Source of the DNA: Xestospongia muta
Taxonomy: Eukaryota; Porifera; Demospongiae; Haplosclerida; Petrosiidae
Length of the DNA: 64,000 nt
Assembly (NCBI GenBank): GCA_963693285.1
Contig: OY848920.1
Span: forward strand, 3,857,135-3,921,134
Direction: 5' to 3'
The position numbers and the translations under genes were made by a program. Below the pieces are notes generated by a model. The model had not been told where the DNA came from. It saw only the letters and a program-made list of their open reading frames with translations, and did not search any database. Positions 1 to 64,000 of this stretch are shown one piece after another (position 1 is the first letter of the stretch; each line of letters starts with the position of its first letter).

Positions 1-1510
1 AACCATGTGCTAAAAATCTTCAAATAATGCACCTAAAAGATAATATTGTCAAGTATGTGGGCAAGTCAAAGGGTACCATCGTGGGAATGTTGATGGTATT
101 TATGATAATCATAATGGATCTCCATTAGATATAATTGAGTTTTATGTTTGCTAAGTTCTATTATTAATAATTTAATTCTCTTTTTAGTTTTTGTGTAGTT
201 GCTGCTTTATTTGAACATGTGCATAGTAATCAACAGTTATTAAGTATTACTTTCAAATAGTACCACTGATAATAAATACTCAGAGCCCTATAATGTGGTC
301 AAAAAATCAACAATTTACACAAACTGTCATTTCAAACCACATCATCTGACACTCCATTGTCTAGAATGTTAATCATTGCTGTGTCTGCAGTAATAACATA
401 ACAAGTCACTAGAGGTTCAAATATTACACATCATTTCTTTGCCTTATTTATTTACCTTGCATAATTTTGATCGTAAATACAAGTTTTGTTTGTTTTTTAT
501 CCATTGTAACCATATTATTGATTTCCAATGATATTAATATTCAACAAAAGCCACATTAGTCAAAAATTTTAAACTTTTTCTCTGCTTGTTTGTGCTAATT
601 CAAATACTTATTGTTTCTTCATATATGGCTTTTGACAAATGTGTATAAAACAAAAAAAATTGGCATGCCATGTACGAAAGTATAATCTGATGTGTTGATT
701 TGTCCTCAAGATTTATGAGGACAAATCAACACATCAGATTATCTTTCTGTCTTCTTAGTATATAATTTGGACTATAAAATATACACAATTAAATATTATT
801 ATCAGTTTTGTCACTGCACTACCGTACATGTGAACATTTCAAGAAAATGGTAAAATATCAAACCATTGCTATTTTTTTCTATTATGCTGGATTTAGCACT
901 AGCAGTGTATAATGTATAATGTGTAATGTGTAAGCACTAGTAGTGAATAATGTATAATGTGTAGTGTGTAGGCACTACCAGTGACACTTACACTAATACA
1001 GTAGTAATGCTTATAGTAAAAATAAAGCCTTCCCTTATGTTTTGTAGATGATCACATTTTTTTAGAAATTCAATATCCACACATTATAGAGGACTGTACA
1101 TTATGTGTTAGTGTCTGTCCTATTATTAATTGTATTGAGATGATCCCACGTCAAACACCCTACTAACCCAGACAAGGTATATCCCAAAGAGTACAACCAC
1201 TAACAATATAAGACCATAAATTTTAAGATGATATTATTGATATTTTATTGATATATTGGGCAGTGTCTGGGTGTAACCAGTATATGGATTACATCATGCC
1301 CACTGTTGACTATTCCCTAGACCCTAAAAATAGTAACATACAGTAATGTGTTACAATTCATAGCAATCAAGTCAATACTTCAAGTGGTTACATCCAGAAG
1401 TGCCAGTTTATACAATGGTAAATAAATGTTTCATATCATAAACATATGCTGTCATTTTGGAGTCAGCATTTAAAGTAGTTTTTGAAGTAAATCATCACAA
1501 GATATGTAAG
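1..1510. other. Non-coding 5' region
   Basis: No convincing coding exon on either strand. It is AT-rich. It contains a perfect hairpin (682-742) and a short direct repeat around 895-990, in which a GCACTA-type motif followed by TAATGTATAATGTGTA recurs about three times. The 3' end holds the putative promoter of the GPCR locus. Confidence 0.6.
682..742. repeat. Perfect 27-bp inverted repeat (hairpin)
   Basis: The left arm (682-708) and right arm (716-742) are exact reverse complements, with a 7-base loop at 709-715. The arm contains TGATGTGTTGATTTGTCC. There is no coding sequence around it. A 27-bp perfect stem is not expected by chance and is typical of a recent foldback or microRNA-precursor-like structure. 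Confidence 0.9.
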
Positions 1511-1517
1511 TATAAAA
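1511..1517 (+). promoter_or_regulatory. TATA-like box before the GPCR locus
   Basis: TATAAAA lies 56 bp before the first in-frame ATG (1567) of the receptor. This spacing suits a transcription start near 1540. It is a sequence match only; transcription is not shown. Confidence 0.4.
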
Positions 1518-1566
1518 ACATCGCACCAACTTACGTTTATCACAACAAGTGAACAGAGTGCTTATC

Positions 1567-4500
1567 ATGAAGAGGACTCTTGTTTTTCTGTTTGTTTTCT
1601 TCCAATTCCTTTTGCTGACCAAGTGTGCAGTTCAATATCATTATGGCAGTCCTCCTGAATCTATTCTTGAAGCTGATGGAGGTACTAGAATAAGTGGCAT
1701 ACAAGATCGTGAAGATAAAGATATCATTTTAGGTGGGTTGTTGATAGCACATCCACACGATCCTGTATCAAGTGGTGGTAAATGTGGTGAGATGTTTGTA
1801 GACACAAGTATAGAAAATATGGAAGCCATGTTTTTTGCAATAGACCTCGTTAACAGTGACCCTTACCTTTTACCTAATATAACACTTGGTTATGATGTCA
1901 GGGACACTTGTATAAGTGAGAACATAGCTCTTGATGAAAGTGTTGACCTTCTTTATCAAGTGGACAATTAAAACTGGAAAGTTGTAGTGACCTCGAGTCA
2001 AGTAATGCTTCAACTAAGCTCCCAGTTGTTGCTGTTATTGGAGCAATCGTTAGCTCTATATCTATTCCAGTTGCAAGCTTTTTTCGTGTATTCAATATGA
2101 CTCAAATCAGTTTCTCATCAACATCTCCACTTTTAAGCAATTGAGATCGCTACACTTACTTTTATCGTACTGTACCTTCAGATAATCAACAAGCTCAGGC
2201 AATGATTGACATAATACTACGTTTTGGCTGGTACCATGTCTCAACAATATATTCAAACAATTTGTATGGTCGACCTGGTATTAATGAATTTCACCTCCTT
2301 GCAGAAGCAAACAGTATTTGCATTGATTTTGATAAAGGTATTGAGGACAATTTTATACTACGCAGTCATGGCTAAAAAAACTAATAAATTCCACTGCTAA
2401 TGTTGTTGTATTGTTTGCTTCATATAACCATGTAGATATGCTATTAACAGAAGTGCAAATGCTGTTCTCTTCCTGTATTTCTAAAAGGCGATTCCTGTGG
2501 ATTGCCAGTGATACTTGGTCTAGTTATTATGATACAAAGTACAGGGACATTACTATAGGAAAATGGGGGACAGCACCATATGCTGAAACAGTGCCCTCTT
2601 TTGATGACTACTACTCACAACTTACTCCAGCAATTAACTTACAAAATTTATGGTTTACTGAGTTTTATGAGCGATATTACAATTGTAGATTTGGTGTTAT
2701 TGTAGTAATAAAAGCATCACAAATGACCCCATTTATCAACAAGATTTTTATGATTCATTTGCTATTGATGCTGTTTATAGTGTAGCACATTCAATACATA
2801 ACTTTTTGAATGATAGTTGTAAACACCCAATAATATGGTATCGTCAAAACCAAACATGCCTTGGACAAAGTCAAGAATTTAGTGGTGAAAAGTTATTGAA
2901 ATATATCAAAGATCTAAATTTTAAAAGTCCTAGTGGAAACCACGTTAATTTTGACAAAGAGGGTAATGTTAATGTCTTGATGAAAGTGTTGATCTTGTAT
3001 TTTCAAGTGGGCGATTAGAACTGGAAAGTTGTATTGATTCCGAGTCAAATAATGCCTCATCTAAGCCTCCGGTTGTTGCAGTTATTGGAGCAATAGTTAG
3101 TTCTGTATCTATTCCAGTTGCTAGTTTTTTTCGTGTATTCAATATGCCTCAAATCAGTTTCTCATCAACATCTCCACTTTTAAGCAATCGAGATCGCTAC
3201 ACTTACTTTTATCGTACTGTACCTCCAGATAATCAACAAGCTCAGGCAATGATTGACTTAATACTACACTTTGGCTGGCACCATGTCTCAACTATATATT
3301 CAAACAATTTGTATGGTCGACCTGGTATTAATGAGTTTCATCTTCTAGCAGAAGCAAATGGTATTTGCATTGATTTTGATAAAGGTATTGAGGACAATTT
3401 TATAAAATCTAACTACACTGTCCTGGCTAAAAAACTAATAAATTCTACTGCTAATGTTGTTGTATTGTTTGCTTCGTATGATCATGTAGATATGCTATTG
3501 ACAGAAATGCAAACATTGTCTTCTTCTGGTGCTTCTAAAAGGCGATTCCTGTGGATTGCCAGTGATACTTGGTCTGGTTATTATGATACAAAGTACAGGG
3601 ACATTACTATAGGAAAATGGGGGACAGCACCATATGGTGAAATAGTGCCTTCTTTCGATGACTACTACTCACAACTTACTCCAGCAACTAACTTACGTAA
3701 TTCATGGTTTACTGAGTTTTATGAGAGATATTACAATTGTAGGTTTGGTGTCAATTGTAGTAATAAAAGCATCACTAATGACCCCATTTATCAGCAAGAC
3801 TTTTATGATTCATTGGCTATTGATGCTGTTTATAGTGTAGCACATGCAATACATAACTTTTTAAATGAGAGCTGTGAACAGCCAATAATATGGTATCGCC
3901 AAAACCAAACATGCCTTGGACAAAGTCAAGAATTCAATGGTGAAAATTTATTGAAATATATCAAAAATCTAAACTTTAAAAGTCCAAGTGGAAATCACGT
4001 TAATTTTGATGAAAAGGGTAATGTTAAAGCCAAATACAGAATTTACAATTACCAGATAACATCATGTCAAAATTGCACTGAAAGATTTAAGATTGTAGAT
4101 ATTGGTTATTGGGATGGAAGCTCATTGCAACATCGACTAAGACTGAATCCTAATATCACAGAACAGTTTGGTCTTAATGAATCAGGTCATATAATTTATC
4201 AACTCAAATCATAGTGTCAAGTTTGCAGCCCTGGTTTTTTTAAACGTGAAGTAACATCTTCGTGCTGTGATATATGTGACCCTTGTCTTGGACAAAACTA
4301 CACTAACACTACTTCTTCATCGGAATGTCAAATGTGTCCTCAATACATGTGGGGTAATGACCCTCTTACTGGTAGTAATGGCTGTGTAGACATTGAAGAG
4401 TCATATCTCAAACCTTCTGATTCATGGTCTATTGTACTGATATTGTTAGCTATAATTGGATTATTAGCTGTAGTATTTGTGAGTGGAGCCTTCATATATT

Positions 4501-5300
4501 TCTGGAACACACCAATTGTAAAGTCATCAGGACGAGAACAAATGGTACTACTATTAATTGCAATAACTCTTTGTTTCCTAATAACAATTGTATTCATCCC
4601 GAAACCCTCTGTTGCTGTATGTACTTTTCAAAGAATAGGAGCATGGTTTTGCTTTTCGTTAATTCTCTGTGCTGTATTCATTAAACTTGTACGAATTGCT
4701 CGAATTTTTTTGCAAAAGAATGTTTCTTCTAGACCAAACTTTATCTTACCAATGCATCAAATTTTGTTTACATTTCTATTGGTAGGAGTTGAAATGGTTC
4801 TGGAAGTAATATCTCTAATAGTTGTCCATCCAGATGTGACAAAAACTCAAGTGAATGATACACAGAACACTAACAATTTTCCAGTACTTTCTGTCCAATG
4901 TACCACACCTCATACAGCATTACTTGCTATTCAAATGTTGTACTTAACTGTTCTAATGATTTCAAGTAATGGACTAGCAGTCTTGACAATTCGATTCCCT
5001 CAAAACTTCAATGAATCTAAGTATGTGGCATTTTCTACGTTTGCATTTGTTCTAATATGGCTCGCATTTGTGATAACATATTTTGCTACTGATGCTTGGT
5101 TTCAACCAGTTGTGCTATCATTAGCTATTCAGCTAAGTTCTTTGGCCATTTTAGTATGTCTGTTTGGTCCACGAGTCTTTATAATGATAGTGTGGCCAAG
5201 TCAAAATGTAAAAAGCGCGAGCACAGCAGATAAAAGTGCTTCTTTGTCACTTGCAAAGACAACAATGACAACTACTGAACTGACAAAGCAGCCTGAATAA
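1567..5300 (+). pseudogene. Family C (metabotropic-glutamate-like) GPCR locus, disrupted
   Basis: The locus encodes the pieces of a class C receptor. A signal peptide starts at ATG 1567 (MKRTLVFLFVFFQFLLL...). It is followed by a Venus-flytrap ligand-binding domain, a nine-cysteine region (about 4215-4345: CQVC, CCDICDPC, CQMC) and a seven-transmembrane domain (about 4420-5200). The first intracellular loop reads NTPIVKSSGRE, matching the mGluR-type loop. It cannot be read through as written. One base appears lost near 1953, the first of two tandem copies of the flytrap segment (about 1930-2970 and 2975-4020) carries a TGA near 2143 and further frameshifts, and a TAG at 4212-4214 separates flytrap from cysteine-rich region in an otherwise single frame (3144-5300). 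Ligand unknown. Alternatives are an undetected intron that removes the decayed copy, or assembly error. Confidence 0.8.
4332..5300 (+). CDS. Seven-transmembrane domain of the family C GPCR
   Basis: This is an uninterrupted stretch of 322 codons from the end of the cysteine-rich region through all seven hydrophobic helices to a Ser/Thr-rich tail ending TELTKQPE and a TAA stop. It includes NTPIVKSSGRE in loop 1 and WFCFSLILCAVFIKLVRI in helix 3. It shares its frame with 3144-4211 and is split from it only by the TAG at 4212. If translation began here the product would lack the ligand-binding domain, so this is better read as the 3' part of the parent locus than as a separate gene. Confidence 0.75.
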   Translation: MCPQYMWGNDPLTGSNGCVDIEESYLKPSDSWSIVLILLAIIGLLAVVFVSGAFIYFWNTPIVKSSGREQMVLLLIAITLCFLITIVFIPKPSVAVCTFQRIGAWFCFSLILCAVFIKLVRIARIFLQKNVSSRPNFILPMHQILFTFLLVGVEMVLEVISLIVVHPDVTKTQVNDTQNTNNFPVLSVQCTTPHTALLAIQMLYLTVLMISSNGLAVLTIRFPQNFNESKYVAFSTFAFVLIWLAFVITYFATDAWFQPVVLSLAIQLSSLAILVCLFGPRVFIMIVWPSQNVKSASTADKSASLSLAKTTMTTTELTKQPE

Positions 5301-5446
5301 TATTTTTACCATTTCTCAGTAAATGTTTATGTTTTTATTTCTTTGCTGACATAACCTTAATGTGGCTTGTTTTGTTACACCTTTAATTGAATTTTGTTTT
5401 TTTAACCTGATACATATGATTTGTAATTTAGAGACACATGACTTTT

Positions 5447-5452
5447 AATAAA
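5447..5452 (+). terminator. Polyadenylation signal AATAAA
   Basis: A canonical AATAAA lies about 150 bp after the receptor stop codon at 5300. Confidence 0.4.
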
Positions 5453-5459
5453 TGGTTGC

Positions 5460-6450
5460 TTTTATATCTGTCATAATAATAAATCTTAGCTTGGTGGCTA
5501 TATACACATGTACATGTATACCCATTGTGATTATTAGTGGTTATTTGTCCCAAGTATACATGTATAAAGCAGAAAATATAATTTTAAAATGGGACATCAA
5601 ACACAGCACTGCCTTGCAGTACATTACTACCCTTTGTAATCCAGTGGTAAACCTCTAAAGACTACTTCTCCTCCTAATGACATTGCTAACACTATGTTTC
5701 TTTACTGACAATAGAGTCACACCCCTTTCATAATACAAATGGTCATCACTTGAAGACATGATTTTAGCCTCAAACTCTAATATAAAAAGCAACACAACTG
5801 AAGTCTGGTTCAAACAGACTGAGAATGTCGATCAAGATACAACATCATAATGGCGTCATCTTTTAAATGTGTACTAACCTTTCCTTCAAACATCTCTCAG
5901 TAAGGTTAACATAATTCAATTATAATCTTGTTAATAATGGCACCTCTGCTAAGATCATAGTATTAACTGATAGTTTATTACTAATACATTGTGCTCTTTG
6001 TATTTTGAGACTAGTAACTCCAAAACTACAATAATCTAGTTTAGCCTATATGGTAATAATAACTAGTACTATAAATAGTAACATTACATATTAATAGTGT
6101 ATATATAGTAACACTAGTGAGAGTCATTACTGTATTATATGTTAGTCCCCAAGCTTCTTGTAATGTCATCACACTAACACAATACAAGTTATTATCAAAT
6201 ATTAGTATTTAATATATGTTATGAGAATGCTAACTAATCACTAACACAATATCAGATGGAACTTTGTGTCACAAGATATAGAGAAGAGTAACGGACACAA
6301 TCTATATTAGGATGCTTGTCTATTCCCATACTAATACTTTAGTGTAATACATAACATCTAAGGACACCCTATACTAAGGACAGTTTCCCATGGAGTTCAC
6401 TATGTACATATTTCATAGTTATATTCCTTACATTATAGTGGTCTCACATC
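5460..6450. other. Intergenic, no gene seen
   Basis: AT-rich sequence with short accidental open frames only. No splice-bounded exon or repeat boundary was recognised. Confidence 0.5.
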
Positions 6451-6455
6451 ATTAA

Positions 6456-7305
6456 CCTCGCTGTGCGTGGGAGCAAGGCGACTGTAGTCTGTCAGTGTGT
6501 GTGTGTGTGTGTGTGTGTGTGTCTGCACTGCCTGTTTTTTTTGAACTGCTATAACTTGGCAAGCTAAGCGTTAGCAGCTACCAACGTTTAGCAACGAATA
6601 TAAAAATGTGTAGACTTTACAACAGTAGTATCAAGAACATTGTCAAAGAAAACGAAAGGTTAAAACTCGCAAAAGAATTTTCAGGCTGCAGAGGTCAAGT
6701 GCCGTTTCTCGAAATGTAAAATTTAATGTGAAGATTTTTTAGTATGCTGTAGAGAATCTTAGAGGAATACGGATCAGCAAGACAGAAGGCCATTGGTCGA
6801 AGCAATCGTTAGAAAAGTTCTGAAAAGTGTTTTGTGGACTTGGAGCGAAGTAACGCATTCAGGAAACGTCTCAAAGCACTGAAAAAACTGCTACTAATAG
6901 ATAATATATCGATTTATATTTGTACTACGGGACGTTTCCAAAGAAAGCTTCATTTTCAAGTTACAATAAATTTTGTATATGAAAAATTGAAACATTTTAA
7001 AGCGTCATGTAAAGGTTCAGAGAAACATACATCACGAATCTAGCACTAAATGTTGCTTGGCAATTGAATGATACTATTACTTACTCAGTTACAGCTTCAC
7101 AGACATGTCAATCAGAGTGCAAAGTACCCAGTAAATGACAAAGCTTTTTTCCCTTTGATTGAAGAGAAATGCTGAGTCATCAAACAACAGTTTGTAATGT
7201 GCATCACGTGATCCTATCAATAATTTGACCACACTTTGTCCAATCTTAAATGTACATGTTACATGCACTCTGCAGTATAGAGTTACACTGGGCACCGCAG
7301 CGAGG
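6456..7305. mobile_element. TTAA-flanked non-autonomous DNA element (putative)
   Basis: A segment of 850 bp is bounded on both sides by TTAA (6452-6455 and 7306-7309). It starts CCTCGCTG and ends CAGCGAGG, an exact 8-bp inverted terminal repeat (12 bp with the TTAA). It is locally richer in G and C than its surroundings at the ends and contains a (GT)n run. No transposase is encoded. TTAA target duplications are known for piggyBac and Kolobok elements; which one applies cannot be decided here. Confidence 0.5.
6494..6522. repeat. (GT)n microsatellite
   Basis: About 14 GT dinucleotides in a row. Confidence 0.9.
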
Positions 7306-7349
7306 TTAAGCACTTTAGTGCCTTTTTTATTGTTACAGTATTTGTTTAA

Positions 7350-8674
7350 TCTATCATACATTTTGTCCAACAACCAATTCGGCTTTAGATCATCCTTTTC
7401 TACAGAATCTGCTCTTATCACAACTACTCATTCATGGTTTTCTCTACTCGACTCTAACTTCTCTATCTGTGCTCTCTTCTTCGACTTACATAAGGCCTTT
7501 GACTCTGTACCCCACAGACCTCTCCTAGACACACTTCTATCCTACAACATTCCTCCTCACCTAGTAAACTGGATTCAGAGTTATCTTACTCATCGTTCCC
7601 AACAGGTTGTCATTGATAATTCTTTTTCATCCAAATCTGATGTGATATCTGGAGTCCCACAAGGATCCATTCTAGGCCCACTATTCTTCATTCTGTACAT
7701 AAATGAAATCTCCTCTATCTCTCTTCCCCAATCATTCTCAATTACTTTATACTCTGATGACATCCTCCTAGCTTGCCCCTACAAACTTACTTCTGACTCA
7801 TCGCAAATCCAATCCAGTATAGATATTCTATCCTCTTGGCTTCGTTCCAAACACCTAACCATTAACCCCTCCAAGACCAAATACATGGTTATCTCCAGAA
7901 TATCCTCTAATTCCTCCAATTTTCCCATACTTTATTTCAATGGCTCTCCCTTAGAAAGAGTTTACTCCTTCAAATACCTGGGTGTTATCCTGAACTCTCA
8001 GCTGTCATGGCTCCTCATATTGATTATATCTGCTCCAAAACCAGAAAACTCCTTGGTTTTATTTTCCGCAATTTTTACTTTCACTCTTCTCCTTCTGCTG
8101 TACTCAAACTTTATCAGTCCCTCATCCTCCCCCATCTCTCTTACTGTTCATCTCTTTGGGACCCTTATCAACTAAAGGACATCAAGAAACTTGAAGATGC
8201 TCAGTCTTTTGCACTCAAGTTATGTACAAAACAATGGTCCTCCGATTACCACTCTTTACTATATCAACTCTCCCTTCCCAAACTCTCTTCCAGAAGAAAA
8301 ATTTCCAAACTTCTCCTTCTGTATAAATTCATTCACAATATCTTATTTATTCCAAATAACATTCTCAACTTTCAAGACAGTTCCTCATCTCACCTTCGCT
8401 TTTCTCACCACCTAAACATTATAATCGCCTTTTCCCAAACCAATTCTTCCTTGTACTCTTTCTTCCCAAACACTTCTGCCTTGTGGAACTTACTTCCACC
8501 ATCTGTTAAAGACTTTAACAGTCCAATAATTTTAAGAAATTTCCTCTGTCATTTATTCAAGTAATTACCCATTATTTATTTATATAATGTGATCATTGCT
8601 CTTTGTACTAGTCTCTGACTATTGAGCAATTTATTGTGTTTCTCTAAAAAAAAAAAAAATATATATATATATAG
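7350..8674 (+). mobile_element. 5'-truncated LINE (CR1/L2/jockey-like) retrotransposon
   Basis: This encodes the reverse-transcriptase core and C-terminal part of a non-LTR retrotransposon. The first frame (about 7360-8005) shows NQFGFR, FDLHKAFDSVPH, GVPQGSILGPLFF, YSDD in place of the usual Y/FADD catalytic motif, and YLGVILNSQLSW. One base is missing near 8005, and the frame then continues as HIDYICSKTRKLLGFI to a stop at 8564 (about 8007-8564). The endonuclease and the N-terminal half are absent. It ends in an A-run followed by (AT)n (8647-8674), fitting target-primed insertion. It is a dead copy: 5'-truncated, frameshifted, and with an altered catalytic box. Confidence 0.85.
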
Positions 8675-8679
8675 TAGGA

Positions 8680-10238
8680 GTAATGTGAGGATTAGCTTGT
8701 TGGACTTGCAACTGGTTTTTGGATCTTGACTAGCAGGATGAAGAGATGAAGGTAGTATAGCTACAGAATAAAAGGACTATAACATTATAGATAATATTAG
8801 AAGACAAAAAAAACACAAACAAGTGATAGCTGTAGATGACATGATGCTGACATAATATCAAAAAAATAGTTTTAGCATTTTCCTAACACCAGTTAACGGA
8901 CTCGACTTCTCAAAATACTACAATATTATTATACTGTTTGCTATAGACTTAACTCGGATATCATTGTTGTATTCTTTTGATAGCAATCATAAAGTGATTG
9001 GTATTTTCTAAGTATTCTTTCTGCATAATATATTAATGTGTTTAATCTCAAAATAGGAGCTTGGGATTTGTTGTAATCATAGATGGTGTATTGTGATTTA
9101 GAAAATTTGTTATTGATTAATTTCATGATTTAATGTAATATTCTTATACTATAAGGATATCACCTTATATGTATTCAATGTACATTAACACATTGATCTA
9201 AAACTAAATGGTTGGGAAGCCTCCTACAAATACCTTTGATATGTCTATATTAAACATTACAGGAAAACAAGATGAGATTCATTTATATATGCAATGTTGT
9301 ATGGCAGTCACAACAGACAATTGTTTTTTGATCATCTTTTAAATGACATATAGCTTGGCTATTTCATTTCTATACTTACTTTTTTGTATTTTCTCTTATT
9401 TCCTTTACATTTGAAATATTTTCCAAAGATATCTAATAGTACTATCATGATGAATGTAATTGTAAGAGACAGCTATGATGTCAGTATATGTACAGTCTCT
9501 CAAATGCATGACTTCTATTAATTCAGTCATCCACCCACTATTACATGTGGTCTAATTATAGTACTAATAATAAAATACAAACAAACAGTAAAACACAGTC
9601 TCTTAATTATATTATCATATATAGCTAGTTTGTACACTCAAACATATTTCTAATAATATGTTCAAACATTAATTATTAAGTTCACAAAGAAAGTTAATAT
9701 TTTTTCTGTTATCTGTTATTTCTTCCAAGACCTCATGAAAAATTTGTTAACTTTGTCTGTCACTTTTTTATCTAATAAAAACAAATTGAACATGATTAAA
9801 AATTTCCAAAGATTATCTTTAATACAGTAAACCATAGTAATATTAAAGACTGGACTGTTTACACAGACCATAGTACTATAAAGTGTTTTCTTCAAATCAA
9901 AGACTGTTAAAGGTCATACCCAATATTGTAGTGCTCACAGTAGAGTAAAGTAAATTCATTGATTGCTATTAGATCAGTTGTTAATGTACAGAAGTTAGCT
10001 TGTATTTGTGACACTAGAACATTGCATATAATAATACAAAAGAATGAAAGCAAACATATATATGCCATACATATCACTGTTAGAGGTCTATATGCATTAA
10101 AATTAATATGCCATTAAGAGAATTAATAAAAGATTAATATAAGTGGCTGTATTGAGGCTGCCTGCTATCACTATATTTCATTTTGTAAGTTGACTGTATG
10201 TATATAAATAAACTAAAATGATTACTTTTTTAACATAC
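8680..10238. other. Non-coding, downstream of gene A
   Basis: No clear terminal exon for gene A was found here, although gene A must end at or beyond this side. A short relic of its Roc-COR C-terminal module lies at about 9285-9365. An open frame at 8941-9126 (-) lacks splice borders and is not called. Confidence 0.4.
9285..9365 (-). pseudogene. Relic of the Roc-COR C-terminal module
   Basis: The minus strand reads HLKDDQKTIVCCDCHTT, closely matching HLNDDQKTVTCCNSHTT of the polyglutamine exon (11911-13101) in gene A. Only this short tail of the module is left and no splice sites frame it. It is a decayed duplicate. Confidence 0.6.
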
Positions 10239-10307
10239 CATCTTGTTTAAGAGTAAGGTCGGGATCAGGGTTAGGAGTTGCGTTTGGAATAAAGACTGGA
10301 ATAAGGT
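10239..10307 (-). CDS. Gene A linker mini-exon 4
   Basis: A 69-nt phase 1-1 exon reading DLIPVFIPNATPNPDPDLTL and then KQDG, with acceptor TTACAG and donor GTATGT. It is the last exon recognised; the true 3' end of gene A was not found. Confidence 0.5.
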
Positions 10308-12899
10308 CTGTAATAAGAATTAAAAAATAGTCTGAAATAGTATCAAGATTGGGAATAGAAAAATCATAAATATTATCTAGCATGTCCATTTTTCAAAATA
10401 TGAAAGAAATATTGGCAAAGTGTATGTCAATGTTAGACAATTTATGTCAATTATGCCTGTTGTGTATGAATAACCATAGTGATAGTAATACTTACCACTA
10501 CATCCTGATGCATGTAAGTTAATAGCACTACTGGTAGTTTGTTTTACACCTTCATTTCTTGCTACCTGTATAAATAAAAAAAATTCACAACTAAATACTT
10601 CAATATATTAAAATTATGTAACTCTATGAAGAGTCTGTTGTGGACAATATCTTATGAAATTACTATTATGAACAAGCGCTAACTAACTTTTGTTTTCAAG
10701 TAATCTTCATGAGAATGTTCAAGTGATGCAACTACAAGATAAATAAGGAGATGTGGATATTATCATGATAATAATAAGAAAATATTAAACACTATAAAAA
10801 ATAAACATGTAACTGGTAATGACATAATATTTACTTAATGGTATGAATATTATTGTATCATATAGTATATATATGATATCATAAACATTGCTATGATGCA
10901 CTTTGTTGTTATTATTATATTAATATTCAATTCTCTCAACAATACTTTAATAACAAATTGATAACTACTTATATATTTTATTATGTCATAAATTTGTATA
11001 TAATTAATATTCTTAGTTTTATACTGATAACTTAGAGCTTAGTTTGATTAGCTATTGATGTAAGAACTTTATGTTGATTGTATATTCTGTCTGGATATTT
11101 TGTGTGCTTTGTTTTACTTCCTAGCAGTCTACCAGTGTCAGATAGTGTTATATTTGTAAGGAATCATCTGGTACAAGTATAATTTACATGTAAAGGATTA
11201 ATTAATAAGAAGATTATAATTGAAAAAAATCGTCTTATGATTGTTTTATAAGATATTGACTACAAAGTGAAACCTTAACTAGAGTTAAAAGATTGTATAA
11301 TTTGCAGGTGTGTCTGTACAAGACTGTAGTTATACAATGCTAGTTATGGAAATGATATATCATTGAATGTTTTTACTAAAATGCTTTCTAAAATGGTAAT
11401 GACATGACTCATAGTTTGGACAACATTTAAAAATATATTATTATTAGTTCAGAAAGTGTATATATTGTAGCTATTTACTTTGTTGAATAACAGATAATAT
11501 ATTTTCACATAGCCTAATAGTTTCATTTTGCATATTTTGACAAAAGATTTTTTTCAAAATTTAAAACAAAGCAAAATAATGGAAAAAAACAAGCCATTGT
11601 TTAACCATTGTCACAGCTTAAACAGAGATCATAACTGAATTATATCAGTTGCTATTATCAAGTAGAAACCATAATTCCAGATTTCTTAACTTGTTTTTCC
11701 CTAAAATACATTCCTATAGCCCTCAATGTAAAATTCCATAATCTCCAGCTGGAGGATCAAAACATAAAATTGTCAAAAAAAACCATACCTCCCATTCAAT
11801 ATCAGTTTTACAATATTTACAATATGGCCAATAGTGTAGGGACAGCACATTTGATGTGCCTATGCATCATATAATCATACTATATATTAGACTGCTATAT
11901 ACAAACTCACCTCCCACAGAGAACCAAAGGAGTTGTTGAGATTTGTTGATACAGGCAGTTGTATGGCTGTTACAACAGGTAACCGTTTTCTGGTCATCAT
12001 TTAAATGACAGAAATGTTCCAAAGATTTGTTGCAGCATATTTTACAATAAAAATATTCTTTTAGATTTTTAAATTCCGCCATATAGTCAAAAATACTAAC
12101 AACTTCACGGATGCCAGTATGGACAGCGTCACGTAAAGCACAGCATCTTTTAGATGGGTCAGTACTGCATATTGCTATCCAGTAAATTCCATCAAATAAG
12201 AGAACGTCACCAAACTCAGTGTGAAAAGTACAATTATGTGGAGTGAAAGTTGAAGGATTTCTGAGTTGAAACTTTGGTGAATCTTTACGACTTAGAAGGT
12301 TGTAAACTAATGCAGTGAATACAGTGAATACACCTTGAGGAAGAGGTTTCATATCCCATGACAGAATTAGAGGGTCAGTGTATTGCTTGAATGGAACTGG
12401 TATAGATTTATATTCTGCAAAATATCTTGGTATAAATTGATTTATATCAGCTTGCATGTCTTGAGTTGCTGCATGTGCTTGAAAATGTGCCGCTTCACCT
12501 TGCTTTTGTTGTTGTTGTTGTTGTTGTTGTTGTATTTCCTGTTGTATTTGTTGCTTTTGTTTTTGCTGCTGCTGCTGTTGTTGTTGTTGTTGACATTGTT
12601 GTTGCTGTTGTTGTTGTTGCAGTTGTTTTTGCTGTTGTATTTCTTGTTGTTGTTGCTGTTGCTGTTGTGTTCCTTTTTGTTGCTGCTGTTTTTGTTGTTG
12701 TTGCTGTTGTTGTTGTTGCTGTTGTTGTTGTTGCTGTTGTTGCTTTTGTTCTTTTTGTTGTTGGTGTTGTTGTAGTTGTTGTTGTTGTGGTTGTTGCTGT
12801 GGTTGTTGCCGTTGTTGTTGCTGTTGTTGTTGTTGTTGTATTAGTTGTTGTTGTTGTTGTTGTTGTTGTTGCTGTCGCTTTTGTTTTTGTTGTTGCTGG

Positions 12900-12930
<31 letters not shown>

Positions 12931-13278
12931 GCTGTTTTTGCTGTGTAGCATAAGATTTTTGGTCTTCAAATGACATTGAGAGACTTGATATATAGGCAAA
13001 ACCAGAAGATGGATTCATACGATTTATATGAACTGGAGCAATAGAACGCAGATGACTACATGAAGATAACGATGCACTAGTTGTAGGTAGATATGAGCTT
13101 CCTAATGGACAATAGTCAATAGTTATTCTAAAGCATTAGAAACCACCAAATTTTAAAGTTATCATGAAAAAAGGCTTCCTATCATTTTATTAAAATGCAC
13201 TAGAAGCTATTTAGTCAAACGTCATACAGTGTATGCATGTAAGATAATAGTGTTACAGTCTGAGAATGTTGTGTTAAC

Positions 13279-13321
<43 letters not shown>

Positions 13322-16300
13322 TAACTATATTTTTTTAAGATTTATAGGAGAAACATTTCATTACTCAATGTGTTTGCTATGATAAAATTATAATACAAAA
13401 CTATCAATTATTATTAGAATTAGGTTATAATTATGATATAATACAACCAAATTCTAGTGTACAGATAACACATATATTATAAAGAAATCAAAGTACCTGG
13501 ATCTGATATTTTGGTGCATGACTTGGTATCAGGTATGAGTGTCCTTCCTGAAAACATTATAGAAATATCAATGATAATGATAATTGATTAAATACATATT
13601 TGGACCTTATGTTATCAGGTAAAAGCTCTACCTAGGTAGGGATATATAAAATCAGAACATAATTATTTTAGTTAATCTTTAATTTAAATAAAAATTAACA
13701 CTGACTAGTAAATACAATTTAAAATCCATTACATGTAAGGATTATGATAAAAAATCTCCAAGGAACCTAAGTAGGAATAGCAGTATGGACGTCACTACAT
13801 AGTAGCTACACAAAGTACCTAAACACAAAATTGATGCTATATTTCATTGTGTTTAGCAGATTTAATTTGACTTCTCATAGTACTGTTTGCCAAAGTCTTC
13901 TTACTACAGTTATAATGCTAAATAAACATTATACCCTTGATGTTGTGGCCACTATGTAGGGATGTCCATACTGCCATTCCTACTTGAGTTTAATTGAGAT
14001 GATTTTATTACCATCCCTACATACATTTAAAGAAATTATTTAAATTTATTTAATTATTTGTGTAAGTATGTATTATAAACTCTGGTGTATCAGATGTATG
14101 AGGGAGGGCTCACTACTACTAAACACAAAGTTAAGGCTATTTCCTTATCGACTAAAGGTATCTGATACAATATATATGTATGGCATGTTGTTTGTGTCAA
14201 AATATTCAGATGATTGTGGGAGTAGTATTGTCAGCATTATACTATAATATTTTAATACTAGACCTCACCCCAAAATCTAAACTTAAGTGTATCATCATAT
14301 ATCTAGATTGCAATGCATATCCAGATATATGAGTGTAAGGTTTAATTTCGGCACAAACAGTACGCTATAAATATGAATCATTCATGATCAGTTCAATAAT
14401 TAATAAGAATGTTTCATGTACAAGCACATGTATAATTATTATAAGTATGTGGCCACAGACTTGAGAAATTTAGAGAAGGACAAAGTTGTAAATGTTTACT
14501 AAAACTTAGCTAAACAGTACTTTAAGCAGTCTATCAATATTTTCATTCATTCTTGCTCAAATATAGTAGTGTCATTAAGATTATCCTAACAAAATTAAGC
14601 TGTCCTTTATTTAGCATGACATAGCACATTTCTTTTCACATGCTTGGTCAATCAATAACTACCTGTAAATTAATGTTTATTAGTTCATACTTTTGGCATA
14701 AAACATAACTAACTATGTAATTTGTAAGCTTTTTAAAAATTTGAGTAAGACTTTTTAAATTTTAAAACATTTTAACAGTTTTGTTTTGGTCTTCTTCAGT
14801 TCATTTTTCAGTAGTGGGGTAACAATCACAATATTCGTTTGCAACAAAAATCAAAAAAAATATTTTAAGACTTATTTTTATATTAAACCAAAAGTGTTAT
14901 ATATATATATCTTGATATAAAATAATCAGTTACTGTCATAAAAATCTACACTTGTGATGTAGCAAATTGTACAGTATTAACATATTACATGGCAACAAAA
15001 TACCTGAATCAGGTATTTCCATGTCTGGATTGAAATCAGGTAAAAGTCTTTGAAATGAACCTATATAAAAAAATTGGAAAGATATCAATGATAATGATAA
15101 ATGTATGATGACTTCATTTTTGATAAAGGTAAAAAAGATATCAGATATGTTGCTGCTAATATTATGTAAACTTAATAAAATGTAATTAATTGCACTGTCA
15201 TTCATTGATTTCTTTCCACATAACATTCAAACCTAATATTGCATATGTATTTTGGATCACATGTTATCAGGCTAATAATAATACAACTTATATAGATATA
15301 GAAATGGCTTGCAGGTTTATCTTCATAATCTTCTATAATCTTCTATAATGATATATAACTACATAAGCAGAAGTCTTTTATAAATAATTTACACAAAAGG
15401 CATGTTTAGTAGTGGTTTGCAGAGAGCTTGAAAATATTCTTTATAAGAGATGCTATTTTATGACTTATAATTATGTTAATAAAGAACAATATACATCATT
15501 AATACAAGTTTGCAGGTCAAATGTTCTATTCTATTCTATCATAAGACCTATCCTTAGTGATATCAAATTAAAGCTTTTGTCAGTAACATTTACTTCTTGA
15601 GGAGATGACATCTAAATATCAAGAAACAGGTATCCTTACAGTACACTACCAGGAATTAGCTATTTCTACCTTTGTTATACACATACATACATAACCATTG
15701 TTTCTGATTCAAGCATAATATATTATTGTTAGTCATAATAGAATTATAACAATCGCCCATTGTATAACATATGCTGTGGTACAATCATTCAACCACTTAC
15801 AATAAAGAAAATAATATGCGAACACACTTTAAATAAATTATAATTCAAGTGAAAACCACAAGCAAGTATCTAAAAATTCATTAAATATAGGGATGGCAAT
15901 AAAAACAACTCAAACATGCAAAAGTATAAATAACAGTGTGGGCATTTCTACATAGTAATCACACAAAAGTATGTGAACACAATTTTGACATTTGAAAGTT
16001 ATATTTTACTATGTTGTAAGTACATTTCATAAACAAAAGCCTCACTTTCAATGTAATTGAATGGTCTTTTACTTTGAACTTTTTACAGGACTGTTTGCAT
16101 CATACAACTGCCCCTTGATATTGTAGCTATTATGTATTAGGAAGTTCATAGTTTTATTTCTATTTTGAACATGTTTGAGATGTTAATATAGCCATTTTAT
16201 AGTTTTAAACTAACAGATAAAGATTAATCTCAAGCCAAAACATTGGTGTTCAACATTTCTTTTGTGTAGCTAGACATGTTATAAGACATACGACCCACAA

Positions 16301-19300
16301 CAAAATTAAAAGTTCTATTATACAGTGCACTTAATAAATGTATTATTCATGATAATGGTTATCATTAATGGTATGGCAATAAGCATATTCTTATATCAAA
16401 TTGCTTAAAATATGTCTGTTATAAGCAAGATTATAACAGAATGAGGTGTAAGCACCCACACTATACCATCCTTATATGGACTGTTAGTATAAGAGTACTT
16501 ATAACAGTCTGATATTACTGTTATAATAGGTGTCAGATAACATACTATTCTTAGCAATTTACACAGTGATTGTGAGTGTGAATGAAAGTCTCACTATACC
16601 AGCATTAGTAAGCAAAAAGGCCAAAAGTTGTGGCAGTTGTTCTGACTGCTTAGCTGAAGATTCCTTAATTTTAAAATTCTGTAAATGGACATAAAAAACA
16701 AAGCTGTAGTCGTTGTAAATGTCTCTCTCTTCAGATGAAACTCTGAACCCTATGATTCAATCATTTACAATGTAAGAAGGCCAGAATTAATTATATTCAA
16801 GGATTAATGTTTGAAAATTTTAAGCATTTCATATCTATAACGTGAGGAGGGCATGAAGCGTTGTGAAAGTATTACAAACAATTAGAGAACACAATTGCAT
16901 ATTACAGTATTCTGTAACCCGTTTCATGACTAGCTGTAATTGATGTTTCAAAGTCCTCACTGTCTGAAGTTTATTCTGTTGCGTGATCAACTGATTCTTC
17001 TAATGATCTTTTCGTTTGAGAGGTCGAACGCTGTTTGACTCCTTGAGCAACTATCTAATGCTTTAAGAGACTCGTGGTCTACTTTTCTCCACACAGAATC
17101 ATCACCTACAGTGGCAGATATGATCCTTGGTTCTTTGTTGTAATTACTGGAGTACTGTTATGGTGATCTGGAGTCTAAGAACTGACCGAAGCCCTTTTAA
17201 AGAACACAACGTCACAATTGCATCTATTACCTTATTTTGTAACGCCCACTATTTAATTTGCTAAATACCACAAAACAATTTTAAAGACCAAACACTATTC
17301 TACAGATGTATAGTGATGTACATAGTAATAGGTAGTTAATTAAAGTAGTGTAATCAGCTTCATTTCTTGGTTTAAACAATATGTATAGAACAGTTACAAG
17401 GATCTCTCTTCTAGGATATTGAGGTATGTATCTGTGGAATTAATAGATATAGATAATAATTATGTGTAGTAACTACAAAATCCAACTACCAATATAATGA
17501 TATTAATTAGAGGATGGCTGGGTTACTAAACTATAGTTTGTTGTTCAGGTTCAATTATGTACTACATAACCTTTAACAACAATAAGTAGGATGTGAGGTC
17601 AGTGAGGAACAAAGTCTAAGATGGTACGAAGGCTCTTAGTACAAAGCTATTATAGAAACAGTAAATTTTCCCACACTAGTCACATGACTATTTTTTGACA
17701 CAAGCTTACACTACGTATATCTCTGATGTAAACATAGACGAAAATCCACCAATTAAAATGACTAGTATGGGAGATATTTTAATTATTTGTGTAGGAAGTT
17801 ACATTCATCACTGTTCCAACCTTTCTGTAGTTATGGACTTAGTCCTAAACATGTAGTGGAACTTGTCTAAAGTGGCAATATTTGAATGTAAAATATTGAC
17901 CACAAATAATTCAATTATTTTCAATAGTTCAAAGGAACTATCATTTACATGTATACATGAACATATCCACATACCATGTACATACTTGTATTAAGGTAAC
18001 TAATATACTTACTATATTGTACTTGTTGATATATATAACATCACTTATATAGATTGAACACTCTCATTATTTCTCACCTACAAAAATGAGGAAATGAGTT
18101 TGTAATATTAACTTGTGGTCATAAGTTATTTATATAGTCTATACTGTTATAAAACCACAAGTGTATAAATAATATACATATCAGTATACTAATGTATAGG
18201 GCCAATGATAGGGAACTATTTCTTAGCTAAGGGATCTACTCTATTAATTATGTATACATATACACAATGTAACTTACCATTGTTTTTAAATAATCTTCAT
18301 AAATCATGGCTACTTTATTCTGTCTAATAGCTCTTAAAGCATCTAATAAATTTCTTCTTGTTGCTCTTCCTGCTTTCTCCTTAATCCATAACTGATACAT
18401 ACTGGTACAGTCATGACACTCAGCTAGATCCACTCTGTCCAGTCCTAGTTTCACACCCAACTGATTCCACTCTGCTGTTCTAGCATGTGAAATTAATTCT
18501 TCAGTTGTAGGTTGTTGATCCAAGAGTTCATCTGGTATAGTAGATACATGTATACCTCCTTCAGCTATATTATCTAATATGAAATAGAAAATACACAATT
18601 TAGTATTGATATAACAATATGATGTTTACTTTGTTAAACAATAAAACAAGTGTAATCATATTATTGGTAAGTAACACATGTATAGATAAATTCAAGTCAG
18701 ACTATTCAAAAACAGCCAATAATAATTCAAATAACAAACATAAACACAATATTCATAGTTGATGGTGTACATCAACATGAAGTCCATACATCAATGATTA
18801 GAATCTAACAGTATTAATTTTATATTGGAGTATGCACTTCCTGTACCTTACAAATAGCCACTACATTCCTAATTTATTTTAAATAACAACAGATGAAAAA
18901 AGGAAGCCATTAAAACTATTTATCATAACACCAGACAACAATTTTACAGACAGTTCATAATATCAGATAAATCAGGCCATGATGTAATGAATAACACTGA
19001 GAGTTTATAGGTTTGGATTTATTTTTAGCAAGATCTAAAGGTATGGTTGGTTCCAAAACAAAGAAAGGTGGAGCTTATGTGTTTTATAGAGAGGTATATA
19101 TCATGCAAGGGTCCATTCTCTTTTAAAAACTATAAAAAATACTAGACTAAAATATGAGTGGGAGGTAGCTATAAAATTCAGATTATATGTTATGTAGCTG
19201 ACAACTCTCTATAACGAGAGAAGTAACTGGTATTAACACAACATTATCTTAAAAAACAAGCTTGTTGACTGTCCTTGACTTGATTTCATTTGCTATGATG

Positions 19301-22300
19301 TTAATACGATATCATAATGTCACATACCAGACAGAAGAAAGTAACAAAGTTCCTAAACTTAAGTTATACTTCTTTGACAAATCTGACAAGTTAGAATATT
19401 TCTTTGTCTGTTACTCTTCTTCTTACACTCCCTAACATTTTTTATACATCTATTAATGCATTCCTGAATATTGATGATTGTATTACTGAGTGCAGGCATA
19501 ATAAATTGGAACAAAATTCATTTCTAAAACTTAGATGAGCTCTTTTTGTGGTTTGTGAATATTATAAGTCATATAATGAACTAAAAAACTTATATAACAC
19601 AAACATTACTGGATTTACAGAAGGTATATGTACATAATATATGTATTCTGGTTTAGATTGAGAGTCTTAACAATCACAATAAATTAGTTTATGGTTTGGT
19701 ACTTGGTAATCATTAGTTAAAAATAATAATTATTAACGAAATTATTAGAAATCCTCATAGTATGGTTATAATTAGGATATTATAATGACAGGTGTATTAG
19801 ACTAACACTCACTACTCACTTTGTGAATTACTGGTCAGTGATCTAGTAATAACAAATTTAGGTCTATCGATGACTGATGTTTGACTATCACTAACTTCAA
19901 TACCTTCAATTGTTATAGGGTATTCAAGATTATTACTGAAGTCACTCATTGTAGGATTAGCAGATATTTGTACAGGAATGTTAGGAGGATCAAAAAACAA
20001 TGATTGAATGAACTTATCAGCATCTTTCCTGTTAATCTATATCAGAGTAAGTAAAGTACAAAAACGATAACATATATGTAGTTTATTTTTATTTTTTTCA
20101 TCTACATGTCACACCAGCACGCACACATACAAACACAGACACACACATATACACACTCACAGATAACTATTGCTGTGTATGTAGTAAGTATGAACACACA
20201 TATCACTTACTACTGGTGGTGTACGTAGCGGCGTTATTTTCCATCCATTAACTGGATTATCAGGAAATCCTAATAACTGCAATGTATTTTCTGTATCAAT
20301 TTCTCTAGTGGTTGCTCTATCTTGTTTGGTTGATGAAGGTCCATCAATAACAAAATGAAATGGAAAATTTAATTCTTCACTACCAAACTCAGACTTCCAT
20401 TTTCGAATTACCTATATAAGAAATATTGATAATTACTTAAAAACTTAGTGATAAACATTTACTGCATAAGAATATATGGTATCTTGAACAACTGTGAATC
20501 GCATCTTCCATGTTTCCAAATTTGTTACTTTGTAGAATAAATAAGCTCGATAGTTGCAGTTAGGAAGATCAGTATCTGTATAAATTATATTGTGGATTTT
20601 AATTCAAAATTATTATGCCTTACAACACAAAGCATACAACTGCTGACTTAGCATCCTTGTTCTAAACATTTTATTCCATACATGTATAACTGATCAGTAT
20701 ATACTTACTATTTCCATAATAATATTCAATGGCACTACCAACTGCACCTCCTAGAACTACTCCTCCTACACCAAACATGGCACCACCAATTGCAGCACAA
20801 AGTACTATAGCTAGTTTTGAAAATTCTTTGAGATGTATAGTGCCATATTGTGAACCAGGACAAATGATCCTCCTGGTAGGTATTCAAACTTGAAGGGTGG
20901 ACCAGATTTAGCAAGAACAAAACAGAGATATTTTGCCTGTTTCTCATCATTAATATTAACACAATGGTCTAGTTGAACTGTAATTGGTTTATTGAGTTGA
21001 GATGAAGAAGATATTGATATGTAACACACCCCACTAACAAGTAGACTATTTTCAGGAAATTCAAATTTGCCACCAAACAATCCATTAGCAATAATTTCGT
21101 ATGAAGTATCTACTGGTGTGATAACTTGCGCAGGTATGAAAATGTTTAGCCCACATTCTTCAACTGATAACTGTTTATCTTTAGCAGCACTATATTTGGA
21201 ATAGCTCTCTCCCACTATCATCATTCCTTTAAATAAATCTGTGAAAAGTAATTATACAATATATGACAGTGACATTTTAATGACAACAACATATATTACG
21301 TAAGATCACTCAAAATACCTTGAGTTGGTTGTTCCGCTAGTTGGAACTTTTCTAAATCAAGATCTTCAGTTTCACTGTGGTGCGTCATGCCTCCTGTTCC
21401 TAATAGTATATCAAATTAAAAGAACAAAGGATAACATATACGTGTACACAAGGTTAGTGACATGATTAGCCTCACCTACTTATATAGCTCATGCAATGTA
21501 CAATATCAATTAAACATCGGTCAGAGTCTAAGACTTGAGAAACTATAAAAAATTATAGCTTCAAGAATAGTCACTATGATGGATTAGACAAGGACTTATT
21601 ATAGGCTAACAGACTTTAAATCTTTAAATCTTTATACATTGTCAGTAGTTCCCAATTGCTTAGGAACTACAGTCAACTTAGCAACAAAATTATACAGCAA
21701 GCTTTATTGGAGCTAACCAAGTCAGTGTGGAACTTTCAAAGAAAAGGGACAACTAAAATAAAAGATGAGTTACATGTATCTGACTAAGATATTGCTATAA
21801 GTCCAAATATATACTCTGAAGTGTAAAGTGCAAAGTCCATGATTTATTTTATTGATTGTTCTATTAGATACCAGGTATCACCTTTAAAATGTAAAGGAGT
21901 GTCAACCATGTAAAAACAAAGTGTATAAATGTATTTACTATGAAAAATAATTCAGACAAAAAAAATATCAAAATTAAACTTATCTATCACCACTTTTATT
22001 AGAAAGTCCTACATCTGTAAGCCTCATCTTAAAGTTAAAACTGTTATTAAATTTTTGACATTAAGGCTGTCTACAGTGACTGTTGCTTGTTGTTGGAATG
22101 TGCTTATTAGTTATGACAGTTATATACTCAGGCTAAACAAGAACAATCAGGGACACTTGACATGTTACACATGTAAGACTGCTACTACTACCACCTCACA
22201 TATGTTATTATGGTTTGTGATTGCTTACATCGCAATTATTAAAAACTTCCATAATGTGTGAGACAGATACTTACTGAAAAGAGAACATGGGATTTAATTT

Positions 22301-23667
22301 TTTAAAAATAATAAATGACTAAAACTTTATTAGCATTGAGGGTTGCAAAATTCATCATGTACAGATAATACAGTAACAATAGATACAAGAAAAATATATA
22401 TCACATACTTGGTTTAAGGAACTGTTGGATTTCATCTACTAGTGGTTTCTCTTCCAGTGGTCCCTCTAAAACTTTGATGATGTTGTCCCATGTTACTGGT
22501 GTTGGCTCATTGTCTAACCAGCTCTGTAGCACTTTGGACAACTTAATTTGGTCAGAAAAGGTAGATGTGGACAATGCCTCAATAGTGTTAGAATCAACTC
22601 CAAGTAAATCTCCTATTCCTTGCCATTTACTGTTGACTGAAGACAGTAGCTTCAGCAATATATGTTTCTCTGGTTTTGATGCTGTAAAGTATGAAATCAT
22701 ATATATAATTATAGAGCTACGTTCACAAAAGATTATATAATGTATATAATATACAGGTACTGTAATGATCTGAAAGAAAATTGATTGTTTAAAAAAGTAT
22801 TATAGGACCGCCTGGCATGTTAAGTAAATTAAGTAATATACAACCTCTCACATGAACATTTGTTTCTATTCTAAGACTAATAGTCTTATAGGACCTTTGT
22901 TATTACTCACATTGTTTATTATGATATTATAAAAATATCAGTTAGTCCTGGGAAGAAGCTATAATTATAATACTATAGCAAATGTCCAGTGTAACAGTTA
23001 ACAAAATGTATAGACATATTATATAGAAATTAAATTACCTGAATTAGATATTTCAGTGTCAAGATTACAATTGATTAATAATGATCTAAAGTTTGGATAT
23101 ACTAATTACAAGTTTATATAGACTAGTCCATATGCCAAAATTGTGAAAATTAACACTACTGTTAGTTCTTTCTATACAACACTAAAACATAACTAACATT
23201 ACATATTTCGAACAACATGCTGTATACATGTATGTATTACACAACTCTAATATATAAGTAACATAATATGAGGGAGGGATCATTATGTCTAAGATAGTAG
23301 CATGACACAAGGTGAAAGCAAGTTTATATAAACAGGCCCAACCCTTGTGTATAGTATATACATGTTCATTACATTTTAAGTATAACTCGCAAGTGATAGC
23401 TAGTCTAATCCTCAAACTGATGTGTTCCTTGAGCAAAAAGGGAGTCTGGTGCATTTACTTAAAAATTCTTGGTACTAACATCATTAACATTATGTGTCAA
23501 GTCCATTCAATTGTCAGAAGATAAGTAGCCGATAAGAAAATAAGTCAGTAATAGATAATCATGATAATTATGACTCTATAAACTACCATCCATACCATTA
23601 GCTGTAATTTGATATGATTTAAATCAAGATCCTGTACCTTCATGATAGGAAATTGCTTGGTTGATAT
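10239..23667 (-). CDS. Gene A: Death-like/ZU5/UPA/Death/polyQ multidomain protein
   Basis: Exon chain, 5' to 3' on the minus strand: 23667-23638, 23101-23039, 22681-22409, 21399-21319, 21238-20709, 20575-20463, 20411-20211, 20036-19820, 18573-18278, 16678-16600, 15060-15004, 13547-13497, 13101-11911, 10731-10688, 10565-10496, 10307-10239. Each has GT-AG borders and matching phases; only the ZU5 exon is one base short. Total about 1122 codons. Domains in order: Death-like, ZU5, UPA, Death, proline/aspartate linkers, polyglutamine, Roc-COR C-terminal module, truncated Death tail. ZU5-UPA-Death is the core of UNC5 and PIDD proteins, so a scaffold role in cell-death or immune signalling is inferred. 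The first and last exons were not found. It could also be two genes, or continuous with gene B, whose exons splice in a compatible phase. Confidence 0.6.
10496..10565 (-). CDS. Gene A exon after the Death remnant
   Basis: A 70-nt exon, phase 0 to 1, reading VARNEGVKQTTSSAINLHAS and then GCSG, with donor GTAAGT. Positional counterpart of 16600-16678. Confidence 0.5.
10688..10731 (-). CDS. Gene A exon: remnant of a second Death-domain end
   Basis: A 44-nt exon, phase 1 to 0, reading VASLEHSHEDYLKTK. Its end matches IYEDYLKTM, the last residues of the Death exon at 18278-18573, with the same phase-0 donor. Only the last helix end of a duplicated Death exon survives. Confidence 0.5.
11911..13101 (-). 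CDS. Gene A exon: polyglutamine tract fused to Roc-COR C-terminal module
   Basis: An open exon of 1191 nt (397 codons, phase 1-1), from acceptor CCATTAG to donor GTGAGT. About 45 Ser-rich residues come first. Then about 150 residues are almost entirely Gln, coded by mixed CAA and CAG (about 12500-12945), with a few K, E, L, R and P breaks. The last 190 residues (YKSIPVPFKQYTDPLILSWD ... YFYCKICCNKSLEHFCHLND) match the C-terminal part of the Roc-COR exon of gene B. That includes a C-x3-C ... E-H-F-C pattern that could bind zinc (C-x2-C-C here). The GTPase and COR core are absent, as if polyQ replaced them. The mixed codons suggest a tract that is old and translated, not a fresh triplet expansion. 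Confidence 0.75.
12500..12945 (-). repeat. CAR (polyglutamine) trinucleotide tract
   Basis: About 450 bp of CAA/CAG triplets on the minus strand, read as GTT/GCT on the plus strand. The matching Leu- and Val-rich plus-strand frames are shadows of this repeat. Confidence 0.9.
13281..13319. repeat. (AT)n microsatellite
   Basis: A pure AT dinucleotide run in an intron of gene A. Confidence 0.9.
13497..13547 (-). CDS. Gene A linker mini-exon 3
   Basis: A 51-nt phase 1-1 exon reading GRTLIPDTKSCTKISDPG, with acceptor TTTTCAG and donor GTACTT. Member of the same family as the mini-exons at 15004 and 23039. Confidence 0.5.
13732..14023. mobile_element. MITE-like inverted-repeat element, copy 1
   Basis: The left end contains AAGTAGGAATAGCAGTATGG. 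The right end, reversed, contains AAGTAGGAATGGCAGTATGG, followed on both sides by a similar GAC.TC.CTACATAGT. The ends also share a GGGAT.G.AATAAAA motif. No coding capacity. It lies in an intron of gene A, and a related copy lies at about 15890-16200. Confidence 0.6.
15004..15060 (-). CDS. Gene A linker mini-exon 2
   Basis: A 57-nt phase 1-1 exon reading GSFQRLLPDFNPDMEIPDSG, with acceptor TATATAG and donor GTATTT. Member of the mini-exon family. Confidence 0.55.
15890..16200. mobile_element. MITE-like inverted-repeat element, copy 2
   Basis: It begins TAGGGATGGCAATAAAAACA and shares the terminal and subterminal order of copy 1 (CTACATAGT.. followed by CACAAAAGTA; the right end has TGATATTGTAGCTATTATGTA). 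It is more diverged than copy 1. Confidence 0.5.
16600..16678 (-). CDS. Gene A exon after the Death domain
   Basis: A 79-nt exon, phase 0 to 1, reading NFKIKESSAKQSEQLPQLL and then AFLLTNAG. It takes the phase-0 end of the Death exon and returns the frame to phase 1. It is the positional counterpart of exon 10496-10565. No domain. Confidence 0.55.
16922..17199. repeat. Dispersed repeat, copy 1 (also at 63721-64000)
   Basis: About 280 bp nearly identical to the last 280 bases of the window. On the minus strand short stretches look coding (for example TPVITAKEARIISATVGDDS in the other copy), with stops and a frameshift. It is likely a piece of a mobile element or a duplicated gene end, here inside an intron of gene A. 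Confidence 0.75.
17200..18277. other. Intron of gene A
   Basis: No exon with consistent borders and phase was found between the Death exon and 16678, other than the dispersed repeat. Confidence 0.45.
18278..18573 (-). CDS. Gene A exon: Death domain
   Basis: A 296-nt exon, phase 1 to 0. After a linker (VSTIPDELLDQQPTTEELI) it shows AEWNQLGVKLGLDRVDLAEC, then YQLWIKEKAGRATRRNLLDA and AIRQNKVAMIYEDYLKTM. This is a complete Death domain of the UNC5/ankyrin/PIDD type: W..LG..LGL, W......A.R..L..AL. It ends at donor GTAAGT. It would act by homotypic Death-domain pairing. Confidence 0.85.
19408..19840. repeat. Duplicated intron segment, copy 1 (also at 41530-41965)
   Basis: Shared blocks in the same order include AACACAAACATTACTGGATT followed by TACAGAAGGTATATGTACAT, and GGTACTTGGTAATCAT. 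The second copy lies in the first intron of gene B. Confidence 0.65.
19820..20036 (-). CDS. Gene A exon: end of UPA-like region and linker
   Basis: A 217-nt exon, phase 0 to 1. It begins INRKDADKFIQSLFFDPPNI and ends in a Ser/Thr-rich linker (ITRSLTSNSQ) at donor GTGAGT. A tempting stop just after the donor lies in the intron. The intron sequence beside it is duplicated near 41.5-42.0 kb. Confidence 0.6.
20211..20411 (-). CDS. Gene A exon: UPA-like domain core
   Basis: A 201-nt exon, phase 0 to 0 (67 codons): VIRKWKSEFGSEELNFPFHF ... LGFPDNPVNGWKITPLRTPP. It ends at donor GTAAGT. The order (after ZU5, before Death) and the length argue for UPA. The HFS motif used by PIDD for self-cleavage is not present; HFV is seen instead, so autoproteolysis is not supported. 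Confidence 0.55.
20463..20575 (-). CDS. Gene A exon: ZU5/UPA junction
   Basis: A 113-nt exon, phase 1 to 0, reading DTDLPNCNYRAYLFYKV and then ETWKMRFTVVQDTIYSYA. Its position between ZU5 and the next exon, and its beta-strand-like pattern, fit the start of a UPA domain, the module that follows ZU5 in UNC5, PIDD and ankyrins. The donor GTAAAT is acceptable. Confidence 0.6.
20709..21238 (-). CDS. Gene A exon: ZU5 domain, with a one-base lesion
   Basis: The exon begins after CAG at 21239 with KGMMIVGESYSKY and contains GLNIFIPAQVI, SGVCYISISSSSQLNKPITV and GPPFKFEYLPGG. This is the ZU5 pattern seen in UNC5, ankyrin and PIDD. Near 20861 the frame breaks: the next frame continues PGSQYGTIHLKEF and then a glycine-rich hydrophobic run (AIGGAMFGVGGVVLGGAVGSA) before the donor. 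The exon is 530 nt. Phases on both sides require 531, so one base is missing, either a true frameshift or an assembly error. The hydrophobic run could be a membrane segment. Confidence 0.75.
21319..21399 (-). CDS. Gene A acidic linker exon
   Basis: An 81-nt phase 1-1 exon with consensus borders, reading GTGGMTHHSETEDLDLEK and then FQLAEQPTQ. It is low-complexity and acidic, with no domain. It joins the Death-like exon to the ZU5 exon. Confidence 0.6.
21885..22270. repeat. Duplicated segment, copy 1 (also at 24648-24985)
   Basis: Both copies start ATGTAAAGGAGTGT, then share ACAAAGTG, AATAATTCA, TAAGCCT and TTAAGGCT blocks in the same order and orientation. Copy 1 is an intron of gene A; copy 2 is upstream of its first known exon. 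Confidence 0.6.
22409..22681 (-). CDS. Gene A exon: N-terminal Death-like domain
   Basis: A 273-nt phase 1-1 exon of 91 codons, beginning ASKPEKHILLKLLSSV and ending IQQFLKPS. The six-helix-like pattern with WQGIGDLLGV, then SKVLQSWLDNEP and TWDNIIKVLEG, is that of a Death-fold domain (the W..LA..LG and W..L...L signatures of Death domains). These domains bind other Death domains to assemble signalling complexes. It precedes a 27-residue acidic linker exon and the ZU5 exon. Confidence 0.75.
23039..23101 (-). CDS. Gene A linker mini-exon 1
   Basis: A 63-nt phase 1-1 exon containing FRSLLINCNLDTEISNSG. It resembles the mini-exons at 15004-15060 and 13497-13547, which share a pattern of hydrophobic pair, Asp/Asn, acidic-Ile and Ser/Pro-Gly. 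No domain is recognised; probably a linker. Confidence 0.5.
23110..23580. repeat. Duplicated intron segment, copy 1 (also at 34085-34260)
   Basis: At least 23165-23340 matches 34085-34260 (shared GAGGGATCATTATGTC-type block and CACAAGGTGAA). The second copy lies directly upstream of the Roc-COR exon of gene B. This shows that gene A and gene B share intron sequence as well as exons. Confidence 0.65.
23638..23667 (-). CDS. Gene A 10-codon microexon
   Basis: AG before and GT after frame a 30-nt phase 1-1 exon reading DINQAISYHE. It is the counterpart of the microexon DSSNQAIPHD in gene B (31547-31576). It is too short to trust alone, but the match in length, phase and sequence to gene B supports it. 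Confidence 0.5.
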
Positions 23668-24167
23668 CTATAACCATTAATAATATTAAGTGAGTATAAT
23701 GTCATGATAATTATACTATGTCCAAGTTGAGAAGCGCCCCTTATTAAAAAAGGTGTTTTATGCATGGATATAGGATGAGGTATTTCCTCGCCTATTTTAT
23801 TCATTATTTGTTCGTATTATTTGTTAAATCCTCGAAAGTGCAAAATTTGAAGTATGAAGGTATGCCATTGAAAGTGAATGGAGTTTTATAGTTTGCTACT
23901 TTTGTGTAGCACTAGATAGCATAATTTCATATATAAAATGCGCGTTTGCAAGCTGAATTGATTGGTACAAGTCCCATGTGGATAGCATGTAAAATCACAA
24001 AGTCATTTACATGTCTGGGTTGCACTTCTCAACTCAAAAGATCAGACAAGAACAAGTAAAACTAAACCTTTTTTTTTCGACAGACAATTAAATTAAGAAA
24101 AATGGTTCCAAAAAGTCACCTTTTACATGAGAATTGGTTTCTCAACTTTTCTCTAGTGATAATGTAA

Positions 24168-24590
24168 GAATCCATACCCAAGACTACTCAGTATTAAGAG
24201 ATATATATGCACTGTGCTCCAAAATAAATCCCTGAAGAAACCATCCCAGGATGTAACAAGTATCAAGGGATACTTGCTATTAATAGACACAAACGCATGT
24301 ACTGGACTATTTAGGACCATCCCAGGATGTAGTAAGTATCAAGAACATAGTATTAAGGGATACATAGGAATGCACTGGGCTCCTGACACTCACCATCCCA
24401 GGATGTATTAAGTATCTAGTGATACTAGTGTTTAGGGATACATATGTCCTGGACTCGTGAATTGACCATTCTAAGATGTACTACGGTTAGTATGAATACT
24501 TAGCACTATGTATCAAGATGTACCAGTTATACTTGGTATTGAGGAACATACATGTACTAAACATAGCCAGTATAAAGTTAAGGATACTCA
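24168..24590. repeat. Degenerate tandem repeat
   Basis: Four to five diverged units of roughly 80 bp built on CCATCCCAGGATGTA, then TAAGTATCAAG and AAGGGATACAT. Related single units occur at 30206-30430 and near 37255-37330. Confidence 0.6.
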
Positions 24591-25433
24591 TGTTGAGTAA
24601 GTGATTGAATTTTTTTATTATCAATCTCTTTAATATCAGCTGTCAACTTTATTATGTAAAGGAGTGTACACTCGTGAACATACAAAGTGCATACATGTAC
24701 TATGTCATCAAAATAATTCATATAGAAGAAAAGCCAATAATAAGTTTGATTTATTTATTACTATTTCTATTATGAAGCCCTATCTCCAAGCCTTATCCTA
24801 ATATTTAAGTTGAATTTAAGGCTCTCTGTAATGATTATGGCTTGTGTTTGAGAATTGTGTGAATTATGTGTATACTTAGGATAACTCCACATGTTAAACT
24901 AGTTTGTTACATATAATATTATATTTTGTGATATTCATATCACAATAACTTAATAATCTCCATAGTGTGTGAGACAATTACTACTTACTGAAGCAAAAAT
25001 ATACAGTAATGAACTTGTTATTGTAAGCCATGTTGCTCAAAACAATAATAAACTGTCTGTACCTGCTAGTTGTCTGTACCTATGCCTGCACATTGTAAGT
25101 GTCAAGTGGACCTATATTGACCCAATTCACACAAGTATTCCTTTTTGGGCAATTTTTTGTGAATGACTATATAAACAAATGTTTAATTATATTCATAGCA
25201 TAGTTAATCACATTCATAATTGGTAAGCTTCGATCCTTAGCAGGTTTTTCTAATGCTTTAGAATTGGATTCACATATTCTTCCTCCTTAGTGAGGATAAG
25301 GACTCCTGTTACACTTATTTATGAGTGGAAACATGCTATCATTTAGGCAATCCTAAAGTTATGTTTTTGGGTATTATAATAGTTGATTTGAACAATATAT
25401 GAAATGGCACATTTGTTATTATCTTAAGTTGAC

Positions 25434-25439
25434 TTTATT
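25434..25439 (-). terminator. Candidate poly(A) signal after the gene B tail
   Basis: AATAAA on the minus strand, downstream of the shortened terminal exon that ends near 25516. Confidence 0.3.
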
Positions 25440-25515
25440 AATTGCTGACTTGAAGTAGTAGTAATAGTAGTAGTAGATTTCCTTTTTGATGATGGCATTT
25501 CCTCCATCCGGGTGG

Positions 25516-25527
25516 GTCATTTATGAC
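25516..25527 (-). CDS. Gene B terminal exon, unit 1 A-type, shortened by a stop
   Basis: After TATAG the exon reads GHK and then TGA. The unit 2 copy has CGA at this position and continues for 28 more residues. The downstream sequence is still similar to the intact tail, so this is a recent nonsense change or an allele with a 3-residue ending. Confidence 0.5.
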
Positions 25528-25815
25528 CTATATGAAAAGAACAACATCGTAAACTAAATTCCTGATAGATAAAATTACACTAGTTAATAAAAATTATCAA
25601 TATTATGATTTGCGTTAGAAGTTAAAAGAAACCTGTACTTGTAATAACAGAGTTATACACATTGTTAACATGTTATACAACAAGAGAGTTATTCAATACA
25701 GTGTACATAGTAATTGATTATAACTTTTGTCTACCAATGTCTCTCTTTTGCCTACCTAACATGACAATTAAATTAGTAAAGTATCTTTATTACATGTCAC
25801 TAAATCAGACTATAC

Positions 25816-26040
25816 CTTTTTGTTTATGTGGTATTCTTTTAGGTAATGAAGGTATCTTTTTGTGAGGCATTCCTTTTTTCTTAAAAGGTCTCCCACTAGA
25901 TGGTTCTTTACCACATCTACTTGAAGTGTCATATGACTCTACATCACTGTCAGATGATAAGGTATGAGATTTTTGCTTCCTGTGAGGTATATCTTCATCA
26001 GACTCTGATAAATTTAATCTCAGCTTCTTTTTTTTCTCTC
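25816..26040 (-). CDS. Gene B tail exon A (unit 1)
   Basis: A 225-nt phase 1-1 exon: GEKKKKLRLNLSESDEDIPH, then HTLSSDSDVESYDTSSRCGK and KKKGMPHKKIPSLPKRI. It is highly charged, with Ser/Asp-rich clusters that resemble casein-kinase-2 sites and Lys-rich patches like nuclear localisation signals. No folded domain is recognised. It is almost the same as exon A of unit 2. Confidence 0.65.
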
Positions 26041-26565
26041 CTATAATCAATTGAAGAAACCTTACTGTTACAGTAGTTAGAAGTCAACATAACATCAGTA
26101 TTTTTTTCTTCTTAGTTGTACAATGTACATTAGCTTGTATACCTGACAATCTTTGTAAAGCTTATATTAGGAAGTACATTCTCAGTCACTGTTTAGGATA
26201 CTTTAATGCAGGCATGTATAAATTAATTGTCTACTTCATCATAATAATAATGGTTAAGATTTCAAAATATGATCACAAGCTATTTTTAATGCTGTACCAG
26301 TGTAAGAATGGAATTTGCAAACTCTTCCTCTTTAGTGAGGCTAAGGGCTCCCTGCTGTTAGTTATTTCTGAGTTGACATGTGCTATGTAGTCCAAACATT
26401 ATGTTATAAGCCTTGACAATACTTAGATGTAGTGTTTAAAAATCCTGTATCATTGTTATAACTGAGATTGAAAGCAATATATTAAGTCACATGTACTACC
26501 ATCTAAGATTGGCTTTGATATGAAATACATCTGGTTCAAATCATGTCTAATATTATTAAATTCAA

Positions 26566-26639
26566 TTACTGACTTGAAGAAGCAGTATATTCCCTTTTTG
26601 ATGGTGGCAGTTCCTTTGTTTGGTTTGTTTGTTTATAAT
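26566..26639 (-). CDS. Gene B terminal exon, unit 1 B-type
   Basis: After TATATAG the exon reads DYKQTNQTKELPPSKREYTA and then SSSQ and TAA. It follows exon B with matching phase 1, so exon B spliced to this exon gives a complete C terminus. Confidence 0.55.
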
Positions 26640-26907
26640 CTATATAAAACAAACAATGTGAGAAACTAATGTATCACAGTAAACTAGTTAATATAAATTA
26701 TCAATACTATAATTTGTTTTAAAAGATAAATATTATAGATTTAACAGAGATAAAAATATCATTAACATGTTATACAATGATCAAGTTAATACAGTATACA
26801 CAGAAATTGATTATAACTATTGTCTACCACTATTTCTCTCTTCCCTGTCTAACATGACAATGAATCAGTAAAGTATCTTCATTACATGTCAGTAAAACAA
26901 ACTATAC

Positions 26908-27144
26908 CTTTATATTCCTGTGGTATTCTTTTAGGTAATGAATGAGTAATTTTGTGAGATATTCCTTTCTTTTTGTAAAGTTTTCCACTAGCTGGTTCCT
27001 TACCACGTCCTTTTGAAACATCATATGATTCTAAATCACTATCAGATGATACATAATGAGATCTTCGTTTACTAAGAGGTATGTCTTCAGACTCTGATTG
27101 AACAGGATGCAGGTCTTCTGATCTCAGTCCCTTCTGTTTCTTTC
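26908..27144 (-). CDS. Gene B tail exon B (unit 1)
   Basis: A 237-nt phase 1-1 exon: GKKQKGLRSEDLHPVQSESE, HYVSSDSDLESYDVSKGRGK and ISHKITHSLPKRIPQEYK. Acceptor TTTCAG, donor GTATAG. It parallels exon A (SSDSDxESYD, KKKGxxHK, SLPKRIP). Function unknown; probably a disordered, phosphorylatable tail. Confidence 0.65.
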
Positions 27145-27504
27145 CTGAAATAATGTATATAAATAATATTGTTTGTAAGTGCCAACTGGTCCTATATTGA
27201 TCCAATTCACATAGCTATTTCTTTTAGGACATTTTTTTGTAAATGACTACATAAAAGAAATATTTAACTATATTCATAGCATTGTTATCCACATTCATAA
27301 TTGGTAAGCTTCCAAATATGATCATAAACAGGATTATCTAATGCTTTAGAATTAGTTTTATACACTCTTTCTCCTTAGTCAGGTTAAGGGCTCTTGCTAT
27401 TATTGTGACTATGAGTTAAAACATGTTATAATGTGTTAGACAGTCTTAAAGTTATGTTATTGGCTATGATAATACTTGTTTAAAGCAATATATGAAATGA
27501 CACA

Positions 27505-27510
27505 TTTATT
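27505..27510 (-). terminator. Poly(A) signal of gene B (unit 2 A-type ending)
   Basis: AATAAA on the minus strand, 7 bases after the TAA stop at 27517-27519. Confidence 0.35.
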
Positions 27511-27516
27511 AGTATC

Positions 27517-27611
27517 TTAAGTTGGCTTTATTAATTGCTGACTTAAAGTAGTAGTAGTAGATTTCGTTTTTGATGATGGCATTTCGTCCATCTGGGTGGA
27601 TCGTTTATGAC
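27517..27611 (-). CDS. Gene B terminal exon, unit 2 A-type (intact)
   Basis: After TATAG the exon reads GHKRSTQMDEMPSSKTKSTT and then TTLSQQLIKPT and TAA. AATAAA follows at 27505-27510. This is the intact version of the tail that is cut to GHK in unit 1. Confidence 0.55.
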
Positions 27612-27890
27612 CTATATAAAAAGAACAACAATGTAAACTAAATTCCTGCTAGATAACATTAAACTAATTAATAAAAATTATTAATACTATGATTTGCATT
27701 AAAAGTTAAAAGTAAGTTGTACTTCTAACAGTGTTATACACATTGTTAACATGTTATACAACAATCAAGTTAATACAATGCACATAGAAATTTATTATAA
27801 CTATTGTCTACCACTATTTCTCTCTTCCTTGTCTAACATGACAATAAATCAGTGAATATCTTTATTACATGTCACTAAATCAGACTATAC

Positions 27891-28115
27891 CTTTTTGTTT
27901 ATGTGGTATTCTTTTAGATAATGAAAATATCTTTTCGTGAGGCATTCCTTTTTTCTTAAAAGGTCTCCCACTAGATGGTTCTTTACCACATCTACTTGAA
28001 GTGTCATATGACTCTACATCACTGTCAGATGATAAGGTATGAGACTTTTGCTTCCTAGGAGGTATATCTTCATCAGACTCTGATAAATTTAATCTCAGCC
28101 TCTTTTTTTTCTCTC
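27891..28115 (-). CDS. Gene B tail exon A (unit 2)
   Basis: A 225-nt phase 1-1 exon nearly identical to 25816-26040 (for example HTLSSDSDVESYDTSSRCGK). It has a few substitutions such as KIFSLSKRI for KIPSLPKRI. Borders TTACAG and GTATAG. Confidence 0.65.
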
Positions 28116-28658
28116 CTGTAATCAATTGAAGAAACCTTACTGTTACAGTAGTTAGAAGTCAACATAACATCAGTATTTTTTTCTTCTTAGTTGTACAATG
28201 TACATTAGCTTGTATACCTAACAATCTTTGTAAAACTTATATTAGAAAGTACATTCTCAGTCACTGTTTAGGATACTTTAATGCAGGAATGTATAAATTA
28301 ACTGTCTACTTCATCATATTAATAATAATGGTTAAGATTTCAAAATATGATCACAAAATATTTTTAACGCTGTACCAGTGTTAGAATGGAATTTGCAAAC
28401 TCTTCCTCCTTAGTAAGGAAGAGCTCCTGCTGTTAGTTATTTGTGTGTTGACACATGCTATTATGTGCTATATGCTAAGTAGTTCAAATATTATGTTATA
28501 GGCCTTGACAATACTTAAATCTAGTGTTTAAAAATCCTGTATCATTGTTATAACTAAGATTGAAAGCAATATATTATATGTCAAATGTACTACCATCTAA
28601 GATTGCTTTGATATGAAATACATCTAGTTCAAATCATGTCTAATATAAGTAAATTCAA

Positions 28659-28732
28659 TTACTGACTTGAAGAAGCAGTATATTCCCTTTTTGATGGTGG
28701 CAGTTCCTCCATTTGTTTGGTTTGTTTATAAT
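28659..28732 (-). CDS. Gene B terminal exon, unit 2 B-type
   Basis: A 74-nt exon reading DYKQTKQMEELPPSKREYTA and then SSSQ and TAA. Joining all exons of gene B up to this stop gives 4008 nt, an exact multiple of three. Confidence 0.55.
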
Positions 28733-31700
28733 CTATATAAAACAAACAACATGTGAAACTAAATTCCTAATTTATCACAGTAAACTAGTTAATATAAATT
28801 ATCAATACTATGAATTTGTTTTAAAAGTTAAATATTATAGTTTTAACAGAGATAAAAATATCATTAACATGTTATACAATGATCAAGTTAATACAGTATA
28901 CACAGAAATTGATTATAACTATTGTCTACCACTATTTCTCTCTTCCCTGTCTAACATGACAATGAATCAGTAAAGTATCTTCATTACATGTCAGTAAAAC
29001 AAACTATACCTTTATATTCCTGTGGTATTCTTTTAGGTAATGAATGAGTAATTTTGTGAGATATTCCTTTCTTTTTGTAAAGTTTTCCACTAGCTGGTTC
29101 CTTACCACGTCCTTTTGAAACATCATATGATTCTAAATCACTATCAGATGATACATAATGAGATCTTCGTTTACTAAGAGGTATGTCTTCAGACTCTGAT
29201 TGAACAGGATGCAGGTCTTCTGATCTCAGTCCCTTCTGTTTCTTTCCTGAAATAATGTATATAAATAATATTGTTTGTAAGTGCCAACTGGTCCTATATT
29301 GATCCAATTCACATAGCTATTTCTTTTAGGACATTTTTTTGTAAATGACTACATAAAAGAAATATTTAACTATATTCATAGCATTGTTATCCACATTCAT
29401 AATTGGTAAGCTTCCAAATATGATCATAAACAGGATTATCTAATGCTTTAGAATTAGTTTTACACACTCTTTCTCCTTAGTCAGGTTAAGGGCTCTTGCT
29501 ATTATTGTGACTATGAGTTAAAACATGCTATAATGTGTTAGACACTCTTGGTGGCCATAAATTATAAATATTTTAAATTTCAAATTCAGTCCTTTAGTAG
29601 TAGCCTGAATATAGTCAGTTCCTATTGTCCAGTTTAACAAGTACAAGTACATAACTCTGTGTACATGTACAATAGATAATAGAGTAAAGGAAAGGGATAC
29701 GATCTGTGGGTGTGGTTATAATAGGACATAAATTTATATGGCTGCCATAAAAATGGACACATGTACAGTTGAGTGGAATCATAATTTCAATAACAATTAC
29801 AAACAACATGTTTCCAGTAGTAAGGTATGTAATGTTTGAACTTTTATTATTATATATAAAGTTCACAAAAATTTATACAATAGTGTTCATATTAAGGTGA
29901 CAAGTGTATTTGCATGGTTCATATTAATCACTTTTTATTAAATCAGTGGGTGTAATGTTGTGATCATTGTTGTGATAATAAGCCACTAGTATATTGATTA
30001 ATAATTTATATTAACATAGTAAAGTTACAATGTTTTGTGGTTAGGTAGAAAAATCACTAAAACAACTTGAAAACCTTCACATGCTGTCCTAGAATTATTA
30101 ACAAGGAAGTATGATAAACAAAAAGAAGTATTTGTCGTGGAATTATCAGTAATGGTCCTGGTAGAGTTACTCATATACTAAACATTTCTCTATTGACAAT
30201 GGTGAGAATTCATGCATATTCTTGAATACTTAATATTAAGGGATATATATATATGACATGATGGACTCCAAAATATATTCTTCAGTGAACATAGGTATAT
30301 ACTGGACTACTGAATCTCACCATCTTGGGATATACTAAGTATCCAGTGACACAGGTACACTGGGTTCATTTATTAACAATTCCAGGATGTATTACAGTTA
30401 GTGAGAATACTTAGCACTGTATATCTCATAATAGAATAAGATAAAAATTGACTTTAAACTCATTCTTACAGGTAACATACCTGAAATGAGGTAGTCATCT
30501 CCACAATTTATTAATTGAAAAGGGGCTTGGACTTTGTATGGTGTCATATCTATGACATCTTGTCTTGTCTTGTTAAGTATTTCATTGACTGTCATAGTTT
30601 TAGCGTATTCCTTTATATTATCACACAATTTAATTGTCCAAGCACCTCCCTTTGAAAAATCACCCTGAGCAACTCCTCTGTAATATGTAGCATGTGCAAC
30701 TATAGTGTAATCATTAGGTGGTTGGTAACAAGGTAGATATGGATTTAAGGGAGGTGGAGCTGTTGTAGGTAATGTTTCAGTTGTATCTTTCTTTAAACAA
30801 CAGTCGAAGAGAAACAAACGTTTACGATCTTCAAGATGACAATTTGGATTGATAGGTTGAAATTGATTAATGATTTCTTCATCAATAGAAAATTTCTCAT
30901 GTTTGTCATTGTCACATGGTAAAACAAAGTATCCCTTCTTGTCTATACTTCCACCATGACCTGCATAATAAAACACCAACCACTTCAATTTAATTGAGAA
31001 ATAAAGATATTCTGATACAATCTTCACTGCTTTCTTCATTATTGTAGGTGTCGGATTTTTAATTACCCAAGTGGCAAAGTTGAGACCATCGAAAGTTGTT
31101 TTGATGTTTTTAATATCTAAATCAGTTCCCTGTGGTCCCATCTTATTCACCACACCAAATATGATGGCAAGACCACTTTTAGGATTAGGACCATTCTGTG
31201 CATTTGCCATTATCTCTACAGTAAACTCTTTGTACATTTTATCTGAAAGGAGTAAAAAATAGATAATCATACTTCAGAGTCAGTAATATTATGAGTTACT
31301 CAAGTCACTGTCTTCAACCCAAAAACCATACAGCAATATAATGAAACATTTACCAAAACTTTTATTGTTCAGTGTTATACATGCATTACATTTGTATTGC
31401 AATATTTGGTAGGTATAACAAAAGCTTATAGAATGTTATATTGTATGCAGTTAGTATATGAACCAAAACAATTTAGGACTAGTTGCCACACACATGTGGT
31501 AGGCAGTTGAAACTAGCAGTTGTCACTATAATATTTATTAACTTACCATCATGTGGAATAGCCTGGTTTGATGAATCTGAACAAAACAAAAATATGAATT
31601 TGAAATATATCATTGTGGCCAATGTATTAAGAAGAAACTTATATAATATTTTACTTTTGATGCAGGAGGTAATTCAAATCTATTTACTTTACACTAAATA

Positions 31701-34700
31701 AAGTCTATTCACATTTACCTCAAGCTTGTAAATATCTTTACTGCTTAATTATATTTTAATGTTCTATTGACCATACTTTACTTGTAAATTTAAAAAAAAA
31801 CAGTCACACATCTTGACTGTAGACTTGTACTACATTAACTGCAAGTAGTATTGGAATAATTATAACACCTTATTGAGCAAAAAAGTCGACGTTATGGTAA
31901 GTCAAATCAATATAATGCGAGCAGTCTCTAGTACTTATCTTCCTAACAAAACCTTACCTCCAAACCAAGGTAGCTGACATGACTTATCAGTGTCAGTTGT
32001 TTCAGAGCTATCTTGACAGGTGAGTGTTAATTTATCATCATTTAAACGACAAAAATGTTCTGATGATTTATTGGGGCAATCTGGTATTGTACAATAAAAG
32101 TAATCTTCAAGACTGTATACAGTAACTGTATATTGGAAATTGCCAATGACCTCAATAATTGCTGCACGGACAGTATTACGTAAAGAATAACATCTTTTTC
32201 TAGAGTCAGTATAGTAGATTGCCAACCATGATTTTCCATCAATTAAAAGAACATCACCATGATTAGCTTCTAAAGTAATGATATTACGATAACGAGGTGT
32301 GGTAGGGGTAGGATGTTTAAGTTTAAAGGTCATCTGATCTTTACAATTTAGAAGGTTGGTAACTAATGCAGGAAAAATTCCGCGAGGAAAAGGCTTCATA
32401 CCCCATGACAAAATTAGAGGTTCAGTATGTTTCTTAAAAGAAGATGGTATAGACTTATAGTCAATGGAAGATGTAGTAGGAAGAACAGTTGGTAGAAAGT
32501 ATTTTCCTTTCTCAGGTAAAGGAGCCATAATAAACAACTTTGTCATTAAAATGAGAAAATTGTCTGCTGAAAAGTCAGAAGAAAATTTATCAAATAAACG
32601 TGGAGTTAATAGCTTTTTACTAAAAGATCCTTCTCCTTTGAGCTCTACAAAATGTTCTTCATCGATAAAAATATTATGACCTTTTAAAATATCAAATGTT
32701 TCAGCAAATGAGATACTGATCAAAACAGAGAGAATATCGAATAGTATTTGTGGATGAAGAAACACTACATTAGACAAGATTTTAGGAAAGTACAGGAAGA
32801 TAGTCATATCATGGTAATACATTAATGCTTTTTCAACTTCTTCTGGTTCCATATATAAGGTCTTTCCAATATCCAAGCATTTTAATTTGGATACAACTAA
32901 GACATTAGATTGACAAAACTTCTGGTCTAATTCTAGCTGAAACAAGAACCATCGAATCGGAATTTTAACTTTTAAAGAAAATCTACATATTTGACAACGT
33001 ATCTCATTAGCTAATTTTTTTACTTCTTCATCACTGCTGGCAACAGCATTCACAGGAAAAATAATTTGATTTTCTGCGGCACGATATCGAATTACTTGAA
33101 CATGTAGTTTTAATTGTTCTAGCACTTTCATAAGAATAGAATTTTTGTATACTAGTAACTCACCAGAGAAACCAGGTTCCAGTAGTTTATCATAAAATGT
33201 CCCTAGTACTATGCAATGTGGCTTTTTAACATTCTCTTCATCATTCTCACTTTCATTCTCAATTGAATATTCTAAAACTTGAGTAAATTTAGGACAATTA
33301 TATGATGTTAGTGAGTGAAATGAAGCTTGGAGAAGTTCTAGATTTGTTATCTGCTTATTAGTTGGCTCTGCAAGTTTAACTCCTTTGATAGAAAAGAAGA
33401 ACTTAGCTTTTTCGTAAAGTTGTTCATCTAGCTTATGTGTAAGAATATTAACAGAGTGATATCGTAACAAAATCGGAGCAATATCTAGAAAAGCAGCCTG
33501 ACCTCCAGTATCAACACCATATATCCAATGAGCTTTATAAAGCTCTTTTGAGTTCTGCACATGAGGTAAAAGGTTAATAATTTCTTGAGATACATCAGAC
33601 TTTGTTACATCTTCTGTTGTGGTGGTTTGTTCAGATTTATTTGTGTCTATGTTTTCTACTGCCTGGTGTGACTCAGTTGTTACTGGGTGTTCAATTGATT
33701 GTTGACTTCCTATTTCTAAAGATTGTTGACTTCTTAACTCTGGAGATTGTTGACTTTCTAACTCTGGAGATATTTCCATGTTGTTTTTAATATTTCCAGC
33801 AATTATTTCCTTCACTTTGTCTGGATCCACCTTCATCCATAACAAATTATGATCGTCTCCTGTGATGGCAGTTACAATATGTGCTGGACGTGGGGCAACT
33901 ACATTAGTACTGTTATGTACATTGTCATTATCACATGGTTCATCATTATATAGTAGCTTTAGAAAAGATGATTTACCAGTTCCAGGTGCACCAGATATTA
34001 AAAACTTGGAGAATTCAGCAGTTACAAAACCTTTCTTCATAGCTTTGTCCAGTAACACATCATTGCCATCTAGCAAAGAAAAAGTCAGTTCTTTCCATAC
34101 AATACTAAAACCTAATTAATATTATATATTTTGGACAACATGTATCTATTACACAACTCTAATGTATTAGTAACATAACATGTGGGAGGGATCATTATGT
34201 CCAAGATATTAGTACGACACAAGGTGAAGGGAAGTTTGTATAAACAGATCCCATCCCTTTTTTATTCTACATACATGTATGTGGATTATTACATGGTATA
34301 ATACAGTATAATAAGTATCCTAACAAGTTATCATATTAAAACTAGAGATTTGTCTATGATTATATACCAAGACTTCATGCAATCAATAAATTGTTATGAA
34401 ATAAATATATCTTAGGACTCCTTGGCTTGCTTGTGTACTACACAAAAGCAATATCATGAATACCATGCCACTGCTGAAAGAAGAGCTATAGTAAGCTAAT
34501 AGTCAGTAGTAGAACTTGAGATAGTGATAACTTTACAACCAGCAACTCTCTCATTATTGTTTATTAAATGATTCAAAGTCCACTTTGATTACTATTGAGA
34601 TAAGCAAATTCATAAATTTGCAAAAAAGCTGTTAGAAAAATATTCAAAAAAAGTTGCTATATTATTGCACTATAACAACAAAGAGTGCTGAATTGTTTTA

Positions 34701-37700
34701 TAATTTTATAGTTAATACAAGTACAACATGCACAAGACAACTTGTAGGATTAGTATAATATTGTCTAAAGTCAGTCCACTCTGTAGTCCATATTCAATGA
34801 ACTCCACATAGAATTGGGCTTATATACCATGGTTTATACTATAATACTAAAAATATCATAAGAGTACAACTTAATAATTCATTACAGTAGCACTAACCTA
34901 TTTTGTCTACTACAACTAGATCTTCTGGACTGACTGCAACTGAATATTCTGGATTGTCTAAAAAGAATAGTTAAATTACTACAAAACAAGGTGTAAAAGA
35001 CAGATTTAAAAATTTTATTTCTATATAACTGTGAAACTAACAAAAAAAACAATTATGAGTCAAATCAGTTTCCACAAAGTGGACTGGTAATTAAATAATG
35101 TGGTCAAATAAAAATTGATGCTTAAAGCTTTAACATGGGTATTAAGAGGCATACATGATCATAATATTATCACAATTAGTCATTTAAAGTACACAGCATG
35201 CAAAGCATGATGGTTTGCATAAATGTTAAGCTAATTAATTATGTGAGGGTGTGACAATTGTCAATGCAATTCAATTTGCATACAACATATGTTAAACAGA
35301 CTCTCCTTCTACAAATGTATCTTGACTATTGAAACCTTGTGAAGGCTGTTTCTAAGGATAAGGATTTGTACAAATGAATTTACAATAGCTTCTGTCAATA
35401 ATATCTTCAATTATGACATTTCAACTGTACCTAAAATTTCTACATTTCATTAGTTGGTGATTAGGGTGTGACAAAATTTACTGACATCACTGACAAAAAT
35501 AACATGAACTACTAACATGTGTCATCTCCAAATTACTAGTTTGACTAATGTTTAGACATATTCTGACAAAGACAATGGTCTGTATAAAACAGATAAAATA
35601 GCTTACCATTCCATAGCCAAGTGGCTTGGTTATATTACAACATTACATCCACTGACTTCATAAACAGTTATGAATATTCATAATTCTTTACAAAGTCTGT
35701 GTGTGTAATATTGTGACAATTAGCCAAAAACATGAAATGTTAGTACAATCAACTAATAATAAACAATCATAACTTTGAGAAACTTAACTTGTTTGTTTGA
35801 AGTAAAAGATCAAAACAAATGAAAGTTGTTTTTTTAATGATAATTATCAGGCATGTGGTAGTAGTGTCTAAGGTGCTTCTTGGTGTAACTTGACTGATGA
35901 TGTACAACATGTCTTATGATGACATCACTATGTGTCATAGAGTAAATAATGTTAGGTTTGGTTTAGCACATTATTGTACTTTTGATAACTTATGACTCTC
36001 ATTAAACATCATACTCAGGTATATAACATTGATATTCTTGAGATTAGAAAATTATCTTTGCCAGTAATTCGATGATATAGTTAAAATCAAGATCCTATAA
36101 CCTCGTGTTAGAAAATTGCTTAAGTGGGTGCGATGTCATGATGATTAGCCACAGCCATTTTGCTAGAAATTTAGATTATAACAAAATTTGTTTTTTTGAG
36201 AAAACTTAAATAGTCCATTTGGAGCTAAAGAACAGAACAAGTAAAATAAATCTTTTTTCTATTAACACTTATAAGGCTGTCTGATGTGTTACATGTGACA
36301 AATAAATTAAGCAAAATGGATCTAAAAAGTCAACTTTCACGTGAGAACTAGTTTCTAATTCCATTCCTTTACTCTATGACATGTATATATTATTATACTG
36401 AAATTAACTCGCAAATTATACTCTGTCCTAGCTAACTACTGAGTTAGTAATCTATCTCAGGCTAAGAATAAGCTAGAGAGAAATGGTTCGTTCTATTCAG
36501 TAAATCTTGCAAATCCACTTAAAACATGAAAAAATTGGAGTGCTAGATGTTTAGAAAAGAAATCCAATACAATAGGATGACTTTCTATACATACCACCAT
36601 GACACCATGTCAATGATGTCATGCATAATTCCAGATTGTTAACGAATGTACACACAATAATTCACTAATTGGAATAAAATTTTAGACACAGTAGATAATT
36701 TCTTTTATAGGACATAACTCAATGGGTACATGTGCAATAGATAAAAGGATAAAAGGAAAGGGATAAGACTTGTGGGTGTGGTTACAATAGGACAAACTTT
36801 TATAAGACTACTATAAAAATGAATAATATTCAGTTCACTGGAATCACAATTTTAGTAACAATTACAAACAACATGTTTGCAGTAGTAAGGTATGTAATGT
36901 TTGAACTTTCATTGTTATATATAAAGTTCACAAAAGCTTATACAATAGTGTTCATATTAAGGTGACAAGTGTACTTGGTTTATATTAATCACTTTTATTA
37001 AACCAGTGGGTGTAATGTTGTGATAATTGTTATGATAATAAGCCACAAGTATATTGATTAATAACTTATATTAGCACAGTAAAGTTATAAAGTTTTGTGG
37101 TTAGGAAGAGAAAATTATTGAAACAACTTGGAAATATTAATGTGCTGTCCTAGAAATACCAACAAGGGAGTATGAGAAGCAAAAATGAGCATTTGTTGAG
37201 AAAGGTATGAGTACAGGTAGAGTTACTCTATGTTAATTTTTTGTCTAATGACAATAGTATCAAGCTTAAGGATACTTGTTGCTGATGTTGGTCCAGTCTT
37301 AGGGACTACTTAGTATCCTGGAATATATAGGATTGCTAGTTAAGACAAAATAAAATCCAGCCACAAGAGGGAAGAGAGAAGTGTGTAACTAGACCTAAGC
37401 TTCATCTAATATATTCCTAACATACAAGTTGATGCTTGCTGTCTTAGCAAGGAGAGCTAACTCATATTTATGATTGAAATGTTATCTATCATTTCTGAAG
37501 TTAAATGCATGAGAGCTACATATGTTGGTTGTGGATAAAGGGTGAATTACTTAAAGTAAGGAGTCAGTAGCTACACAAGATACTTATAATAGTTACTACT
37601 ATAAGCATGTATATATATACATAGATATTACACACACACACACACATATATATACCTAATATAATACTTACATACTAATAGCACCAATATTGTAAAGACA

Positions 37701-40700
37701 TGTCTACTGCAATAAATCATATTACTTTTTATGGTTTTTTCAATTAAATATAATATAGTATCTCTGTTGTTGTCATCAAGTTGAACTTTGTCTGCCGCTG
37801 TTTCATTATTCTTATTTTTAATAGTAGCATCAGCTCCATTAGTCAGTAGCAATTTGATACATTCCATATTACCCATAGAACATGCATCATGTAATGGTGT
37901 CTCACCATACTATATAATGAAATAATATCATATAATATAAACATTGAAACTTGTTAATTACAGATATATTGGTATATTATAATAAATACAATAATGTTGA
38001 TATTTACTAATAATGTATTACTAACATATACAATAATCCTACACATCCTTCTAGTCATATTATCCCTACAATATGAACAAAAGCAGTAACTGACTATAAT
38101 GTAAATTATAACTTTGTATTATTACTGATAACAAATATTTTTATCTCCTAAAGCATAATGTATTGTTTGTTAACTTATGTTGGATATTTAAACTACATAA
38201 GTCTAACAAGAGCATATTAATATGTCTCAAGTGTATGTTTCACATTATAACATGTAATGTACATTGATTGTAAAAAGTATATAAGCTTGATGTTACATGG
38301 AGTATGGTATAAAAGACAAAGAAGCATACAAGGTCTGTCTGTTGCATTATTGAGTTAACCACTTTGTATGTGGTGTATCATTTGATGTTTTTTATTCTTA
38401 TTAAAATGTAATGATTAATATGAACATTAGTTTGAAAGATTCAATTCATATATATGTTACTTTATAAGCTTATTAAAGATCCTAATAATCAGAGAATATA
38501 TTATACAAATTTCTCTCAATAAAATATATCAGAGCATATATCACTAGGTAATAAACAGCATCCTGGTGTATTTACTTTGTTGCTACAAATTCCATCAAGT
38601 CATTAAAATTTGTACAATAATAATAAACATAGCAAAAAGCCAAATAGGTAGTTACAGAATCATAATAAATGTAGCATTACTGTTTAAATTGTACTGATAT
38701 GTTGCATCTTATAATCTCTGAAATTAGCCAACTGATGTAAATTATGCTAATTAGCACTGATATTACAAACATTTGTCTCTTTGTAGCTGCTACTCTAATC
38801 ACTTTTGTTATTACAAATATTATAGAAGTGCCTATATATAAACTTACAGGAAGTGACTAAAAGACAATTAAGTACATGTATCAACAACAACATTATATAC
38901 AAAATACAATTGTGTATAGTAATGACTACAGTTGTAAATACTCAGTAATGGAGATACTTACTTTGTTAATGGGATCCAGTCCTGCTCCAGCTTTGATGAG
39001 TAAGCCTGCGATTTCAGTGTGGCCATTATAAGCAGCCCAGTGAAGTGGAGTCTCTTCGTGCTACATAAAGGTATTATAATCAATAAGCTCCATAGTTCTT
39101 TCAATATTGACAGAGTTACAGCTATATATAGTAATTAGAGTGTAAACTGTGCAGATTTTTTAACAGTTATAACTAGTGTACATCAACATTATACAACAGT
39201 TGTAGTCTCATGTTAATAGCCAAAGATGACATTAAAATAATGCATTAGTAATTAAGTGTACATAATATCACCTATTAAATGGAAAATTAAGGCTATTTGT
39301 GATTATCTATATAACCTACACTATCCAATAATGTGAACATTGACATAATTTTGTTACATTCATTCAATCATGAGCGAGTTTATTGTACAAAAAAACGTTA
39401 TGTAAGCCATATTAAAACAATCAACTGCAATATTTAAAATTGATGCAACAACACTAACAAATAAAATAGAGTGCCTAATACTATGAAATGTTGAGATATC
39501 AGCAATAGCATAAACTATATGTTGACCCAATAACACCTGTAACATCATTGGTACGAGACTCCTTAAGTGACAATTATAAGTACTGTATTGACAATGTATT
39601 AATATACAATATATGTTATTTGTACATTACAATAGCAGTACTTTATTAACTGAGTTTGGATTTGACTGTCTTTCTAAGAGCCATGATACCACTTCAGTAT
39701 GTCCATGGTATGATGCTTCATGCAATGGTGTGTACTCATCCTAAATAAGAGTAAATTATGATGCTTATTGATAATGATTAGTAATGTGATGAGAAACAAA
39801 TATTTCTCACAACTTCTATCTACAAGTTATTAAATAATGACTATGACTTTTTCAGGAGAGGGATCATGACAGTGTAAGGATGTGCTTAATCACAAATTCT
39901 ACTAAAAGTATATCCAGAGAAATCAAATCATTTACACAGGTGGAAACTTAATGACAACTAATTTTTGATGGGGAGTAAATATGAACGTAGAATATGATGG
40001 CTAATGTTTTGAGACTAATATGATATTAAAGTGTTGATCATTTTAAATGTTGTTTCTTTTAATGTGTAGTTGTTACATACAATGACAAGTATGGTCTGTA
40101 GATGATAGGAACCTTAAGTGTAATGAAAAAGATTATATGTACATGTGTACATACACGGGAGTAAGGCTGATCTTATTCTTTGAGTTGAATCATTTTTAGA
40201 AGCAGATCAATATGCAAGGTTTTCTTCAATAGTTACAGCTATTGTGTTTTCCAATTAGTTAATTTCCTAGAATAATTCTGAAGTCCCTAAAAATGTCATT
40301 TTCTCTTCCAATGTGAAAGGATGTAGCAGTTATAATAACAAAAACAAATATGAGCCAGAAAAGGAACTAGAATTTCTGGTGTTTGAGCTTTGTGTGATGG
40401 TATTGTCAGACCCGATCATTGCATTTTCTATAATATATTGTATGACACCATGGAGGTTTATTGTATTGATTAAGCACAATAAATCATATCACAGGTATAT
40501 AATTAAAACAACATGATTCTACAATGGAGATGCAGTGATTTGTGAGGTAACAACTCTTGAGTATGAAGCATTATATGTACATGTCACGGAACACATTGAG
40601 TCTAAATATAGCATTCACAGTTAAAATATAACCTATACTTACATAAAAGGAATTGGTAACTTACTCCTTTTCCATGATGATTTACATCTGCACCTTGTTC

Positions 40701-43416
40701 AATAGCAAATTTGACTTGTTCAATGTTTCCATCATAAGCTGCCCAGTATAACTGTCTATTCAATGATATAAGCCTTCCATTCTTTAATAAAGGGTCTTCT
40801 ACAATAAAATACATGTACATATAACTAAGTATACAATGTGCATCTACATGACTTTCTAACACTATATATTTCTATCATTATTATGAACTAGGTATATATG
40901 TGCATATACAGTTAAGTCTTGTGCCACATGATGCTAGTGGCATACTAGGTAGTTATGGCTTAAACAGAAGTCTCCTGTTGAGCAATATAAGGGAGTCTTA
41001 GTTAAATGCTTAGATAAAAGATGTAATTAAGGAATTCTCTCCCATCAAAAAAGTTGAACTTGTCTTTATTTAGTCTCGTCCCCAGACCTACTCGCAAGCT
41101 AAAGTAGGTCTGGTCACACGGCTTGACTTTTGTGTCCCCAGTAAGGAATGTGGCGTGGGTGTTGATATGCAATTAGAGGTAGTGTGAAATATGAATATCA
41201 TCAAATTGAAGTGTTAAAGCAGATTTCATGTAGAGTAGCTATGTATTCACTTTCACACATACTTCAATTTGATAATATTCATATTTCACATTACCTCTAA
41301 TTGCATACCAACACCCGCGCCACATCCCTTACTGGGGACACAAAACTCAAGCCGTGTGACCAGACCTACTTTAGCTTGCAAGTAGGTCTGGGGATGAGAC
41401 TAGTCTTTATTTTGAGGGGCAAATCTACTTTGCTGAATAAAACTATATTTGTATTTGAATTTCCTTGCCCAATGTCTCATTGTGGATGGACACTTGAAGC
41501 ATCTCACATCTAATAGGCTAGAACATTACTCTGTCTATCACCCTTCTTCCTATTCTCTCTGTCATTTTTCATTATACATCTATAATTGCATTCCTGAATA
41601 GTGATAATTGTATTACTGAAGCTTTGAAAAGTTCTTTCTATATACACGTAGTTGTTTGTGTATTTTGTAAGTGTGGTCTTTTAGACATGTTTTAGTTATT
41701 ACAATGAACAACAAAACTTGCATAACACAAATGTTACTGGATTTACAGAAGGTACATGTACATAATATATATATATATATTCTGACTAAGTTACAAGTTC
41801 AAATCTAAATTGCAACAATTAATTACCTTATGCTTTGGTGCTTGGTAATCATGGGTTTAAAATAATAATTATTATTAATGATATTATTAGAAATGCTCAG
41901 GGCGAGGTTATAATTATGATCTTACAAATACAAGTATTAAACAAACACTCATTTTTGAATTACTAGAGAAATCACAAAAGGCAGTTAGTTACAGAATATT
42001 CAGGTATGTAAATTGAACTAGTTATATTACTGTTTTAGACACATGCACAGTTAGCTTCAATTTGCTTACTGTAATTACAAAAATTATATGGAAATAAACC
42101 AAAAATTGGCAACAATTATACAATATCAGTGGAATACATAAACTAAGACTAAACTAGCTATTTTATAGATATTATAGCAAACAAAAACAATATTCATAGC
42201 ATGACTATGCAAAATAGCAATAACAAGTATGATGAAATAAGGGTATACATGAATATGATTAGTTCAAGTTAGAGTAAACAAGACTGTGAATCTTGGTAAG
42301 GAAGTTCGATGTTTTTTAGGTAGGCTTACAGATACTGATATACCAGTCATACAATAATGATTCTGGACCTTCTTTAAGTTGAACATCAAAGCAAGAAATA
42401 GTTTATACTTACTGCAAAAAGTAGGAGACTATGCTTCAATTTAGCTACATTGAAATAGCATTCTTTGTTCATATTCGTTTCTTTGCATTTATAATAATTA
42501 TTCATAAAAATGGCTGCCCAAAAGTAGCTCTTCATAATACACTACTGAAATCATTAGTCTTATTTCTAATGCGCTTAAATGTGACCTACAAAAGACCATC
42601 TATCATATTTTAGCATGTTACTTCTGTGACTTTAGTGTCTATACTGTTTATGTTTATGGAGTTATTATTATCTATAAAGCAGAGGAAGAGGCAGAGAGAA
42701 AAAATTAGCCTTTTTCCAATTGTGTCTATGATGCTTAGTACCTAGTCTTAACCTATAACTAAGTTAAAATTAAGGAATTATCAATACTTTAAAGAATTGA
42801 AAGATATTGATCAATTTTTAGTGAGATGTTCTTTTTTTCTGACAATACATTTCAATGAATAATCAGGGCTATATCTACATAGGCACTGCTACCACATGCC
42901 TGATAAACCACCATCTAATAGAATAATAAGACATGAGTGTTTTACCATCTATACTCTGTTCACATTGAGAAAGACTGAAGTTTAGTAGTTTAACATAGTT
43001 TGGTGAGCAATTATTGTTTGTATAATTGTCAACTATTATTGACTAGAGTAGTGTTAGATTATTGTTTTGTAAAATTCTAATTTTGAAATAAATATTTGAT
43101 CTGTAATAAGGACCATTAATCTAACTCCATCTAAGTGGCTAATAGGTATGTAAAAAGGACACAGGCTATTTATTTTAATATTAGAGTCACCTGTTTTAGG
43201 TCCAGGATTAAGTTCAACATCTCCTGATAAAATAAGGAGAAGAGAGAGAAAAACTCCTAAAGAGAAAGTAAGATCTTTAATCTTCCTGATAATAGTCACT
43301 CCATCTATCCTACTACTGCTCTCAGTGTTTGGAGTCTCTTTAGAATGAGTACTGTATGATATCTGATGACATGCCCACAATCCAATACACACTCTCCATT
43401 GATTGACATCAATCAT
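28659..43416 (-). CDS. Gene B: 2A-ankyrin-Roc-COR-caspase-like protein
   Basis: Exon chain, 5' to 3': 43416-43191, 40798-40665, 39740-39642, 39060-38962, 37910-37736, 34957-34898, 34069-31958, 31576-31547, 31242-30481, 29246-29010, 28732-28659, with further alternative tail exons to 25516. Every junction has GT-AG borders and matching phase, giving about 1335 residues. In order: hydrophobic segment and 2A motif (to residue 73), ankyrin repeats (about 80-260), Roc GTPase (P-loop about 291-298, DTGGQ about 451-455), COR, Cys/His module, caspase-like domain (His about 1074, Cys about 1126-1127), charged tail. Known families: Roc-COR are GTP-driven switches; caspase-fold C14 peptidases cut proteins; ankyrin repeats bind partners. 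Inferred: a single-chain sensor-switch-protease. The join across the 2.8-kb intron between the ankyrin and Roc-COR parts rests on phase agreement alone. Confidence 0.65.
29010..29246 (-). CDS. Gene B tail exon B (unit 2)
   Basis: A 237-nt phase 1-1 exon with the same encoded residues as 26908-27144. It is the first tail exon after the caspase-like exon (30481-31242), whose donor is also phase 1. Confidence 0.65.
29646..30205. repeat. Dispersed repeat, copy 1 (also at 36711-37252)
   Basis: About 550 bp of close similarity in the same orientation: GGAAAGGGATA.GA.CTGTGGGTGTGGTTA, then ACAATTACAAACAACATGTT and AAGTTCACAAAA. No coding capacity. It lies in an intron of gene B between caspase and tail exons. 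Confidence 0.75.
30481..31242 (-). CDS. Gene B exon: caspase-like (peptidase C14) domain
   Basis: A 762-nt phase 1-1 exon of 254 codons. GLAIIFGVVNKMGPQGTDLD starts the fold. WLVFYYAGHGG holds the catalytic His (exon residue about 96) and RLFLFDCCLKK holds the catalytic Cys (about 148-149). A p10-like part follows (GGAWTIKLCDNIKEYAKTM ... PFQLINCGDDYL). The DCC context resembles metacaspases and paracaspases rather than the QACRG of animal executioner caspases, so substrate preference may differ. Both catalytic residues are present, so activity is plausible. It directly follows the Roc-COR exon and microexon. Confidence 0.85.
31547..31576 (-). CDS. Gene B 10-codon microexon
   Basis: A 30-nt phase 1-1 exon reading DSSNQAIPHD, with acceptor TTGTTCAG and donor GTAAGT. 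The counterpart in gene A is DINQAISYHE (23638-23667), equal in length and phase. Confidence 0.6.
31958..34069 (-). CDS. Gene B exon: Roc-COR GTPase
   Basis: One long exon of 2112 nt (704 codons, phase 1-1). It carries a P-loop (FLISGAPGTGKSSFLKLL), a switch-II element (YGVDTGGQAAFLDIAP) and a G4-like motif (HCIVLGTFYDKL), the order of a Ras-like Roc domain. An insert between P-loop and switch II has a threefold short repeat ending SQQS. The COR region follows (IRWFLFQLELDQKF ... EKALMYYHDMTIFLYF ... VVFLHPQILFDILSVLI). The last 200 residues form a separate module (YKSIPSSFKKHTEPLILSWG ... YFYCTIPDCPNKSSEHFCRL) that recurs in gene A and in the 63-kb pseudogene. LRRK2 and MFHAS1 belong to the same broad family. 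No kinase domain is present; a caspase-like exon follows instead. Confidence 0.85.
34898..34957 (-). CDS. Gene B linker exon before Roc
   Basis: A 60-nt phase 1-1 exon reading DNPEYSVAVSPEDLVVVDKI, with borders TTTTTAG and GTTAGT. No domain. Confidence 0.55.
36711..37252. repeat. Dispersed repeat, copy 2
   Basis: Second copy of the repeat at 29646-30205, lying in the intron between ankyrin repeat 4 and the linker exon of gene B. Both copies are followed by a unit of the 24.2-kb tandem repeat family, so the two repeats travelled together. Confidence 0.75.
37630..37646. repeat. (CA)n microsatellite
   Basis: Short CA dinucleotide run followed by TA repeats, in an intron of gene B. Confidence 0.8.
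37736..37910 (-). CDS. Gene B exon: ankyrin repeat 4 and linker
   Basis: A 175-nt exon, phase 0 to 1: YGETPLHDACSMGNMECIKL, LLTNGADATIKNKNNETAAD, then a linker to the donor GTAATA. It returns the frame to phase 1, which all later exons use. Confidence 0.8.
38962..39060 (-). CDS. Gene B exon: ankyrin repeat 3
   Basis: 99 nt (33 codons), phase 0-0: HEETPLHWAAYNGHTEIAGL, then LIKAGAGLDPINK. Donor GTAAGT. One exon per repeat, as in exon 39642-39740. Confidence 0.85.
39642..39740 (-). CDS. Gene B exon: ankyrin repeat 2
   Basis: Exactly 99 nt (33 codons, one repeat), phase 0-0: DEYTPLHEASYHGHTEVVSW, then LLERQSNPNSVNK. TPLHEA and GHTEVVSWLL are typical ankyrin elements. Donor GTACTG. Confidence 0.8.
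40665..40798 (-). CDS. Gene B exon: first ankyrin repeat
   Basis: A 134-nt exon, phase 1 to 0: DPLLKNGRLISLNRQLYWAA, then YDGNIEQVKFAIEQGADVNH. The LYWAAYDGN and GADVNHHGK elements are ankyrin-repeat hallmarks. Donor GTAAGT. Confidence 0.75.
41071..41402. mobile_element. Foldback MITE with 9-bp target duplication
   Basis: Arms of about 145 bp face each other as near-perfect inverted repeats, starting TAGTCTCGTCCCCAGACCTA and ending in the reverse complement with one or two changes. Flanks are identical 9-mers, GTCTTTATT at 41062-41070 and 41403-41411. Each arm also carries a nested palindrome of AGACCTACT and AGTAGGTCT. Long terminal inverted repeats plus a 9-bp duplication are the pattern of Mutator-like (MULE) elements. 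It encodes nothing. Confidence 0.85.
41530..41965. repeat. Duplicated intron segment, copy 2
   Basis: Copy of 19408-19840, same orientation, starting next to the foldback MITE. It ends in TTTTTGAATTACTAG, matching the start of the gene A UPA-end exon region. Confidence 0.65.
43191..43416 (-). CDS. Gene B first exon: signal-like segment and 2A recoding motif
   Basis: Starts at the ATG 43416-43414 (MIDVNQWRVCIGLWACHQ). Residues about 49-63 are hydrophobic (LTFSLGVFLSLLLIL), followed at once by SGDVELNPGP (DVELNPGP at 43198-43221). D-V/I-E-x-N-P-G-P is the canonical 2A motif, at which the ribosome skips the Gly-Pro bond and makes two proteins from one reading frame. 2A motifs joined to N-terminal signal sequences have been described in invertebrate NLR-type immune genes. 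The donor is GTGACT in phase 1, matching the ankyrin exon at 40798. When skipping fails, the hydrophobic part stays attached and could change the protein's destination. Confidence 0.8.
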
Positions 43417-43449
43417 TACTATAGTGAGAGAATAATATGTCAATATATG

Positions 43450-44480
43450 AGTAGTGTGTATTACTTAGCATTTCATGAACAAGAAAATAAGAAAAAAACA
43501 TTTACTAAATATTTTAATCCTATTTGCTTGCCCTATTTTACATAATTACACATTAAAGAACCCCTATACATTTCATAGCTGGGGCACAGAGTCAATTCAA
43601 TTAATCAGACCTATATTTCATACATGTATATTGAACAATAAATGTTATCAGTTTTAAAGACAAAGTTGTAGTAATAATTAAAATGGCAGAAGACTATGGA
43701 TTCCTTAAAATCCCATATTAAATGTTTACTTATGTTATGATCAAGATTATCAAAACTCATCAATAACAGAAGCACCCAATGGGAAATAATCCTAACGTTG
43801 ACGTGGCATGTAAACTATACTACCACACCCACATATCATGTCAAAACGTGATTTATTTACCATCATGAGTGCATAATTACAAAAATGGTTATGTGAGAAT
43901 TTATGTCCTCTTATGTCCACTAATGACATACTACTGAACAGAATGAGTTTGTCTGGTTCTTACTCTCTACATAAAGTGGGCAACACCAGATCATAGCAAT
44001 TGTGGCCAGACTAAACTATAGGCTAAACATATGTTACAACTGTTGTTACCCAGGGCCCCTCACCCTCTAATATCAGTGATTGAAGGTCCGTTTTAACAGT
44101 CAGATGTATACAGTTTTTTTAAATTAGTAATAAAGTAATTAAATGTACTTACTTATATTCAATGACTTTGCTTGTACTCCGTTGAGGTTAGCAGAAAATT
44201 CCGAAAGGTAATTTAAGTTACTTTAGATAAACCAAGCTTGACTTTGCTCGTACTCCGTTCACGTTAGCTATCAAAAGTGCCAGACTTACGGTATTACTTC
44301 GCATGTACTCCGTTGACGTAAATGGCACGTGATCATTACTCAGTCATTTGAATAAGAAATACAGCCCAGGGAGGGTGCGCGATAAATAGAGTGAGCACAC
44401 TACGCTGTTTATTTCTGCTGTTGTTCGAGTAATTCTATTAAAGACTCATTTTTCTTTCTTTCAACTGCTATTAAGTAAGA
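43450..44480. promoter_or_regulatory. Candidate divergent promoter region
   Basis: This lies between the start of gene B (minus) and the plus-strand genes. A motif GTACTCCGTT with flanking GC(T/A) occurs three times at about 44173, 44250 and 44309, once followed by TGACGTAA (CRE-like) and then by CACGTG (E-box, about 44326). A related ACTCCGCTCACGTTGA is found at about 57789. These are sequence patterns only. Little else is seen in the first 500 bases. Confidence 0.35.
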
Positions 44481-44961
44481 TATCTCTTTCAAGACAATGA
44501 GTCCACGCTATTGGGAGGAAGAATTTGCATATCAACGCTCATACACGAGTCTACAGTAAACACTGTTAATGCTTAGAATTTTTTGTTTGTTGTTGTTTAT
44601 CTAATTTTCATCCGCCACTTTGTGCGTAAAAATAACTGTAGAATTTATATATATTTTGGACAAAATCAAATTTGAAAATAATAAGCAATATTATAAGTAA
44701 AAATTAGGTTTGTTCTTTGGAGAAAGTAACTTGGGAAGGATGTCATTGAAGAAATAGCTATCAAGCTGAAGGTAATATGTATCTTACCACACAAAGTTTG
44801 GATATATGTATTCTACTGCTACTCCCTCTGTGGTATACTTGCAAAAGTCAGACCACTTACTAAGATCAGCAGTGACATAAAGCTGCAATTGGACATGGGG
44901 GTAATATGAGCGTGTTCTCCTTAGATATAGTTTGCCTTTGGAATGGGAATTGAGATATCAA

Positions 44962-45175
44962 ATATTTATCCCGGTAGGACCGCTTGGCGCCTAGTGATAT
45001 TATAATTATCTCTAAGAGATTGGAAGAGCTGGAACCTGCTCATGCTCATCTGTACCTAAATGGTAGATTCATGTATCACTCACTCTCTAAAGAAATGAAG
45101 TTGTATTGTGACAATAATGAACAGTGTAGACGTGTGGCACTATTGAAACATTTCTGTGTTAACTTCATGAACTAA
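44962..45175 (+). pseudogene. RecQ-like helicase C-terminal fragment
   Basis: The frame reads GR, stop, DRLAPSDIIIISKRLEEL and, after a few residues, LSKEMKLYCDNNEQCRRVAL and LKHF. This follows RecQ motif VI (GRxGRDG.PS) and the start of the RecQ zinc-binding region (Y.....CRR..LL..F). The upstream helicase domains are missing and a TAG lies within motif VI. It is a short, dead fragment, recognised from two motifs only. Confidence 0.5.
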
Positions 45176-45179
45176 ACCT

Positions 45180-46460
45180 GCATCAACTTAGATGTAGCCT
45201 CAAAGCACACAATCAAATAAGTCAAAGCACATACACACATTCTCTTATTTACTGTTAGTTTTGTTCTGAATCATGACTGACAGAGAGAATATACCTACTA
45301 ATTATCCAATAACTAATGATCTAGTAACTTGAGCTCACTTCTTACAGTTAATAGATGTAATCATATCTTCAAAAAAGTCTATAAAGAGGAATCTTTGAAA
45401 TTTAAAGATAAAGTACATGAACAAGTCATTAAAAGACCCTAGAGAAAAAAGCTACTAGTTTTCTAGAGAGAGGAATAAAACACATTTAATTTCAATGAAG
45501 ATGATCATGTCAAAAGACTTTGTATGCTGTACAAGCAGTGTTGGAAAACCTAATAGCAGTGGACAGCAAAAGAGAAGTTTTAGTTAAAGCTTGTTAGAGT
45601 CATTAGATGTGTATGACATGACTGAAGTCTATAATTGTGTTACTGACACTGGTGTTGTCTGTGATGGTTTAGAACAGTTAGACATTATGACTTGCACTGC
45701 CATGTGGTGTGAAGTGGACAATAGTCCAAATCCTATAACAGTTCCAGGTACAAATAATGATAAGGGAAGTCTGACACGTGCCATTTTATTCTGGACAAAC
45801 ATAGTGAATGAAAGCCCCTAGTTCTGTTTTGAGATGAATAATATATGTCAGGTTTCAAGACTGGTAGGAGAGTTCATTTATATTTTTTTTCTTTCTTCAA
45901 TATTTGTCCATTATTGTACATTTTACTAAGATGGACAAAAAATATCAACATGGCAATCATGTTCTTGTAGTTAAATTAGGTTTGTCCCCTGTCCTTTGCT
46001 AATGTTAGTGAAATATAGTGGAAGTGGCTCATTTGATTACTAGAATCTCATCTCAGATTATTCCATGGCATAGTCAGCTGTAGGAATGAACAAATTAAGG
46101 AAAAGTATTGGCAATTAGTTGCAATAGAGTTAGAAAGGTGGTTAAGTGAAGAATTAATAGTTTTGGTGTTGATCATTTTGTATTTATTCTTCACATATCC
46201 AGCTGAAGCTATAGCAGCCACCAATGCAAGGTAGAAGACAGTCAGAAGGTGGTCTCAATAAATCCAAAGTGTCACATAATGTATATATAGTTAGATTTGA
46301 TCTTAAGCTTATTATAATTGTGTGTACACAACCAGCACAAAACCTCAGTATTATTATTAGGAATGTGTGAGTATGTCAGTGTGGTGTATGATTTGGGAGA
46401 TGTATTCAGTTGAATGAAATAAATTAGACAGAAAACAAGCTCTCCATAGATATGCATTTA
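45180..46460. other. Intergenic, unassigned
   Basis: One plus-strand open frame (45591-45821) has no recognisable domain and no splice borders. Nothing else was supported. Confidence 0.4.
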
Positions 46461-46484
46461 ACATGACATCACTTCCTGTGCAGT

Positions 46485-46600
46485 CAGTATATATATATAT
46501 ATATATATTGTACAGAAAAATACAAACATATACAAACATATACAGACATGTACAGACATATACAGAGATAAACAAAAATATACAGACATATTTGTAAAAA
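46485..46600. repeat. Short tandem repeat of ACAGACATAT type
   Basis: An AT run is followed by about ten diverged units of a 10-bp motif (ACATATACAG). A second patch of the same motif lies at 47395-47480, inside an intron of gene C1. Confidence 0.65.
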
Positions 46601-46624
46601 TCTCATGTTTAGAATACTCATATA

Positions 46625-46909
46625 CGGAAGCCGAAGGTGGACATCCATTTCTACTTTGCATTTCATATACTCTGCTTTGAAGTTTTCCGAAATTATCCAA
46701 TTCTACTTTGCAGTTTTCCAAAAATATTCCAATTCCAACTCTATTGTTATCCTTCGATGGAATATTTAACAACAAAAATCCTATAGCCCCACCCTAACCG
46801 AAAACATGTCACTTCACTTCATTCTAAGAGACAGCTCACGGTGCTCGCGCTTCACTTCATTGATCGATGGAAAGTAGAATTGGAATTGGATGTCCGACTT
46901 CGGCTTCCG
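46625..46909. mobile_element. MITE with TA target duplication
   Basis: It begins CGGAAGCCGAAG and ends CTTCGGCTTCCG, both flanked by TA (46623-46624, 46910-46911). The inner part of the terminal repeats also agrees (GGACATCCA). Inner copies of a TTCTACTTTGCA.TTTTCC motif occur. TA duplications point to the Tc1/mariner or a similar group. Non-coding. Confidence 0.75.
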
Positions 46910-47097
46910 TACTGATAAGCTTTGTGGAATACTTTATTAATTGTAATATGTTACCTACCTACCTACAATAATACCTTCTATACAATTACTTTTGATAGTT
47001 AGTGGGCTCTAGACTCTAGGATAAATACTATTAAACTAGTGAACCACTTACTGTAGTGACCTAGTAGAGTTATAATACTACTTATTCTTACCTTCAG

Positions 47098-49132
47098 AGA
47101 AACCTGGCCTTCCTCTGTCCTCCAGAGATCAATCTCATAAAAGTTTAAAAGCTAAAGTTATGTTTCCATACATTGCTGATCAAGAGGACGAGATTACTGT
47201 CAAGGAAGGTGACATTGTTGATGTAATCACCATGGCAACTGGGAACGATGGTTGGTGGTTAGTACAACTTGACAACAATGAAGGTCTGGCACCTGTCAAC
47301 TTTCTCTCTCTCATTCAATCAGAACCTCTCCCCAAAGTATGATTTAATTACTTTAACAGTATATGAACACATGTACATTTAGTGTACAAAAAAGATGGAC
47401 ATACACAGACTTATGCAGACATATACTAACATATACAGACATATACTAAAATTTACAGGCATATACAGACATTTGTAATATGTTACATTTTCAATGATTA
47501 ACCAGTTAAATCTTTTGTTATAAACCTTTCTCTTTTTCTCTACTTGGCAGCTTATTCATCAGATAAAGCATGTAAATGTCGAGCTAAAGTAACTTTCAGT
47601 TACACAGCTAAGAATGAAGATGAATTATCTCTGATGTCAGCTGATATTGTAGAGATTTTAGAAGATGATGAAGATGGCTGGTGGCGTGGACGAATTCACG
47701 AGAAAGAAGGAGTATTCCCCTGTAATTTTGTAAAACCATTTGTAGATGAAGAAGATCCAGCACCTCTACCTGATACTATTTCATCTCCTGCACTTAGTAA
47801 GCCCAGTAAGTCAAACAATTCATGGACTCTATTTATTAACATCTCATGTGAACTCATGTTAATATATTCTTGTTATAATGTTATAGTACATTTCAAGCAC
47901 CGTATAACTATGTACAAAGCTAACAAGAGTATGTACATGTTTGTTGAGTTATGATTGTTATCTCATTAGCATTTTAAGAACATGTGTGTCTGTTCACAGT
48001 ATCAGTTCATTTCAATATCTTAAATTTTATGACCATTGTTAGATCGATATGGTTTCTTATTCTTTTATATATTGTGATATGTTATATAGTATATACTGCT
48101 CATAGTAACTTTGTTTATAAACAGGAGGCACAGAATATCTTGGTAATTGGTCTGTTGGTAACCCTGAAATTCTAAACAGAGGTATGTCATAAGTATAACA
48201 ATCTTGGTTGATAGGAGAATAAAAAACATGACAAATAGTTAATGAAACAAGAACTACCACATTATTTTTACCATATCTGTGTATATATGTGCGTATTGTT
48301 ATATTTCACAGTATGTATTACTAGTTGTTAACTCTATAGGAGACATTGAAAGTGTTGAGTGGAATGATTATGACAACAGTGTATATCTCACTTCTCCAAC
48401 AATAGAACAATGTGAAAATGTTATGAGTAGATTAATGGAAAACAAAAGTACAGGACAAGAATGGAGTGTTTATCTGTCTACATCGACTCCTGAAAGTACT
48501 CTAGCTATTATTAACAATCTCAACTTGTGTGCAGTGTGGAGACTTGATATATTACGCACTCCACTGGACAGTAAGTGTGTATCGACATTGTCAGAAATAC
48601 TGATGAGTAATAAAACAATAAGAACCTTACATCTTGTCTCCTCTCAATTTACTGGTGTTATCAAACAAGTCAGTGATGCTCTCTTTACTAACACAACACT
48701 TCAAGAATTATGGTTGTTAATGTTTCCGTCACAGATGAAGATACTACTCACTTGTCTAACATGTTGAGTAGTAATAAGACATTGAAAGTATTACAACTCT
48801 CCAACTGTAACATCACTGATAATGGTGTCCGATATATCTGTGAAGGACTCACTAGAAACCAAACACTGATTACATTGAACATCGGAGGTAATTATCAGAT
48901 CACTTCAATCAGTACCAGTACAATAGTTAAATTGATAAACACTACAAAATCATTGATAGAACTCCATCTGGACCATATTTCACTGAAAGATGATGACATG
49001 AAGATAATATGTACTGAACTATCTAGCAATACTACAATACAGAGACTTGTATTAACACCACAAAATAAAGAGAACTTCGAAATATTCAGTAACTATCAGT
49101 TCATTAAAGACAGACTCCGCTTCTGGTCATAG
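47098..49132 (+). CDS. Gene C1: SH3-SH3-LRR protein, lesioned
   Basis: Exons: 47098-47336 (SH3: MFPYIADQEDEITVKEGDIV, DGWWLVQL, GLAPVNFL), 47551-47805 (SH3: FSYTAKNEDELSLMSADIV, DGWWRGR, GVFPCNFV), 48125-48181 (19-residue linker), 48340-49132 (leucine-rich repeats to a TAG). SH3 domains bind proline-rich peptides; the repeats are NLR/ribonuclease-inhibitor type (LQLSNCNITDNGVRYICEGL). Two faults: the first SH3 exon ends at AAA|GTATGA in phase 0 where the next needs phase 1, and the LRR exon is one base short near 48717, where paralogue C2 shows TTGATTAAT against TTGTTAAT. Both are explained by one missing base each. The 5' exons were not found. It is a tandem paralogue of the 3' part of C2. 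Confidence 0.65.
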
Positions 49133-49320
49133 TAACTGCAGGTATTGAAATGTTATCTGTTTATTTTCAGTTTCAATATCAGTTCAAACTTCTGTTAATT
49201 AAGTACTGAGTTAATTAAGTACTTAGTTGTCATTTTTTACTAAAAATGTCTTTGACATAATAATCAATATAAACAAAGTAGCTTGCTAACAACTTTGTTC
49301 TTTTCACTGAGCTTTAACTG

Positions 49321-49326
49321 AATAAA
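49321..49326 (+). terminator. Poly(A) signal after gene C1
   Basis: AATAAA about 190 bp after the stop codon of the C1 LRR exon. Confidence 0.4.
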
Positions 49327-49817
49327 GACAAATTAAAGAAAAAGAAGTAAAGAAGTATGTATGGGAATTAAAACCTGAAGAGTATGTCCTGAAAGTACTT
49401 TAATAATTATGTCTGGACAATTTGAACTATTTGTATAGAATGTTAATCATCTTCTCTCTTTAAATAATTCTATAACTACAAAGAAGCTAATTGGTACATG
49501 TTCTGACAAGAAGTCCACTATACTTTGCTATATATCTGAGTGTCATACTGAATACACTACTAAAGTATTGTCACATCTCTAACATTATCACTATATTAAC
49601 TAATACAGCTTGTCCTCAATATACCATCTAAGGAAGTATGCTATTTATAGTACTACTTCCAATGCTATTTACAGTTCAGACTGGTATGTAGCCACACCCT
49701 TCTTTGACCTCCCTAGAAGTGGATATTGTTTTGACCATGGCAACCATTCTCAGTGAGTTAAAAATTTAGATCCTTTTCTCATTTATAAATGTAAATCATT
49801 TTTATTTTTTGATATAG

Positions 49818-50426
49818 CTAGTTTGAAAGATATCATTGAAGCTTTGAAGCAAAGTCACTTCCCAAATCATCGCTGGTCTCCTCTTGGTCTACAACTGGGT
49901 CTATTACAACCTACTCTGTCAGACATTAGAGCCAAGTATAGAGATGCTCCAGAGAGTTGTCTTCAGGAGTGTTTAACTCTGTGGTTGTGTAAAGCTGACA
50001 AGGTGACTGAGAGTGGAGGTCCTACATGGGACTCATTAGCTAGTGCTCTTAACAAGTTAGGAGAAAATGCTACTGCTTACAAAATAAAGGAATTTAGTAA
50101 GGAATTCATTATTGGTTTACATAATTTACTTCTTACAACAGAAGAGTCATTTACTCCTGCATGTCAAATGCTATAACAACACACTGACAGACTCTTACCT
50201 CTCATTCTTCCTGTGGAGATTGTTCAGATGTTATATGAAGAGAGAGTGATCTCTAAGGAAACATTAGATGAAGTGAATAGATTGGGAAGTGTACTAGGAG
50301 AAGGTCCATTGAGAGCACTGCATACTACAGTGTCTAAAGACCCAAATATTTTAAAAGTGTTCGCAAGTGTCTTGTTGAAATCTGAAGGAACAGTACAGAT
50401 TGCTAAAGATATACTCAAGGAATATG
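49818..50426 (+). CDS. Gene C2 exon: Death and CARD-like domains
   Basis: A 609-nt exon. The first half (LKDIIEALKQSHFPNHRWSP, then LGLQLGLLQPTLSDIRAKYR and CLTLWLCKADKV ... TWDSLASAL) is a Death domain. The second half (LLPLILPVEIVQMLYEERVI, then SKETLDEVNRLGSVLGEGPL and FASVLLKSEGTVQIAKDILK) has the spacing of a CARD-type Death fold. TAA at 50174-50176 divides them in the same frame. Confidence 0.75.
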
Positions 50427-53400
50427 GTAAATAATTTATATAATATTAATCTTCCATTATCACCTTTATAGAGCAAACATTTCCTTCCCGAGTCAATCTT
50501 CAGTGCATTTATCAGTATGATTTTGATCAAATGAAAGTAACCTTTGGAAATCTCATTGAAACAGTTTCACCTATCATTGAAGCTGGAATTCCTACATTGA
50601 AGGAGCTGATCAGATATCTTCGGAGATGTTTTCAAGATCTGAGACCTCAACTTACTACAGCCAAATCATTTGATGATGTGATGGAACTTGTACAAGATAA
50701 ATGTACCATTATTAATGTCTGCTGTTTGGAGGCTATTGTTGATCACTACAAGATCACAGCAGCTAAACCACACATTGAAGAATTCAAGACAGCTGTTGAT
50801 ACATTTTGTGAGAAGATCAAAACTGATATATGCCTTAAACAGAATTTCAAGATAGCTTCATTTTCTCATCATCTCACTTCTGAGACTATCGAGTTTGTGC
50901 TGGAGTGGGAGGCTGACAAATACACACTTAGAGATATCAAACACTTGCTATCAAAAGCATTTGGAGACATGGCTAAGTCTGTACAAGTTAGAGCAGTTAA
51001 TGATGGTAACTCCATCATTGTTACCTGCTATGCTACTCTAAGTTTGATGGAGTTCTTACTAATAGCAGCAGAGAGGAATCTTAACGTACTGAAAGAGAAT
51101 GGAGTGATAAAATTAACATTTGGCTATCACACCATTTTTGATAAACGTCAGAGAGATAAGGTAAGAGATGAGTAGTATTAGACAACAGTTACTACATGTA
51201 TTGTATATAGGAGATTAAGGATCTCAATCACAAACTGAAGTCAAGGGACACAATTATTAGAGAGATGACAACAGAAATGGATGATTTGAAATCACAACTT
51301 AGAAACAGTGAAGGTCAGTCCAACCTTGAAGTAATAGATATGGTGTTAGTCAAATACATTACGAAAAAAGCACAAGAGCCTATGTCTTGAATGTTTTCAA
51401 TACACATTTTATCAGATTTATTCTTATGTTTTTTGGTATAACATTTGATATCCTAACAGTCTTAGAGACCTGACTTCATCAATTAATACCACAATCAACA
51501 AACACTTAATTGATGTAACACATCTATCATGTAAATTAACTTTATGGTACAATATGACCAACACTGTATGGTAGTGCCTTTAATACAATTATTCATTGAA
51601 CAATAAACTATTAAGAGTTCATATGTCCATCAGTAGATTGAGTCTATAAAGGAACATATACCATTTAGTACACTAGTGTATCAATAATAATAGGATCTCT
51701 TTTGTCCTAGAGACAGAAAATTACTTTATTAGTTCTATTTGAATACTGTTGTGCTAGCTCTTTGTTAAATAATTGTACATAAATATTATGTGTAATTATT
51801 TTTACTACTGTCAAATATTTTGTAAAGATGAAAAACTAATGAAAGAAAGGGAGATTGAAGAAATGTACCAAGGAAAGAAAGGTAGTAATGTCTTATTCAT
51901 GTAACACAGCTTGTATCATTGTATTGATCTCATATACTGTAGCTACTGAAGAGGAATTAAATTTAGTGAAACAAAAGTTAGAACAGAAAGAAAGAGAGAT
52001 TAATGACTTGACATCATTGTTAGCAATGAAGGAAGGTAAGAAATCTGATGTAATGATGAATTTTGTGATACTTTTAACATTTTATATCAACAATAAATGC
52101 TTCTCTCTTTATAGCTCTTGAAGAGGAACTAGACACACTTAAAAACAAAATACTAGAAACGTCTAGTATCACTGAAACTAAAGGTAAGCTCTTAACAACA
52201 AGTATTGTGTACACACTTGCTCTCTCTTGTTTATAGAATCTGAGTTGAAACAATTGTTAGAAGCAAGTACTAAAATGAACAGAGCAAAAATTTTACAGAT
52301 AGAACAGTTAACAAATACCATCAAGGAAAAAGAAAGTGAGATGTTGTTAATAATGTACACACTATTGTATTAATGAGATATTCCATAGTCTTTGAGAAGG
52401 AGTTATTGTCAGTGTCTGTTGAGAGACAAGGAGAGATAGAGACACTACAAGAAATAATAACAACGTTGAGATTACAGCTAAGAGAGAGAGACAAACAGAT
52501 TGAGGAGTTAAAGCAAAGCTTGAAAGGTAATTGATATTAGTAGATAATTGTTACTTCTCATTATATGACATTGTTACTAAATTTAGCATTTATACAAAAG
52601 CCTCAGAAACCATTAACTGATGAAGGACTTCATAAGTCTAGTCAAGAAGAGTCCACACTATCTATCAATGGTAAGTGTCATAGTACCATATCTATGTCTT
52701 AGGATGTGTCCATTAACCATAAATGGAAATGTTATTTTAGCATGAGCTTAAACCATGTAATCACATGTTGTTATTTACAAATAAACTATTTTGGTGACAG
52801 ATATGGACAAGTCAATGACTTCTAAACAACTTTACAGATTTGGTTCTTAATTAGTCTCACTCACCTTTTCGTTATTAGCCTAGTCCTGATCATCTCCTTG
52901 TAACATTTAATACCACATGATAAAATTGTACAACCACAAAAGTTAGCCACCACTTTGTCTACAAAAGCATATACCTTATATGGTATTATAAGATAAGGAC
53001 TTGTCATAACAGATAGTACATGTTAGTGTATAAATGTTGAATACTCCTTCTCTTTTTCATCCACTCCTGACTACATATATTATACAAACTATATTGTCAT
53101 TACTTATTGTAGAGTCTTCAGTATATGAGTTGAGAGATGAGGCAAAGGGTTCAACTGATGATAAAGAGTCAGGTTATGGTATGTTATGTTTTGATGTTTC
53201 ATAAAGTTACATTATAATGATGTATTAGTGGTCTATACAGAAGCTGTTGTCAAACGTTCTTTCACCAAAGAATATCCTGTGCAATTAACTCTAAATGTTG
53301 GAGATGTTATCAAAAATGCCATTAAGGTATGGAGACATTCTTTTTGTCTATCCATTCATTATGTCAACATATTATTTAAAGATCATTTCTAATTATATTA

Positions 53401-54439
53401 TATATTTTGATAGATTGAAGAAGGATGGTGTGAGGGGACTCTGAATGGAGTCTATGGGATGTTCCCTATAAATTTTACAGAACTACAACTTGCTGAATCT
53501 GAAATATCTCATGATGATCCCAAATTAGGAGGTAATCCCTGTAATTTGTTCATTAGAACTTATTTTATAATGTTTTGTATAGTACAGTTTGTAACACTAT
53601 ATATTATATGTGTACACTATATCTACATACTAACTCTGTTTATAACAGGACATACTGGAAGAGTTGAGTGGAGAGATGATATAAAGAATGTTTGGCTTAT
53701 CTCACCAACCATTGAACAAGGTGAAGAGGTTGTTAGCACATTAATAAAAGAACAACAAACCAAAGGAAGTAGATGGGAAATTCATCTCAGATCATCATCT
53801 CCTGAAAGTGCTCTTGTAATTATTAGCAATCTCAGTAAGTGTGCAGTGTGGACACTTGATATACACAGCACTCCATTGGACAGTGTATGTATGTCAACAT
53901 TATCAGCAGAGCTACAAACTACTAATAAAACAATAATAAACCTATATCTTTGCTACTCTTTACTTACTGGTGGTATCAAACAAATCAGTGATGCTCTCTT
54001 TACCAATACTACTCTTAAGTTGTTATCGTTGATTAATGTTACTATCACAGATGAAGATACCAGTAACTTATCTACCATGTTAAGTATTAATAAGACATTG
54101 GATGGATTAGAACTCTACAACTGTAACATGACTGATAATGGTATCCGATATATCTGTGATCGCCTTACTAAAAACCAAACGCTAACTGTGTTGGACATCA
54201 GCTATAATCCTCAGATCACTCCAGTCAATACCAGTACAATAGCTGAACTAATAAATACAACTAAATCATTAACAGAACTACGTGTCCATGGTACTTCACT
54301 GAACAATGATGATATCAAGACTATTTGTACTGTACTCATTGAAAATACTACATTACAGAAACTACTCTTATCCAAACAACATGAAGAGTATTGTATGAAG
54401 TTAGACAGTTATCAAGTTATTAAAGACAGACTTTATTAG
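49818..54439 (+). CDS. Gene C2: Death/CARD-like/coiled-coil/SH3/LRR protein
   Basis: Exons: 49818-50426, 50472-51160, 51211-51313, 51828-51881, 51943-52035, 52115-52183, 52237-52335, 52389-52526, 52587-52670, 53113-53178, 53241-53326, 53414-53531, 53649-54439, all with GT-AG borders and agreeing phases (about 999 codons to a TAG). Order: Death, CARD-like, an unnamed 225-residue domain, a long coiled coil spread over six small exons, an SH3 split over two exons, then leucine-rich repeats. One in-frame TAA (50174-50176) sits between Death and CARD-like parts, where CAA would fit. The first exon starts in phase 1, so a 5' exon is missing. Probably a scaffold that links Death-fold signalling to SH3 and LRR interactions. 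AATAAA follows at 54496. Confidence 0.7.
50472..51160 (+). CDS. Gene C2 exon: unnamed domain
   Basis: A 689-nt exon, phase 1 to 0, of about 229 residues: TFPSRVNLQCIYQYDFDQMK, FDDVMELVQDKCTIINVCCL, ETIEFVLEWEADKYTLRDIK, GNSIIVTCYATLSLMEFLLI and a Lys/Arg-rich end. Mostly helical with a beta-like end. I do not recognise a named family. It links the Death-fold exon to the coiled coil. Confidence 0.65.
51211..52526 (+). CDS. Gene C2 coiled-coil exons
   Basis: Six small exons (51211-51313, 51828-51881, 51943-52035, 52115-52183, 52237-52335, 52389-52526), nearly all phase 1-1, encode heptad-rich sequence such as EEELNLVKQKLEQKEREIND, LEEELDTLKNKI and EIETLQEIITTLRLQLRERD. Likely a dimerisation or oligomerisation rod. 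One exon per few heptads suggests growth by exon duplication. Confidence 0.7.
52587..53178 (+). CDS. Gene C2 linker exons
   Basis: Two phase 1-1 exons: 52587-52670 (AFIQKPQKPLTDEGLHKSSQ) and 53113-53178 (ESSVYELRDEAKGSTDDKES). Disordered, polar, between coiled coil and SH3. Confidence 0.6.
53241..53531 (+). CDS. Gene C2 SH3 domain (two exons)
   Basis: 53241-53326 encodes EAVVKRSFTKEYPVQLTLNV and GDVIKNAIK; 53414-53531 encodes IEEGWCEGTLNGVYGMFPIN and FTELQL. Together they give the ALYDY-like start, the E/D-GW and the G.FP.N.. end of an SH3 fold. The phase-0 intron splits it in the middle. Confidence 0.75.
53649..54439 (+). CDS. Gene C2 last exon: leucine-rich repeats
   Basis: A 791-nt exon from acceptor TATAACAG to TAG. 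It begins GHTGRVEWRDDIKNVWLISP and contains NLR-type repeats (LELYNCNMTDNGIRYICDRL, LTVLDISYNPQITPV, LTELRVHGTSLNNDDIKTIC). It ends VIKDRLY and a stop. It is the intact paralogue of the C1 LRR exon (48340-49132). Confidence 0.8.
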
Positions 54440-54495
54440 ACAGAATTTATTAGACTCATTCCCATGTGCAGACGTCTGGGATTCAGACTAGTGCA

Positions 54496-54501
54496 AATAA
54501 A
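54496..54501 (+). terminator. Poly(A) signal after gene C2
   Basis: AATAAA 57 bp after the stop codon. Confidence 0.5.
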
Positions 54502-54711
54502 CAATACTACATGTTATTATAATAATAACAATTAATACATGTAAATAATATCATAATATAATAACTGTACTAACAATATATACACACAATAGACAAAGGA
54601 AATACAATTTAATTATGATGTCATAATGACAACTTTGAAGATCATTGTAAATACTTGTTTATTGAATGTGGTAACAAGTGGTGGGTGGAGTCAGTGGGTC
54701 TGGTCATTATA

Positions 54712-55241
54712 TCAGAAATTAAATCCTCCAGAAGGCATACTTTGAGTAGCAGGAGCAAATTGAAGTTGTCCTGATATAGTAGAGGGTACCAGAGTGGATA
54801 CCTCATCATTCTGAGAGAGAGAGAAAACATTAACAACTAATAATACAATGTCCCTATATTGTCCATTAGAGAGAGTGTGCACACAGTGGGTGTGGCTTAC
54901 ATTTAACATGTTAGAGATAGTGTCCAAGATTGAGTTTGAGGGCTCCCATTTCTAGGGCATAGAGTATTTGAGGGACTGTACCCCCGGCTATCAGATTAGT
55001 GATAGCCCATACTACCTTCTTTGAGTTCGGAACTCACCCTGTATAATGGATGAATAGATGTAAATGGATGAATAGCTACATGGAATGGATATATAAACAA
55101 TGATGAAAGTATGGTCACATAATCACACCCACTCACCTTAATTAGTATATTAATTAAAGGAGGTAACAAGTTAGAATCAATAACTGATTGTATCTGTCCT
55201 TGTTGTCCAGCTGTTATATTAGATATTGTCCATGCTGCCTC
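54712..55241 (-). pseudogene. Importin-alpha 3' exons, partial and damaged
   Basis: Three minus-strand exons, all multiples of three. 55241-55137 reads [20 protein letters not shown], then [15 protein letters not shown]. 55038-54901 starts GEFRTQ and, after a frame break, reads [20 protein letters not shown]. 54810-54712 reads NDEVSTLVPSTISGQLQFAP ... GGFNF and a stop. These are armadillo repeats and the C terminus of importin alpha, the adaptor that carries nuclear-localisation cargo. The middle exon has at least one missing base and a garbled end (normal text returns in another frame as NSILDTISNMLN). The N-terminal IBB domain and the earlier repeats are absent from the window. Probably a truncated duplicate. 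Confidence 0.7.
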
Positions 55242-55411
55242 CTATATAATGGATAAATAAAATAGATGAATGGATACATGGAAAGAAAATGAATGAATGA
55301 TATATGACTACTAAATCAACGGACAGATGATTTATGTAACTCTTTGTCCATTAATCCATTCATTAAATTATTCATCTATTCATTCATTCGTACACAATCC
55401 TCACCACTTAC

Positions 55412-55567
55412 CTTGATGTACTATCATTGTTAGTAATACTAGTAAGATTGATAGTACCTTTGTTAGTTTCACATACACAGGTAGGTTGTCCTGTAGGTGG
55501 AGTACATGGTATGAGATCTTGACCTGTCACATGAAGTAAGAGATAGAGAAAGAGGTACATAAACATT
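55412..55567 (-). CDS. Orphan first exon of a secreted or membrane protein
   Basis: From an ATG at about 55567 it reads MFMYLFLYLLLHVTGQ (signal peptide), then DLIPCTPPTGQPTCVCETNK and GTINLTSITNNDSTS, ending at donor GTAAGT. The cysteine motif is like the start of extracellular domains, but no family is named with confidence. No following exon was found before the importin exons, so the rest of the gene is missing or lies in the wrong order. Confidence 0.45.
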
Positions 55568-55599
55568 TTAATAGTTTGCAAAGCAGCCACACCCTATAG

Positions 55600-57880
55600 A
55601 TAGTGAAGCCACAACTCTGGTTGCTATGAATATTAATATTATCACATTATCCCCTATAGCAGACTTAGCCTCAAATTCCTGGGCCTCACATTTCTAAGAA
55701 AACCACTTCAAGGACATTCTAACGCCTATTCAATTGGATTATTTGAATGCAAGGCTGGAAGCAGTGGTTGTATGTGGAAGAAGTTAGTGTTTAGGTTTGC
55801 TTACATATGAAAACATCATTGGTTCACTTCACTAGGTTATTTTAGTATATAATGTATGAACTGAGAATATAGCAATCAGGTCAGCAGTGCTAGCTGTGTT
55901 TCACTGTCAGAACTAAGTATACAAATGAAGGTAATCCTTGAGATTTAGTACAAAATGAACAACTAACTGAAATTCTGATATCTTTTCCTAACCTACAAGG
56001 AGATGTGTTGATCTAAATTAATAGATCAACTTGTCTCCTGTGTCCAGATATCAGTGGTCAACTGTAACATAATAGTTTCATTACTTCCTACTCAATTGTG
56101 ATAAGTTTGATCAATGCTTTGTGAGGATTGTAAGAACTTGAAATACATGCTAAACACAGATTAAGTATAGGTATTGCTAACTTATTTTATACTGAAGTAG
56201 TCATTACCCCACAGGCTTCACTGTCACCTTGCTGTATTATATGGACTGTCTAGTGATAAGTATGGAGATATAGTAAGTATTGTGATATGACAGTAGTTCA
56301 TTGGGTGCATATACCTGGACACAGACAAACCAGTTTACTTTGACCAGATCTTTCTCCTTCTAGGGTGGGAGTGGTCAGGGTATGCTAGACTAAGTCTACA
56401 TGTCTCACAATAGACCAAAAGGGCAGCTAGATATTTAATAGCAAATATTAAATATAGTAAAAGATCTATATTATTTATGGAGGTGTACAGTACTGATAAT
56501 AATACTGACTGTTTATGACCAGGATGAACTTGATATTTCAGTATGATGCACTAGCTTTAAGTAACCAAAATTTAGTCCATACATGACCAGCTCAAATTAT
56601 TGTTTAAAACACCAGAGGAAGATGTTTATACCAGAGATTAGGTGATATTCATTTATCATACCCACTAGCAAACATGAAACACTGCTAAGCACAACAGTGA
56701 AAGATCCTTAAGTTATAACTTCAAGCATATCCATAGGACATTTCATCTTAAATCATTTGTGAAGTTTTTTCTATTCGCCTTTAACTCAGTATTAACATTA
56801 GAATGTTGCATACATTTTAGCATCCTTCACTCACGAGTTCACTGTTCACTTTTGACCTTAGGTTATTATGTAATCATGAATACTATCAATTATTTGATGA
56901 CAATAGATCAACTATTAAAAATTAATTTAAAGTTCATTATTCTGATATATGAGCTACTAATGGAATTATTGTCAACAACAGCTAGTCCTATTATTGTTAA
57001 TATATAGATGTTGTTATTATTAACCCATTCACTTTGTGTCATTTTGTTATCTATAGATTCAGGTGATACAAACCAAAATGGAGTAGCATCAAACATGTTT
57101 ACTAGATTGGCTGTTTAGCAGTATGATATTAGGTAATAGGTATACATTTTAATGTTTAACAGTCCAATTGTGTAAGATATCTTCTATATAGCCTCTCTTC
57201 CTCAGCCTATATGCAATGAAATTTACCACTTTAAGAAACAACTAAAGAGTAATATATCACAATATATACTCAACCCTATTCTATTACAAATTAATCTTTA
57301 TACTTTTATGTACTGTCATTTTAACAGAAGGCAGCTTGACCACAAATGTGAGGCTATTCTTTCTGCCATACCCAATGTATAACTTCATGACAATATACAT
57401 GTATTTTTTGCTAGGAAAGAAGAGCTAGCCTTTTTAGCTTAAAATTCCTGTTAAAGCTGAAGTATTTGCTGAATTACTAAAAGACAACATTAGAAGCTAA
57501 TAACATGTACAGAACATTGATATCAAGACTTTTCTGTATTAGAATCCATTTTGTGATGAAATACTGGAGTGAGTGGCTCTAAATCACAATGCCTTTGACT
57601 CTGATTTGTAAAATGATTCAATCCATTAACTCTTCTATACTCAGTCAAGAGTTGTATGTAGGTGCATTGCAAAAGCCAATCATACTGTAATTACACTTTA
57701 TTTAATTGTTACCTGGACCAAAAGCGTAATTGCAATCTCATTGGTCAATAACAGTAAAACTTACAATTTATTTTTGTATATACACTACACTCCGCTCACG
57801 TTGAGAATGCTGCAGCTTATCTAATAAATGAGCTACGTCATCAGCATAAATTGGGTGTGGCATTGTACTTGCAAAGTTCT
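55600..57880. other. Intergenic, no gene seen
   Basis: Only short chance open frames. Around 57720-57860 the sequence becomes richer in CpG and has CRE-like TACGTCA and ACTCCGCTCACGTTGA motifs similar to those near 44.3 kb. Confidence 0.45.
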
Positions 57881-57884
57881 TGCA

Positions 57885-59120
57885 TAGATTGTATAGACTA
57901 CGTAACCGGGATTGGAAACGGATCACGTGATCCCATAGAACTGAATGAACATTCGAAAACGCACTCCGTGTCCAAAGAAATCAATTATTTTTATTACCTG
58001 ACATTGTAAACTGGACACACTATTACCAGTATTATATTACTCTATGAAGACATTAATATGATTTTTATTTATCAAAGCATTGACTATATAATTTTTTTAT
58101 GTTCTATTATTAAAAGTAGTTAATAACACAGACATTCACTTTTAAATTACTTATTTTACGATGAAAATAGCACTAAAAATACTTTTGCAGCTCTTTCATC
58201 TTACAGCATTGTTATTACTAAAAGATTTAGGACGAAATATTTAGAACAAATAAGAACACGTTGGTTTAGACTGTTTTTTCTAAATAAAGTCGGGCTATTT
58301 TTATGGAAAACACTAAAACAACATAAAATAGAGGTGCACTTTTGGGACTATAGCCATTGTTTTAAGCTATGTAGACATAAATTACAACTTTTCATATGGA
58401 GATGAAGGATTGCTGTGTTGGTTTAGCTTGTTATAATTTGCTTTGGCAATCTCCTGTCACAGTTATGTAAGATACAAAATACCCGTAACATATTCAGTAC
58501 AAAAATTAAATATAGTGCACTAAAATAATTATTAATAAATATTTTCCTTTCAAATGGTAAAAGAAAATTCAGACTGTACTATAGAAAGCACAGGCCAATA
58601 TAATAGATCTTTTATAGGAATTAGTACTAGTGACTAGGATAGTTATCCCACTAAATATTTGATCAGTAATGTACTGATACACGACAGGATTGTTTGAGCA
58701 ACTAATCGATGCTTGAATGAAACTACACCATGTAGACCTAAAGTGCTCTGACATCCTGATGTCATGGTATCTTTCCCATATTCTCTCCCTTTTTGTTGTG
58801 ATATTCTTACAATTATCTTGTTCAAGAGTGGATGACAGATCATGTACTAGGCTGATTGCAAATGTTGATACAATCTCCCTGTTTTCAGATCTAGAACACC
58901 ATTTAACAGGAGGTTTGCACTATCTAACACTAATAAATATTTATTATAAACTAACACTTAATTAAAGAAAAATTCCGAAAATACTACATGCTCGTTTCAG
59001 AAGAAACAGGAGCACTGCAAGCCATAGTTTACATATATGCTTGTCAGGTAAAGATGACAAGGAGTGTACCAGATGTACGTGGGCGTTTCCATCCCGGTTA
59101 CGTAGTCTATACTATCTATG
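57885..59120 (-). mobile_element. DNA-transposon-like element with terminal inverted repeats
   Basis: The left end (about 57885-57945) and right end (about 59075-59120) are inverted repeats sharing TATAGACTACGTAACCGGGA, T/TGGAAACG and CACGT. The 1.2-kb interior has a minus-strand stretch (about 58900-58569) reading TFAISLVHDLSSTLEQDN, ERIWERYHDIRMSEHFRSTW and NPVVYQYITDQIF. This looks like a remnant of a transposon-encoded protein, but I cannot name the family. Target duplication not resolved. Confidence 0.5.
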
Positions 59121-59124
59121 GTTC

Positions 59125-60160
59125 TTGTGAGTTAGATTGAAGCATTTTGTGTTTCTTTGTTACTGTTTCTTCTCTTATCTACCTTACTTTTTAAAGATAA
59201 TTATTTTTGACAGTTTCTAAACTTTTCTGATGAAGCTGGAAAATGATTGCTTGAATATTCGTTAATAATATGCAAATTTTACCTGACAACAGTCATGATA
59301 GAATGCAAAGAATGCCATTCACTTTATATAAGTGTACTAGTTTGCAGCTTTCTTAAATAACTATTTTTTATAGTCCTCTTGTTTTGATAAATTGGCAGAC
59401 TTGTAAGGCCTTTGAATGGTGTAAACCAGTTCTCTCTAAGTCAATCCTAGCCAGAGTAATAACACTAAGTTAATGGTCATTCTCAACATGAACAGAGTAT
59501 AGTGTATGGTTACATTGGTTGATTTCTTTATTAGTTTCAAATGTTATACACAACAATAATTAACACACTCAAAACAGACATATAAGTACTATATACATAT
59601 AACACATGATCAACAACAATGTGAGGATCACTTGACATGCTTTGTGCATCAGGTAGAATAACAAAACATAAGAGTGAAACATGATCATGTCATTCAATGA
59701 ATTAGTATGTACAATCTGTGTGGTTGACTACTATTGACATACTAATTGGGTGAGAAATATGATGATATAAGGATACTGCATTCATTTTAACTATATAAGG
59801 AGATTTAAGAATTACTAGGAATATATATAATTTAGAACAATGTAAACCACAAGAAAATAGTTTATTTTAATATTTTATTTTTTATTTATTTAATATATTT
59901 ATATTGACACATACATTTACATGTATAAGTCAATATAAATGTACATCTACCATAACAGTTACTTGAACAATCTGATTTTGTATATCTTGGAATAAAAATA
60001 AATACTAAAACAACACTATTAATGCAAACATAATTACTCCTTAATTGTTATAACATATTTTAAATGTAGTAATAATAATATTTTATGCTCTCAAATTAAT
60101 TAGATTACATACCTTGATACTTAGAGTATATCTCTGGTTTAGTAAGGTAGTTACGTATTT
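59125..60160. other. Intergenic, no gene seen
   Basis: AT-rich, with no exon or repeat boundary recognised. Confidence 0.45.
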
Positions 60161-61240
60161 TGCATGCAATTAAAGCATGTCCCACTATTGTTCCCTCCAG
60201 GTTGTTTATTATGGGGTTCTTGTGTCATAGTATCTGTTGCTGGACATAATACTGTTCTCCATCAACTTCATGAAACACATCCAGGAATTGCATAATTAAA
60301 AATGATAGCTAGTTTATTGGTAGGGATTCTGATATCAAAAACAAAAGTGCAAGTTTGCAATACTTAACAGTCTAATTGTCCACTTTCTACCAGAGTGCCT
60401 TTACAATTTTGGAAGTTCCCTCGACAACCTTGAACCAGAGTTGATGTTGATCATGTTTGACTGCTTTTGGGCAAACATTTCTTCCTTTTTAAAGATGCTC
60501 ATTCAAAATGTTTCGAAGTTCATATTGTAGATTCTATCTCTTCTGAACTTATCAAGAAACTTAAGCAACTTTTCTCAACACATTGTTCACTAGAACAACA
60601 ACTTTCTGATAATGGAACTGCCTTTACCAGTCCTATCTTTCAGTTATTTATGAACCAATGTGATATGAAGTACATCCAGACCACTCCTTATCATCCCAGT
60701 TCTAATATCCTCGCTGGATATTCAGTAAAAGCATTTAAACATGTTTAAGGAAGCTAGAAGGAAATGTCAAGTGTTGCCTTCTTACATTTTATCATGTTAT
60801 CATGTTATATCACACTCAACCATGGATTGTCCCCAGCAGAACTTCCAATTGGTAGATGATTACAAGCTCAAAATTAGATCTTATCCATGAAGACCTTTCT
60901 CACAAGGTGTCAAATATACATAACCAACTTGTGTCAACAAAAAACTATGTACCTTCAATATAAGAGATCAAGTGCTTGCACATAATTATTATGAACCCCT
61001 TAAGTGGAATTTTGCAGAAATTATTCGAATTACTGGTCGCCTATCATATATGATGAAAACTGCATTTGACATCATTTTGTGTAGTCATGTTGACCAATTA
61101 CGTTATCATTTCTCTGGTAGTAATGTCAGGATTCTGTCTCTTTCGAAGTTGATGAGTTGCCTATGCCTAATTCAACAACAAACATTGATACCCCTTCTTC
61201 TCCTACGGTTAGTTCTAACTCATCAACTCTCCTTTGTTTG
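60160..61240 (+). mobile_element. Ty3/Gypsy retrotransposon pol 3' remnant
   Basis: It shows the H2C2 region of integrase (QLHETHPGIA), then the integrase core in a degraded frame (HFFLFKDAHSKCFEVHIVDS, LSDNGTAFTSPIF, TTPYHPSSN). The C-terminal region follows (LDLIHEDLSHKVSN, LAHNYYEPLKWNFAEIIRIT, HVDQLRYHFSGSNV). The order and motifs (DNG.aFtS, PYHP.sN, DQLR) are of Ty3/Gypsy elements. Stops and frameshifts break it; protease, RT and RNase H are not present nearby. Confidence 0.8.
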
Positions 61241-61296
61241 ACTCATGTTCATAAACCAATTACTCAATTCAGCCCTTTTATGTCTAGCTAGATGGA

Positions 61297-61342
61297 GAAA
61301 GTGTGATAAGCTGAAACACAAATTATACTTTGTATTCTGTGT

Positions 61343-61385
<43 letters not shown>

Positions 61386-61560
61386 GGTTAGTTATCTAAC
61401 TATTGTTTGTTGAATCCATATAAGTGTTGTGTATTTAACTGTTTTGTACAAGATCGTCAGTTGAGAGTTGTCTTAGTTGTTGTTGAGTTGTTCGAAAAAT
61501 ATAGTTAATTACTTTCATCCATTTTCTTAATCACTACAATTTCATTACCACATACCTGTA
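61297..61560 (+). repeat. Probable 3' LTR of the Gypsy remnant
   Basis: A purine stretch (GGAGAAAG) is followed by TGTGATAAGC, a usual LTR start after a polypurine tract. The segment ends near a CA about 260 bp later. It includes an (ATT)n run. No second LTR is in the window to confirm the borders. Confidence 0.4.
61344..61385. repeat. (ATT)n microsatellite
   Basis: About 13 ATT triplets. Confidence 0.9.
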
Positions 61561-61859
61561 CATAAATAAAGAGATCAAAATGATAAGAAGGTTAGAATAA
61601 ATTTAGGCTACCCTCAGAAAATCTAACCAGTTAAGCCACTAATATGTTTGCACATATTAGTGATAATTTAAAAGCCAAAAACAAGACAACTATATTTACA
61701 AGAATGTAAAATGACCACATGTGACCACGTGACTACTCTAGATGACATGGTATAACAATGATTGGTATGTAATGACTTTAATAATTAACTCAAAGAGTCT
61801 AAAACTAACTGATACTAATTAAAAGTAACAAAAACAAAAACGCTGAGTATTATCTACTA

Positions 61860-62795
61860 CAATTGGGATGTTACAATGGGACACAGTAGTGTAAAATTAG
61901 GTTATTACATTAGGAAACAGTATATAGGACAACATAGGGATGTTACACTTATACAATATTGGGATAAAATGAAGACATTTCATGAGGACACAGTATAGGG
62001 TAACCATTGGGACATTATGTTAGGACACGGCAAAATGTAACAATGGTTAATTAGAACATAGTTGTTTAAATTAGGACACAGTAGAATAAAAATGAGATGT
62101 TACACTAGGACAAGGGATGATAAAATTGGAACATTAGATATTTAGATGCTACATTAGCACACAGAATAGCTTTTATTTTGATGTTATATTAGGACACAGT
62201 TTGGAATAACATTAGGATGTTACAAAGGACACAGTGTAGGTTAAAACTGGGAAGTTACTACTAGGATTAGGACATTAGGATACATAAAGACACTTCATAG
62301 GGTAAAGTTAGGATGTTACATTGTGATATAGTAAGTGAAATTGGGAAATTACAATAGGAGACAGTATACGATAACTCTGATGTAAGGTAAGATTGGGTTG
62401 TTAGATTAGGACACTGTTTCAGGTAACATTAGGACATTACATTAGTAGGATAAAATTCTGACAAGTCAAATATTGGGAGAGTACAATGGAACACAGTAAA
62501 GTAAAATTGATTCATTAAATTTGGACACAGTATAGGGTATAGTAAAACTAGTACATTATAGTAAGATACAGTATATAGTTATTCTTGGGTATTACATTAG
62601 ACACAGTAGAGTAAAATGGGACATTACATTTGGACAAAGTTTAAGATGAAATTGGAACATTACTGGCATTAGAACATAGCAATTGAAAATTTGGACTTTA
62701 ATTAAGACACAGTAAGGTAAAATTGGGACATTATATTGAACACAGAATAGGGTATCATTCTTTAAATTATACACAATATAGGGCAACATTGTGAC
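61860..62795. repeat. Degenerate minisatellite, about 35-40 bp period
   Basis: About 25 diverged copies of a unit close to ATTAGGACACAGTATAGGGT followed by AAAATTGGGACATTAC, in about 930 bp. No long open frame. Confidence 0.8.
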
Positions 62796-62982
62796 ATAGG
62801 ATATGATCAGTCAATTTCTATCTAGACATCATATACACAAAGTATGTATGTATTGTCTGCCACATAATCAACTTCTTTCAATGAATTTGAAGATGAGTTT
62901 TCTATGTAATAATTGTCCCACTTATCTGATAACAAAGCAATATCACTGTTGTGTGTATGTGATACAGTAAATCAAAACTCAC

Positions 62983-63713
62983 CATCGTGGAAAACCAAGG
63001 TCGCTGATGAGTTTTATCAATAACATTAGAAGTACAGCTTTCACAGCCAGCTTATGAGTGTTTTCTTGTCTTTTTTAACTGACAAAATGTTCTGTAGTTT
63101 TATTGGAACATATGGTACAGTAAAAATATTCCTCCAGATTTCCTGTGTTAGACGTATATTGAAAGTTATGTATCACCTCACCAATTCCTGTATAGACAAC
63201 TTCACGTATAGTACTACATCTTTTGTAAGGATCTGAATAATATATTGCAATCCAACAAATACCATCAACTAATAAAACATCACCATTATTAGTGTGTAAA
63301 GTGATTATATTACGATAACGTGGTATGGAACGTAGACGACGTTTAAGTTGAAATCTCGGCTGATCTTCACAATGTAAAAGGGTCACGACTAATGCAGGGA
63401 ATACACCTCAAGGAAGAGGCTTCATATCCCGAGACAGAATTAGAGGATCTACATGTTTCTTAAAAGGAGATGATATAGATTTATATTCAGTGGATGGTTT
63501 AGTAAGAAGGACAGTTGGTAGAAAGTATTATGTAAGAATATTGACAGAGTGATATCATAACAAACCAGGAGGACTATTTAAAAAGGCAAATTGACCACCA
63601 GTATCAACACCATATATCCAATGAGATTGATAAAGCTCTTCAGATTTCTGTACATGAGGTAAGAGCTCAATAATTTCCTGAGTTACAATAGGTTTAGGAA
63701 AAAAGAGCTCCGA
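62983..63713 (-). pseudogene. Internally deleted Roc-COR pseudogene
   Basis: The minus strand reads VTQEIIELLPHVQKSEELYQ, SHWIYGVDTGGQFAFLN (the switch-II part of Roc), a stop, then YHSVNILT. It then jumps directly to YFLPTVLLTKPSTEYKSISS and the C-terminal module (MKPLP, stop, GVFPALVVTLLHCEDQPRFQ ... EEYFYCTICSNKTTEHFV), ending at donor GTGAGT. About 300 residues of Roc end and COR, and the P-loop, are missing. Stops and a frameshift near 63080 confirm it is dead. It is closer to the gene B exon than to the polyQ exon of gene A. Confidence 0.8.
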
Positions 63714-63720
63714 TAGTCCA

Positions 63721-64000
63721 TTTCATGACCAGCTGTAATTGATGTTTCAAAGTCCTCACTGTCTGAAGTTTCTTCTGTTGAGTGATCAACTGATTCTTTT
63801 AATGATCTTTTTCGTTTGAGAGGTGGAACGCTGTTTGACTCCTTGAGCTACTATCTAATGTTTTAAGAGATTCATGGTCTACTTTTCTCCACATGGAATC
63901 ATCACCTACAGTGGCAGATATGATCCTTGCTTCTTTTGCTGTAATTACTGGAGTACTGTTATGGTGATCTGGAGTCTAAAAACTGACCGAAGCCCTTTTA
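63721..64000. repeat. Dispersed repeat, copy 2 (also at 16922-17199)
   Basis: Nearly identical to 16922-17199 and running off the window. On the minus strand it has coding-like fragments in two frames (VITAKEARIISATVGDDSMW; PPLKRKRSLKESVDHSTEET). Confidence 0.75.

Follow-up and report, generated by a model that had tools for sequence, protein, structure and literature searches.

A candidate modular ROCO-caspase receptor gene with a putative signal-2A leader exon in the sponge Xestospongia muta

Among the closest described counterparts of the gene reported here, termed gene B, are the bacterial Roc-COR (AP-GTPase) conflict proteins, which carry C-terminal effectors, a caspase among them, and for which DAP kinase has been named as the metazoan counterpart (PMC8195603). 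As portrayed in that source, these proteins share with the predicted gene B product an N-terminal repeat sensor, a Roc-COR switch and a C-terminal effector, but their repeats are LRRs and a 2A leader goes unmentioned in its passages on them, whereas gene B has ankyrin repeats and a 2A leader; furthermore, the bacterial proteins vary the effector, whereas the sponge family varies the N-terminal part as well. In sea-urchin NLRs, which are likewise putative immune receptors with an N-terminal hydrophobic leader directly before a 2A core, signal-2A recoding and dual targeting have been measured for one such leader; those receptors, however, are NACHT-LRR proteins with a 26-aa N-terminal 2A sequence, as against a 72-aa leader in a separate exon in gene B (PMC4981915). 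The TRADD-N/Death expansion of the sponge Amphimedon resembles the gene B family in displaying many architectures around death-fold, ankyrin and caspase parts, but it is built on TRADD-N, and both a 2A leader and a Roc-COR-caspase order are absent from what sections 10 and 15 of the source say about the sponge (PMC8195603). Brown-algal ROCO genes, as characterized in PMC11378527, are also candidate immune receptors with exon shuffling and a uniform intron phase, but they shuffle single LRR exons in phase 2, whereas the gene B family seems to exchange whole domains in phase 1. With Roc-COR-caspase proteins of bacteria and signal-2A NLRs of sea urchins already in the literature, gene B joins features of known kinds; literature searches, largely at record level, recovered no paper describing its exact domain order.

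DAPK1 and LRRK2 are typified by ankyrin or other repeats combined with Roc-COR. Gene B resembles DAPK1 and LRRK1/2 in this combination, but it has a C14 domain, and kinase, LRR and Death domains were not found in it with Pfam. Membership of the DAPK family was rejected on the kinase and Death domains being unmatched at E 1, that of the NLRs on NACHT being unmatched at the same threshold, and that of the LRRKs likewise on missing domains.

Gene B lies in a stretch of 64,000 nucleotides (the window), to which the positions in Table 1 refer. Recomputation of borders and phases places exons E1-E9 on the minus strand between 43416 and 30481, with GT-AG borders throughout, and joins them into one open frame of 3748 nt with no stops, no frameshifts and no lost splice sites. 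The frame opens with a hydrophobic leader that carries DVELNPGP; the four ankyrin repeats come next, followed in order by a linker, a Roc-COR module, a short exon and a Peptidase_C14 domain, and all module borders are of phase 1, a pattern as in exon shuffling. Downstream, the C terminus is uncertain because the tail exons are duplicated (2.1 kb, 90% identical): E1-E9 plus a single tail exon and a terminal one make eleven exons of 3996 or 3984 nt, while inclusion of all four tail exons makes 14 exons, 4683 nt and 1560 aa. An earlier note on this DNA had proposed eleven GT-AG exons with agreeing phases in one frame, which our recomputation reproduces, although its length of 4008 nt has to be replaced by the above values; all the motifs that it named are present, namely DVELNPGP, the GTPase motifs GAPGTGKS and DTGGQ, the Cys/His set, and His and Cys of the C14 domain.

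Table 1. Positions of gene B features within the window
Feature	Position	Strand	Remarks
E1, leader exon	43191..43416	-	75 codons + one base; hydrophobic segment + 2A core; phase-1 donor
Hydrophobic segment LTFSLGVFLSLLLILSG	43222..43272	-	residues 49-65
2A/StopGo core DVELNPGP	43198..43221	-	residues 66-73; G72-P73 is the predicted skip site
E2, ankyrin repeat 1	40665..40798	-	86% relative at C4:4800598
E3, ankyrin repeat 2	39642..39740	-	exon recomputation, Pfam
E4, ankyrin repeat 3	38962..39060	-	exon recomputation, Pfam
E5, ankyrin repeat 4 + cap	37726..37909	-	98% relative at C4:4797679
E6, 20-aa linker exon, phase 1-1	34898..34957	-	75% in L062, 95% in L079
E7, Roc-COR exon, 718 codons, Cys/His module C-terminal	31958..34111	-	homologue profiles
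G1/P-loop GAPGTGKSS	33966..33992	-	within E7
G3 DTGGQ	33498..33512	-	within E7
G4-like LGTFYDK	33186..33206	-	G303, T304, D307 invariant in A1
Cys/His module	32016..32093	-	C673, H685, C687, C698 invariant in A1
E8, 10-aa exon, phase 1-1	31547..31576	-	recurs at other loci
E9, Peptidase_C14 (caspase-like) exon	30481..31242	-	Pfam, profile
Predicted catalytic His (YYAGHGG)	30956..30958	-	alignment
Predicted catalytic Cys (FDCCLK, second Cys)	30797..30799	-	alignment
Tail exon T1, phase 1-1	29010..29246	-	
Tail exon T2, phase 1-1	27891..28115	-	
Tail exon T3, duplicate of T1	26908..27144	-	
Tail exon T4, duplicate of T2	25816..26040	-	
Candidate terminal exon carrying a TGA stop, uncertain	25517..25527	-	

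The leader exon recurs in the genome in at least 150 copies (150 of 175 candidates scored) and stands as an exon of its own ahead of ankyrin, Death-like, Roc-COR and Kelch exons. Under the published definition of the 2A/StopGo core (PMC12846837) gene B possesses such a core in DVELNPGP. A search for the D(V/I)ExNPGP-type coding pattern yielded 150 exact matches (54 + 96), which may be a lower bound, versus none for the reversed pattern; the pattern also admits Met at the V/I place, a residue absent among the matches listed (the first ~100). Typing on contigs C1-C11, which took in 81 of the 150 leader copies and 87 2A matches, revealed the exact core in 71 of the 81 copies, and most of the placeable 2A matches sit in this one recurring exon. 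The best 20 copies of E1 all match a (D/G/C/N)(V/I)ExNPGP core, with N for D in one of them, and across 20 copies pN/pS is 0.12 in the core, 0.25 in 15 hydrophobic codons (those ending at the end of segment LTFSLGVFLSLLLILSG) and 0.42 upstream, making the core the most constrained part of the exon. A retrotransposon origin of the leader is also conceivable; 16 of the 87 2A matches listed on C1-C11 fall outside the leader-exon matches.

In a Pfam search of the joined protein with one tail exon, the domain content given by the earlier note was recovered in part: Ank_2 (E 2.7e-41) and Peptidase_C14 (E 2.9e-18, 66.9 bits against a cut-off of 21.4) exceeded their cut-offs, but Roc and COR were unmatched at E 1. 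One ankyrin repeat could be made out by eye in every exon from E2 to E5. Pfam being too insensitive for E7, homologue profiles were used for the Roc-COR region. Alignment A1 (40 members, taking 39 of the 120 homologues listed) displays conserved G1, G3 and G4 residues; at E 0.01 Pfam Roc matches none of its 40 members and COR-A matches 17, E7 alone being without a COR-A match, and COR-B is matched by none of the 40. The A1 profile nevertheless aligns over 625 columns (E 6.6e-32) with A3, a set from the same genome in which all four members pass the Pfam Roc and COR-A cut-offs, and it also matches A4 (E 6.4e-6, probability 85). As judged from this transitive sequence-profile match, E7 probably belongs to the Roc-COR group, with COR directly after Roc by the same route. 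Against PDB the A1 profile gave no good match, the sole ROCO chains listed being those of LRRK1, which aligned along the P-loop with E values of 0.79 or worse.

E9 alone recovered weak hits in PDB (caspase-3, E 0.0074), and its profile matched caspase-7 and -3 structures with a best E of 5.1e-10. Its His and Cys align to the SHG and QAC of caspase-7 and are thus predicted to be catalytic; in alignment A2, comprising 31 sequences (gene B and all 30 homologues listed), His95, Cys147 and Cys148 are conserved at 90% or more. A classical caspase was rejected, and the domain filed as C14/caspase-like, because in the alignment the Gln of QAC, which contributes to the S1 pocket for P1 Asp, corresponds to the Asp of FDCC. 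In view of this aligned Asp, two residues ahead of the predicted catalytic Cys, the P1 residue may be basic and not acidic. Among the first 17 of 35 C14 rows, gene B included, just 3 copies are preceded by a leader no more than 12 kb away. The C14/COR-A spacing was typed in the arrays located at 0.80-0.91 Mb on C6 and at 1.72-1.89 Mb on C10.

Comparison with other loci bears on the assembly of the gene. At two loci of the same chromosome E1, one or more Death-like exons, E7, E8 and E9 follow one another on a single strand, the distance from E1 to C14 being 8.9 and 10.7 kb versus 11.9 kb in gene B. At three other loci the identity to gene B is 86-91% for E7, 80-100% for E8 and 90-94% for E9, with the same splice sites of these exons wherever locatable, so the gene B arrangement is more than chance. 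A third same-chromosome locus has E1 (97%), E2 (86%), E5 (98%) and E6 (95%), then a Roc-COR exon other than E7 and, after it, a tail exon; no C14 was found at this leader-ankyrin-linker locus, and its leader (L012) reads NVELNPGP instead of the exact core. The sister loci lie at 5.15, 3.46 and 4.79 Mb on C4. Conversely, L063/L032 comprises Roc-COR, E8 and the C14 closest in identity to that of gene B (94%). A leader is absent from the 10 kb covered there, and the Roc-COR match of this block begins only at residue 7, where the stretch behind the acceptor has a length different by one base. Among five Death-like exons, two were matched by Pfam at E 0.05 or better, one of them passing the cut-off, and the remaining ones were called by 42-46% identity to the first (89% in L016). 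Relatives of the ankyrin exons were scored for 150 of 3609 candidates and those of another genome homologue search for 150 of 261, both being lower bounds. Between gene B and the three other loci dN/dS is 0.47-0.81, and among those three it is 0.55-1.32, high values that imply only moderate constraint on E7 and E9. The recurrence of modules in other combinations on the same chromosome suggests a gene-shuffling family of immune or cell-death receptors. The single-chain order drawn in the earlier note gains support from paralogues in which either its 5' modules (leader, ankyrin and linker) or its 3' modules (Roc-COR, E8 and C14) recur, but its notion of a self-contained sensor becomes less unique, leader, linker, Roc-COR and tail being shared modules and Death-like exons replacing ankyrin in two sister genes.

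As paralogues share parts of the module order and, wherever locatable, the splice sites, the reading as a single gene is supported, and on balance we lean towards gene B being one gene for a modular receptor of ROCO-caspase type that arose by exon shuffling. This reading also draws on a fusion of C14 to Roc-COR elsewhere in the genome, in a single open frame no shorter than 972 aa. Weighing against it are the small share of C14 copies with a nearby leader, the L063/L032 block, the inexact core of L012, the high dN/dS, the lack of Pfam and good PDB matches for E7, and the loss of His and Cys in the fused copy of reversed order. Alternatively, more than one gene may be present, with a leader-ankyrin gene stopping short of 34.9 kb and Roc-COR-C14 forming a gene apart, so that no single receptor would exist. 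The E5-E6 intron of ~2.8 kb and the Roc-COR-C14 block of L063, with no leader in the 10 kb covered, would fit this, but phases agree at the module borders and E6 is placed between a Roc-COR exon and the 5' modules in both L062 and L079, making such a split quite improbable. It appears less probable still that gene B arose by recent recombination, or is decaying, and yields no expressed product: the duplicated tail exons, the high dN/dS and decayed copies elsewhere, such as L042, a C14 copy on C9 with three stops, point this way, but the frame and splice sites of E1-E9, intact and free of stops, argue against it.

The individual parts invite similar doubts. cFLIP is a non-catalytic regulator, and the C14 domain could be of this kind, the chain then acting as an adaptor. 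L080, the fused copy in the reversed order (C14-Roc-COR), has by eye lost the C14 His and Cys; however, the conservation of these residues across A2 makes a non-catalytic domain in gene B unlikely. Similarly, the leader could act simply as a signal peptide or anchor, in which case the 2A core would owe its persistence to gene conversion and duplication in the recent past and bring about no recoding. Many leader copies on C4 are young and similar, and 2A efficiency is described as depending on upstream residues (PMC4981915), but the low pN/pS of the core relative to the other two parts of the exon and its intactness in most typed copies speak against this, and we likewise consider it unlikely.

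The reading of gene B that we prefer, one built from its sequence features, is a receptor that would be mainly cytosolic by virtue of 2A skipping and would act through GTP-gated proteolysis. Translation would mostly skip the G72-P73 bond, releasing a 72-residue leader and a cytosolic receptor beginning with Pro, while unskipped chains would retain the hydrophobic segment and be directed to the membranes of the secretory route. A ligand or partner might be bound in the cytosol by the ankyrin repeats, or by the Death-like domains in sister genes, and the Roc-COR module would dimerise and switch with GTP, bringing C14 domains together for cleavage. From these parts we infer a role in immune or cell-death signalling. 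More tentatively, and with appreciable doubt, the genome might harbor a combinatorial system in which one mobile signal-StopGo exon on dozens of shuffled immune or death genes gives each receptor two cellular addresses out of a single mRNA; gene B would then unite leader, ankyrin sensor, GTP switch and an active protease of basic preference on one chain, with translation and nucleotide state gating proteolysis. If true, a single animal protein would unite a Roc-COR switch with a caspase-like effector, as bacterial proteins do, and the ~150 coding-pattern matches, of which the placeable ones lie mostly in one leader exon, would make the idea of dual targeting testable on natural genes.

The chain of exons in one frame that the earlier note had claimed for gene B proved real, its borders, phases and motifs being found again, and from the leader exon E1 to the caspase-like exon E9 it forms a single open frame over 3748 nt. 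Phase 1 is seen at the ends of E1, E5 and E6 (the linker), E7 (Roc-COR), E8 (a 10-aa exon), E9 and every tail exon, and phase 0 after E2, E3 and E4, i.e. within the ankyrin block; each module is thus a 1-1 unit that could be exchanged without a change of frame. The tail has four candidate exons in two pairs, derived from a 2.1-kb tandem duplication with 90% DNA identity. The accompanying claim that this is one gene is well supported by the genomic sequence but falls short of proof. The parts of the chain are all known and their combination is new. No description of its domain order was seen among the papers listed from the open-access PMC literature; COR and CASc are among the domains named in a figure legend of a paper on Dysidea NLRs (PMC12909245).

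Positions of gene B (window coordinates; window = contig C4:3857135-3921134, from an assembly of 158.0 Mb in 28 contigs), its sister loci and the C14-COR-A arrays
Feature	Position	Strand	Elements
Gene B, E1 to E9	43416 to 30481	minus	GT donors, AG acceptors
L061	C4:5.15 Mb		E1, Death-like exon, E7 (89%), E8; then E9 in L033
L062	C4:3.46 Mb		E1 in L014, two Death-like exons, E6 (75%), E7 (91%), E8; then E9 in L034
L063	C4:3.82 Mb		Death-like exon, E7 (86%) from residue 7, E8; then E9 and tail exon in L032
Fourth locus	C4:4.79-4.80 Mb		E1 (97%), E2 (86%), E5 (98%) by search; E6 (95%) in L079
Array	C6:0.80-0.91 Mb		C14 before COR-A, order opposite to gene B
Array	C10:1.72-1.89 Mb		C14 before COR-A, order opposite to gene B

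The E7 acceptor is identical in gene B, L061, L062 and L063, and no leader was found within the 10 kb examined at L063. In the fourth locus E6 is followed by a Roc-COR exon, its borders provisional, whose COR part is only 28% alike, and then by a tail exon (56%); C14 had no match in L079 and none nearby among the matches listed. Tail-exon pairs occur at other places on C4 too, with no C14 relative close by among the matches listed.

The ankyrin and C14 parts of gene B gave clear Pfam matches, and E7 on its own gave none. Of 7997 candidates scored, 250 proteins matched E7 with E 0.001 or better; of the 120 listed, most cover 95% or more of it. In an alignment of E7 with 39 homologues the residues of the GTPase motifs G1, G3 and G4 and a C-terminal Cys/His set are invariant or nearly so, and 17 of the 40 sequences match COR-A. 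The resulting profile aligned over 625 columns with four proteins, 719-784 aa long, encoded in this genome, which all score over the Pfam thresholds for both Roc and COR-A, and over 310 columns, from DTGGQ onwards, with the genome's LRR-Roc-COR (LRRK-like) proteins. Given these COR-A matches, profile alignments and conserved residues, E7 is best read as a putative, divergent Roc-COR in which some 150 residues are inserted between G1 and G3. LRRK-like open frames of the order LRR-Roc-COR-kinase are present at L064:463-3456 and L065:463-3456 (Pfam was run on the former). Within the window, fragments resembling the Roc-COR exon (42-75% identity) lie on the minus strand at 11867-13135, in a frame that also bears a long glutamine-rich tract, and at 63075-63963.

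The profile of E9 and its homologues matches structures of caspase-7 and caspase-3, and the catalytic His and Cys places are occupied in gene B and conserved among the homologues. An Asp stands where caspases have the Gln of QAC, which, by analogy with metacaspases and paracaspases, suggests that this domain might prefer a basic P1 residue. All but one of the E7 and E9 paralogue pairs have dS 0.05-0.10 and dN/dS 0.47-0.81; the exception, the E9 pair from 5.15 and 3.46 Mb, has few changes (dS 0.006, dN/dS 1.32). These values fit young, fast-changing genes and lend only moderate support to constraint on both exons.

In the two reverse-order arrays, each of the 28 COR-A matches listed is preceded, at a distance of 1.1-1.8 kb, by a C14 match in the same orientation. 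In the one copy examined, L080:3-2918, both domains, each over the cut-off, share one open frame (972 aa within the stretch examined), so that fusion of the C14 and Roc-COR families is evident independently of the gene B splice model. By eye this frame has CISSDG at the caspase SHG place and FININ at the QAC place; with His and Cys replaced, at least this fused form is probably inactive.

A larger finding than gene B itself is the repeated occurrence of its predicted signal-2A leader exon, together with the modular family of genes associated with it. E1 matched at least 150 places (150 scored of 175 candidates), and the D(V/I)ExNPGP pattern occurs at least 150 times in the genome, the reversed pattern not once. 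On contigs C1-C11 the exact motif is present in 71 of 81 leader matches, and 71 of the 87 motif matches listed fall inside one; the ten copies lacking it include some with stops and that of L012, the one among the 20 best copies with N for D in the core, a listed 2A variant (PMC12846837). Across those 20, amino-acid change is most depleted in the core relative to the rest of the exon. Up to 1.5 kb downstream, seven of them have Death-like exons (L013, L014, L016, L018, L022, L026, L028), two have Roc-COR (L027 and, in part, L029) and one has a Kelch domain (L030); for the other ten, including gene B, the queries matched nothing within that distance. The copy before the Kelch-repeat exon means that the range of the leader extends beyond death and ROCO genes. 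No description of a sponge 2A leader family was seen among the papers listed from the open-access PMC literature; passages of PMC5009743 link sponges with mitochondrial frameshifting only.

Elsewhere in the window, the plus-strand region 47502-54439 has SH3 and Death exons over the Pfam cut-off, LRR-like exons recognized by eye (one tested, with no Pfam match) and an unassigned 241-aa frame; it is similar to a gene type published for Amphimedon, Death/TRADD-N/SH3-LRR, though no TRADD-N was seen. Downstream of gene B, 18248-22799 (minus strand) is probably another gene, with two Death-domain exons, of which one exceeds the Pfam cut-off and the other does not, and a possible ZU5 exon, likewise short of it. 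Reverse-transcriptase frames occupy 7198-8564 on the plus strand (RVT_1, E 1.3e-30 for 7198-8175), and a class C GPCR gene (7tm_3), in which by eye a ligand-binding stretch seems to occur twice, lies at 1516-5300 on the same strand.
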